NCBI GenBank assembly: GCA_029959085.1
Contig: JARWIR010000002.1
Location: 32,761,733-32,825,732, forward strand
Direction of reading: 5' to 3'
Source of the DNA: Nemophila menziesii
Lineage: Eukaryota; Streptophyta; Magnoliopsida; Boraginales; Hydrophyllaceae
Length of the DNA stretch: 64,000 nt
The notes below the pieces were generated by a model. It worked only from the letters and a program-made list of their open reading frames with translations. It was not told the origin of the DNA and ran no database searches. Of the stretch, positions 1 through 64,000 are shown piece after piece (the stretch's first letter is position 1; the number at the start of each line of letters is the position of its first letter). The translations under genes were made by a program, and so were the position numbers.

Positions 1-926
1 TGTATAAGAGTACCTTTTGTCCTCTCTCGAATTTCTTTGGATAAATCCGGTTATTTTTATTTTCTCCTTGTAGAGACGCGAATTATCATAGGAATGAAAA
101 CGGAACTCATCTAACTCATTCAACTACATCATCCTTCGCTTACCCGCTAACTCTATGTTCATATTTAGATCTTTAATGGCCCAAAAGACACGGGATTCAA
201 TCTCGATAGGAATATGACATGCCTTGTCGTAGACCATGCGATAGGCGGATGCCCCAACAGGTTTTTTTGAATGATGTTCTGTAAGACCAGAGAGCATCAT
301 ATAGTTTTAATGACCAGTCCTTCCTCGTTTTGTTCACGGTCTTCTCTAGGATAGATTTGATCTCTCAGTTAAAGACCTCGACTTGACCGTAAGTTTGTGT
401 ATGATAACTGGTTGAAGTGCGGTATCTAACCCCCAACATACGAACGGTAGCTCTCAACTGAAAATATATAAAGTGGGTACCTTTATCACTGATGAGAACA
501 CGTGGCGTACCATGTCTTGAAAAGATATTCGATTTAAGGAACGAAATGGCTGTCTTGGCATCGTTCTCCAGTGTTTCCATTGCTTCTACCCACTTGGACA
601 CATAATCTACTGCTAGAAAAATATAAAGATTACCATGGGAAGATATGAAAGGTCTATTCCCCACACATCAAAGATTTCGACTTCTAAGACATTGTTGAGT
701 GGCATCTCGTCTCTGTTTGATATGTTGCCAATGAAGTAGCATCTTTGACAAGTCTGGACGAATTGATGACAATTTTTGTGTAGGGTAGGCAAATAGAATT
801 CGGATTGAAGAATTTTAGTTGCGATTCTATCACCTTTAAAGTGGCCACCATATGGTGAACAATGGCAGCTTGCAATGTTTTACCTTGTTTCGCCCTCATG
901 GACGCATTTTCTGATATCGTGGTCAC
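1..926 (-). pseudogene. Integrase of element A (partial)
   Basis: The catalytic core is readable at 664-365: a VDYVSKWVEA block (first Asp), ISDKGTHF (second Asp) and GQVEVFN (Glu), so all three DDE residues are present. Below 365 the reading continues in another frame with an integrase-like stretch ([11 protein letters not shown], then YKEK) down to base 1. Upstream, 926-684 should hold the HHCC zinc-binding region but is degraded. The core is interrupted by frameshifts near 365 and 664. Integrase would insert the cDNA into the host chromosome; this copy is dead by its frame breaks, not by loss of active-site residues. Confidence 0.85.
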
Positions 927-1149
927 TGCAAACCTTGAAGAGGCATGGCTTATCCCAAAATAATTATCTAGCTCTATAGCTTAACCTCTTTCATTTTTGT
1001 GGATTGAAATCTGTAGGGAATACACCACTCACTATGAGATTATTATATCTGCATACCAAGGAACAAACACATCTTTAATCGTAAAAAGTTGTTCATCAGG
1101 GAATACCTCCTACACCAATTCTGGTTCTTTGTTTGCATCAGATCCTTTA

Positions 1150-1560
1150 ATCCTGGATAAACGATCAACTACTTGATTCTCGCATCATTTTTGCCATAAG
1201 ATACTTAATTGCTAAATGATCTGTGTATACGATAGTTTTCATTCCAAGAAGATAGGAACGAAACTTATCGATAGCATATACTACGACTAATAGTTCTTTC
1301 TCCGTCACAATATAGTTCAATTGGGCAGCGTTAAAGGTCTTACTTGCATAATAAATCGTGTGAAAGATCTTATCTTTTCTTTTCCCTAACACAACACCCA
1401 TTACGTGATCACTTGCATCGCACATAAGTTCAAACGGAGCATTCCAATCTGGAGATATGACAGTCGATGTAGAGATAAGTTTCTCTTTAATCGTAAACAA
1501 TGCTTCAAGACACGCGTCATTAAAACTTAAGGGAGTATCCTTCTCAAGTAAAGAACAAAG
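1150..1560 (-). pseudogene. RNase H domain of element A
   Basis: A clean open stretch at 1,500-1,165 reads as a Ty3/gypsy RNase H. It contains FELMCDASDHVMG (first Asp), a VTEKELL block (Glu) and VYTDH (second Asp). The enzyme degrades the RNA template during reverse transcription. It is separated from the RT by stops and frameshifts between 1,500 and 1,743, where LTR-retrotransposon RT and RNase H normally join in one polyprotein. A stop lies just after AKMMRESSS. Confidence 0.85.
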
Positions 1561-1742
1561 CGGTTTGGCGATCTTGGAGAAATCTTGAATAAATCTTCTA
1601 TAAAATCATGCGTGACCCAAGAAACTTCTCACACCTTTAACAGAATCCAGAGCTGGTAAGACTTTTATTACTTCGATTTTAGCATGATCAACCTACATTA
1701 CTGCACTCGAAACTTTATGTCCCAACACAATTCCTTCTCGAA

Positions 1743-2632
1743 TCACGAAGTGGCATTTTTCCCAATTAAGAACAAGATCTGTTTCTTTACATCGCAAAGT
1801 ACCTTTTCAAGATTGTTGAGGCACTCATCAAAACTATCTCCAAGTACCGAAAAATCGTCTATAAAAACTTCTAAGTATTTATCAATCATGTCCCAAAATA
1901 TAGCCATCATACACCTCTGGAACGTGGCAGGTGCATTGCATAAACCAAACGACATTTTTCTATAGGAAAAAGTGCCAAACGGACAAGTGAAAGTTGTTTT
2001 GTGTTGAAAGCTGGATCTACACAAATCTGATTATAGAATGAATATTCTTTAAGGAAACAATAATTCTCTCTCCCTGCAAGCTTGTCTAACATTTGATCAA
2101 TGAACAATAAAGGAAAGTGATCTTTCTTCGTGTCTTTGTTGAGCTTGCGGTAATCCATGCACACTCTCCACCCACAACATGTTCTTGATGGAATGGCTTT
2201 GTTTTGATCATTAAGGATGGTAGGGATACCTCCTTTATTTAGAACAAATTGCACTGGACTAACCCACTCACTGCTCGTAATCAGTAAGATAACACCCGCA
2301 TCTAATAACTTGATCACCTCTTTCCTTACCACCTCCTTCATTTCTGGCATAAGTCTTCTTTGCCCCTCTATAGAACGCCCTCCTTCATTTTCAAGAATGA
2401 TTTTGTGTTGGCAAATGGTAGGACTAATCCCCTTTATATCGGCTATAGTCGACCCAATTGCCTCTTTGTTCGCTCGAAGCACACATAGTAACTTATCTTC
2501 TTGAGAACCTGAAAGGTTAGCAGAAATAATAATAGGCAAAGTTTTGTTAATACCTAAATACGCATAACGTAGATGAGCTGGAAGCAGTTTTTCCTCAAGA
2601 ACAGAAGGACATACGATAGATGGTTTCTTCAT
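1743..2632 (-). pseudogene. Reverse transcriptase of element A
   Basis: From 2,632 down, the peptide shows the Athila-like N-terminal block (LLPAHLRYAYLG), ADIKGISP, the WVSPVQ block, GWRVCMDYRKLN and KDHFPLLFIDQML. A frameshift near 1,975-2,025 moves the reading to the frame with CPFGTFSYRKMSFGLCNAPATFQ and the catalytic FIDDFSV (YxDD equivalent), so both active-site Asp remain. It would copy element RNA into cDNA. The RT is complete in domain terms but split in two frames. Confidence 0.9.
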
Positions 2633-2721
2633 TGGTTCAATGTCTCCTGGTTCTCGAAGTTTTTCATGAATTCTTTCTTTTGGTCAACTGTCAACTGAAT
2701 CTAATGCAACGACTTCTTCAG

Positions 2722-3609
2722 CTATATCGTCATATATCTCTGGGGATCAAGTGCTAAGGCTGCTGTTAGAGTGTCATCAAAGCTTGATTCATTGAAAACT
2801 TCTTGCGTAATTTTTCTCATGACATCTATTTTAATGCATTCATCTTTCGTATCTGGATATTTCATAGCCTTAAACACATTGAATCGTACATGTTTGTCTT
2901 GGACCCTCATGATCAATTCACCATTCTCAACATCTATTGGTGTACGCCTTGTGGCTAAGAATGGTCTACCCAAGATGATGGGTACATTCTTATCCGCCTC
3001 GTAATCAAGAATAATAAAAACACAAGAAAATATAAAACTACCAGCTTCAACTAAAATATCTTCAATTTTACCTACTAGTTGGGAGAGGGAGCGATTTACC
3101 ATTTATAATACCACTGAAGTGGGTACTACCTCTCCTATGTTGAAATTCTCAAACAGGGAATTTGGCATGAGATTGATACTCGCACCTTAAGCACATAATG
3201 CTTTCCCAGTCCATTCTTTGCCAGTAACAATGGGAATTGTAAAACTTCCGAGATCTCGTAGCTTCGGTGGCAACTTACTTTGACATATAACACTGCACTC
3301 CTCAGATAATCCAATCAATTCCACAGTTTCTAAGCTTTGTTTGTTAGAAATAATTTCTTTCATGAATTTCAGATATTCAGCCATCCTCTTGAGAGCTTCT
3401 AAAAATGGTATGTTGATATCTAACTTGCTCACCATGTCAAGGAACTTCTTGAATTCTTTTTCATTGTTCTTGTTTCTGACACGTGATGGGAATGGTAGAG
3501 GAGGATGTGTATTGTTTATCACCAAACTCTTCTTTTCTGGTGCCTTTTTGGGGACACTCTTTGGTTTAATTACCACTTCGATTTTATCTTCAATTGTTTC
3601 TTCAACCAC
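2722..3609 (-). pseudogene. Aspartic protease region of element A
   Basis: 3,609-3,187 encodes the lysine/proline-rich linker and the run-up to the protease, including LPPKLRDLGSFTIP. 3,102-2,722 encodes its C-terminal half with ILGRPFLAT, a hallmark of retrotransposon aspartic proteases. The active-site stretch around 3,160-3,190 reads C-A-stop-G-A-S where the family has C-D-L-G-A-S, so the catalytic Asp is lost to a small local change and replaced by a stop. Protease would cut the gag-pol polyprotein. Confidence 0.85.
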
Positions 3610-4990
3610 CTATTCAGGAGTAGGGGTTGGTTCTTTTGGTTGTTCAGTTTCTTCCACTCTATGCAGAGGTAATTGTTTTCCACTTCTTAATTCAACCACA
3701 TGACACGCATCATCTTGAGGAGTTATAGTATCACTCCTAAGTTTCCCTTTTAGCATGCTTTGTATTGCACTTGCTATCTGTGATATAGTATTCTCGAGAT
3801 CTTTAATAACACTCGTTTGTTGTTGAAATCTTTGTTGATTCACCTTCATTCTTTCCTCTAGAACATTCATAAATTTATCTAGATTTTGATCCAAACTTGA
3901 AGGTTGCGATGAAGGTTGATCATAATTAGCTTGTTGCGTGGAATACGAATATGGTTCTTGATAGTAATTTTCGTTCTTTGGAACTTGTTGATATATTGGT
4001 TGTGGTTGATAATAATTTTGAGGCTGAGTTTGATAATAATTACCTTGTTTTTTTACCCAATTATGCTTTTATGGAGAATAATAATTAGCGTGACTCCCTT
4101 GAGGCTGATAGTAACCATTTGAGTAATGGTTTATGTGATGAGTTACGAAGGTAATCGAAGCTTGATTATGAATGCAATTCTCCCATGAATGATTTCTTTC
4201 TCCATAACCAGGACATGAAGTTAATGCATGTACTAGATTTACATGTTCTATAGAATTTCTCTCCAAACGTGATTGTTCTTGTAATTCCTTGAGTTGTTGG
4301 TTTAATTCTTCGATCCTTAGAGCTTCTAAGGTATCTTCTTCCTTTTATGATTCTAACGGCCAACTTCTCTCGGTTTCAAGGACTCTTTCTATGATAATAT
4401 GAGCATCTTCTGGATCTAATAACACAAAACTCCCATCTCCTAAATTGTCTACTTTTTCCTTGGACTCGTTGTTGAGTCCTCCATAGAATATAGTTAATTT
4501 ATATTCAGGTGAGGAGACGTGGAATGGACACCTCGGTTTCTTGTCATTGAAACGTAACCATGATTCACCAACACTTTCCCCTTCTTCTTGCATAAATTGT
4601 TCCAACTCCAACATATCTTTTAAGAGTCTAATCATCGTATAAAATTGATCTAGGAACTATGCTTGGAGTTTTTCCCATTTTAGAATTGAATCAGGGTGTT
4701 TGTAGTCATGCCAACCGCTTGCACTTCCGATCAAGAAGAATTGGAACATAACGTAGTACATCTGTTCCGGTGTAACACCTTTGATGATATAGGCATCGCA
4801 GATCTGCATGAATTTCTTAATAACGAACCGGATCCTGATGTGCAACACCACTAAATTGACCATAACTCAAAAATTGTTCAATCATGCCTGGATCAGGCCT
4901 GAATTTACCGGCTTGGATTTCTGGAGTGCAGATTCCTCTAGGTTGCACTCTAAACGAGACAGGAAGATCGGGTTTCTTCGGACTTGCCAT
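3610..4990 (-). pseudogene. Gag of element A
   Basis: The start is the ATG at 4,990 (MASPKKPDLPVSF), the same position relative to the primer site as in D. The capsid part reads through several frames: PGMIEQFLSYGQFSG, CDAYIIKGVTPEQM, LDQFYTMIRLLKDMLELEQFM and CPFHVSSPEYKLTIFYGGLN. A zinc-knuckle-like stretch near 4,170-4,235 (CPGYGERNHSWENC) follows, then a Gln-rich, Tyr-rich region and a predicted coiled stretch at 3,894-3,700. At least four frame changes break it. Gag forms the virus-like particle that packages element RNA. Confidence 0.85.
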
Positions 4991-5084
4991 CTGAATAACA
5001 TGTAATAACAAAACTAAAAAAAGCGTAAAATAGAACTAACTGAAATAAAAGAACTAAATAAATGCACAAAGACTAATGATGTAG

Positions 5085-5102
5085 TCCCTGGCAGCGGCGC
5101 CA
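5085..5102 (-). other. Primer binding site of element A (tRNA-Asp-like)
   Basis: On the minus strand the 18 bases read TGGCGCCGCTGCCAGGGA, seven bases after the LTR end. They match the plant tRNA-Asp 3'-end complement used by Athila elements at 16 of 18 positions (from memory of that motif). It primes minus-strand cDNA. Confidence 0.85.
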
Positions 5103-5108
5103 AAAACT

Positions 5109-6623
5109 TGGTGTCGCGTAGGGCATGATAAAATAAGGATAAATAAGATGAAAATAAACACCCCAACTGAAGCACGTTACTCACTTCAAGTATCACAGAT
5201 CGTATGCAAGTTTTAATAGAAAGTAAGGTTCTTTCCTCAGAGACTACGAAAGTTAGGAATAACTTATGCAATATAAAGTTAAAATAAGAAGCTAGAAGAA
5301 TAATACGCAAGAAATAAAAGACTTTGTAATATTTGATGGGTTTCTAAGACTCTAAAAAATTAACTAAATAAAGTAAAGACAACAAAATAAATAAGAGAAT
5401 GAAGATAGTATGAGTGTTTAGCTCGTGATCTAGCAAGTAATCCCCACTAGCCTTGTTATAACCTATTTATGTAAGGAAGAATTGTGTGATATGCAATAGC
5501 CAGGATTCTATATTCCTCCTAACCCCCTTTTGGGTGGACTTAGGTGGCGACTAACAATTAATTACCAGGGGACTTGGGTAAGGGGACCCTGCGCAATGAT
5601 CAGTGATTAATCTCAAACCCTAATGACTATCTAGTTAGGCAAGCTCTTCAGGATCACTAACACACACTAGATAATTATATGGTGTTTCAATAATTAGATA
5701 CCCCTTCCGGGTGACCATCTAACTAATATTAAGGTAATCATATACATTTGCAATTGCAAGAACTACAGACAATAAATCAAACACATAAAAACGCAGAGAA
5801 TATAACACTAATTTCAATTAAATGTAAACATCCCAAATTAAAATAGATTTGAAAAAAGTCTAGGGTTCATACACATATGCTAATCTCAAGCTAAAATAGA
5901 ATTAGTTCATACTAGAGAAAGAAAGAAAAACATTTACAATTTTGAAGGATTGGGAAGGCATGATGTGTTGTCCAACTCCTTCTGATCTTCTCTTTTCTTA
6001 CTGTAAGCTTCCTTTTGGTTTAAAGGCTGAACAAGCATGAGTTCTTTAGGGTAAAAATGAGTATATATAGGGCCTTGGTCGAAATTATGAGTAACCCCCA
6101 AGTTAAGGAGTGCATATTTTACCAAATTTTGTATTTCTAACTTGTAGGAAGGAATAAACCTTAGCAGATTTTGTTTTGGTCATATCCCCTTCGTTACTTA
6201 TCGTATTTTGATGTTCATTATATGGAAATGACCGCGTTGAAATGATCTACCAGTTAATAAAAAATATCTCCATAATTCCCAACAGTTTTTCTGCAGTAAA
6301 TTAATTAATGGACGTAGGTGCAATTTTAGCGGCTTCTTTACACTCCAAATATCCAAACTCTTCCTTTTTGACTTTGACTAAAGGTTTTCCTTTAATTTTC
6401 CTTTTCAAATTAGTTTACATAGGTGTAATAACTTCCATTTATCTAAGTGTTATAAAAGTAACACACAAATTATGCATAAAGCTCATAAAATAGCAAAACA
6501 CCTAAAACTAGACAAGGAAGTGTAAAGTATATATATCTGTGGAAAATCCCAAAATTAATAACTAAACAACCCTAAAATAATGTCTCAAGTATAGATTAAT
6601 TTATCAAAAATAGGGAGACATCA
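5109..6623 (-). repeat. 5' LTR of element A (1,515 bp)
   Basis: On the minus strand it begins TGATGTCTCCC at 6,623 and ends GCGACACCA at 5,109, giving TG..CA ends. A TATA-like CTATATATAC lies at 6,070-6,061. The R/U5 part carries the block shared by all Athila LTRs here, namely the AACTTGCATAC-type sequence and the cluster of CCC/GGG-rich segments at 5,510-5,720. The primer site follows seven bases downstream. Confidence 0.9.
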
Positions 6624-7744
6624 AATGGGTACTTCTAATGGAAGTCTTTGATCATTTTCTTGAAGATATTCTCTGTTTTCATCTACTTCACTTTTATTCT
6701 TCTTACGAAATGGATTAGTCCACGAATTCTACATGCATTGATTCTTCGATGAGCTATATTCTCTTGTTGAAGATTCAATAAGTTTTCCCTTCACATGGTA
6801 TCCAAAAAACACTCATTCATCCACAATTGCCTTGAGTTTCTCTAAATAATCTCTTATATTAAGGATGAAGCACTTGTACCGAAATACACAAAAGTATAAG
6901 AAATTTGAAGGTATTTCATTCCATATCCCATACATTGTCTTATTTATGATTGGTCAAATCAAGTATCAATCAAGAACATAGAATTACATATTGACGGGTT
7001 TTCCCCAAAAGTAAGTTGGCAAATTGTGTTCCTTCAATACATTTCTAGCCTTTTATTGGAGTATTTAGTTTTTCCTTTCTACTACCCCTTTTTGTTGGAG
7101 AGCTCTAGGATTTAAAATTTATGCTCAATTCCAAAATTATCATAAATATCCATAAATGGAGAAATCACATATTTCATACCATAATATCTATGAATGCAAT
7201 TAATAGAATAACCTTACCTTACGACAAAGTTTAGAAATTTATCAAAGGAAAGGTTTTTAATTGCAAGAAAGATTATCCATGTAAATCTAGTAAAACTTGT
7301 CAATGATACAAAAACATATTTTGACCCTCCTAGGCTAGTGATCAACACTACCATAAAGATCCATATGCAAAAGTTGAAGGAGTCTAACGAAACAACTCTT
7401 CTTAAAGTCTTAAATGATGAACAATGTTGTTTCCCAAATTGACATGCATAACATAACCTATCTCTGTCAAACTTATGCTTGGGAAGGCTTATGAGTATAT
7501 TATTTAAATGACTTTTTGAAATTAAATCTATACTATCATGACCTAGGAGACGATGCCATAACCAATTATCATTAACAACAAATAAGAACTTAACATGTTG
7601 GCATATGAGACTATTAAAATCAACAATATAGACATCATGGCAATGATTTTCTATGAACAAAACATCTAGAACATTTTTTTAATAACACCACAATGAGAGG
7701 GTTCAAAATTAACTCTATACCCTTCATCACAAAACAGGATAATG
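6624..7744 (-). mobile_element. Ty1/copia remnant, integrase-to-RT linker part
   Basis: Minus-strand translation gives fragments of a copia polyprotein. 7,660-7,214 holds the integrase N-terminus. Around 7,140-6,990 there are scrambled pieces of the integrase C-terminal core, resembling the RTPQQNGVVERKN region. 6,780-6,630 reads NPFRKKNKSEVDEN and LPLEVP, like the acidic linker before a copia RT. Stops are frequent. Element A cuts this remnant on the left and solo LTR B on the right; the 5' part resumes at 9,416. Confidence 0.75.
7214..7660 (-). pseudogene. Copia GAG-pre-integrase / integrase N-terminus
   Basis: A 148-residue stretch reads LWHRLLGHDSIDLISKSHL, then CYACQFGKQHCSSF, giving the H-H-C-C zinc-binding pattern of copia integrases. 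ITSLGGSKYVFVSLTSFTRFTW follows. The first catalytic Asp of the core should sit in a VDD(Y/F)SRFTW block, but here the block is SLTSFTRFTW, so that residue is lost. The frame ends at 7,214. It is a clear copia integrase fossil; nothing suggests function. Confidence 0.85.
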
Positions 7745-9415
7745 ATAAGTGATGTCTCCCTATTTGTGATGATTTAATCTATATTGGGGACATTATTTTA
7801 GGTGTATTAGGATAGTCAATACTCGGGTATTATTCATAAATTGCTATTTTCCTATTTTCTATCTTGATTTGATGATTTTTTTAAAGCATATTGGTTTAAT
7901 TGTTTGTTAATTGAGAAACTTTAATGATATATGAAAATTAATTAGATGTCAAATCAATTTCAAGAGTGAAATGAAAGAAGATAAGGATAGAAATTGGAGA
8001 TAAAAGATGTAAAAGATAAAATAGGAAAAGAAAAGTTGCCAAGTAAATTTGAATTTCAGCAGCCAGGTCCACTAAATTAATCATAACTCAACAACTGCTG
8101 ATAATTTGGAAAAATTGTTAAAAGAAATAGTGTAGAGATTTCCGAGACAATCAGTTTTGATCTAAAGAACGCATCAATCAGAGCAATATTGAAGAAGTTA
8201 TAGCCAAAACAAGACAACAACAATTTCTTACCTTTTCTATATTTTAGGCTACGAATTTGATTTAAAAAAGAAGTCCAATTGCTTGCTTCCTACTCCAAGA
8301 AATCCTAATTAAGGCTTCCTAAACTCCTATTCCTTGCCTCCCACAATATTTGTCCTTAAGTTTTCTTCATCATTAGAAGTCATTCAAGAGAGCAAGTTGA
8401 CAATATGCCATAATGTATCCACGAGCATCCCAACCTCTGTGGAAAGGGTTCAAAACTATACGAGAGTCAAGAATATTTCAAAGCGAAGCGCATTAACGAG
8501 TTTCCAAAGGGGGACAGGGCAGATAGAAAAAAGAATGTAATTACAGGCCAGGACCTTTGAAGCCCTAAGCCCGTCTTTTGATTGAATACAATTACATAAC
8601 GAATGAATTCGGGCAAAGACAAAGATACCGATCTTTCTTTTAGTTTATTTCTTTCTAGTATGAACTAATTTAATCCATAGTTTGGGTTTTGCATATGTAT
8701 AATCTATGAATAACATTTTCTTCTATCTATGTTTCTTTGGGAGAATGATTTTAAATTGATTCTAACTGCTAACCATATATTTTTTTATGTGCTTTGATTT
8801 ATTGTCTGTCTTAAACCTGATCAATTTAGGGTTGTGCTAATAGTAGTTAGATGGTCACCCGGAAGGGGTGTCTAATTATTGAAACACCACATAAACGTCT
8901 AGTGTGTAGTAGTGATCCGGAAGGGCTTGCCTAACTAGATAGTCATTAGGGTTTGTTATTTCACCACCAATCATTATTTGCAGGCCAGTCTCATCTAAGA
9001 ACCTAGTGGTGTAGGAGCACCTTAGTTAAGTCCCCTGGTAATTGTGAGGTCGCCACCTTAGTCCACCCGGAAGGGGGTAGGGAGGAATTTAGAATCCTGA
9101 CTACTTATCTAAGAACTATTATCACCCTTATTAACTAGTAAAAAGAAATAGAAGGATTAGTGCATACTTGCAAAACCGGTGCTATACTTTCTCATCTCAT
9201 TCTCTCGTATTTTATTTACTTGTCTTTAATTTATTTTGTTTAATCATTATCTTCATCAATCATATTTATTTACTTTTCTTATCTTTGTCTATTATCTGCT
9301 ACGCTATTCGGTATACCTACTCGTATAACACTAAGTCCCTAAGAACGAATCTGACTTATCATTTATCCATATTTTATTATCATATTTTTAGCACACCTTA
9401 GGCGACACCAATAAG
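7745..9415 (+). mobile_element. Element B: solo Athila-type LTR with 5-bp TSD
   Basis: The LTR occupies 7,750-9,410 (1,661 bp), from TGATGTCTCCC to GGCGACACCA. It is flanked by perfect ATAAG duplications at 7,745-7,749 and 9,411-9,415. No primer site or PPT adjoins it, so it is the product of LTR-LTR recombination. The place where other copies have CTATAAATAC reads CTCCTATTCC here (about 8,328), so the TATA box appears lost. It splits the copia remnant. Confidence 0.93.
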
Positions 9416-10755
9416 CAAGTTAAAAGTAAGACCTTCAACAAATTACACATTAGAGTTAAGTAAAGAGGTATTGTTAACAATGATTCCTTTGTCTAGGATT
9501 CTTCCTTATGAGTTTTCGGAAAAGGTCACCTTGTATCCTTCCTTCTTTATTAGTGATTTATATAATGACAAATTTCTGGTCATGTTCCTAGCGTAACCCC
9601 TATATAGAATCCATTCCTTTTGTGCTTTGATGCACTTATCCCCATTAGCCAATAAGGGCACTACAATATCGACATGTTTCTTGTCTTTTGTTCATGTCGA
9701 AGTTGTAGTGATAGGATGTATCATTAGAATGTATTTATTTGTTGGGGTTGTCTTTTAAGAGCTTGGGACAATACACCATGATGTGTCCAATATTCTTTCA
9801 AGGATACCAGGTATCCTTCTCCATCTTGAGTTCTCCATATCTCTCTTTGTAGGGTTTTCTTGAGTTACCTCTCTTGGTGAATCACTCGTGCCTCAAGATT
9901 ATCATTGTTCCTTTGGCAAGCATGGAGATCCCATCACTATCACTTGATTCATCATTCTCCGATTTATTCTTGTATGCTTTCATCACCCATCTTTCGTTCT
10001 TCCCCAATGTGAAAAGATAGTGGTTTCTTCTATTTTAATCAAAGTCATCCTAGATAATATCTTGGTCCAAGCAAGTTCTTCCATCCTGAGATTTCATATT
10101 AGTTCATGAATCATCATGTTTGAAACATATTTAGCTTCACGAATGGTCGTGGCTCATTCCTTGTATTACTTTGGTAGTGCGATAAGATCTTGTGGCATGA
10201 CTCGTTCTTAGTGTAGACTTGAATGAGAGTTCTCAAGTTGATGACAATGATTAAGAACAGTCAATACAATTTGTTTAAGCTTTCTCCCGTCTCTAACATG
10301 AAGAGTTTGTATTGAGTAACATAAACCCCTATATTTGTTTCTTTAACATCACAAGTGCCTTGGTAGGGTAGTTCTAATAGTCTTTAAATTTTATAAGAGG
10401 ATTCACACTCGTTTACACGACTATATGTGGATGGAATAAACTCACAAATAAGTGTGTTGAGAGCCTAATTATTTTTGGTAATCTTGGCTATATCTTGAAC
10501 CGTGAGCTCATCTTCGGGGTCAAATCTTCCCTATAACTAAATGATTTGTATGTTTGATTCACAGTGATTTTCCAAAGTGAGTAGTTAAGTCCTTAAAGGT
10601 ATATCTACATATGCTTCTTCCAATATGCATACTATATCCCTACAAATAATGGTTGATGAATAGTTCTAATACCCTCTAGTTGGTTAGCTCCCATATCATA
10701 TATAAATCTAGACGCCGTAAGCACAAATATATTAGAGCTTAACCATGAGACCAAC
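9416..10755 (-). mobile_element. Ty1/copia remnant, 5' (gag) part
   Basis: This continues the minus-strand copia element beyond solo LTR B. No long open frame remains. A decayed zinc-knuckle-like stretch is seen around 9,830-9,760 (NIGHIMVYCPKL). At 10,737-10,754 a sequence resembling a degraded initiator-Met primer site (TGGTCTCATGG on the minus strand) ends the internal region. The assignment rests on position and these weak motifs. Confidence 0.5.
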
Positions 10756-12261
<1,506 letters not shown>

Positions 12262-12479
12262 TAACCGTTTTAATTTATAGTATTACCGAGAATTGTTTTC
12301 ACATCTTATAATTTGGATCTTTTATAGATCAATTTAAATTAATATTTTTCCTTTGAGGCCTCTACTTGGAAATACCAGTAGCTTGTTATGTGATCAATGT
12401 TGATCAGTTATTGCAATAATGTTTTTCGATTATTCTAATAGATTTAAACAGATGGAATTTTTGTTGTGATAAAGCCCTT
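12262..12479. other. Unassigned AT-rich spacer
   Basis: No open frame, repeat end or recognisable motif is seen. It lies between the presumed copia LTR and the first degenerate satellite units. Confidence 0.5.
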
Positions 12480-13482
12480 GCTAGAGTTTAACTTGTCTAA
12501 CTCGTGTTTCATCTTTGAGATCCTATTTTCAAATTTATTGGTCACTTAAATAACCAACTTTAGGTTTAACTTGGATAACCTTTCACGAGCTTTAATGATA
12601 AATGACTATGAATGTTTTCTTAGGGGTTTGACCAACTTGTGTTTTGAATTTAATTCACGAGGTTTTAATCAAAGGTATTGGTGTTTGTGTGAGTTTAACC
12701 AACTTTATATATATAGGTGGATAACCTTTCCTAAGGTTTAATCGAGGATGTGATAACTTTGGGCGTCTAAGCAGTGTATTTCGACTCAATAACCCCTTCT
12801 GAGTTTTATATAACGATGGTTAGGGACTTAGGAAGTCTTACCAGTGTGTTTACAACTCGATAACCCCATATGAGGTTTATTTAAGGATGCTTGGTGACTT
12901 TGGTAGTCTAACTGGTTTATATTATCAACTTAGTAACCCCCTATGAGGTATAATCGAGGATGCTTGGTGACTTTGGGAGTCTAACTAATGTCTTTTTTGA
13001 CTTATTAACCCCTGATTAGGTTTTAAAAAGGATGCTTGGTGTCTTCAGAAGTCTAACTAGTTTGTGTGTTTGCCCTGATAACCCATTCTGAGGTTTAATA
13101 GAGGATTCTTGGTGCATTTTAGAGTTTAATCAGTGTGTATTTTACTTGATAACCGCTTTTGAGGTTTAATAGAGGATGCTCATTGACATTGGGAGCCCAG
13201 CCAAAGTATTTTTTACTTAATAACCCCTTCATTAGTTTAATCGAGGATGATTGGTGACTTTTGGAGTCTAAACAATGTATTTTTTTACTTGATGACCCCT
13301 TATGAGATTTAACCGAGGATGCTTTATAACATTATGATTTTAACCAGTGCGTCTTCATCTCGATAACCTTTTCTGCTGTTTAAACGAGGATGCGTGGTGA
13401 CTTGAGAAGTCTAAGCATCTCATATATTTTTACTCGATAACCTCCCTTGAGGTTCAATCGAGGATGGTGGTGACCTGATAAT
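12480..13482. repeat. Satellite array, ~72-bp unit (left part)
   Basis: Units share the pattern ACTCGATAACCCC, then GAGGTTTAATCGAGGATG, then TTGGTGACTT and GAGTCTAACCAGT. The ACTCGATAACC anchor recurs at 12,783, 12,854, 12,927, 12,999, 13,072, 13,143, 13,214, 13,286, 13,357 and 13,431, a spacing of 71-74 bp. Units before 12,783 are more degenerate. Copies differ by many substitutions, so the array is old. It stops at the edge of LTR C and resumes at 26,263. Confidence 0.93.
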
Positions 13483-13620
13483 TGGTGGGAACATGGTATG
13501 ATAAAAGAATGATAGTAAAAGCACACACACCTTGGAAGAACCAAGAGAAACTCTCTGCAAGTTCATGGATCATTTCTTAAGTAATAGTAAATACAATATT
13601 AATAAAGTTTCTCTCCTAGG
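13483..13620 (-). repeat. Element C solo LTR, U5-side fragment
   Basis: On the minus strand this ends in a TTATCATACC-type stretch and CCCACCA, like the U5 end of the Athila LTRs here. Its 13,600-13,620 part resembles the GTTTGTTCCTTAGGGATTC segment of LTR E at 36,570. The rest of the LTR is at 24,575-26,257; LINE2 sits between. Outer target duplications are ATAAT (13,478-13,482) and ATAAG (26,258-26,262), 4 of 5 matching. Confidence 0.75.
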
Positions 13621-13649
13621 CATACTCCCCGAGGCACATGGAAAGAGAA

Positions 13650-14250
13650 ACTAATACTAGGGGTGAGCAAAATTTTAATAAAACCGAAAAACCGAGTTAA
13701 TTTTAACTAAACCGATCCAAAATATTTGTTAATTTTACCTTGGCCAACCTTACCCATCGGGTTACCTTATGATTTTTCGGGTCCATGTATTTTACCTATA
13801 TATTACCCAAGCTATTGGGTTGGGGTTACCCAAACCGAAAAACCGTGTAAATAAAAAAAATACAAAACATGTATATTTGAGAAGTCAATTCATTTGACTT
13901 CTCGGATATTCCAAACATGCATAATTTATTTTGAAGTATTCGATTCACGATTTTTTGGTTTCTAATGTCAAGATTGTATCTTTGATCTTTCGAAGTATAA
14001 TGATATAAGTGTTTTCAAATTTTCTCATTTATTTAAATTTTTCATGCGTTAAAAAAAGTTTGACTAATGTTTACTAACGAGGGTAAACCGAGGGTAACCG
14101 AAGGGTAAACCGAATTAACCCGAGGGTAAACTTTTTTTTACCCTACCCTTGGGTTACCCTAGCAATTCCTTAAACCGAAATATATTACCCTTGGTTTACC
14201 CCAACCTCAAAACCGGGTAAAACCGACCCATGCTCTCCCCTAACTAATAC
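13650..14250. mobile_element. Non-autonomous hAT-type element with 8-bp TSD
   Basis: The 585-bp element at 13,658-14,242 begins TAGGGGTGAGCA and ends TGCTCTCCCCTA, imperfect terminal inverted repeats typical of hAT elements. Perfect 8-bp duplications ACTAATAC lie at 13,650-13,657 and 14,243-14,250. The interior repeats short AACCGA / GGGTAA words on both strands, near both ends, as expected for subterminal transposase-binding repeats. No transposase frame exists, so it would need a trans-acting hAT transposase. Confidence 0.93.
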
Positions 14251-14299
14251 CACCTCTAAACAGCTCCTCCACCACCACCTAAAAACATATCCACCCTTA

Positions 14300-15153
14300 T
14301 TCTATGACTTTCTCTCTTTCTCCCTTGTTATCTCTTTCTCTGCTTCATGACACTCGTTTCTCTACTTCCTTCTTGCATGTTTTCACCAGATGAGAGTGGC
14401 AAATATTCCACTTTAAATGAGGCAAAATTGTTTTCTCTAATGATAGAATCAGGAGAAATAAGCATCACTTACATTCGAACGATAGAAATCAAGCACTGGG
14501 GGGTGAAGGGCAAGCTTGATATTGAAAAGAAGGGGCACGAATGTGTGTCTGCTAAAATCTGAGGAGCAAGATGATTGTGATAGGGTTTAGAAAATTGCCC
14601 TTATCACATTTTTGGCTTCCACGTTCTTGTTCAACAGTGGGATGAGGTTATTAAAAACCCAAAAATTCTTGGATTTACATCATTCTGGGTTAGAATGGAG
14701 GCATCACAACTCTTTTTATCATGGAGAGTTACATAACGAAAATAACGGAAAAACTAGGTAATGTGGAGGCCATTGTGCTACATGACCCAGAGAATTTTAT
14801 GGAATGTTCAATGGTGAGAGTCAAAATTTCATCGACGGTCAATAATCCCCTTCAATCGGGGTTTCAATTTGTTCAGAAACATAGGCAACCGTGTTGGATT
14901 TCTTTTTAGTTTGAGAAATGATCTGACATCTATTATGGATGTGGTCTTGTGTCTCACGAGGAATCAGAATGTGAAAACCCAACTAAATTGAATGTCAAGT
15001 TTGGTAATTGGATACGAGCTCCAGAATCTCCAGGAACCAGTAACAGTGGAGCAGCAAATTGTATTTAAAGCGTGAATACGAAAGTTTCAAACAGGGGCTG
15101 GGCAACCTAGATAGCCTAAGAAAAAGCTTAAAAGTAAGATTAGACATGTTAGT
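14300..15153 (+). pseudogene. LINE2 ORF1 (gag-like, DUF4283 / CCHC)
   Basis: Three frames give, in order, an N-terminal stretch (14,347-14,562), then VLVQQWDEVIKNP and FWVRMEAS (about 14,625-14,705), then KITEKLGNVEAIVLHDPENF and the CWISF block (14,721-14,909). A degraded zinc knuckle YYGCGLVSHEESEC (14,931-14,972) and FGNWIRAPES follow. This is the usual order of plant L1 ORF1 proteins, which bind element RNA. The first knuckle Cys is Tyr, and stops occur at 14,907 and 14,919. I assign it to LINE2 because the likely LINE1 junction lies just downstream. Confidence 0.7.
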
Positions 15154-15319
15154 ATGTTTGGTGTCAAGAAATTGAAGGAATTTGATATCCTTAATTAGGG
15201 GTGAATCTCTCGTATTAGAAAAAGGTGTTTTATTAGGGTTTTTTATTATTGTAATGGGTGAAGTGAAGGTTTGAGGGGTTTTGGTTGGAGATGGGACAGA
15301 GATGGTGGTGTGGGGTTGA

Positions 15320-15610
15320 TCTACAGTGATAGGAGAAGAAGAAAAACACAAGAATAATAAAATGGGAATTTGGAAGCTTAGATCGAGAATTATTAAAGTG
15401 GGTTTGGAATATGAACAATACGTTGATGATACATTATTGGAGAATCTTAATAAGCGTATCAGAAGGTTTCTATGGTTAAAAAAAGGAAAAAAGAAAGTGA
15501 ATGTTGCCGTCACCAATGGCTTGGTAGCTTCACACAATGAAATGGTGTATGCTCTCAAAAAACAAAGGGTTTGCGGAATTGCCCCAATGCAATTCCTTCC
15601 TCATCAATGA
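15320..15610 (+). CDS. LINE1 ORF1 C-terminal remnant
   Basis: An open stretch of about 95 codons ends with TGA at 15,608-15,610. It is rich in Lys and Arg in the middle (LNKRIRRFLWLKKGKKKV), as in the basic tails of plant LINE ORF1 proteins. Upstream in the same frame are stops at 15,173, 15,275 and 15,317, so the frame has lost its start, by 5' truncation and decay. Its stop overlaps the ORF2 start as ATGA. No domain is recognisable, so function is inferred from position only. Confidence 0.45.
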   Translation, partial: STVIGEEEKHKNNKMGIWKLRSRIIKVGLEYEQYVDDTLLENLNKRIRRFLWLKKGKKKVNVAVTNGLVASHNEMVYALKKQRVCGIAPMQFLPHQ

Positions 15611-18600
15611 CACACCTAAGCTGGAATTGTCAAGGGATTGGCAACCCCTTGACTTTCCAGACCCTAAAGGATTTATGTGCTCTACATAATCCTGAGGTAA
15701 TCTTCTTATCCGAGACTAAAAATTCTTCTACGTTTTTACATAATATTGCTTCTATTATTAAGATGAAACTTATTATAACTGTCGACCATGTGGGATTAAG
15801 TGGTGGTCTTGCTTTATTTGCTAAAGATAATATTAAAATTGAAGTTTTAGATGCTAATAACAATTATATTGATACGCTGATTAATAAGGATAAGTTAATA
15901 AAATACACTTATGTTTATGGAGCTCCTGAAGAAATTAATAAAAGTGAAGTTTTAGGTACTATTGCGAATTGTTATGATAAAAATTATCCTTGGTTAGTTA
16001 TGGGAGATTTTAATGTCATAAGAAACATATCTGAAAAAATTGGGGGGAACAAAATTAATAAAGGTAGTATGAAGTGTTTTGAAAAAATTATTAATAAACT
16101 TGCTTTGGAAGAAATTCCGAGATCAGGGTGTGAATTCACCTGGACTAATAGGAGGTCTAATGATGAACTTATTAAAGCTATACTTGATAGAGCTTTAGCT
16201 ACTAAAGATTGGACTGTGTTATATCCTAATGCTTGGATTTCTATTATCCCAGCCATAGGATCAGATCACTGTCCTTTAATATTCTTTCATGAGGTGAACA
16301 AAATTAATAAGAAAAAAAGATTTTTCTTCCAATCTTATTGGGCCTCTGAGAAAGATTGTTATAACATTATTGAAAAAGTTTGGAATGATAATAAAGCTTT
16401 TAGAGGTATACCTACTAAAGTTTTAAACTTCAAGTTGAACATTACTAAAAGGAAATTAATTCGCTGGAATAGATTGAAGTTTAAAAATAATAGAATTGTT
16501 ATTGATAAACTTATGGAAAAACTAAAGGATTTATCTAATAAGAACACTAATAAAGGGGATTGGACTGAATACAATGTGATAATAAAAAATATCGAGGAAG
16601 CTTGGAATAGAGAAGAAAAATATTGGAAAGATAAGTCTCGAAATCTTTGGTTAAAAGAAGGGGAAAAGAATACTTCTTATTACCATGCCTGTACTAGAAG
16701 CAGAAGGAAAATAAACACTATTAATAAGATTAAAAACTCTAATAATACTTGGGTTGAAAAAGATAATGAGATTATTGACATTTTTAAAGATTATTATAAT
16801 ACTATCTTCAAATCAGTAGGAGACAGAAACTTTGAAGATGTCTTGAATATTGTTCATCCGGTGGTTAATAATACTATGAATAATGAGTTAATAAAGAATA
16901 TAACCTATGATGAAGTTAAAGCAGCTACTTGGGAGCTGGGTTTGAATAAGTCTCCTGGTCCTGATGGTTACACTGGTTTATTCTATACTACTTATTGGGA
17001 TGTAATAAAATTAGATGTTATGCGCATTATTAATGATTTTTGGTGTAATAAAGGATCTCTAGAGATTATTAATCAAACTTTCATAGCTCTCATACCTAAA
17101 ATAGCTAATCCTTCTGAGGTTAGTCAGTACAGGCCTATTAGCTGTACAAATTTTATTTATAAAATTATCTCAAGGGTTTTAGTCAACAGATTAAAACCCC
17201 TTATGCCTCTTATTGTTGATAAAAATCAATCTGGCTTCATTCCTAATAGGAATATTCAAGAAAACATTTTGGTCTCGCATGAAATTATAACACACATTAA
17301 AAGAAGGAAAAATACTAAAAAGTATTTAATGGCTATCAAAGCTGATGTTAAAAAAGCTTACGAGTTTATAGAATGGGATTTTCTTGAAAAATTATTAATA
17401 AAATTGGGCTTTCACAATACTTGGGTGGATAGAATTATAAACTGTGTCTCAACAGTGACTTATTCTATTTTAATTAATGGTAAAGATTTCTCTTTATCTA
17501 AACCTACTCGAGGATTGAGACAAGGGGACCCTTTGTCCCCTTTTCTCTTCTGTATTGTTACTCAAGTTTTAAACTTACTTGTGAAGGATAAAATTGAAAA
17601 GAACGAGCTTGAAAGCTTTAAAATTGGTAATAACTGTCCTATAATCTCTCATCTGCTTTTTGCAGATGATAGTATTTTCTTTTTAAAAGCTAATGCGAGT
17701 GATGTTTTAGCCTTTAATACTATAATGGAAAATTTTAGTAGAGCCTCAGGCCTTTGCTTAAATTTAAACAAATGTGGAGTACTTTTTAGTAGTAACACTC
17801 CCACTTTTATTAAACATGTAATATCTCATCAGCTCAAAATGCCCCAAGTTGATACTTTGGGTACTTACTTGGGTATTCCCACTGATTGGAACAGGAACAA
17901 AAGTAAAGATTTTGAATGGATTATTATTCGCATTCTAAAAAAAATTGAAAACTGGCAAACCATTTTCTTATCTGATGCAGGTAAAGATATATTAATAAAG
18001 GCAGTGCTCCAAAGCCTCCCCAATTACCTTATGTCATGTTTCTTACTGCCCAAAAACATTTGTACCAAAATTGATGGTATCATCAGTAATTTTTGGTGGG
18101 GAAAAAATAATAAAAAAGGTATTCATTTCATTAATTGGGATACCCTTTGTCAATCTAAATATTCAGGAGGTCTAGGGTTCAGAAACACAAGTATTATGAA
18201 CCAAGCTCTCCTAGGTAAACAAGCTTGGTATATATTCCATAATCCAGATTCTCTAATTGCTAAAATTTACAAAGGTAAATATTATGCGCATACTACCTTT
18301 ATTAAAGCCAAGCTGGGTTCTTATCCTTCTCCTGGTTGGAGAGGTATTATTGAAGGTAGAAAAGTTTTTGAAAAAAACCTTTTTTGTAAATTAGGCAATG
18401 GTATGAATATTAATGTGCAGGAAAATATTTGGATTACTAATTCGGATAAAGTAATTAAACCCAAAGATAATACTATATCCTTTGTCAGAGATTTTTATAA
18501 TAATGATAACACATCCTGGAATGAGGAGTATGTTAAAGAACAATTTGATACTAATGTTGCCAATACTATTTTAGATATGAAAATCCCCCCATTTGATTGT

Positions 18601-19815
18601 CCAGACTTTACAATCTGGAATAAATCAAAAAATGGTGATTATTCTGTTAAAATAGCCTATGCTATTATCAAAGAACAGCTGGACTATTCTTCTAAAACTA
18701 GCTTGAATATTAAACCTTCCTCGTCTTACAATCATGATAAAAAAACGTGGAAATTAATATGGGGTATGAATTGTTCCAATAAAGTTAAAAACTTTATGTA
18801 TAAATGTGTAAAGGATAAACTTTCTACTGAAAAAAATCTATACATAAGGAAATGTACCAAAAATAAAGTTTGTAAGCTTTGCAACACTGAAGAAGAAAGT
18901 ATAGAGCATTTACTTTTTGCTTGTCCTTGGGCTAAGGCTGTATGGTTCAGTTCACAACTGACTCTTAAAACTAAAAATAATAGCACAGAAAAAATTGGAG
19001 ATTGGCTTATTTACATAAATGATTCTCTTAATAATAACTCTTCAGTGGGAAATTATGAGATTGAGTTTGTTTGCTATGTTTGCTGGCAGATTTGGAAAGG
19101 GCGAAACCTTTTTCTTTTTGAAAATGAAATCCCTGATCCTTTATTTACCCTACATCTAGCAAAAAAACATTGGAATGAATATAGAGAGGCTAATTTAAAT
19201 CCTAATGATGCAATTCATTCTAAGCTGAAGGAAACAGATAAAAAATCACTAAAGGGCATTCGAAATAATGCAATTAGTGACTCTCATAATGTAAACCAGA
19301 ATTTGTTAAATGATAATAATAGTAATTGGAAAGCTCCTCCCTTTAATAAGGTAAAGATTAACACTGATGCTTCTTTCTCTACTAATAATAGTACTATTGC
19401 ATATGTGATCAGGGACTCTTTTGGAAATTTGGTGGATTATGATGCTAAGGCTATAGCAGCTTCTCACGCTGGTGAAGCTGAAGCTTTGGGAGTGCTATGG
19501 GGATGCGAGAAAGCTAAGGAATTTGCTCCAGGCTCGGTGATCATTGAAAATGATTGTGCTACTGTTTTAAAGCCTTTGTCTTCTGCATCCTCAAACACTT
19601 TATTTGATTGTTGTAATATTTTTAAATCCATTTATGGTACTGCTGAGCTTTGTGCTCCTTCTTTTTCTCTTGTTCTTCGCAAGAGCAATAGGGTGGCTGA
19701 TTGGGTCACTAAACATAAGCTTTTAGGCAATATGTTTGGTGATTGGAGGGTGTGTCCTCCTCCCCAATTAGCCCTTTTGATTTCTTTAGACACCATTGCT
19801 GCTGGCATTGGTTGA
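15607..19815 (+). CDS. LINE ORF2: AP-endonuclease, reverse transcriptase, RNase H
   Basis: The 1,402-residue protein has no internal stop. I chose the ATG at 15,607 because LSWNCQG, the first conserved endonuclease motif, follows directly; an in-frame ATG at 15,571 would add 12 residues. Endonuclease: WNCQG (residue 6), LSETKN (about 35), GDFNVI (about 133), GSDHCP (about 218). RT: YRPISC (about 508), motif A KADVKKAYEFIEW, RQGDPLSPFLF (about 638), FADDS (about 685). A zinc-binding region CKLCNTEEESIEHLLFAC lies near 1,088. RNase H: NTDAS (about 1,252), GEAEAL (1,290), ENDCA (1,315), VADWV (1,363). Nicking, target-primed copying and RNA removal are all represented. Length matches plant L1 ORF2. 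Conserved motif residues look intact, so activity is possible. Confidence 0.95.
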   Translation: MTHLSWNCQGIGNPLTFQTLKDLCALHNPEVIFLSETKNSSTFLHNIASIIKMKLIITVDHVGLSGGLALFAKDNIKIEVLDANNNYIDTLINKDKLIKYTYVYGAPEEINKSEVLGTIANCYDKNYPWLVMGDFNVIRNISEKIGGNKINKGSMKCFEKIINKLALEEIPRSGCEFTWTNRRSNDELIKAILDRALATKDWTVLYPNAWISIIPAIGSDHCPLIFFHEVNKINKKKRFFFQSYWASEKDCYNIIEKVWNDNKAFRGIPTKVLNFKLNITKRKLIRWNRLKFKNNRIVIDKLMEKLKDLSNKNTNKGDWTEYNVIIKNIEEAWNREEKYWKDKSRNLWLKEGEKNTSYYHACTRSRRKINTINKIKNSNNTWVEKDNEIIDIFKDYYNTIFKSVGDRNFEDVLNIVHPVVNNTMNNELIKNITYDEVKAATWELGLNKSPGPDGYTGLFYTTYWDVIKLDVMRIINDFWCNKGSLEIINQTFIALIPKIANPSEVSQYRPISCTNFIYKIISRVLVNRLKPLMPLIVDKNQSGFIPNRNIQENILVSHEIITHIKRRKNTKKYLMAIKADVKKAYEFIEWDFLEKLLIKLGFHNTWVDRIINCVSTVTYSILINGKDFSLSKPTRGLRQGDPLSPFLFCIVTQVLNLLVKDKIEKNELESFKIGNNCPIISHLLFADDSIFFLKANASDVLAFNTIMENFSRASGLCLNLNKCGVLFSSNTPTFIKHVISHQLKMPQVDTLGTYLGIPTDWNRNKSKDFEWIIIRILKKIENWQTIFLSDAGKDILIKAVLQSLPNYLMSCFLLPKNICTKIDGIISNFWWGKNNKKGIHFINWDTLCQSKYSGGLGFRNTSIMNQALLGKQAWYIFHNPDSLIAKIYKGKYYAHTTFIKAKLGSYPSPGWRGIIEGRKVFEKNLFCKLGNGMNINVQENIWITNSDKVIKPKDNTISFVRDFYNNDNTSWNEEYVKEQFDTNVANTILDMKIPPFDCPDFTIWNKSKNGDYSVKIAYAIIKEQLDYSSKTSLNIKPSSSYNHDKKTWKLIWGMNCSNKVKNFMYKCVKDKLSTEKNLYIRKCTKNKVCKLCNTEEESIEHLLFACPWAKAVWFSSQLTLKTKNNSTEKIGDWLIYINDSLNNNSSVGNYEIEFVCYVCWQIWKGRNLFLFENEIPDPLFTLHLAKKHWNEYREANLNPNDAIHSKLKETDKKSLKGIRNNAISDSHNVNQNLLNDNNSNWKAPPFNKVKINTDASFSTNNSTIAYVIRDSFGNLVDYDAKAIAASHAGEAEALGVLWGCEKAKEFAPGSVIIENDCATVLKPLSSASSNTLFDCCNIFKSIYGTAELCAPSFSLVLRKSNRVADWVTKHKLLGNMFGDWRVCPPPQLALLISLDTIAAGIG

Positions 19816-19883
19816 ACTGTTCTTTTTGTACCCTATTTTACCTTCTATATATTATGGTTTAGACAAAAAAAAAAATGTTTGGT

Positions 19884-20383
19884 CAACAAAGGTGAAACGA
19901 ATCTTATTGCAAAAAGGCACATATGACCTAGCCAATTAGACCGCTGGGCCCAAATGAGGATTCAATTTTAATTAAAACTAAAGTGGAGGGGTCATTTGCT
20001 AATAACGAGCTGTATTTTATTAAAAACCCACAATCTAGACTTAACATCCCTTTTCAACACAACTCTAAAATTCCTACCTCTAATTTCTTTATTGCAAGCT
20101 CCATTACAGATAAATCGAGTCCTCTTCTTCAGTTTAATTCTCTCGTGAAGGAGAAACTTCACACAAAGCAAGTCCGGTTGGATGTTGGGTTAGGTGACTC
20201 CAATGTATCTTCTGAATCTTTAGTAACTCCCATCTCCAAATATGAATACACTATGATGATTGATGGGAAGGTGAGAAGGTTGAGGAAACCGTAGATGAAG
20301 AAGGAGATTACAATAACATGGAGGTGGAAATGGGTAACTGGGAAGAGGATGGTTTGATGAAAGATGAAGAGGTTCGCTTTACT
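19884..20383 (+). pseudogene. LINE2 ORF1 C-terminal part
   Basis: After the LINE1 A tract the older LINE resumes. One open stretch, 19,983-20,294, encodes about 100 residues ending YEYTMMIDGKVRRLRKP, comparable in place and basic character to the ORF1 tail of LINE1. The segment 19,884-19,980 is not clearly readable. The frame then runs straight into endonuclease sequence near 20,384, so the ORF1/ORF2 boundary and the first endonuclease motif are missing. Confidence 0.6.
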
Positions 20384-23300
20384 TAATTACACTAAGCATA
20401 ATCCTAACGAGGTACTATTCTTATCTAAAACTAAACAATTATATTCATTTATTTTGAACCTAACTGTTAAATTAGATATAAATAGTATTGCCTATTTGAC
20501 CCAATAGGCAAATCTGGGAGGTTGCCAATTCTTGCCAAAAGTTGTTGAAAATTCAAGCAAATTCATTCTTCTAAAAACATTATTCATTGTAAAATTGATA
20601 TTCAAGGAACGGGGGTGGGGGTGTTTGTTTCTTTTGTGTATGACCCTCCTGATTCCCTGGAGAAGCCAAATTTTCGAAACGAACTAAAACGTTTTTGCCC
20701 CAACAATGTACCTTGGTGTATAATATGGGATTTTAACCTAATTATATTTTCTTCTAAGAAAATTGGAGTTGACAAAACTATAAAAAATAACATGAAGATG
20801 TTTAATGATTTTATTGATCAGCTAGACTTATTTGAACTACCTCAAAAAGGGGTTAGGTATACTTGGAGAACTATAAGAATGGGTGGTGCTCTGGTAAATG
20901 AAATTTTAGATAGATATTTAGTTAACAGTGATTGGTTATCAATATCCTCTGATAGTTGGGTAGCAGCCCACCCTGCTATAGGCTCTGATCACACACCCAT
21001 TATGCTTCACTTGAATAACATAGCTGTAAAATCCAATAACAGATTTATATTGGACAAGAATTGGGTTACATTAGATTCCTCTAATGAGGAGTTGGTATAG
21101 TTATAAGAAATTTGTGTGAATAGTGATTGAAAGATTCCATAAAAATACTAAGGGTATGACTTTTGGTCTTACCAGATGGGCTAGGCTGAGGACCCTGAAT
21201 TAGAGGATTCTACTTAGAAACACCACTAAAGAATTAGATTTACTCTCCAATGACCCTTTTTCAAAATAGAATGCTTAAAAGTACAACTCTTTGAACCAAA
21301 ACTCTTGAGGATTATTGGTAAAGGAGAAAATATATTAGGCCTTAAGGTCCAGAAACATGTGGCTTAAGTTGGGTGATAAAATTTTAGATACTTGCAAACA
21401 ATCACCAAAGCTAAAAGATCTAGAAATAAGATCACTAGACTTAAAAGAAGAGATAATACTTGAGTGGAGAACAATGATGACATTGCAAAAGAGATTGTGG
21501 ATTAATTCTCTAATGTGTTCCAATCTATGGGACCTAGAGATTACACTTCCAATCTAAATTTTATAACACCCAGTGTAACCTCTAAAATGAGCAAAAATCT
21601 TTTTAAACCTATCAGTATGGAGGAACTTAAATATGCGGTTTGGAGCCTTGGTCCTGATAATACTTTAGGCCCAAATGGGTTATCAGGGTTTTTCTATATT
21701 AAACATTGGGAATTGATCAAATTCGATGTCCTAAGGCTTGTGTCTGATTTATTGAACAATAATAGTGATCTCTCAGCTATAAATGGGAGTATAATTGCTC
21801 TCATTCCTAAATGTGTAAGCCCTAAGAACGTTGGATCCTACAGAACCATTAGTTGTGTGAAATTTATATATAAAGTAATTTTTAAAGTCATGGTTCTAAG
21901 AATGCAATCTTATATGGACACGTGGGTAGATGAATCCCAAAATGCTTTCATTCCACGTAGGTCCATATTTGATAACATTCTTATATCACATGAGATTAGC
22001 CATTATATCAAAAACCAAAGATAATTAAAAAATTACTCCATTGCTATAAAAGCTGATATCTGAAAGGCTTATGAGTTTGTGGAGTGGGATTATTTCTTTG
22101 ATTTATTATATGAACTTGATTTTCATGCTTTATGGATTAATTGGATAAGAAATTGTGTAACATTTTTTCTTATGAGGTGTAGGTGAATGGTATGATATAT
22201 AAGATATCTAATCAATCAAGGCGATTGAGACAGGGTGACACCCTGTCTCCATTCCTTTTTTGTATAGTTACACATGCATTATTAGCACTTTTGAAAGAGG
22301 TTGAGGGAAACAACAGTTCGAAAGGCATAAATATAGATAAAGGATCTCCTAGTATTACACATTGCTTATTTGTTGATGATAGCTTTTTCTGCATGGAAGC
22401 TAATGTTGAAAATGTAAGTAACTTTCAATATTTACTTCACAAATACATCTATGCTTCAGGACAACAGGTAAACCAAAATAAAAGTGGCATTTTATTTAGT
22501 AAAAATTCCTTTTTAACTTGAGAAACGATATTAAAAGTTTATTGAGAATGAATGGGTGTCCCAACTTTATGGGGAATATCAATAATCAAAGGATTAGAAT
22601 GGCCCGTGACACTATTTTAGTCAGAATTGAAGCAAGGAACATCAAGCTTCTATCACCTAGTGGAAAAGAAACTTTGATTAAAGCCATCATTAATGCCATT
22701 CTGAATCATGTGATATATGTTTTCTTGATACCAAAAAAAGTGACTAATCGTATGTCATCCCTTGTGTCTGACTTCTTTTGGGGTAATAAGGGACAAAATA
22801 GAATCCATTGGTTAAGTGGTCAACTCTTACTAAACATAAATTAGATGGGGTTTTAGGATTCAAGGATTTTCATGCAAATAATTTGGACTATTTAGTTTCT
22901 AATGCTTAAAAATATTTTCTTAAACTTGACTCAGTTGTTTTCAAACTCCTTAAAGGTAAATATTTTCCAAATTCTGAATTTCTAGAAGCAAAGGTGGGAA
23001 TTAACACATCTTGGGGTTGGAGAAGTTTTATATCTAGTAGAGATGTTTTAAAAAAAATATATGTTTTGGCAGGTTGGAAAAGGTGAAAAGATCGATATAT
23101 GGGACTCTAGATGGATCCCAGGTCATAATAGTATTTCTAAACCACTTGGTACACATGTGGAATGGGTTAAATATTTATTAAATGACTCTAGAATAGTCTG
23201 GAACATTGAAATACTGGAAAATTAATTCAATTTAACTTTGATAGCAACCATCTTAAGCATCCATGTTTCTCCCAATATTATTGGTACCCCAATTTGTGTC

Positions 23301-24473
23301 AAGTCAAATTCTAGGAGTGTCACGGTTAAAGAGACATATGCTCAACTTAGGAAGGCTCAAAGGGTGAATGAATAAAATAAAAGAGTGAAAAATGGTGAAA
23401 CTTTAACACCAACACTTGAAAAGGTCTGGATATTTATATGAGCCTTAAAGTGGCACAAAAAATTAGAAACTTCTTATGGAGAGCTTGTTGTAATTGGCTA
23501 CTTACAAATGAAAATAGATTCAATAGACAAATGACATTAAATATGGATTGTGATGTTTGTAAAAATAATACTGAATCCATAGAACATAATTTATTTCATC
23601 GAGTGGGCCAGTGTTTTCTGGCTAGCATGTCCACTAAAATTTATTTCCTTGAATGGGCCAACTGGATTTGTGGTTAAGTAAATTGAGTTTTTGATGGATT
23701 TTTTTTTAAAACTAGTTCAAAGGGACAATTTAGTGGAGAGTTGGTAGCCACTTGGCCTAGCACATATGGAATGAAAGAAACCATCATATATTTAATGGAA
23801 AAGTCCCAGGCCCTATTCTCACAGTTAAGCTAGCTATTCAGACCTATGATTCCAATGGCAAGTCTTCTGAGGTCTTGAACAATTTGAACAACTTAAACAA
23901 ATTGAACAACTTAAACTCAGTTGTACAAAGCAATTCAAATAGTAATAATCAAGTAAAAACACATGAGACTGATGAAATTATGAATGGTAATAAATTACAC
24001 TCAGGGGCTATACTTGTCTAACATTGGGTGGACATCACCGAAACAAGGGTACATTAAAATTAACATTGATGTAACTTTTAACATACTTTCTTCTCACTAT
24101 TGTATTGTGTCTATTGTCAGGGACTACAAAGGGAGGATTTTGTATGAAAACTTGAAGTGCTTAGGGAGATTTATCACCACTAGAGGCAGAAACAATAGGA
24201 GTTATACAAGCTTGTATATTGGCTAACTCGTTTAAGGATGGCTTAGTTACAATTGAGAGCGATTATGAAAACCTCATTAGGCCTCTTGTGTGTAGTAAAG
24301 CTAAAACACCATTTTGTATTAAAAATATTGTTAAGGATATCAAGAACTTGGTTAATTGTAATATTAAATACTCCATTATCGATAGGAGTAAAAACAGGAT
24401 GGTGGATTGGGTAGCTAAACAAGGCCTCAAAGTCAACTTGTTTAGCTTTGATTGGATGCAATCACCCTATTAA
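20384..24473 (+). pseudogene. LINE2 ORF2 (endonuclease, RT, RNase H), broken
   Basis: Homologous blocks occur in ORF2 order over several frames. Endonuclease: NEVLFLSKTK at 20,405, then DFNLI and AIGSDHTP up to 21,100. RT: about 21,515-22,520, with YRTISC, RQGDTLSPFLF (22,229) and FVDDS (22,369; family FADD). A thumb/connection part spans 22,518-22,850, a zinc-binding remnant 23,438-23,677 and RNase H remnants 24,030-24,473 (KINIDVTF, ESDYENLI, MVDWVAK). At least eight stops or shifts are evident. Blocks are related to, but clearly different from, LINE1, so these are distinct families. Confidence 0.88.
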
Positions 24474-25113
24474 CAAAACTAGCTAGAAATGATCACAATG
24501 CGATAGGAATTGGTTGATCACTCTTTTGTAATGACTTGTTTATGAATGCAATTTTTTTTACTTTAAAAAAAAAATTTGTTCTTAGGGATTTGTTTGGTTA
24601 GCTGAAACTCGTGTTCAGATATAAGCGTAGAGGAAATTACTTGTTTAAACTAAAACCAAAATAAATAAGATATTTTTGTAATTTTTAGGATTAAGACTAA
24701 ATGCAAGAAATGCAATTAACTAAGATGATTAAGGATACAGATGATATATAGCTTAGGATTGCAAGTTAATTTTTACCTATCTTACTAAATCGTTATTCAA
24801 TGTATAAGGGTGAATTGATCATTTATAAGTAGTCGGGATTCTATAATCCTTCTAACTCCCACCGGGGAGCATAGATAGCAACCTCAACACTACTAGGGGA
24901 ATTAGGTAAGGGGACCCTATGAAATAATCATTGAATAATTTCTAACCCTATCAACTATCTCGTTCGGAAAGTCTGTCAGGATCACTAACTTACACTAGAC
25001 GATTATGAACCGTTTATGTCCCTAAATTTTCTGTCACGGTGTCAGTATATGCAACGTAGGTCAAATTTGAGGTGTACATGCTCTGGCGAGTTTAATTAAA
25101 ACCTTTCATAGTA

Positions 25114-25401
25114 CAGTTATAAATCTAGCTCAAAATAGTTAAAAGGAATTCCCAAATAACATTAAAATAACCAAATAGTAATCTAGGGTTTATACAGAAT
25201 GCAAACCCAAGCTATAGGATGATTAGGTCATGACTACAGATATACAACTAAAGATTACAGTTATAAATCCATCTCAAATCAGTTAAAAGGAATTCCCAAA
25301 TAACATTAAAATAACCAAATAGTAATCTAGGGTTTATACAGAATGCAAACCCAAGCTATAGGATGATTAGGTCATGACTACAGATATACAACTAAAGATT
25401 A
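25114..25401. repeat. Direct tandem duplication, 2 x 144 bp, inside LTR C
   Basis: 25,114-25,257 is repeated at 25,258-25,401. The copies differ only over a few bases near their starts (CTAGCTCAAAATAG versus CCATCTCAAATCAG) and look identical after that. Confidence 0.95.
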
Positions 25402-25592
25402 CAAAGACTAGAAACATAGTTAAGTTAAGAATCTTGTATAGTTTACCTAATGGTCGATGGAATGACACAAAAGTGTTGTTATGATGCTCCAACTTTTGTT
25501 GTCTTCCTCCTCGGTCGACTTGCTCTCCTCTTTGGCAAAAATTATGAATTAAACTAGAAAAAGACTAGCAAGGACATGTATATAATGTCAAA

Positions 25593-25715
<123 letters not shown>

Positions 25716-26262
25716 TATGGGTTGTGTGATAAGTTTAAGTGACCTACTCCAACCCAAACACGTTTTCCTTTAAGAGTGGACCGGTTCGAGTCACGCCAGC
25801 AGCACAATTAATAACTTACTCGTTATAGATACAAATCACAAACCGTCAGAGGACACACGTTCCTAACTCATATTACTTACTATATATAATAGAAATACTA
25901 AAAATTCTTTGTCAAACTCACGTGGAATCGAAAACAATTCACTTCCTAAATCTGGCCGAGAACTCTTGCACTATCTAAAAACAGCTTCTTGGTCCTTTAA
26001 CTCTTTCTTTCCAATTTGATCTTCTTTCCTTGACTTATTTTTCTTTATTTGGAATCTAATAACATCCTTATACCTAAGATCTTCACAATTAACACACATG
26101 TTATACCTAAAAATCTCTAAAAGTAACAAATCTTCAAAACTAGACAACAAACGAGAATATATCAAATAATGGGAGAAAATCCCTCATCTAAGAACATAAT
26201 GAAACTAAAATGATGTCTCATGACTAGATTATTCTGTCACAAAATACGAAAACATCAATAAG

Positions 26263-26655
26263 TCTACTCACTTTATTTTTTTAACTCTATAATCTTTTCT
26301 AAGGTTTAATCGAGGATGTGTGGTGACTTGAGAAGTCTAACCATAACATATTTTTTACTCAATAACGTATACTGAGATTTATCGAGGATGTGTGGTGATT
26401 TGAGAAGACTAACCATTTCATATTTTTGACTCGATAACCTTTCTTGAGATATAGTCGAGGATTGAGAAGTCTAAACATTTTTTTTTAACTCACTAACCTT
26501 TCCAGGGGTTTAATAGAGGATACATGGTTATTTGTTTTTTTTACTCGATAATCTTACTTGAGGTTTAATCGATGAAGTGCGGTTATTTGAGAAGTCTAAT
26601 CATTTCATATGTTTGACTCAACAATCTTACATGAGGTTTGATCGAGAATTTTTTC
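26263..26655. repeat. Satellite array, ~72-bp unit (right part)
   Basis: The units match those at 12,480-13,482: GGTTTAATCGAGGATGTG, TGGTGACTTGAGAAGTCTAA, then ACTCGATAACC. Anchors lie near 26,284, 26,356, 26,428, 26,487, 26,541 and 26,614, with two units shortened. It is the continuation of the left array beyond LTR C. Confidence 0.9.
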
Positions 26656-27671
26656 GTTTGTTATAACCATGTCTATACAATTTGGTGCTGAATTAGAATA
26701 TTTATGTCCACGACTATATTTTAAAACTGGTAAGAAGTATAATAATTACATATTAATATACTACATAATTATTGTGAATCTAACTTTCTAACGGTAAAAA
26801 AATCATACTAGTGTAAGTTATGTTACTTACATGTCAACTAATTCATTAGAGAACCCTTTAGTACGAGAAAAAAAGAAGTAGATTATATTTGGTTATAGGT
26901 TCATCTTACAGAGTAAATTTAGGCATACCTTGGTCAATGCATTATGCATTACGGACACCTCAAATTTAGACCTTGCGCTCTAGATCATTCTTTGCCGTGA
27001 TTTCTCTACATGGTATATGATAATTGCTTTAGTGTTTGAAGCCATCTTAAAAGATAGTTGATTTTGTTGCAATTGATATTAGGTGTCTGTAAATCTTACT
27101 GATTTGTTGGGGAATATATCATTGTTATTTTACAAGTACTTCTTCCACCCCTTAGTATCGGAGAGGCATCCATGTTTACTACTATTACAGTGTCTTCTTT
27201 GGTTATCCTTGGGTCTAAAACTAGTTGTGGGACAATTTTACACATCATAATTCTACAGAAAATAGAGGTTGTTCCATCCTCCTACTTTTCTTCAATTGCT
27301 TGATTTTCCTTGTTTATTTTATATTGATCATATGTGGTATCTTAATGGGTGAAAAGCTTATCCTTTCCCATGGACGATGCCAATCTGATTGAACAAAAAC
27401 TACCATATAAAAAAATAATGGGAATTATATTGAGAATTAACGGAAAAAGGGTATAAAAGATATATTCTTTATTATATAGTGTGCGTCTTAAAAAAAGATT
27501 TTGACCGTACATTCTTTGGTTTTTAATTATCAATCTATTTATAATAATAATCTTCTATCCCGACGGTTTATGCTAATGCTTATGCTTCGTTCGTCATTGT
27601 TTGGAACTAACCACCACCTGTTATACCCATGTAAATGTAGTATCCATCTATATGGGTTTAATTTTACCTTT
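26656..27671. other. Unassigned AT-rich sequence, left flank of element D
   Basis: No convincing gene, LTR end or repeat is seen in about 1 kb. A minus-strand ATG near 27,038 opens only a short frame. Before D inserted, this continued directly into 35,764-36,447. Confidence 0.5.
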
Positions 27672-27676
27672 GTATA

Positions 27677-29168
27677 TGATGTCTCCCCATTTGTGATGAT
27701 TTAATCCTAGTTGGAGACATCATTTTAGGTGTATTTATTAGAGTATAGGTCGATTGTATCATGATTTAGTACACTTTCCTATTTTGTGTCTTGAATTAAT
27801 TATTTATTATTTTTAGAGCATATCGGGTTTAATTATTTATTTAGTGTGAAGCTTTAAAGATATATGGTAATTAATTAGAGTCCAAGTTAATTCTAAGAGT
27901 TAAAGGAAAGAAGATAATAATGGAAATTGAAGATAAGGAAACAAAAGCTAAAAATATGAAAAAGAAAAAACTACCATAAATCTGAATTTCACCACCCATG
28001 ACCACAAATCAGCTTGTATCTCAGAATCGGTGTGGAAGAACGATCAAGAGAAAAGTTAAAGATCATTCCGAGACGATGAATTTCGACTACTCATACGCGT
28101 CAAACGGATAAGTATTGAAACTGTTAGGACCAAAACAAAAACGGGGCTGATTTCATATTTTAGGGTTACAAATTTGAGTTGGGCTAGGAGTCCATTACTT
28201 ATCTTCTCCTTCAAGAAAACGAATTAGGTCTTCCTATACCCTATAAATACAGTCTCTTATCATTATAAAATCGTCCTTGGCCAAACCTTAGGTCAGGAAG
28301 AAGCTATAACACAAGAAGAGAAGTTTGGAAGGAGCTGTGCATCAATCATGTCTTCTTCAACCTTTAATTCTGTAATTCTTTTCTTTTCTTAGTATGAATT
28401 AAATAAATTTCGCTTGAATTTTAGTATATGTGTATGAACCCTAGTTTTGATTGACATCTATCTAATTCGGGAATTATATGTTTTAAATTGAATTTATGTT
28501 TTGATTTCTCTGTTTATGTGTTGGATTTATATTCTTTGTTCATTACGGTTGCAAATGTATTACCATCATAATAGTTAGATAACCATTGACAATAGTATAT
28601 TTAACTATACAATTAGGACATAACATCTAGAATAAGGTTTAGATCTGACAAATCAGCTTAACTAAATAGTCAATGGTTTAGTATATTGCTATTTAATCAA
28701 TTGCAGGAAAAGTTTACTTAGGTTTTTATTGACATAGGTAAACCCTATTTAAAACTACCTAGCGCAATTGAAACCAAACTATTGTAATACTACATGATTC
28801 ACCCTTACATGTTTAGAACGGCAAAACTAGTGGGGATTACTTGCTAATTACTCAGGCTAAACTATCATACTATTGTTCTTTGCTTATTTACTTTCATGTC
28901 TTTAATTTATTGGTTTAATTTTATTATTCAAAAACCATATAAAAATCTATCTTTCTCTTCTTTACTCTTGCGTATTATTATTCTAGCTCTCATATCTGCA
29001 CTTGATAATTTGCATAAGTTCTTCCTAACTTTCGTAGTCTCTAAGGAACAAATCTTCTTATCATTAAAACTTGCATACGTCCTGTAATACTTGCAGAGCC
29101 GTGCTCAGCCAAGGGTGTTTATTTGCACTTATTTATATTATTATTTTATCACACCTTAAGCGACACCA
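27677..29168 (+). repeat. Element D left LTR, inverted orientation (1,492 bp)
   Basis: It starts TGATGTCTCCCC at 27,677 and ends AGCGACACCA at 29,168. A TATA box CTATAAATAC is at 28,241-28,250. The first ten bases recur inverted as GGAGACATCA at 27,713-27,722. At 29,168 it joins ACTCAAAGTTG of the minus-strand internal region; other copies have AGACCCCCAACTCAAAG there, following a minus-oriented LTR. Confidence 0.93.
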
Positions 29169-30540
29169 ACTCAAAGTTGTATCGTCCCGATACAATAAAA
29201 GTAAAGAACAGTAGGGTAGTCAACCTGAAGAAGAAGTAGGAGGAGAATAAGAACAGAACATAATGAATGATCCTAGAGCATAAATATCTAAAAAGTCTCA
29301 TGTAGTAATTCTCAAGAAATAATGCACACGTATGCTTAATATACACATAATCAACAATCCATAAATTCAAATCAAAATTAATTTCGCAATGCCAAGAGGA
29401 GAGGTCTCAACTTAGTTCGTGCTAATGGCTATAGGTTGTTCATAGGTCCTAATATAGCATCCAATGGTCCACTCACCTACTACCTAATAGCTCAATTGTT
29501 TCTCCACCAAGCAGTTAAAAAAAATCCTAAGGTCTTTACGTGGCTTAGGGACGGTGTGGTATATTTGGATAAATGAAAAGCTCCTCACATTCCATCAACA
29601 AATTGCCCTAGAGCTTGAGTTTTCACTCGAAGATGTTCTCACTCAACCCAATTATTTATGCTTTTGATGTGCATCCCCAATAATCCCAAATAAAACCTTT
29701 TTCATGATGATATACAAATTCCACTTTGCCGGTCTGAATATATATTCTTTTCGTATCAATTTTTTCCTTTGTATAGCTATGACTCTCTTTTTGATGTTCG
29801 AGATATCACACTATTTTTTTTTCATATATATATTTTTTTTCTTTTCAAATCTAGCTCGTAGCTTCTTTTTCATTCACTATTACCCCGACAAAGGGTTACA
29901 ATAATAACTTTTTCATCATCAATAAAATCACAATTACAATTTCCAAACCCAAAGTTCCATAATGATGAAACCCACCACCCAAACTCAAGCTCTGAAAACG
30001 ACTTGTCTCAGGTTTTGCGATTCGAGTGCGGCTCATATAGATAAGTCCTACAACTAAAGGTATGGATTATAATGTGGTTAAATAAAAGGCTTTAGAAAGG
30101 CTCAAAGGGGCTAAGATGGAAAATAATAACAATAATCAAATAAAAAGGGTGAGAAGGTATAAAAAGGCTTCAAGTGACTTCAATATGAAAGAACTACCTT
30201 ATTCATTTTTCTAACTACCAGATTTTGTTACTTTTGCACTAATAGTTCATAGATAAGCGAGTTTTCAACTAATTTCAAACCTCACGTTCTACACACTAAA
30301 TAACTCTCCCTATGTTTCAACGTAACTTTTTAGCATTTCTCATTAACTTTTCTATCTTTTATTTCCTGTTTTCATACATGCATACTAAACATATTTATGA
30401 CATCTTTCAAAAACATACTACTCACTATCATTGACCTAATTAGATCATGCTCAAATAGGTACATTCAACATATTCTATGCCTAATTCAACCTAAAAAAAT
30501 TTAAATTTTATGCAAAAACAAAAGGGAAGATGAGGACAAC
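29169..30540 (-). other. Element D 3' noncoding region
   Basis: There is no coding frame. Sequence blocks recur in the same place in E, F, G, H and J: GTATCGTCCCGATACAATAAA next to the PPT, the GGGACGGT(A/G)TG segment (29,549), and the GGTGG-CCACC-type block with CCCAAACTCAAGC (29,972-29,992). Conservation across copies suggests a shared ancestral 3' leader, not a gene. Confidence 0.75.
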
Positions 30541-30544
30541 GAAT

Positions 30545-30584
30545 CCCCACCCCAACTCAAAAGTGAGTCGTGTCCCCATGACTC
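30545..30584 (-). promoter_or_regulatory. Conserved hairpin plus second PPT-like tract (D)
   Basis: The hairpin GAGTCGTGTCCCCATGACTC (30,565-30,584; one stem mismatch) adjoins CCCCACCCCAACTCAAAA, the complement of a TTTTGAGTTGGGGTGGGG purine tract. The same pair occurs in F, G and H about 1.4 kb before the true PPT. Confidence 0.6.
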
Positions 30585-30599
30585 GAAAAAGACTCAAGA

Positions 30600-31390
30600 A
30601 AGAAATAAAATTTAAAATTGGCACACATATTGCACATATATAAATGGTAAGGAAGAAAGAAAACATACTCTTCGAGGCTATTACCTCGCCTTATCGACAT
30701 CCAAGATAAGATTTGCTGGATTTTCTTTAATTTCTCACGGAGTGTTATGATATACTCCTTTTCTTCTTTTGAAAGTTGCATAATTACTCTCAAAACTTTA
30801 ATGATCCAAGCATTGTCAATATTTTTACTCATCTTAAAGTAACGTGTTTCTTCTTCACCCAAAATTATATTCGTTTTTTCGAACAAGAAACGTGATCATA
30901 GTAGGATATTGCATTAAATAACAACATGAGAGAGACCGAAAATCGCATCACCTCCTCATAGATCAACTGTGCCACATCTTCTTCTTCTCCTCTCAAAATA
31001 CAATTCAACAAAAAGAACGTCTTAACATTAACGTAGACCAACCCAATCTTTCCAAATCTTCATGAATCTTCTTGTATTCTCCTTTACCAACTTCTTCTTC
31101 AAATACTTTCTTATAAGCAAAAGGTAGTTCCTTTAATTGTTTCTTTGGAGAAGCTATCATGGCCATTGAAGCTTTCTCTTTTTCTTCGGGTGTAGGGTCT
31201 TTGATTTGTAGAGGTTGCGTTGTTTTCTTCACTAAAGATAGAACATTTTTGCCCACTGAATCAAACACAGCTAGCTGACCTCTCTTCTCTTGACCTGTTT
31301 CACCCTTTGTGTTGGAACTAGAACTTTTCTCACTTGATTTCTTCTCAATAAAATCCAATACCTTAATTTTCTTCATCTCCCTTACAATAG
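30600..31390 (-). pseudogene. Element D 3' ORF, internally deleted
   Basis: The N-terminal 123 codons are open (31,376-31,005). They include a Ser/Lys-rich start (FIEKKSSEKSSSSN), QPLQIKDPTPEEKEKAS and LKELPFAYKKVFEEEVG, matching H. After GWSTLMLRRSFC the reading jumps in other frames to DVAQLIYEEVMRFSVS and IDNAWIIKVLR (30,886-30,700), so about 110 residues present in H are missing. The family sits where Athila elements carry their 3' (env-position) ORF, but I see no signal peptide or membrane segment. Confidence 0.7.
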
Positions 31391-31861
31391 ATATTGTTTA
31401 TGTTCTCTTAATCATCTCAATTGACCCCCGACTCAAAGCTTTAACCACTCTTGAAATTTGAAACTCTTGATTATTGGTTGTACAAGCTTTATTTTGGTTA
31501 GGAAAGGTGTTTTAATGATGATTCTCTATATGGGTAAGATGGATTCTTCATGGATTGGTATCGATTTAAGGAATTGTAGGATGAATTTCTGAAATTTAAG
31601 CTTTTGATTCTTGAATTTAATGTGTTTTGGTATGATATGGATGGTCGAATCTTTCTTGTAATGATGTGGAGAAAGGTTTGGATGTGTTTTTATGGTGATT
31701 GGGTAATTTTTTGATGTTTAGGGAAGGTTTGATGAAGCTTTAATGGAGTTTGGAGAGGTTTGGAGAAAAAGGAGAAGTTTAAGGATTGAAAAATTCGGAC
31801 TAGAACTCACCTCCTCTTCTTTATAACATTAAAAACACAATTTTTTCTCTTTTTAGCGGTG

Positions 31862-32115
31862 TCGGGCGGTATACCGGCCGTAGAGCCTAGTATACCGGAG
31901 CTACTGTTCCTCCAGATTCATGCTTCGTCAAAATACCCGAGGCGTGCACACGTGGGCACGGGTTTTTGTTCTGGCCGGTATATCGGAGGTATGGCCCGGT
32001 ACACCGGAGCTGGCTTCCTTCGAAATTTCGACTTTCTGCCTTGAACACGTGACGACACCCGTGGGCTCGGGTTTTTCTGACCTGCGGTATACCGCCGGTA
32101 AGGCCCGGTACACGG
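31862..32115. promoter_or_regulatory. GC-rich CGGTAYACCG palindrome cluster (D)
   Basis: The cluster includes CGGTATACCG (31,867), CCGGTATATCGG (31,974), CGGTACACCGG (31,998) and GCGGTATACCGC (32,084-32,095), plus CACGTGGGCACGGG and CACCCGTGGGCTCGGG stems. It is much more GC-rich than the surrounding element and lies between the integrase C-terminal remnant and the 3' ORF. Confidence 0.75.
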
Positions 32116-32309
32116 CGGCAGGTCAGAATACTCCCAAAAAATTCTGTTTTTCCTCCCAAATTAATACCTGAACATCAAAAACACTAATACCTTTCTCAAA
32201 TATGAAATATCAACTAAAAATAACTAAACTAAAAATGAATTAAAAACCTAAAAACACAAAATTTGCGAAGTCTCCTGTATAGCACTTTTGTTTAACGTCT
32301 TTTAAAGTT

Positions 32310-34128
32310 AGACGCGTTACCTCGATTAAGAATGACGAAATTTGAACCCCTTTCCTCTAATTCCCACAAACTTCTCAGCTCTATTCTTCATAATCATGGA
32401 TGGTTCCATCCAAGAGTTCGTGGGTATAGGTTCGTCTGGTGGTAACTTGATAGTAGTACACTCCTCTGGTGATCCACTCATATCCTCAGTTTCAAATATT
32501 CGTTTGTTAGAAAGAACGTCCTTCATGAATTTCAGATAATTTGGCATTATTTTGAGAGCTTCTACAAATGGTATGTTAATCTTTATGTTGTTCACCATGT
32601 CAAGAACTTCTGGAAATTTTTTTCGTTGTTCTTGGTTTTGACACGTGATGTGAATGGTAGAGGAGGACGTGTGTTGGTTACCACTGGACTCTCTTTGTTT
32701 TCTGGTGTCTTCTCTGGGACACTCGTTTGTTTAATTACCTCTTCAACCTTGTCTTTAATTGTTTCTTCAAACACTTTTTCAGGAATAGAGGTTGGTTCTG
32801 GTTCTACTCTAGGTGGAGGTAATTGTTTTTCACTTCTTAATTCAACTACATGACAAGCATGATCTTCTGGAGCAATAGTTCCACTTAGGAGTTGCCCTTT
32901 TGGCCTAATTTGCATTGTAATCGCCATTTGTGATATATTATGCTCAAGATTCTTGATTACCTTTGACTGGGTTTGAATTCTTTGCTGGCTCATCTTCATA
33001 TTTTCTTCAACTAGTGTCATCATTGAAGCCATACTTGAATTCAAACTTGAAGGTTGCTTTTGTGTAGCTTGTTGCATTGAATATTGAGGTGGTTCTCAAT
33101 AAGCTTTATTATAAACTGGCGCTTCTTGATAGATTTCTTTGTAAATCAAAGCTTCTTGATAGATAGGTTGTGGTGGATGCTAAGATAGAGGTCGAGGTTG
33201 ATAATAAGTCTCTTGATTTCTGACCCAATTTTTATTTTGTGGGGGCTGATAATTAGCGTATCTTCCTTGAGGATGATAATAACCATTAGAATAATGGTTT
33301 CTTTAATGAGATACGAAGAAAATTGGGGCTATATTATTCAAGCAATTCTCCCACGAATGGTTTCTTGCTCCACAACCTGGACATAAAGGTAAAGTAGGTA
33401 CTAGATTCAACTAAGCTATTGTTCGTGCTTGTTCTCGTAATTCCTCAAGTTGTTAGTTTAACTCCTTGAGCCTTAGAGACTCTCTTCTTTTTTTTCTGAT
33501 TCAACCGGCCAACTTCTCTCGGTCTCAAGAACTTTCTCCATAATATTTTCGGCTTCTTCAGGATCTAATAACACAAAACCTTTATCTCATAACATATCTG
33601 CTCTTCTTCTGGACTCGTCATTAAGTCCTCAATAGAAAATGGTTAATGAATATTCTGGAGATGATATATGGCATGGACATCTCGCCTTCATCTCGTTAAA
33701 ACATAACCATGCTTCACCCAAACTTTCTCTGTCTTTCTGCATAAATTGTTCGAGCTCCAACATATCTTTTAATCTTCTACTAACCGGATAAAATTGGTCT
33801 AGGAATTTAGATTGAAGCTTGTCCCAATCTGGAATAACGTGAGGGCGTTGGGTATCGTACCAATCGCTTGCACTTCCAGTCAAAAAGAACTGAAAATAAT
33901 GTAATACATCCGCTCCTTTGTAACGCCTCTGCCAATATAAGTGTCACATATCTGCACATACCAGGCCGGATTTTTTTGTACAGCACCGCCAAATTGTCCA
34001 TGATTTGCAAACTAGGCTAACATCCCTGGATTTGGTATAAATTTAGTGGCTTGGATTTTTGGAGTGCGGATTCTCCTTGGTTGCACTCTATATGTGATTG
34101 GAAGATCAAGTTTCCTTGGGCTCGCCAT
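32310..34128 (-). pseudogene. Element D gag - protease N-end - integrase C-end, deleted pol
   Basis: The start is the ATG at 34,128 (MASPRK). The capsid part reads PGMLA, DTYIGRGVTKERM, then TGSASDWYDTQRPHV, LDQFYPVSRRLKDMLELEQFM and CPCHISSPEYSLTIFY. The C-terminal gag and linker (33,077-32,592) include AMMTLVEENMKMSQQR-like sequence and a Pro-rich stretch. The run-up to protease (INIPFVEALKIMPNYLKFMK) then passes within 20 residues of ECTTIKLPP into SWMEPSMIMKNRAEKFVGIR. That last part aligns with the SWMGPFIVTKVV integrase tail of H. Protease catalytic region, RT, RNase H and integrase core are gone. Confidence 0.75.
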
Positions 34129-34225
34129 CTGTAAAATCTGTAAAACAAAAACTAAAAATAAAAGCGTAAAATAGAACTAACTAAAATATAAGCACTAGAT
34201 AATTGTACAAGGACTAACGATGTAG

Positions 34226-34243
34226 TCCCCGGCAGTGGCGCCA
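34226..34243 (-). other. Primer binding site of element D (tRNA-Asp-like)
   Basis: Minus strand TGGCGCCACTGCCGGGGA, seven bases after the LTR end; 16 of 18 positions match the tRNA-Asp-type site used by Athila elements. It shows the right LTR is the true 5' LTR. Confidence 0.88.
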
Positions 34244-34249
34244 AAAACT

Positions 34250-35758
34250 TGGTGTCGCCTAAGGTGCGATAAAATAATAATATAAATAAGTGCAAATAAA
34301 CACCCTAGGCTGAGCACGGTTTCTGCAAGTATTACAGGATGTATGCAAGTTTTAATGATAAGAGGATTCGTTCCTCAGAGACTACGAAAGTTAGGAAGAA
34401 CTTATGCAAAATATCAAGTGCAGATATGAAAGCTAGAATAATAATACGTAAGAGTAAAGAAGAGAAAGATAGATTTTTATTTGGTTTTTGAATAATAAAA
34501 CTAAACTAATAAATTAAAGACAGGAAAGTAAATAAGCAAAGAACAATAGTATGATAGTTTAGCCTGAGTAATTAGCAAGTAATCTCCACTAGTTTTACCG
34601 TTCTAAACATGTAAGGGTGAATCATGTAGTATTTCAATAGTTTGGTTTCAATTGCGCTAGCTAGTTTTAAATAGGATTTACCTGTGTCAATAAGAACCTA
34701 AGCAAACTTTTCCTGTAATTGATTAAATAGCAATATACTAAACCATTGACTATCTAGTTAGGCTGATTTGTCAGATCTAAACTTTATTCTAGACGTTATG
34801 TGCTAATTCTATAGTTAAATATACCGTTGTCAATGGTTATCTAACTACTATGATGGTAATCCTATGCGTTTGCAACTGTAAAGAACACAGAATATAAATC
34901 CAACACATAAACAGAGAAATCAAAACATAAATTCAATTTAAAACATATAATTCCCGAATTAGATAGATGTCAATCAAAACTAGGGTTCATAAACATATGC
35001 TAAAACTCAAGCTAAATTTATTTAATTCATACTAAGAAAAGAATAGAAACGAATTACAGAATTAAAGGTTGAAGAAGACATGATTGATGCACAGCTCCTT
35101 CCAGACTTCTCTTCTTGTGTTATAGCTTCTTCCTAGCCTAAGGTTTGGCCAAGGATGATTTTCTAATGATAAGAGGCTCTATTTATATGGTATAGGAAGA
35201 CATAATTCGTTTTGTTGAAGGAGAAGGTAAGTAATGGACTCCTAGCCCAACTCAAATTCGTAACGCTAAAATATGGAATCAGCCCCGTTTTTGTTCTGGT
35301 CCTAATAGCTTCAATACTTATCCGTTTGACACGTATGAGTAGTCGAAATTCATTGTCTCGGAAAGACATTTAACTTTTCTCTTGACCGTACTTCCAAATT
35401 CCTCACCGATTCTGAGATACAAGTTGATTTGTGGTCGTGGGTGGTGAAATTCAGATTTATGGCAGTTTTTCCTTTTTCATATTTTTAGCTTTTGTTTCCT
35501 TATCTTCAATTTCCATGATTATCTTCTTTCCTTTAACTCTTAGGATTAACTTGGACTCTAATTAATTACCATATATCTTTAAAACTTCACACTAAATAAA
35601 TAATTAAACCCAATATGCTCTAAAAATTATAAATAATTAATTCAAGACACAAAATAGGAAAGTGTACTAAATCATGATAAAATCGACCTATAATCTAATA
35701 AATACACCTAAAATGATGTCTCCAACTAGGATTAAATCATCACAAATGGGAAACATCA
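34250..35758 (-). repeat. Element D 5' LTR (right, 1,509 bp)
   Basis: The minus strand runs from TGATGTTTCCC at 35,758 to GGCGACACCA at 34,250. A TATA-like CCATATAAATAG lies at 35,190-35,180. Its sequence matches the left LTR in reverse orientation along its whole length. GTATA follows at 35,759. Confidence 0.93.
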
Positions 35759-35763
35759 GTATA

Positions 35764-36447
35764 AAACCCCTCAAGGATGAGGTTCTATTGCCTACCTTTG
35801 GGTCTTTGAGACAATACGAGAACCATCTACCTTCAAGGCTTTATATCAGATTCTCTTTGCTTAAGTCGTAGGGATGTTTTATTGCTTTCACCCTCTCGAA
35901 AGTTTTAAACTACCCAACTCACATTATAACCTTATATTATTAATTTGTGTACATGAGGTTCATGGGGGTAAATTAGTTAAAAAGGAAAGAAAGAAATACA
36001 TTTGATGAGTTTCTGCAAAACTATCAAGGTTAAGTATTTTATGGTTACCTCAATCTTGAATATAATAAGCCATGAATTCCACATTTTAGCAATGCTTAAT
36101 CATGTGCACCTTCTTAAGAGAATCTCCATAACACCATTTCTGACAAGGAAGGAATATACCCCAAAATAATTAACTACTCTTAAACATCAAACATGTATAA
36201 GATAACGATACTTGATCTAGTGGTTAGAGTACTCTGTTGTGACTAAAACATCCTAGGAATGAATCTTATTCGAGATAGAATAGCCCCAAGTCAAAAATCA
36301 CTCTCAAATTTATTAAAAAATTTACATAAAACAAGTATCGTCCTAAAAAACGAATATAAGTTATGGAGGATGGATTTGACATCTACCTAAAACTAATCAA
36401 GCCAACCAACTAATAAAAGCATCAAATAATGTCTTTGTAGTAATATG
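35764..36447. other. Unassigned sequence, right flank of element D
   Basis: There is no coding frame of note. At 36,200-36,280 TGATCTAGTGGTTAGAGTAC resembles a tRNA-type A box, followed about 30 bases later by a weak B-box-like GAATCTTATTCGAG. A decayed tRNA-derived SINE is possible but not established. Confidence 0.35.
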
Positions 36448-37337
36448 TGGTGGTCCAGTAGGTGTTATAAAATAATCAATGTAAAAATATCAACACCTCG
36501 AAAACTACGATTAACTCTCCGCAAGTGTATGGGTCGTTACAAGTAATAATAAGTAAATAAAGTTTGTTCCTTAGGGATTCAAGTAGTTATTTCGATTCGT
36601 GATCGATATTAGAGTAGATAGTTTTAAATGTTTAGATTATAAGATGGAAATAATAAGTTGTTGTTTTTTTCTACAAATAATATAAATAATTATGCAAGGA
36701 AGATAATAGCTTAAGACTTCTAGTATGCACCCGATCCTGTTAATTTAATTGTTCTATTAATAAATTGGTTGTTCTTATTATTCGGAATTATAAACTGTCT
36801 CTAACTCCCTTAAGGGTCAAATAAGAGAGCTCTTATACTCAAATTCTGATTAAACAAACGTAACCCTAGCGGCTACTTGGCTAGTCAAGACCTGACGGCT
36901 CACTACCGCACACCAAGCGCGTATACACTAATCCGTAATTGGACCCCCCCTCCCCTTTAGAATGCAAGATCAATTACTTAGGCTAATTATTATTATTTGG
37001 CCAAGATAATATTAGTAATTAAATCAAGATGTATAACCAATAGATGCAAAACACAATTTAATTAAATGTAAGCTCAACTGCAAGAGAACAAATTAAATAC
37101 CAAAGACTGGGTTTGTAAAATAACAATCTTAAGCAATTTAGAAACAGTTCATACCGAACCTTGGAATAAATAGCCAAAAAATAAATTGAAAAAATTGTTT
37201 CTAATACTATTACCCAAAGAATAGAGATGGAGAAGTGTCGAATTGACGCGGTGAAACTTCACCTCTTGATTCTCCCTCCTCTGGATACTCCTAGTCGCTT
37301 CGGTGATAAATTCTTGATGAAAAGTAAGCTCTGGCGG
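36448..37337 (-). repeat. Element E LTR fragment (R-U5 only)
   Basis: The minus strand ends TGGACCACCA at about 36,448. It carries AACGACCCATACACTTGCGG (36,519-36,538 region), which also occurs in LTR K near 60,840, so E and K are related LTRs. The U3 and promoter are absent: at about 37,338 the sequence passes directly into the internal region. The left boundary is uncertain by a few bases and no TSD is seen. Confidence 0.65.
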
Positions 37338-39904
37338 TCAATAAATTGAAAGAACAATAGGGAAGTCTCGAAAATATCAGCTGAGTCAAATAAGCACGAG
37401 AGAAGGAGAATGTAAACAATAGTCCTAAAACAACTACTTAGCAAGTTTTATGTTATAATATTTACAAACTAATTAATATATATACACTTATCCTACAAAC
37501 ATTATACACCATTTAAGTTCAATATTAGATTAGCTTTGCAATGCACAAAGAAGAGGTTATTTCTTAGTCCGATATGGAGGCTATAGAGTATTCGTCGATC
37601 CTAATATAGCCTATAATGGTCCATCTAACTACTCTCTATTGGCTAAATCGCTTCTAAATCACATAGTAAAGAATCATAAGGAGTTTGCGGTTGAAATGTT
37701 GTCTTAGGGACGGTATGATTATATATTTGGATAATTTACAGTGATCTTTTGGCTCTCTCCTCACTATCCATCAACGAGTCGCCCTAAAGCTTGAGTTACT
37801 CTCATAAAAATTTCTTACTCAACCAAACTTTGATGCATTTAATTCGCATCCCTAAGAACCAAAATAAAAACCATGATGATCACCTAAAAATCCTCATTGA
37901 CGGTTCATATGTATATATTTTTCTTTTGCAAGTTAGATATGACTCTCTTTTGGATGTGAGAAGTCATGTTATTGTGCTTCACATTTTTCTTTTCTTTTCA
38001 ATATATTTTTCTTTCTTTTCAATTATATTTCTTTTACCCCCACAAAAGATTAAAATAATAACAAGTGATCTAAAACACAAAAATCCATCAATAATGTTTC
38101 CCATAATCGTTCCCACCACCCCAAACTCAAGCTTTAAAGACAAATGTTAAAGTATCGCAATTCCAGTGCGGGTCATATGGAAAAAGACCTATGATCTAAG
38201 GGATATGGCTTGTAACATGGCTAATAAAAGCTTTTAGAAAGGATAGAAAGGGTTGAGACGGATAATATTCAATTAATATGGACAACAAGCTAAATAGGCA
38301 CAAAGGGGCTCATAAAAAAACCACCTTAATTAGTTTTCTAAATATGAAATATTTTTACTTTCTCACCTCAAGGACGTTCATTAAACATGTTTATTAATAC
38401 CTCGGATATCATATTCTACACACCACTCAGAGATTTATAAGACCAAACTTGCTTCTACTGCATTGCTTACTAATCCTTTGTTTACAATTAATCTGTGTTT
38501 TTGTGTTCATATTTCAAAGCATCTAATACAACTAGTTTATAAACAAATTATCTACTAGCATTAACTCACCAAGCATATGCTCTTAGTCTATTAAACACAT
38601 CATACACCCAAATCACCTCTAAATTTTATTTCTGCATTAAAAGAAGTGTATCACATAAAGTGGGAATGGGGACAACGAATCCCCACCCTCAACTCAAATG
38701 TGAGCCGTGACTCCACGACACGAAACGGACTCAATAATATTAAAGAAAAAAACACACAATATACAAATAATGAAATGGTAGAGAATGGAGAAAACATACA
38801 CTTCGAGGCTATTTCCTCGCATCTCCAACACCCAAAATAGGGTTTGGCGCTTATCTTACATGAATCTTCTCGTATCACCACAATTCATCCTTGATTTCTT
38901 CCCTATGTTATCAATCCCGATAATTCAACTCTATAAATATATTTACTTTCCAATTAACTCTTGTTCTTAACCACTTCTTTGCCTTGATTCTTCCTCATCC
39001 CCCGTATATTAAATAGTGTTTCTTTTTTTCGCGTCATATCCTTTGACGTCCAAATTAAAGTTCTACCAATTTTTGGAATTGCCCCTTGGTGTGGGTGGAT
39101 AATGTATTATTTGGAGTGTCAAATGTGTAGGGATGAGGTTTTCCTATGTGGTGTGATGGGATTGTATTTGGGTGAGAAGGATTTAAGAATTATGAAAAAA
39201 AATTGGAATTTTTGTGAACTTGAATCTTGATTTCTAGGAATTTTGGAATGATTTGGGTGTTTAATTGTTGTTTGGAAGATTTCAGAGATGAATTTGGATA
39301 TGAAATTTCAGTGAGTTGATGGTGTTTTGATGTTAGGTGAAGGTTTGGTTCAAACTTCAATGGATTTTAGGTGGATGGGGAAGAAGAAAGAGGTTAGGGT
39401 TTAGATTGATGTGTAAATGAAGAACCCTTAACCTCTTTGCGTTTGGGCTTCTCGCGTCGCGGCGCGGTTTACGGCTCCCAGGTCTTGAAGCTTCTGAATT
39501 GGTTGAACGTGGACCTAGAGTGCTGACGCTATATTTTCTCAGTAGTATACTGCCAGTTGGGCGCAGTTTACCGCTCGATCTACCAAGACATTTTAATCAT
39601 GTTAATCGTGATCTACCCGTCACAACTCTTTGTCGAGTAGCGGTGTACCACATATTTGGCGCGGTATACCGCGTGACCAATTTTTACCTTGGCCATTGTA
39701 CACCGTGTTGCTTTTCTCCCTGTGGTCATGTTTACGCAACGGTATACCGCTGATATGGCGCGGTAGCAATGAAACTCTCTAACCAGTTGACCAGTGGCAT
39801 GTAAGGTGAGACGTTGTGGCTTGGTGCAGTATACCGCTTGACCTGTTGATGAGCACGATTTTCGCATTTCTTTCACTCTAAAAACTCAATTCTTGACTTA
39901 CCTT
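37338..39904 (-). mobile_element. Element E internal 3' region (Athila, decayed)
   Basis: This matches the 3' noncoding plus 3'-ORF layout of D, F, G and H in the minus orientation. The GGGACGGTATG block is at 37,707. The PPT-like CCCCACCCTCAACTCAAA and a diverged hairpin are at 38,683-38,722. A decayed 3'-ORF end (TTCGAGGCTATTTCCTCGC) is at 38,801, and the palindrome cluster at 39,470-39,850. No usable frame remains. Element F inserted at 39,905. Confidence 0.7.
39470..39850. promoter_or_regulatory. CGGTATACCG palindrome cluster (E)
   Basis: GCGGTATACCGC at 39,661-39,672, CGGTATACCG at 39,740-39,749 and AGTATACCGC at about 39,829, with several GCGGT/ACCGC half sites between. It has the same position relative to the 3' ORF as in D, F, G and H. 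Confidence 0.7.
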
Positions 39905-41369
39905 TGTGTCGGCTAGGGCGTGACAAAAAATAAGATACCAAATGATGCGACTAAACACCTTATCTGAGCACGATACTCACTGCAAGTATCGCAGATCGTA
40001 CACAAGTCTTAATGATAAGTAAAGATTCATTTCTAGGGATTTAGTTTGTTATACGAATGATTAACAGAAAAATGTAGTAATAAATAGCTAATGAATTCAA
40101 AGACAATAAAAGTAAATATGATTGGCTGAGGAGAAAATGATTAATTACACTAAAAAACAATAAATTAAAAGATATCTGAATAAGATGAGAAAGTATAGCT
40201 TAGGTTTTGCTAGTATGCAGTAATCCTTCTATTTCTTCTACTACTTAATAAGGGTGATTAATGCTCTTAGATAAGTAGCCAGGATTCTATATTACTCCTA
40301 ACCCCCTTCTTGGTGGACATAGGTCGCGGCCTAACAATTACCATGGGACTTGGGTAAGGGGACCCTGTGCGATGATTAGTGATTAAATCTCAAACCCTAA
40401 TGACTACCTAGTTAGGAAAGCCCTTCCGGATCACTACCGCATACTAGACGCTTATGTGATGTTTCAATAATTAGACACCCCTTCCGGGTAACCATCTAAC
40501 TACTATTAAGACAATCCTAACGTGATCTAGGTTAAGATAGACAACAAATTAAAGCGCATAAAACAAATATATGGTTAAGAAGTTAGAATCAATTTAAAAT
40601 AGTTTTCCCAAAAAAAATTAGATAGAAGAGAATATGATTCAAAGATTATACATATGCAAAACCCAAGTTATGGGAAAATTAGTTCATACTAGAAAGAAAT
40701 AAACTAAAATAAAGATACATATTGTATCTTGTGTCTCTTGAATGGCTTCTATGATGAATAATATTAAGGATTAATTGGGAGAGGCAAGGACATATTTAAA
40801 ATGATTAAAGGGTGTATAAATAGGTGTTTTGAAGACCCTAGTTCAAAATCTTGGATTAGAAGGCCTGTAATTTGACTCCTTTTATAAATCAAATTCGTTT
40901 CCTAAAATATAGGATATAGGATAAACACTGCTATCTTGTTCTGGTCGTAACTCCTTACTTATTGGTCCAATTTTTGCAGACTTTATATCAAAACGACCGC
41001 GTCAAAAATATCGACACCGATTTTAAGTTATCTTCACTTTAGTGGACGTGGCTGCAGAATTTCAAATTTACTTGGCAACTTTTTCTTTCCTATTTTAGCT
41101 CTACTTCTTTTTATCTCCAATTTCTATTCATATCTTCTTTCCTTATCTCTTTAGAATTGATTTGACATCTAATTAATTTCTATATATCTTAAAAACTTCA
41201 CATTAACACACAAATTAAACCAAATATGCTCTAAAGATAATAATTCATTAAATCAAGACAAGAAATATGAATTTATCAAAATACGAATAAAATCTATATT
41301 TAATTACTCGAATACACCTAAAATGATGTCTCCAACCTAGATTATTATATTACATATAGGGAGATATCA
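39905..41369 (-). repeat. Element F 3' LTR (1,465 bp)
   Basis: The minus strand runs from TGATATCTCCC at 41,369 to GCCGACACA at 39,905. GGAGACATCA follows about 40 bases inside the start. The TATA region reads CTATTTATAC (40,823-40,814). The PPT adjoins at 41,370, which fixes it as a 3' LTR. Confidence 0.88.
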
Positions 41370-41384
41370 AGACCTCCAACTCAA
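41370..41384 (-). other. Polypurine tract of element F
   Basis: The minus strand reads TTGAGTTGGAGGTCT next to the LTR start. It primes plus-strand DNA; one A interrupts the G run seen in other copies. Confidence 0.8.
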
Positions 41385-41481
41385 AGTTTTATCGTCTCGA
41401 TACAATAAAGATAAAAACATAGGGAAGTCTCTAAATACACACTTAGGTCAATTAAGTATAGTGGGAAAGAAGATAGAAGAA

Positions 41482-43229
41482 TATATAAAAGGTAAAGACC
41501 CCGTAAAGCCCTTTATCTTTACCCAAAATGCACTAGCCGCCCTCCATCTTTAAAATTCCCACCGGTGGCCCTCTAACTACGTTTTTTTGTCACCATTAGC
41601 CTTTTTTTCAAATTTTTGTTAGTTGACCGTTAGTCAATGTCATGTGCCTCCACGTCAGTGACACCTCACCGCCACCTAAGCATAAAATCAACAAATATTA
41701 CACGTCATAATTTTTAAAAAAGAGACTCATTTTTGCTTTTTAATCCTCTTCTTCTTCGATTAACAATCGAAGCACCCAAAAATGGCTTGTACAAGAACCA
41801 TTCAAAGAACTCCTACCAGCAATGCTACACCATCATCAACAGTACGTATGGATGAAGTAAAAAAACCAAAAGCAGAAATTACAACAATCATGATTATTAC
41901 TTCGATTATAGCGTAAGCAGATTGTTCACAAGATGGTGTGTTTGAAATATGGGTGGTTCTTTTTCTTCGTAAATGATTAAGTTGCTTCGATTTCATATAA
42001 AGATCATTTGGATTACGGATTTTGCCATTCCCAAGTGTTCATCCCCTACAATTGGATAATAGACCATTTAAGTTGAGCTCAAAGTATAAAAAGATTGAAT
42101 CTTTATAAAAAAAAACCCACCAATATTTTTCAATTTTTAAAAAATCCAATGTGTAATTTTCCAAATTCAAACCAATTCATAAGTCTTTGTCAATTACTAA
42201 TTGAACTTTGATTGCTGACCATATAAATATTGAAATTTTATAAATAGAAGAATATTCAAATTCTAAATCAAACCCAGAATTCTACTGCAAAATATCAGAT
42301 CAATAAACCATGAAACTTTCAAAATTCAGTACAAAGATTGGTTTTTTATAATAAATACCAAAAGCCCACCAAGAATATTCAAACTCGATACAAACCCAGA
42401 ATTCTACTGTGAAAGTAAAATATATTAACCACGTAAAATTTCAAAAAAGATCAGTTGAAGTACACCTGAAGATCTTAAAATTGTCGGTAGCATAGATATA
42501 GATACATGGTGAAATTTGAAGTTATGGATTGAGATTTGGTTGGATGATGTAGAAAGAGATTTAACGAAGAGGGGTTTGAAAGGAAGAGTTTATGTTCTTT
42601 TATGGCTTTATAGCTATACTTATCAGGAATGGGTATGAATGGTTGCACATCAAGGTCGGTCACACACAAGAGTTGAAAAATGAAAATGTGACACAAGGTG
42701 CTTGGACACTAAATTAGGGAGCGGCCCCAACTTTCTTTTGAGTCTCAAACACGTTTGATATCGATTATAGTAAAATATTTGAAAATCGTTGTAACTTTTT
42801 TATTGTTTGGAATTTTAGTAAATTATCTTTATTATGGAAATCATTATCGATTTCATATATATAATAGGTGAGCGTAGCAGGTTGATGATGGTATAGCGAC
42901 CTGGTTGGAGTTCTTTGAATGATTCCTTTACAAGCTATTTCTGGGTTCTTCGATTGTCAAGTTAAGAAGAAGATGATTAAAAAATGATTTAAAATAAAAA
43001 TATGCCGTGTAAATACTGTTAATTTTATGATTAGGTGGCGGTGAGGTGTTACTGACGTGGCTCCACATGGCATTGACTAACGGTCAACTAATATAAATTT
43101 GAAAAAAAGGCTAACAGTGACAAAAAAACGTAGTTAAAGGGTCATTGGGGGGAATTTTTAAGATAGAGGGAGGCTAATGCACTTTGGGTAAAGATATAGG
43201 GCTTTACGGGGTCTTTACACTATATAAAA
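41482..43229. mobile_element. Non-autonomous Mutator-like element, ~350-bp TIRs, 9-bp TSD
   Basis: The 1,730-bp element at 41,491-43,220 lies between perfect 9-bp duplications TATATAAAA (41,482-41,490 and 43,221-43,229). Its ends are inverted repeats: GTAAAGACCCCGTAAAGCCC on the left and its near-perfect complement on the right. Similarity continues inward about 350 bp (to about 41,842 and from about 42,876). Long TIRs and 9-bp TSDs are diagnostic of Mutator elements. The middle (41,850-42,870) has no transposase and no frame above 75 codons. It lies in the 3' noncoding part of F. Confidence 0.93.
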
Positions 43230-44159
43230 TAAACTCAAAGCAACTACTTAGAAAATTTAATGTTAATAATATTCACAAACTAGATTACCTGTACACTTGT
43301 CATATTCACGATCAACACGACTCAACCATGGAGGCTATAGATTGTTCATCGAACTTCACTAGTACCCATAGATACACTTAACTACTCTCTAACGGCTCAA
43401 TCACTTTTAGATTACATTGAAAAGGATCAAAAGGTCTTTAAGGTTGTAATGTTTGCTTAGGGACCGTATGATAAGTATATTTGGATAACTTAGAGTGAGC
43501 TTTTGGCTCTCTCCTCACTAGCCATCAACGAATCGCCCAAGAGTTTGAGTTACTCTCATAAAACGTTCTCACTCAAGCCAATGAATTATGCACTAATTTA
43601 GCATCCCCAATAACCCAATACTAAAGCATAAAGATTATCACAAAAAAAATTCTCTTTGCCGGTCCAAATATATTCATTTCCATATCAATTTTTTTCTTCT
43701 GTGTAGTTATGCCTCTCTTTTTGATGTGAGATATCATGCTAATTCTTTTCTCGTATATATTTTTTCTTTTCAAATTTTTCATTTACTTTTACCCCGGCAA
43801 AAGGGTTACAACGTAATAAACCGTGAATCGTCATCAAAATATAGAACAAAGCATCATTAATAAGCTCAAAAATTCCCAACCCAATAATATTTCCCATAAT
43901 GGTGGACCAACCACCCCAAACACAAGCTCTAAAACAATTGTCTATGCATCGCGATTCGAGTATGGGTCATACAAAAATGTACTATAATCTAAAGGGATAT
44001 GGCTTATAACATGGCTAATAAAAAGGCTTTAAAAAGGCTAGAAGGGGCTGAGAAGGATATAAATATAATAAATGGACATTAAGATAAAAGGAAACAGCGG
44101 GCTTATCAAAGAACCGCCTTAATCACTTTCAAAATTATGCCATTTCGTCATTCTCTTAC

Positions 44160-45720
44160 TGATGTCTCCCCATTTGTGATGATTTAATTTTAGTTGGAGA
44201 CATCATTTTAGGATTATTTAGAAGTCATTTACGCTATTTTTACATATATTATTATATTTTCTTATTTCTTCTCTTGATTTGATGAATTATTATTTTTAGA
44301 GCATATTTGGTTTGATTGTTTATTAATTGTGAAACTTTAAAGATATATAGTAATTAATTAGATGCCAAATCAATTCCAAGAGATAAATGAAAAAAGATAA
44401 GGATGGAAATTGAAGATAAAGGAAGGAAAAGATAAGTATGGAAAGATAAAGTAGCCAAATAAATCTGAATTTCACCTACTTCGTCTATAAAAGTGATCCT
44501 AACTCAAGATTTGTTGGGAAATTGGAAGACTTGTCTGAATGAAAGTTGTAGAGATTTCCAAGACTATCGGTTTCGATACAAAGAACGCGTCTATCATAGC
44601 GGTATTGAACAAGTTACGACTAAAAAACCAGTAACAGTTTATTACCTTTTCTATATTTTAGGGTTATGAATTAGAGTTGGGAAGGATGTCCAATTATTTG
44701 TGTTCCACTCCAGTAAAACGTGTTAGGGCTTCCTAAACATCTGTAAATACACCCTTTAACTATTGTAAACATGTCATTTCTCAATTCTAAGTCATATATT
44801 AGTCTTTGCTTGAATATGAAACCCTTAATATCAAGTTTATCATCCAAGAAGCAAGCTGACCTGTAAAGGAAGACAAGAAGCAAGAAGTTGGAGAATGACA
44901 CACTCCTCTTCTACATCTCTCCTTCTATATATTTAGGGTAATTAGCTATAGAGTTGTGGCTTCACCATATTTCTAAGATTTTATTCTGTAAGTTTTACTA
45001 TTAATTATTGGGTTATTATTTTGTCTTAAATTCCATAATACTGTTTGTTATTTTAATTGATTTGAGCTTGGTGTATATTGGTATTGTGTGCTTTGACTTA
45101 TTGTTTCCAGCCCTAGATTTGTCCAATCTTAGGACTATCCTTAGTAATTGAGTTAACACCCGGAAGGGGGATTGAATTTTTGACAACACCACATAATCGT
45201 CTATTGTGCGGTAGTGATCTTGACGGGCTTGCCTAACTAGATAGCCATAAAGGTTTGATTTAACCACGGATCATTACTCAGGGTCCCCTTACCCAAGTCC
45301 CCTGGTAGTGGAGAGGTTGCTCCTAAGTCCACCCTGATGTGGGTTAGGAAGAATTTAGAATCCCGGTTAATATACAATGCTCACTTCACTCTTAAGATTC
45401 TAATAACAACTTAGTAGGATAGACTCATATTAGTAACCCTAATTTATTTGACTTACATATATATTTATATTCATTATTTATTTATTCGCGTTTGATAATT
45501 ATTCATCTTATCCTATTTTTATCTAAACATCTAAATTCGTCTACGCTTATTTAATACAAGTAGATCTAACGGATAAAATCCCTACGAATGAACTTGTCTT
45601 ATCAACGAAACTTGCAAACGATTTGTAATACTTGCATTGAGTTTCTCGTGGTAGTCAAGGGTGTGTACTTTATTATTATATTTATTTATCTGTTTATTTA
45701 TCACACATTTGCCCCCACCA
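44160..45720 (+). repeat. Element G 5' LTR (1,561 bp)
   Basis: It runs from TGATGTCTCCCC to CCCCCACCA. The TATA position reads CTGTAAATAC (44,751-44,760) against CTATAAATAC in the 3' LTR. GGAGACATCA, the inverse of the LTR start, lies at 44,196-44,205. It has about 130 bases (roughly 44,957-45,090) that the 3' LTR lacks. Confidence 0.93.
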
Positions 45721-45726
45721 AGTATT

Positions 45727-45744
45727 TGGTGCCGCTGCCGGGTA
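45727..45744 (+). other. Primer binding site of element G
   Basis: TGGTGCCGCTGCCGGGTA, six bases after the LTR; 15 of 18 positions match the tRNA-Asp-type site. It is more diverged than the sites of A and D. Confidence 0.82.
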
Positions 45745-45846
45745 TTTTTCTTAAGTTATTCTATTTGTGTTTATTTAGTGTAGAAGTTTTTGTTTGTTTT
45801 CGGTTTTACGCGTTTCATTTTGTTTTTTGTCCTTTTCAGGTTTTAG

Positions 45847-46350
45847 ATGGCTAATCAATGGTTAGAGCTAGGTTTTCTGGTCCATTCCGAGTGCAACCCA
45901 TTGAGATTCGCCCTCCAAGCCATTCGATTCAAGCCCGATCCTCACTTGATTAATAAATTCGCGAGCTATGGGAAATATAGTGGTGATACATATCAAGATC
46001 ATGTCTGTTCGGTTCATAAATTCATGCAATTCTTTGATGCCTACATTACTGAAGGAGTTACGCAAGAACAAATGTTTATTTAATGTTTCAAGTTTTCTTG
46101 ACCGGGAAAGCAACGGATTGGTTAGATGATCAACCTCCCGAGCTAATAACAAATTGGGACAATCTTCAAGCAAGATTCCTTGATCAATTTTATCCTACAT
46201 GTATGCAAATAAAGGAACAATTGGAGCTTATGAATTTCTTACAAGAAGCCGGAGAGAGTTTTGGCAAAGCATGGACGAGATTTCAAAAGAAGTTGGCAAG
46301 ATGTCCTTTTATGGCCACAAGTCAAAGTGTCATCAACTTCCAAGAAGGGA
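45847..46350 (+). pseudogene. Element G gag, N-terminal part
   Basis: It starts at the ATG at 45,847 (MANQWLELGF). FKPDPHLINKFASYGKYSG and DAYITEGVTQEQMFI follow, then a one-base frameshift near 46,080. Reading resumes as FQVFLTGKATDWLDD, LDQFYPTCMQIKEQLELMNFL and RCPFMATSQSVINF. There the gag homology stops and protease-end sequence begins, so the C-terminal half (linker and zinc knuckle) is missing. Gag would form the particle shell. Confidence 0.85.
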
Positions 46351-46702
46351 CCATTACCCTTCACGCAAAGAACGTATCCGAGACCTTCTATGTCTTGGGT
46401 AAGAACCTGAGGAAGTTAGATCCCACCGTTCCTGTCATCCACAACCTTTCACATCACAAATCCCTCCAGAGAAGATCCACTTAAAACCGATGGATACTGA
46501 GCCAAACATTGAGTTTGGGGAAAGCTCACCAACGCGAAATAGGCCACGTAGTTTCAAAGACTCCTGGATGGGACCATTCATCGTCACTAAGGTTGTTTCA
46601 GCCAAGGTGATAGAGATTCGACCCAAGAGGGGGATCAAGCGCAGATTAGTTGACGTTCATAGCCTAACTCGTTGTTGGGGAGGCTATATTCGCAAATCTT
46701 GA
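46350..46702 (+). pseudogene. Element H protease C-end and integrase GPY/F-like tail
   Basis: EGTITLHAKNVSETFYVLGKN matches the end of the protease region of G (EGTVTLYIEDDSETFYVLGKK). After a short proline-rich linker with a frame change near 46,480, MDTEPNIEFGESSP leads to FKDSWMGPFIVTKVV, KRRLVDVHSLTRCWGGYI and a stop at 46,700. The W-x-G-P-F block is the GPY/F-type signature of the Ty3/gypsy integrase C-terminus. No RT, RNase H or integrase core lies between. Confidence 0.75.
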
Positions 46703-46929
46703 TAGAGGTAACGCGTCTAACTTTAAAAGACGTTAAATAAAAGTGTTGTACGGGAGACAACCCGCAATTTTTAAGTTTTTATGTCTTTTATGTTTTTAGT
46801 TTGTGTTTAGTTTAGTTGTTTTTAGTTGATATTGCATATTTGAGAAAGGTATTAGTGTTTTTGATGCTTAGGTATTGGAGAAATCGAGTTCGGGAGGAGA
46901 AAACAAAATTTTTCGGAAAATTCAGACAA

Positions 46930-47005
46930 TCAGTCCGGTACACCGGACGACCCTTCCGGTATACCGCAGTGGAGAAAACCCGTGACCACGGGTTATTGAC
47001 TCGGG
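46930..47005. promoter_or_regulatory. CGGTAYACCG palindrome cluster (H)
   Basis: TCCGGTACACCGGA (46,934-46,947, one mismatch) and CCGGTATACCGC (46,956-46,967), then a CCCGTGACCACGGG stem near 46,978. It is shorter than in other copies because H has lost the start of its 3' ORF here. Confidence 0.75.
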
Positions 47006-47054
47006 TTTCTTGCCGAGAAGAAAAAAATCTCTTCCCTTCAAAGGTCCTACACCC

Positions 47055-47996
47055 ATGGATAAAGAGAAAGCTTCGAAGGCCTTGAGAGCTTCTGCAGAAA
47101 AAAAATTAAAGGAACTACCTTTTGCTTATGAGAAAGTATTCAATGAAGAAGTTGGTGCAAGTGAGTATAAGAGATTCTTGGAACTTGGTGAAAAATTGGG
47201 TTGGTCTACGTTCATGGTAAGACGTTCTGAATTATGTCATGAGTTAGTTTTGGAATTCTATTTAGGCCTCTTTAGCCGAGATAGCAAAGGTTGTGTTCCG
47301 ATTAGAGGCGAGTTAGTTCCTTTCACAGTTGAGGATATTAGAAACCACTTCAAATTTAAGAAATTAATTGAATATTGCAAGCATAGTGAAGCGGTTGCTA
47401 AACGAAAAATCTTTGATGAGGAATTGCTTTTTGAGCATGTTTTAGACAAGGAGAAAGTGCAATCACATAAGGGAGAATTGAAGGCACCTTGGCCTTACAA
47501 ATACCTTCAACCGGATGCGAGAGTTTGGCACAATTTCCTTATTCCTAATGTCTTTGGAAACACACGAACTTTGGATGTGAATAAAAAGAACGCTCTACTT
47601 TTGGATTGTATTTGGAGAGGAGAAGAAGTAGATGTGGCACAGCTGATCTTTGAGGAGGTGATGCGATTTTCGGTCTCTCCTAAATCTATTTATAATGTTA
47701 AATTTCCTACTATGATCACGTGTCTTGTGCAAAAAGCGAATGTTATATTGGTTGAAATAGAGAAACTCGAGTTTAAGAAGAGTTATATTGATAATGCTTG
47801 GATCCTGAAAGTCTTGAGAGGAGCGGTTTCTACACAAGTCTCGAAAGAAGAAAAGGAGCAAAGTTGGCAAGAGAAGATGGAGGAGTGTTTAAACAATTTC
47901 GAAGCAGCTCAAACTTCCTTAGCCAATGATGTGGCACAAATCAACTCTAATCAAGTGCACATCATGAAACTCCTTGAGCAATTAATGAAAGATTGA
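47055..47996 (+). CDS. Element H 3' ORF, putative plant transposon protein
   Basis: The 313-residue open frame is the best-preserved copy of the family. I use the ATG at 47,055 (MDKEKASKALRAS). D and G show about 80-90 more N-terminal residues (Ser/Lys-rich), so H is probably N-truncated. The LKELPFAYEKVFNEEVG block is shared with D. Residues about 65-105 (LVLEFYLGLF, then RGELVPFTVEDIRNHF) resemble the 'putative plant transposon protein' family (Pfam PF20167, from memory). Residues about 262-312 form a likely coiled coil (SKEEKEQSWQEKMEECLNN onward). No signal peptide or membrane segment is seen. Function unknown. Confidence 0.7.
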   Translation: MDKEKASKALRASAEKKLKELPFAYEKVFNEEVGASEYKRFLELGEKLGWSTFMVRRSELCHELVLEFYLGLFSRDSKGCVPIRGELVPFTVEDIRNHFKFKKLIEYCKHSEAVAKRKIFDEELLFEHVLDKEKVQSHKGELKAPWPYKYLQPDARVWHNFLIPNVFGNTRTLDVNKKNALLLDCIWRGEEVDVAQLIFEEVMRFSVSPKSIYNVKFPTMITCLVQKANVILVEIEKLEFKKSYIDNAWILKVLRGAVSTQVSKEEKEQSWQEKMEECLNNFEAAQTSLANDVAQINSNQVHIMKLLEQLMKD

Positions 47997-48121
47997 GCAA
48001 ATCCTACCTTGGATGTCGATAATGTGAGGCAATAAGCCTCGAGAGTATGTTCTCTTTCTTCCTTACCATTTCTGTAAATGCTTTTATCTGCTAATTTTAA
48101 TTTCTGTTTCGAGTATTTTTC

Positions 48122-48165
48122 GAGTCGTGGGGACACGACTCATTTTTGAGTTGGGGGTGTGGGGA
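48122..48165 (+). promoter_or_regulatory. Conserved hairpin plus second PPT-like tract (H)
   Basis: GAGTCGTG-GGGA-CACGACTC (48,122-48,141) is a perfect 8-bp stem with a 4-base loop. TTGAGTTGGGGGTGTGGGGA (48,146-48,165) follows, whose first 11 bases equal the true PPT at 49,600. Confidence 0.7.
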
Positions 48166-49599
48166 TGCGTTGTCTCTCATCTCCATTTTTCAGCTTTTAG
48201 GTAGAAATTAAAATTTTTGATGCATGGGAATTAGATGTTGAGTGTGTTTAATAGCTTGAAAGCATAAGCTCAGTGAATTAATGATAGTAAGTAGTATGTT
48301 TATGAGCTATGTATTTTGTATGCTTTGAGTATTTGCAGGAAAACACACGTTGATAGTAAAGAAAAGATTAGTGAGCAATGCGATAGAAAGTATGTTCGAT
48401 CTCAGGGAACCTTGAGAAGTGTGTGGGCCGTGAGATCCAAGCTAGTTGACAAACCCATTTCATGAAAGTGCTAAAGGTAAGAAAATAACTAAATTACATG
48501 GTGTAGAAAGTGATTAAGGCAGTTCTTTCATATTGAAGCAACTTGAAGCCTTTTTATACCTTCTCACCTTGTTATTTGATTTTATATGCTATATCCTTCT
48601 CAGCCCCTTCTAGCCTTTCTAAAGCTTTTTATTGAAACATATTATAAGCCATATCCCTTTAGATTATAGGACTTTTCCATATGACCTGCACTCGAATCAC
48701 GATGGATAGACATTTGTTTTAGAGCTTGAGTTTGGGGTGGTGGGTCCACCATTATGGGAATTGTTATTGGGATGGGTTTTTTGAGCTTATTAATTGTGCT
48801 CTGTTCTTTATATTGATGATTATTCACAGATTCTTAGTGTAACCCTTTGTCGGGGTAATAGTGAATGAAAAAGAAGCTACGAGCTAAAATTGCCAACAAG
48901 GGCATAAAAAGAAAAAATGTATATGTGAAAAAATAGCGTGATATCTCAAATTAAGAGAGTCATAGCTGTAATGATTTGAAAAGAAAATATATATATATTC
49001 GGAACGGCAAAGTGGAATTTTTATGTGAACATCTTATGCTTTAATTGGGTTTTTTGTGATGCTAAATTGTGCATAAAAGAATTCATTGGGTTGAGTGAGA
49101 AACATTTAATGAGAGTAACACAAGCTCTAGGGCGATTCGTTGATGGCTAGTGAGGAGAGAGCCAAAATCTCACTCTAAATTATCCAAATATACTATCCTA
49201 CCGTCCCTAAGCCTAAATTACAACCTTAAAGACCTTTTGATTCTTTGCTATGTAATCGAGAAGTGATTGAGCCATTAGAGAGTAGTTGAGTGGATCTTTG
49301 AATACTAGTGAAGTTTGATGAACAATCTATAGCTTCCATGGTGAACTGAGTAAAGTCCCAATCCTTCTTACATTGCTTAACTAATCTGATCTTGAATTCA
49401 AGTCGTGTTGACTATGGATATGAGAAGTGTATAGGTATGTAGTTTATAAATATTACTGCATGAAATTTTTTGAGTAATTTCTTTATGTCTATTCTATATA
49501 TTCTGCTATGTTCTTTCCATTGTGTTGAAAATTCTATAAGTGTGTATTTTATAGACTTCCCTTTGTTTTTATCTTTATTGTATCGGGACGATACAACTT
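48166..49599 (+). other. Element H 3' noncoding region
   Basis: No coding frame is present. It shares blocks in order with D, F, G and J: the GAGTTTGGGGTGGTGGGTCCACC palindromic block (48,728-48,750), TACCGTCCCTAAG and, just before the PPT, ATTGTATCGGGACGATACAA, itself a palindrome. Confidence 0.75.
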
Positions 49600-49613
49600 T
49601 GAGTTGGGGGTCT
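49600..49613 (+). other. Polypurine tract of element H
   Basis: TGAGTTGGGGGTCT immediately before the LTR start; plus-strand primer site. Confidence 0.85.
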
Positions 49614-51151
49614 TGATGTCTCCTCATTTGTGATAGATTTATGTTAGGATGAGACATCATTTTTAGTGATTTTGAAGTCATAATAGTCGTTTTTCTTGAA
49701 AAATAGTGCACTTTCCTATTTTGAGTCTTGATTTAGTAAAATAATATTTTTAGAGCATATTGGGTTTAATTATTTATTTAGTGTGAAGCTTTAAAGATAA
49801 TTATGGAGATTAATTAGATTCCAAGTCAAAGACCACAAGATATGAAAAGAGATAAGCATGGTAATTGGAGATAAGGAAACAAAAGCTAAAATCATGGAAA
49901 AGGAAAAGTTGTCTTAATCCTGAATTTCTGCACCTACGACCACGAATCGGCTTATATCTCACGATCGGTGTAGAATTTCGAAAAACAGTCAAGAGAAAAG
50001 TTGAAGATCATTCCGAGACGATGAATTTCGCCTACTCATACGCATCAAACGAATAAGTATTGAAGCTGCTAGGACCAAAACAAAAACGAGCCTGATTTCA
50101 TGTTTTAGGGTTACGAATTTGAGTTGGGCTTGGAGTCCATACCTTCTCCTTCAAGAAAACGAATTAGGTCTTATAAACACCTATAAATACACCCTTATAT
50201 CACTTGTAAAATCATCCTTGCCTCATAGTAATTAGTTCTTAAGGTTTTATTCTTCCAAGTTATTGTAGAGAGCAAGATGATGTCTTTTATTATTTCTTTT
50301 AGTTTATTTCCTTCAGGTATGAACTAATTTTCCCATAGCTTGGGTTTTGCATCATGTATAATCTATGAATTCTAATTTCTTTCTATCCAAGTTTCTTTGG
50401 GAATTTAATGTTTTAATCTGATATTAGCTGCTTACCTTTATATTTGTTTATGTGTTTTGATTTAATGACTGTTTTCCTTGCGGTGCGCAATGTTTAGGAT
50501 TACCTTCATAGTAGTTAGATGATCGCCTTAGCTGGGTGTCTAATTATTGAAACACCACATAACGTCTAGTGTCGATATTGGTCCTGACAACACTAATTCT
50601 AACTAGATAGTCATTAGGGTATAATTTCATCACTATCACCATGTATGGAAATTAATTGCTTAGGGCCCTAGTGGCGTAGGATAACCCTATTTGAACCAGC
50701 CTCGTGGTGTGTCAGTAGCCCCCTAATCGCTCTCAAGGTCTAAGGTATGGGAATTTAGAATCCTGACTAAGTATCTAAGAGCTAATTATCTCCCTTATTA
50801 ACTAGATTTGATAGAAAGAATTAGAAGGATTAGTGCATACTAGCGAAACCTAAGCTATACTTCTCATCTCATATTTCTTCGTATTTATTTTATTGTCTTT
50901 ATTTTCCGTAGTTTAATTTAGATAATTCGAAATTTATTCTCTATTTACTTTCTGTCTTTTAATTAATTACTTCTTACTCGTTATTTCTACCCATTCGATT
51001 AACACACTAAGTCCCTGAGAACGAACTGAACTTATCATTAAAACTTGCATACGTCCTGTAATACTTGCAGTACTGTGCCTGTCTAGGGTGAGAGTGCGTT
51101 GTTTTCTGACTTATTATTTATTCTATTTTTATCACACCCTAGGCGACACCA
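49614..51151 (+). repeat. Element H 3' LTR (1,538 bp)
   Basis: It runs from TGATGTCTCCTC to GGCGACACCA. The U3 start is closest to LTR J (shared TTTGTGATAGATT and GGATGAGACATCA), not to G. TATA CTATAAATAC is at 50,181-50,190. TATAC follows at 51,152. Confidence 0.92.
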
Positions 51152-51795
51152 TATACATCATGGAAAAACCATGTATGATTTAGGGGAAAGTGTGAATATC
51201 ATGCCCAAAAGTATATTCAAGAAGATTGGTATTAGTGATGCAAAACCGACATTCGTAATCTTACAGCTTGCAGATGAATCTACAGCAAAGTCGTGGGGTG
51301 TAATCGAGGACGTGCTCGTCAAAGTAGGTAACCTTGTTATTCCCACAGATTTTATTATTCTTGATTATAAAGAAGATAAGAATGTCCCATTCATACTTGG
51401 GCGTCCATTCCTAGCCACTAGCGACACCATAGTCAATGTGACTGAGGGAACCGTGACTCTCTATATTGAAGATGATTCTGAAACATTCTATGTTTTGGGA
51501 AAGAAGAAGAAAAAGAGGTCACAAGAACTATATCCAATCAGAGTTGTAACTAAGAAGACATAACTTGTAATCCCCCAAGACACCATGGAAAGGAGATTGA
51601 GTTTGGGGTGGGAGACGAGGTAGCATGGAAATCTCCCAACCCCAAACATAACATTTCTTGGATAGGGCCAACCTTCATCACACGAATTATTTCGGAAGGA
51701 GTGGTCGAATAAAAGCTATCGAGGGTTGAAAGCTCAGGGTTTTAAGTGTTAATCACCCCACTCACTGCTGGGGAGGCTATAAAAAGAAATAATCG
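51152..51795 (+). pseudogene. Element G protease and integrase tail, pol core absent
   Basis: The protease reads GKTMYDLGESVNIMPKSIF with the catalytic DLG intact, then WGVIEDVLVKVG, IPTDFIILDY and ILGRPFLAT up to the stop at 51,563. About 40 bases later and in broken frames come a VGDEV-like, WIGPTFITRII-like stretch and THCWGGYKKK (51,600-51,790), the same integrase tail as in H and F. The protease N-end is cut by LTR H. The short gap leaves no room for RT, RNase H or an integrase core. Confidence 0.82.
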
Positions 51796-51994
51796 AGGTA
51801 ACTCGTCTAACTTTCAAAGACGTTAAACAAAAGTGCCCTCTGGGAGACATCCCACAATATCTTATGCTGTTATATTTTAGTTTATGTTAGTTTTTTTAGT
51901 TGAAATTGCATTATTGAGGAAGGTATTAGTTTTTTTGATGTTCAGGTACTAAGAAAATCGAGTTAGGGAGAAAAAAGAAATTATTGAGCACATT

Positions 51995-52175
51995 TTGACT
52001 TGACCGCCGGTATGCCGCTCATAGCGCCGGTATGCTGGTGGGTCAAAAAACCGTGGCATGGTTTTTGAAATTAGGTTCATTTCCGAGACAAAGCTGGAAA
52101 AACTGTGGGCGCGAGCGTCGACACGGTTTGTGAGCAGTATGCCGGCCACAGGAACGGTATGCCGGCGGCCGCCGC
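51995..52175. promoter_or_regulatory. CGGTAYGCCG palindrome cluster (G)
   Basis: GCCGGTATGCCGC near 52,006, GCCGGTATGCTGG near 52,025, GTATGCCGGCC (52,138) and CGGTATGCCGG (52,157). The central TATACC of other copies is TATGCC in all four sites, a shift shared within this copy. Confidence 0.7.
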
Positions 52176-52582
52176 TAGAAGAAGAGAAAAAATTTGTTTT
52201 TAGGTTATAAAGAAGAAGAGGTTAGTTCTAAACCAAATTTTCCAATCCTTTAAGCTTCCTTTTTTCTCCAAACCTCTCCCAACTCCATTAAAGCTTCAAC
52301 AAACCTTTACCTAACATTAAAACACTACCAAATCACCATAAATTCACATCCAAATCCTTCCCTATATCATTACAAAGAAGATTCAACCACCCAAATCATA
52401 TCAAAACACCTAGAATCCAAGAATCAAGAGCCTAAATATTCAAAATTCATCCAACAATTTCTTAGATCCATACCAATCAAGGAAGAATTTATCCTACCCA
52501 TATAGAGAATCATCATCATAACACCTTTCCTTACACAAATGAAGCTTGTTCCACATTTGATCAAGAGTTACAAATTTCAAGA

Positions 52583-52990
52583 GTGTTTAAAGCTTTGAGT
52601 TGGAGGTCAATTGAGATGATGAAAAGAACAGTAACATTATCTACTATTAGGAAGATGAAAAATAATCAAAGTATGGTATTGGGTTCTATTGAGAAGAGAT
52701 CAATTGAGAAAAGTTCAAGTTCCAGCATAAGGGGTAAAACAGGGCAAGAGAATAGAGGAAAGCTAGCTGTGGTAAATTCAAAGAACAAAAAGGTTATAAC
52801 TTTCATAAGGAAGACACCACAACCTCTACAAATTGAGAGTCCTATACCCGATATGAATGAAGCTTCAAAGGCCTTGTTAGCTTCCGTGAAAACGTATTTA
52901 CTGGATTTACGTTTAGCTCATGAGAGAATATGAGAAATAGAAGTTGGAAAAGATGAAAAACAAGAGATTTCTAGAGTGTGATTGATTGGG
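52583..52990 (+). pseudogene. Element G 3' ORF remnant
   Basis: A 116-codon open stretch has the N-terminal features missing from H: FKALSWRSIEMMKR, KRSIEKSSSSSIRGKTGQENRG, then QPLQIESPIPD and a degraded ASKALLAS. It ends in LRLAHERI and a stop at 52,931, and the sequence then skips to a short tail before CGAAGAGTATG. F shows the same short form. Function unknown; here clearly truncated. Confidence 0.7.
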
Positions 52991-53158
52991 ATTGAGCATA
53001 AGAGGATGTAAGGGAAAGCGAAATTGGTGATACATGAAGTTTACATATCTTGGGTATTGATCAGGTGAGGCAATTGCCTCGAAGAGTATGTTTTCTTTCT
53101 TCCTTACCATTTCTTTATATGCAATATTTGTTCAATTTTATTTTTATAGAGTATTTTC

Positions 53159-53200
53159 GAGTCGTGTGGACACGACTCATTTTTGAGTCTGGGTGTGGGG
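53159..53200 (+). promoter_or_regulatory. Conserved hairpin plus altered PPT-like tract (G)
   Basis: GAGTCGTG-TGGA-CACGACTC (53,159-53,178) keeps the perfect stem. The tract after it reads TTTTGAGTCTGGGTGTGGGG, with CT breaking the purine run. Confidence 0.65.
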
Positions 53201-54616
53201 ATTCGTTGTCCCTCAATTCCATTTTTTCCGTGATTTACTGTTTTTTAGGAAAAATTAAGATTTTTGAGAGAAGGATTAGATGTAGAATGTGTTTAATAGC
53301 TTGAAAACATAAGCTTAGTAAATTAATGATAGAAAGTAGTATGTTTATGAGCTGCTTTATTTTGTATCCTTTGAGTATTTGCAGGAAAACACGCATTGCT
53401 ATAAAGAAAAGATTAGTTAGCAATGCGATAGAAAGTATGTTTGATCTCAGGGAGCCATGAGTCGTGCGTAGGCCGTGAGATCCAAGCTAGTTGATAAACC
53501 CATTTGATGAACGTGCTAAAGGTAATAGAATAACAAAATTGCATAGTTTAGAAAGTGATTAAGGCGGTTCTTTCATAAGCCCCTTGTTACCTTTTAGCTT
53601 GCTGTCCAAATTAATATTTTATATCTTTCTCAACCCCTTCTAAACTTTCTAAAGTCTTTTCATTAACCACATTATTAGCCATATCCATTTAGATTTTAGG
53701 ACTTTTCAATATGACCCGCACTCGAATCGCGATGCATAGACAATTGTTTTAGAGCTTGAGTTTGGGGTGGTGGGTCCACCATTATGGGAATTATTAATGG
53801 TTTGGGATATTTGAGCTTATTAATTGTGCTCTGTTCTTATTATTGATGATGATTCACTATTATTATATTGTAAGCCTTTGCCAGGGTAATAGTAAATGAA
53901 AAAAGCAGAAAAAAATAAAAAGAAAAAATATATGAAAAATTCAATAGTATGATATGTCAAAATCGAAAAGTGAGTCATAGCTATACAAAAGAAAAAATTG
54001 ATATGCAAAGAATATATATTTGGACCATCAAAGTGGAATTTATATGTGAACATATTTTATGCTTTAGTATACGGTTATTTGGGATGCTAATTAGTGCATC
54101 AATTCATTGGGTTGAGTGAGAACATTTTATGAGAGTAACTCAAGCTCTAGGGTGATTCTTTGATGGCTAGTGAGCAGAGAGCCAAAACCTCACTCTAAAT
54201 TACCCAAATATACTTATCATATCGTCCCTAAGCCAACATTACAACTTTAAAGACCTTTTGATTCTTTGCTATGTAATCTAGAAGTGATTGAGCCAATAGA
54301 GAGTAGTTAAGCGGATCTTTGGATACTAGTGAAGTTCAATGAACAACTTATAGCCTCCTTGGTGAATTGAGTAAATATCCTCTCCTTCTTACACTGCGAA
54401 GCTAATCTAATCTTGAATTCAAGCCGTTTTGATGGTAGATATGAGAAGTATGAAGGTTTGTAGTTTGTAAATATTATTACATGAAATTTTCTGAGTAGTT
54501 TCTTTGAGTCTATTCTATATATTTTGCGATCTTTCCCACTGTTCTTAATTGGCTTAGGTGTGTATTTAGAGACTTCCCTTTGTTCTTATCTTTATTGTAT
54601 CGAGACGATACAACTT
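53201..54616 (+). other. Element G 3' noncoding region
   Basis: The same block order as in H is present, including GAGTTTGGGGTGGTGGGTCC (53,758) and GTATCGAGACGATAC (54,598). No coding frame is seen. Confidence 0.75.
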
Positions 54617-54630
54617 TGAGTTGGGGGTCT
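54617..54630 (+). other. Polypurine tract of element G
   Basis: TGAGTTGGGGGTCT directly before the 3' LTR. Confidence 0.88.
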
Positions 54631-56072
54631 TGATGTCTCCCCATTTGTGATGATTTAATATTAGTTGGAGACATCATTTTATGATTATTTGGAAGTCATT
54701 TACGCTATTTTTACATATATTATTAGATTTTCTTCTTTCTTATCTTGATTTGATGAATTATTATTTTTAGAGCATATTTAGTTTAATTGTTTATTAATTA
54801 TGAAACTTTAAACATATATGGTAATTAATTAGATGCCAAATCAATTCCAAGAGATAAGGAAAGAAGATAAGGATGGAAGTTGGAGATAAAGGAAGGAATA
54901 GATAAGTATGGAAAGATAAAGTTGCCATATAAATTTGAATTTCACCAGCTACGTCTATAAAAGTGATCATAACTCAAGATTGGATGGGAATTTAGAAGAA
55001 TGGTCTGAAGCAGAGTTGTATAGCTTTCCGAGAAGATTGGTTTCGATATAAAGAACACGTCAATCGGAGCAATATTGAAGAAGTTACAGCCAAAACAAAA
55101 CAGCAACTGTTTATTACCCTTTCTATATTTTAGGGTTACAAATTAGAGTTGGGCTGGAAATCCAATTACTTGTCTTCCACTCCAAGAAAACGTGTTAGTG
55201 CTTCCTAAACACCTATAAATACACCCTTTAACTATTGTAAACATGTCCTTGCTCAGTTCTAAACCATATATTAGTCTTTGCTTGAATATTAATCCTTAGT
55301 ATCAAGTTTATCATCCAAGAAGCAAGCTGACCTGCAGAGGAAGACAAGAAGAAAGAAGTTGGAGAGTGACAAACTCCTCTTCTACATCTCTCCTTCTCTA
55401 TTATTAGGGTAATTAGCTATAGAGTGTGTGCTTTGACTTATTGTTTCCAGCCCCAGATTTGGACTATCTTAGGACTATCCTTAGTACTTAAGTTAACACC
55501 CAGAAGGGGGATTCAATTATTGACAACACCACATAATCGTCTAGTGTGCGGTAGTGATCCTGACGGGCTTGCCTAACTTGATAGCCATAAAGGTTTGATT
55601 ATCCACCGATAATTACTCAGGGTCCCCTTACCCAAGTCCCCTTGTAGTGTAGAGGTTGCTCCCAAGTCTACCCTGACGGGGGTTAGGAAGAATGTAGAAT
55701 CCCAGTTAATATATAATGCTCACTTCAGTCTTAAGATTAGAATAACAACTTAGTAAGATAGGCTCATATTAGTAACCCTGATTTATTTGACTTACATTCA
55801 TATTTTTTTACTTTTTTATTTTCATTATTTATTTATTCGCGTTAGATAATTATTCATCTTATCCTATTTTTATCTAAACATCTAAATTCGGCTACGCTTA
55901 TTTAATACAAGTAGATCTAACAGATAAAATCCATGCGAACGAACTTTTCTTATCAACTAAACTTGCAAACGATCTGTAATACTTGTAGTGAGTTTCTCGT
56001 GGAAGTCAAGGGTGAGTCCTTTATTACTATCTTTATTTATCTGTTAATTTATCACACCTTTTCCCCCCACCA
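54631..56072 (+). repeat. Element G 3' LTR (1,442 bp)
   Basis: It runs from TGATGTCTCCCC to CCCCCCACCA and closely matches the 5' LTR at 44,160. It lacks about 130 bases at about 55,415 relative to that LTR. TATA CTATAAATAC is at 55,213-55,222. CTTAC follows. Confidence 0.93.
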
Positions 56073-56393
56073 CTTACCTTTAGCACGTTCATCAAATGGG
56101 TTTATCAACTAGCTTAAATCTCACGGCCTACACACCTCTCAAGGCGCCGTAAGATCAAACATACTTCTACCGCATTGCTTACTAATCTTTTATTTACTAT
56201 TAGCAATATGTGTTTCTTATAAATACTCAAAGCATACAAAATAAAATAGCTCATAAACATATTACTTACTATCATTAAGCTTATGCTTTCAAGCTATTAA
56301 ATACACTCTACATCTAATTCCCTCTATCAAAAATTTTAATTTATTCCTAAAAATAGTAAAACACATAAAAATGGAGATGAGAGACAACGAAAA

Positions 56394-56435
56394 CCCACGC
56401 CCCCAACTCAAAAATGAGTCGTGTCCCCACGACTC
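56394..56435 (-). promoter_or_regulatory. Conserved hairpin plus second PPT-like tract (F)
   Basis: GAGTCGTG-TCCC-CACGACTC (56,416-56,435) has a perfect stem. The complement of TTGAGTTGGGGGCGTGGG lies at 56,394-56,411. Confidence 0.7.
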
Positions 56436-56639
56436 AAAAAGACTCCAAAAGACTCCAAAAAGATTAATATTTAACAATTATTGCAAGTATAGAAAGATGG
56501 TAGGGAAGAAATAAAACATACTCTTAGAGGCTATAGCCTCGCATGATCTATACCCTGAATAGGGTGCAGTGCTTTTCTTGTATGTAACCTTCTATTATCA
56601 CCAATTCGCTTTCCCTTACATCATCTTATACTCCATCTC

Positions 56640-57060
56640 AATCAATCACACTCTAGAAATCACTTGTCTTTCCTCTTCTCCAACTTCTATTTCATATATT
56701 CCCTCATGAGCTAAGGGTAAGTGCATGTTTTTATGGGAAGCTAAAAAGGCCTTTGTAGCTTCATTCATCTAAGTCATAGGAATCTCGATCTGTAGAGGTT
56801 GTGGTGTCTTCTCCTTGAAAGTTGAAATCGTTTTGCTCTTTGGATTTACCACAACTAGCTTTCCTCTATTCTCTTAACTTGTTATACCCTTTTTCTTCAT
56901 ACTAGAACTTTAACCTTTCACAATCTTCTTCTTCTCAATAGAACCCAATACCTTACTTTTATTTTCATCCATCTCTCTAGCAGTAGATAATGATCCCATT
57001 CTTTTCGTCATCTAAATTGACCTCCAACTCAAAGCTTTGAGCACTCTTGAAATTTGTAAC
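56640..57060 (-). pseudogene. Element F 3' ORF remnant
   Basis: On the minus strand the order is the leader resembling TTTAAAGCTTTGAGTTGGAG of G, a Lys/Ser-rich stretch, a TGGTGTCTTC-type linker encoding QPLQI, and an end resembling LAHEGI. Several stops interrupt it. Its short form matches G rather than H, so F and G share the truncation. Confidence 0.6.
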
Positions 57061-57454
57061 CCTTGATTTTAGGTTGAACAAGTGTTATTTGGGTTAGGAA
57101 ATGTGTAAGGAAGATGAATCTCTATGTCGGTAGGATGAACTCTTGCTTGATTGGTATGTATCTAAGAAATTGTTGGGTAAGATTTGAAAATTTTTGGTTT
57201 TGATTCTTGGATTCTGGGTGTTTTGCTATGATTTGAGTGGTTGAATCTTATTTATAATGATGTGGGGAAGTATTAGGATGTAAATTTATGGTGATTGGGT
57301 AGTGTTTTGATGTATGGTGAAGCTTTGTTGAAGCTTTAATGGAGTTTGGAGAGCTTTGGGTAAGAAAGAGAGACTTAAGGATTGAAAATTCGTGATAAAA
57401 TTAACCTCTTTCTTCAAAAACCCTTCTTATAACCTTTTGGATCTGGATCTGGTG

Positions 57455-57715
57455 GCGTCGACCGGTATACCGGTCATATCACCGACTATTTGGTCCTGTA
57501 CCGTGTCGTCATTCGTGAACACGGTTATGTCCAGTGGTCATCGGCATTACACCTGGTTTTTGGACCGTTGTGTCAGTTTTAAGGCGCACCGGTATATCGT
57601 TCATCTCACTGGGTTACTGGTCGGGAATTTTTTTCCTGGTCTCGGCATAAAACCTAATTTTGCACCCGTTGTAACGCATTGACCCCCACCGGCATACCGG
57701 TGAATTCGTCCGGCT
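57455..57715. promoter_or_regulatory. CGGTATACCG palindrome cluster (F)
   Basis: ACCGGTATACCGGT (57,461-57,474) is a perfect 14-bp palindrome; ACCGGCATACCGGT is at 57,699-57,712; a half-decayed CACCGGTATATCG is near 57,589. Position is between the integrase tail and the 3' ORF. Confidence 0.78.
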
Positions 57716-57944
57716 AGCCAGCGGGAGGGTCAGATTTTCTCCAATTTTTTTTTCTTTTCTTTTTCTCCCGAACTCGATTTTCTTAGTACCTAACATCAGA
57801 AACACTAATACCTTCCTCAATAATGCAATATCAACTAAAAACAACTAATCTAAACATAAAGACATAAAAAATTATGGGGTGTCTCCTGTACAACATTTTT
57901 TTTAACATCTTTCAAAGTTAGACGTGTTAACTCGATTATTTCTT

Positions 57945-59560
57945 GATTATATAGCGTCCCGAACAGCGGGTTAGGCTGTGCACATCTACTATCCGAAGTT
58001 TGTGACCATTCTTAGCTTGCATTTCAATCTGTTTTGCCAAAACCACTCTTGTAACTACAAACGGACCCAACTATGAATTCTTGAATCCCCGTGGTCTATT
58101 CTCTCTCTTTGGGGCTTTCCGAGCGACCTCGTCACCAACACCAAACACACTTTTAATGCTCTTCTTTACGGGTTTATTGTGGATTTTCTTTTTAACTTCC
58201 TTGGTCACCACTTGGAGTGTTGGAACTTCATGTGATTCCTCATGATTTTTATCCACAAAGTGGAATGTTTCAGATTATCCTTCATTTTGGAGAGTCGACG
58301 TTCCATTATAAACATCGATTATGATGTGACTTGTTGCCAAGAATGGGCGTCCAAGTATCAATGGAATGTGTTGACCTGAAATGCTATCAAGAATAACGAA
58401 ATCTGTAGGTATAGCTAAAGTATCTACTTGGACAAGCACATCTTCAATGACTCCCCATGGCTTTATCATAGAGTTATCTAGAAGCAGCAAATCAACATCT
58501 TTTCTTTTGGCATCTCCCATGCCTAACCTTTCAAACATATTCTTGGGCATGACATTCCTTCCTGAACCCAAGCCACACATCGCTTTAACTTCGAAGTTAC
58601 CACCTATATTGATTTGGAGGTATAAGGCTCCTGGATCTTGTATCTTCTGTGGCAGATTCTTTGGAATTGTTGTCAATCTTTGTTTAGTAAGGTCCACAGT
58701 CTCGATCTCAGTCTCTACACTCTTACTTTTTCTTGGACGGAATCTATTTGAAAACTTTTGGTGTTGTAGGCTCTTTATCAATTACTTAGAGTACAGGAAC
58801 AATGATTTTTCTCGGCTTGACGTTTCAGATTCAGTATCACCACTAGGATATGTAATTCTTTGTAGATAAGGTGGTGATGGTAGTGGATGTGTAGGTGGTA
58901 TCTCCGCATCGTTCTCTTCTTTTCCAACCTTCTTAACCATATATTTGATTATTACTTTGTCTAAATTAAACTGCGTGGGTTCTTCAATTGTTTGAATTTC
59001 TACTACACTCCTCGCAGTTGTACCTTCAATCTCATCCTCACTTTTCCAATCTTCATTTCTTACCTCAATAAAATTCAATTTGATTGGTGATGATGGTTGT
59101 TTAGGCGGCGGTTCCACCTTATTCTCTTCTGTTAACACCTTTTGTCCAGTTGTCTCTTCTTCCTTAGTCTCTTGTTCATCTTTTCTAACCACATGCTTGA
59201 ATTCTTGTTCAACCTCTTTCGTATTTTGATCTTTAACAATTACTTCTTCTAAGCTAAGCTTGATTGGTTCTATTATGGTTGAAAATTTGAACCCAATATT
59301 GCTATCACACAGTTTCATATGTAATTCTTGTTGTAATTGTTGATTGATCATAGTGACTTGCGTCAATCTTTGCTCCATCGCTTGAATTTGTTGGTGCATG
59401 AGTTGCATTGTTAATATGAAAGCATTGAGCTTTGCGTCACTTTCTCTCCTTTTATCGGTTGAATCTTTGATAAATTTTGCAAGTGCATCTTTTGAATTAA
59501 TTAATTCAGTGGAGTGCTCTATGTCTTTTTCATAAGGGAAAAAATCAAGAATTAAAGTCT
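57945..59560 (-). pseudogene. Element F gag C-end - protease - integrase tail, single frame
   Basis: On the minus strand one frame stays open from about 59,560 to 57,945 apart from single stops at 58,782, 58,275 and about 58,071. Gag part: YEKDIEHSTELINSKDALAK, then a Gln-rich coiled stretch and a long acidic linker. Protease: KIQDPGALYLQINIGG, CGLGSGRNVMP (the family has CDLGAS, so the catalytic Asp is Gly), WGVIEDVLVQVD, ILGRPFLAT. Integrase tail: VFGVGDEVARKAP, RGFKNS, then LGPFVVTRVV and VDVHSLTRC. The third stop replaces the Trp of the WLGPF block. RT, RNase H and integrase core are absent. Confidence 0.82.
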
Positions 59561-60904
59561 TAGATCGAGTGAAGAAGTCAAAGGCGAGAAAAGATATCCC
59601 AAATAGTTGACTAGCAAAGTTGCAAATCTGGAAGACTGGTGTTAATTGCTGATTTTGAGCTACTTAGACGTGGATTCAGCCTTTGGCTCGTGAAATAGAT
59701 TTTATTCTTTATTGAGTTAGGAAGATTTAGCAACTGGAACGGGTCAATTGGGAGTTGATTTGAAAAAGTTACAGCCGTTTTACTAAGGGATGTACATCAG
59801 TTACGAGATTTCATATTTGGACTTGGGCTTTTATTCATTTAACCTAATCCTCTTAATTAAAAATCCCAAACCGATTTATCCACTATATATAGGCCTTTAG
59901 ACCTCATTATTCAGCACCTCTCACTTTATTCTTTAAATTAAATCATCTTTTGAAGAGAGCGGCCAGAGGAGAAGTAAGAGCAGGAGCTGGAGAAAGTCAT
60001 TCTTCCAACTACAGTCATATTCAATCCTTCAATTAGGTTCTTCATTTTATTTCTGTAATTGATAATAGATACTTTATCCTCTAATCTAGTTTTTAATTGC
60101 ATTATGAACTAAATACTTTGAGTGCTTGAGAATCGCAATTATGGGTTAAACCCTTATTTATTTAATTGATGTTTTTCTGAATTTGGGATAGCTGAATTTA
60201 ATTTAAATTGGGTATTTCGTATTGACTATTAACGCATGTTAATTTACTATTTTATTTTGGCCAATTATAAATAGGATTGAGTAATTAGGCTATTCATTTT
60301 GGTGGGGAAGTGATCACCTTGACGGTGGGTTTAATTACGGACCTAGGTAATAGACGTGTGGTATTCGTCAATGACCCTAATGGGCTTGACTAACCACATA
60401 GCCACTTGGGTAAGAGACTAAAACCATTCGAAAGTAGGTATAATCGCCCTGACGGGGTTTATAATACCGTAGGATAGCTCCTAAGTCCACCCTGACGAGG
60501 GTTAGGAGATTATAGAGTCCCGACTAATACATAAATACCAATTTAGCCCTTGAACGGAAGAATCAATTATATTAACATAGGTAGATCCCCTGCAATACTC
60601 AAGAACACTTTCTAATTCTTGCATCTACTTATATTTACTTTACTTGCGTTATATTTATTTGCATTAGCTAAATTAGTATTTTATCTGCATCTTAGCTCTC
60701 AAACAACAAAAACCAAAGAAGCTTTATATCTTTTACTTTTTCGTACTAGAAAATACTACTACTTATCTATTGAACACTAGGGTTATACCAGTCCAATCCC
60801 TGAGAATGAAATCCCGATTGTTGGTTTATTACTTGAACGACCCGTACACTTGCGGGCTGTGAGTCCTTACTTTTATCGCTTATTTTATAACACACAAGGA
60901 CCCA
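59560..60904 (+). repeat. LTR K, plus strand (about 1.3 kb)
   Basis: A TATA box CACTATATATAGG is at 59,881-59,893. After it come R/U5 features of these LTRs, the CCTGACGGGG and GAGGGTTAGG block (60,430-60,510) and AACGACCCGTACACTTGCGG (60,836-60,855), shared with E. It ends near AAGGACCCA (60,904). No primer site follows. The start is unclear and no TSD was found, so it may be a solo LTR or a recombined LTR. Confidence 0.65.
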
Positions 60905-61137
60905 CCGCATGTGCCGACTAACCTTCGAACCGTGAGATATCGTTAGCACAAATTATATTGCGATACATACCGTGTTGCGATTTCTTGGCACGCCTTTCAT
61001 ATCGTGCTGCGGTGCACTACATCTCTCGTGTGGTACACCGCACACATCGCGCTACGATTGATTTTACCCACAAATTCAACAAAGTTCACCCCAAACTCAT
61101 TTTCTTTCTTACTTGTACATCAAAAACACTAAACACC
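60905..61137 (-). mobile_element. Fragment of an Athila internal region with palindromes
   Basis: It contains GTGCTGCGGTGCACTACATC, GTGTGGTACACCGCACAC and further CGGT/ACCG half sites, then ACATCAAAAACACTAAACACC, which matches the ACATCAAAAACACTAATACC stretch beside the cluster in D (32,173). It is the same region as in D-H, from an element otherwise not visible here. LTR J cuts it. Confidence 0.6.
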
Positions 61138-62655
61138 TGGTGTCGCCTAGGGTGTGATGAAAATAAGATTAAAATAAGCCAAGAAACTACGCACTCTCAC
61201 CCTAGACAGGCACAGTACTGCAAGTATTACAGGACGTATGCAAGTTTTAGTTAGTAAGTTGAGTTCGTTCTCAGGGACTTAAGTGTGTTATACGAATGGG
61301 TAGCAATAACGAGTAAAAGTAAATAATTAGCAAACAAGTAACTTAAAGAGAAAATTTCGAGATTCTAAACTAAAACTAAGAAAATAAAGACAATAAAATA
61401 AAAGATAGGAAATATGAGATAAGAAGTATAGCTCAGGTTTTGCTAGTATGCACTAATCCTTCTAATTCTATCTATAAATCTAGTTCATAAGGGAGAATAT
61501 TAGCTCTTGGTATACTTAGTCAGGATTCTAAATTCCCTTACCTTAGACCTTGAGAGTGACTAAGGGGGCTACGGCACAACCAAGAAGTGTTTTATCTTAG
61601 GGTTATCAAACGCCACTAAGGCCCTAAGCAAATATTGCAATCCTGGTGATATGGTGGTTAAAACAAACCCTAATGACTATCTAGTTAGAATCATGTTTTG
61701 TCAGAACTAATATCGACACTAGACATAATGTGGTGGTTCAATAGTTAAACACCCTGTTAAGGAGACCATCTAACTACTATTAAAACAATCCTAAAGTGAT
61801 CAGTTCTAGGAAAGACATTAAATCAAAACACATAAACAAATATAAAGTAAGTAGCTAATATCAAATTAAAACATGTAATTCCCAAAGAAACTTAGATAAA
61901 AGAATTAGAATTCATAGATTATACATATGCAAAACCCAAGCTATGGGGAGTTTAGTTCATACCTGATGGAAATAAACTAAAAGAAATTACAAAAGACATC
62001 ATCTTGCTCTCTACAATGACTAAGGAATAATTATAAGGTTTTCAACTAAGCAAGGATCATTTACAAGTGATATAAGGGTGTATTTATAGGTGTTTAGAAG
62101 ACCTAATTCGTTTTCTTGAGGAAGAGGTAAGGTATTGGACTTCTAGCCCAACTCAAATTCGTATGGAAATAAAGATAAACACTGCTGGACCGTTTTGAGC
62201 ATATCTTCTTCGTTATTGGTCGGTTTGAGCTCCATAAGATACCAAAAGAATCGTAACAGAATTATCTTTGCCCTAAAAAAGGAAATTACCAAAATCGGCC
62301 TATTTCTTAGGCAAAAACGCACATCTTTAGACGTGTATGCAGAATCCCAGATTTAGGCAGCTTTTCCTTTTCCATCTTTTTAGCTTTTGTTTCCTTATCT
62401 CCAATTACCATGCAAATCTATTTCCATAAGTTGTTGTCTTTGACTTGGACTCTAATTAAGCTCCATAATTATCTTTAAAGCTACACACTAAATAAACAAT
62501 TAAACCCAATATGCTCTAAAAATATTATTTCTACAAATGAAGACTCAAAATAGGAAAGTGCACTAAAACTCAAGAAAATCGACACTATTGACTTCTAAAT
62601 CTCTAAAAATGATGTCTCATCCTAACATTAATCTATCACAAATGAGGAGACATCA
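61138..62655 (-). repeat. Element J 3' LTR (1,518 bp)
   Basis: The minus strand runs from TGATGTCTCCTC at 62,655 to GGCGACACCA at 61,138. TATA CTATAAATAC (62,089-62,080). The PPT follows at 62,656. Its U3 start is almost the same as that of LTR H. Left flank ACACC would be half of a TSD whose partner lies outside. Confidence 0.92.
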
Positions 62656-63347
62656 AGACCCCCAACTCAAACTTGTATCGTCCCGATACAATAAAGATAA
62701 AAACAAAGGGAAGTCTATAAATACACACTTATAAAATTCTTAACACAATGGGAAAAAGAATTGCAGAATATATAGAATAATCCTAAAGCACATAACTCAG
62801 AAAATTCCATGCATATATTCATAAACTACATACCTGTACACTTCTCATATCTACAGTCAACACGGCTTGAATCCAAGATCAGATTAGTTTCGCACTGTAA
62901 GAAGGATTGGGACTTTACTCAGTTCCCCAAGAAAGCTATACATTGTTCATCGATTCTCACTAGTATTCAAAGATCCACTCAACTAATCTCTAATGGCTCA
63001 ATCACTTCTCAATTACATAGCAAAGAATCAAAAGGTCTTTAAGGTTGTAATGTAGGCTTAGGGACGGTATGATAGTATACTTGGATAATTTGGAGTGAGC
63101 TTTTGGCTCTCTCCTCACTAGCCATCAACGAATCGCCCTAGAGCTTGAGTTACTCTCATAAAAATGTTTCTCACTCAACCCAATGAATTCCTTGATGCAC
63201 AATTTGGCATCCCCAATAACCCAATTTAAAGCTTAAGATGTTCACATAAAAATCCACTTTGCCGGTCCGAATATATATATTTTCTTTTCTTTTCAAATCA
63301 ATTCTTGAGCTATGACTCTCTTTTAATGTTGAGATATCACGCTAATT

Positions 63348-63420
<73 letters not shown>

Positions 63421-64000
63421 TCTTGTAATGCCCTTGTTGGCAATTTTTAGCTCGTAGCTTCTTTTTCATTCACTATTACCCCGGCAAAGGGTTACAATAA
63501 AAATCTGTGAATCATCATCAATATAACGCACAAAGCACAATTAATAAGCTCAAAAATCCCAACCCAATAACAATTCCCATAATGGTGGACCCACCACCCC
63601 AAACTCAAGCTCTAAAACAACTGTTTATGCATCGCGATTCGAGTGCGGGTCATATGGAAAAGTCCTAAAATCTAAAGGGATATGGCTTATAACATGGTCA
63701 ATAAAAAGGCTTTAGAAAGGCTAGAAGGGGCTGAGAAGGATATAGCATATAAAATCAAAAATCACAAGGTGAGAAGGTATAAAAAGGCTTCAAGGGCTTC
63801 AAAATATGAAAGAACCGCCTTAATCACTTTCTACACTATGTAATTTCGTTATTTTCTTACCTTAGCACTTTCATCAAATGGTTTTTCAACTAGCTTGGAT
63901 CTCACGGCCTACACACTTCTCAAGGTTCCCTGAGATCGAACATACTTTCTATCGCATTGCTCACTAATCTTTTCTTTACTATCAACGTGTGTTTTCCTGC
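62656..64000 (-). mobile_element. Element J 3' noncoding region and PPT, continues off-window
   Basis: The PPT complement AGACCCCCAACTCAA (62,656-62,670) leads into GTATCGTCCCGATAC, then the same blocks as in D, F, G and H: GGGACGGTATG (63,061), GGTGGACCCACCACCCC (63,583-63,599) and the terminal GTTTTCCTGC. No coding frame is seen. The hairpin and coding part would lie beyond 64,000. Confidence 0.85.
63351..63417. repeat. (TA)n microsatellite in element J
   Basis: About 66 bases of alternating AT. The same position in H (about 48,987) has only a short ATATATATAT, so this is an expansion within J. Confidence 0.95.

Follow-up and report, generated by a model that had tools for sequence, protein, structure and literature searches.

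Inverted LTRs between matching target-site duplications in Nemophila menziesii: a retrotransposon probably inserted as a cDNA with two U3 ends

How can an LTR retrotransposon come to lie between perfect target-site duplications (TSDs) with its two LTRs in opposite orientation? This question is raised by element D, which lies in a window of 64,000 nucleotides of Nemophila menziesii DNA (Table 1). The LTRs of D have the TG...CA ends of integrase-class Ty3/gypsy elements, and a 5-bp duplication of the Ty3/gypsy type, GTATA, is present on both sides; the LTRs are not direct repeats, the left one being plus and the right one minus, and both outer ends start exactly at TGATG, that is, with U3. A preliminary description had read perfect GTATA duplications, a plus left LTR facing a minus right LTR, primer site and interior, and U3 at both outer ends, and our analysis reproduced each of these orientations and coordinates to the base. 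The primer-binding site (PBS), TGGCGCCACTGCCGGGGA, occurs a single time in D in a search that tolerated up to 4 substitutions, on the minus strand and beside the right LTR. Since the interior is minus as well, the right LTR is the 5' LTR of D, and the left LTR occupies the place of the 3' LTR, but reversed. We propose that D is probably one integrase-mediated insertion of a malformed cDNA that carried a U3 end on each side, having been fused by joining or by template switching.

Table 1. Coordinates of element D, its parts and neighbouring LTRs in the window
Feature	Positions	Strand	Details
Element D	27,677-35,758		GTATA - LTR(+) - interior(-) - LTR(-) - GTATA
Left TSD	27,672-27,676	.	GTATA
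Left LTR, complete	27,677-29,168	+	1,492 bp; U3 end TGATG outward, U5 end ACACCA
Aberrant junction, left-LTR U5 end fused to PPT flank	29,166-29,169	.	CCA shared
PPT flank	29,169-29,183	-	GATACAACTTTGAGT in element sense, without the GGGTCT found before normal 3' LTRs
Interior of D	29,169-34,249	-	Order and orientation as in pieces of B, C, E and F
Remnant ORF	30,755-31,397	-	Related to the Transposase_32 (PF20167) ORF of 46,986-47,993; tblastn
gag piece	33,629-33,943	-	Retrotrans_gag PF03732, E 9.5e-12; Pfam
PBS	34,226-34,243	-	TGGCGCCACTGCCGGGGA, 6 nt from right LTR
Right LTR, complete (5' LTR of D)	34,250-35,758	-	1,509 bp; U3 end outward
Right TSD	35,759-35,763	.	GTATA
Element C, LTRs	44,160-45,720 and 54,631-56,072		Normal orientation; TSD CTTAC both sides
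Solo LTR	7,750-9,410	+	TSD ATAAG both sides
Element H	39,906-41,369	-	

The interior of D can be followed along related pieces in the window: matches from element B cover the LTR side and those from C, E and F cover the rest up to the PPT flank, jointly spanning most of the interior in one order and orientation, and alignment to these pieces revealed no inversion within it. The ORF at 46,986-47,993 carries PF20167 (Transposase_32, E 1.7e-23), and D holds a decayed relative of it by tblastn. This ORF is an open frame of 336 aa within a gag-bearing LTR element; a search for its homologues gave none at E ≤ 0.001 among 1,906 candidates. In the 6 pieces scanned of the 8 minus-strand pieces of D of at least 75 aa, Pfam found neither a pol domain nor a tyrosine recombinase gene, D being decayed; four Pfam families matched by D pieces below the curated cut-offs were taken as chance. 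The three pol-region pieces of B gave no tblastn match in D, a weak control since the RT/RNase H piece of B matched nothing else in the window. A gag-region piece found no relatives among the viral contigs, Rfam gave 0 matches at gathering scores and ARAGORN 0 hits. From its sequence, D reads as a degenerate Ty3/gypsy-type element, too decayed for activity, whose enzymes probably came from a relative. It is probably Athila-like by its PBS, gag and Transposase_32 ORF, and the label "plant-type" used below rests on the Pfam description of PF20167 and on this likeness to Athila.

At 29,168/29,169 the left LTR, complete to the last base of U5, meets the PPT flank. In all four neighbours in the window that have a normal 3' LTR (E, C, F and H), the PPT flank adjoins the U3 of the 3' LTR and the boundary reads TTTGAGTTGG(G/A)GGTCT-TGAT, whereas D keeps TTTGAGTTGG and then runs directly into TGTCGC, the U5 end in complement. 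The junction word, GACACCA-ACTCAAAG, has one exact copy in the window and one further place with 2 mismatches. Pattern searches gave 0 hits for the canonical PPT-LTR boundary and, for the junction, 2 viral contigs, which we read as chance because neither matches the window at E ≤ 1e-3. It had been claimed that the LTR end ACACCA is joined to the PPT flank at 29,168 through a shared CCA, which is exact, and that the AGACCCC part of the flank was lost; bases are indeed missing there, but they are 6 nt (GGGTCT in element sense) and not 7, when CCA/TGG is counted as shared. The bases common to both junction partners are TGG (CCA on the plus strand). The 5' LTR of D runs ACACCA-AGTTTT-TGGCGCC, with a 6-nt spacer before the PBS, and the common bases rise to four (TTGG/CCAA) if the donor LTR end retained this spacer.

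Are the two LTRs sisters, as the preliminary description held? The left LTR aligns from its first base to its last with the right one in reverse complement, at 93.5% identity with gaps and 94.6% over 1,491 ungapped columns (54 transitions and 26 transversions; K80 0.056), and the pair separates from other LTRs with 100% support. By the yardstick of C, a normally oriented element whose LTR pair is 90.6% identical over 1,427 columns, they are sister-like. The D LTRs reach 56.4-67.1% over the alignment with the seven other full-length LTRs of the window (14 comparisons), and among partial matches the U3 part of E comes closest, at 81% over 618 columns, a value that calls for caution in reading 94.6% as the mark of one cDNA. 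LTRs from separate insertions of a single young family might be just as alike, and the identity is no proof of a single cDNA, since the comparison is confined to the LTRs of the window. The substitutions are evenly spread (5-12 in each bin of about 150 bp; five indel events in all) and so give no sign of a mosaic; on the same ground, gene conversion within the D LTRs was discarded. Together these values fit one age for the pair. At a rate of 1.3e-8 per site and year, the divergence would correspond to about 2.2 My.

What points to one insertion of a molecule with two U3 ends is the TSD taken together with both exact U3 termini and the sister-like identity of the LTRs. Sabot and Schulman drew on a TSD and similar outer LTRs in the same way to recognise single integrations of composites derived from reverse transcription (PMC1950507). 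The three lines agree with the earlier proposal that a cDNA with U3 ends on both sides was inserted, and the matching GTATA suggests that D was mis-built before insertion, not scrambled afterwards. If the molecule had two U3 ends before integration, the TSD, the exact ends and the positions of the breakpoints follow directly. A target-word preference behind the equal GTATA was considered and rejected, the other two TSD pairs read in the window, CTTAC and ATAAG, showing no fixed word. When the flanks of D are joined at one GTATA, no relative in the window spans the join and the stop-free frames measure 11-61 codons.

How might such a cDNA have formed? We infer both that the fusion preceded integration and the route that it took. 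The U5 end of an LTR copy would have been joined to the PPT flank of a cDNA, replacing the normal 3' LTR, by end joining or by a template switch through a microhomology of 3-4 bases (CCA/CCAA against TGG/TTGG). The fused product would then carry a U3 terminus at both ends, and integrase, which presumably came from an autonomous relative because D itself yielded no pol, would have inserted both U3 ends and produced the 5-bp GTATA duplication. The preliminary description had proposed that plus-strand strong-stop DNA primed with its CCA 3' end on TGG in the PPT, and as stated this is unsupported, the PBS lying 6 nt beyond the LTR end. Plus-strand strong-stop DNA is copied from U3 to U5 and then into the primer; with a PBS 6 nt out, the ordinary molecule should carry AGTTTT and a PBS copy, not a CCA end. 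Only integrase processing or early termination leaves a CCA 3' end. The spacer base that extends CCA to CCAA favours microhomology joining or strand switching, and retrotransposons, according to one paper, reportedly hijack alt-EJ, which makes end joining of cDNA plausible. Our preference is for joining by microhomology or for a template switch at CCAA/TTGG; the main rival is self-integration of the processed U5 end at the PPT. The overlap of 3-4 bases is weak evidence for homology-guided joining, and microhomology joining, template switch and U5 self-integration at the PPT all fit the single locus D.

In the self-integration route, a one-ended autointegration, the processed CA-3'OH of U5 attacks its own cDNA at the PPT, on the minus strand opposite the interruption of the plus strand; repair then yields a flipped LTR, and the resulting two U3 ends integrate. 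The two-U3 core is common to this route and to the explanation that we prefer, and the route, counted apart, seems to us unlikely. The LTR is joined precisely at its CA terminus, as autointegration would have it, and Garfinkel in 2006 is said to have described Ty1 autointegration through the DNA flap. Given a hit somewhere in the PPT, homology-guided joining predicts the shared CCA, whereas we estimate it as about a one-in-thirteen coincidence for self-integration, which also requires an extra repair step before the second integration. HIV-1 autointegration yields deletion or inversion circles; the inversion products of retroviral and Ty1 autointegration resemble D in having an LTR end joined inside the element's own cDNA, but they are described as nonproductive circles, whereas D is a chromosomal insertion with a TSD (PMC2644782).

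Alternatively, two elements of the same family, the left one plus and the right one minus, might have been fused by an illegitimate deletion running from the U5 end of one to the PPT of the other, the TSD match being coincidental. In the table of PMC1950507, complexes that arose when neighbours recombined after insertion outnumber those due to a template switch by 20 to 2, and the window holds densely nested related elements, the truncated E nearby among them. Nevertheless, the reading demands matching 5-mers, which two random 5-mers of the window show with a probability of 0.0017, in a window where CTTAC and ATAAG argue against any fixed target word. It also demands breakpoints exactly at the LTR end and the PPT, for which we obtain about 1.5e-6 (the LTR end within 5 bases and a 13-base PPT stretch), a crude figure that takes deletion ends as uniform and ignores hot spots; and the D LTRs are at least as alike as those of the true sister pair C. 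We therefore give it only a slim chance. A local inversion that flipped the 3' LTR of a normal minus element once it had integrated would preserve the TSD and the sister LTRs without special cDNA chemistry. This needs a break exactly between TSD and LTR, however, and flipping LTR and PPT together would leave PPT bases outside U3, where there are none, so that more trims would be needed; homologous recombination between LTRs, we reason, is unable to invert an LTR relative to its neighbours. Such a flip is in our view very improbable, since the exact U3 ends, the TSD match and the breakpoint positions speak against it as they do against a deletion between two elements. An assembly or chimeric-read artefact at 29,168 is scarcely credible even in repetitive surroundings, for a repeat-driven misjoin is expected inside shared sequence with the LTR context kept, whereas only 3-4 bases are shared here and the outer GTATA match would stay unexplained.

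Compared with ordinary plant Ty3/gypsy elements, D has the same TG...CA LTRs of about 1.5 kb, PBS, PPT flank, gag and 5-bp TSD, but its LTRs are inverted, both outer ends are U3 and a U5-PPT fusion replaces the PPT-LTR junction. DIRS elements are not known to make a target-site duplication. DIRS-1 and other tyrosine-recombinase elements resemble D in having inverted LTRs around one interior, but they employ a tyrosine recombinase and circular intermediates, whereas D has a 5-bp TSD, a PBS, a PPT flank and a neighbour, C, with direct LTRs (PMC5633606). A DIRS-like nature of D was ruled out by the GTATA TSD, the PBS and the PPT flank. The Angela, Squiq and Opie complexes attributed to template switching resemble D in being read as one abnormal reverse transcript from the TSD and the similarity of the outer LTRs; they contain three LTRs and two interiors in one direction, whereas D has two inverted LTRs and one interior (PMC1950507). 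Nearby opposite LTRs also appear in a cucumber survey, where two opposite-facing LTR pairs were removed in curation (PMC4600303), and at grape TRIM loci, where opposite-direction LTRs are mentioned as a PCR complication (PMC7166211), in both cases in passages that contain no TSD or junction analysis. In the open-licence library searched, we found no description of an inverted-LTR element of the integrase type that carries a TSD.

If D does represent a single integration, then integrase acted on two U3 ends in a plant-type cell and made a normal TSD, and mistakes at the PPT are able to enter the genome. Such insertions would presumably be missed by LTR finders that look for direct repeats, but long-read plant genomes would allow an immediate measure of their frequency; dating from the LTR pair would still apply to them. 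More tentatively, D may be a fossil left by a by-product that arises repeatedly in plant reverse transcription, in which U5-PPT joining yields two-U3 cDNAs that integrase takes as a concerted pair, so that inverted LTR pairs with TSDs would form a real, overlooked class of insertions unseen by direct-repeat finders; we consider this generalisation possible but doubtful.

Other features of the window deserve mention. Between the LTRs of C lies E, a third full LTR (49,614-51,151) with its own PPT, for which no 5' LTR was found; to its right the sequence continues into a protease-like frame (Asp_protease_2, below the curated cut-off). E was probably inserted in C and then lost its 5' part by recombination. 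By alignment, 43,325-44,159 and 56,073-58,100 are the interior of an older element on the minus strand, which C split when it inserted. An internal piece of an old plus LTR, with its ends missing, lies at 60,023-60,711 near a minus interior; it was considered as an inverted partner of H and set aside as an internal piece without ends. Among non-LTR features, a stop-free frame of 1,424 codons (15,541-19,812) begins, by eye, like a LINE endonuclease/RT protein and is followed by further broken LINE-like frames (19,932-22,841), and two related tandem arrays, whose unit is close to 72 bp, occupy 12,734-13,324 and 26,309-26,521.
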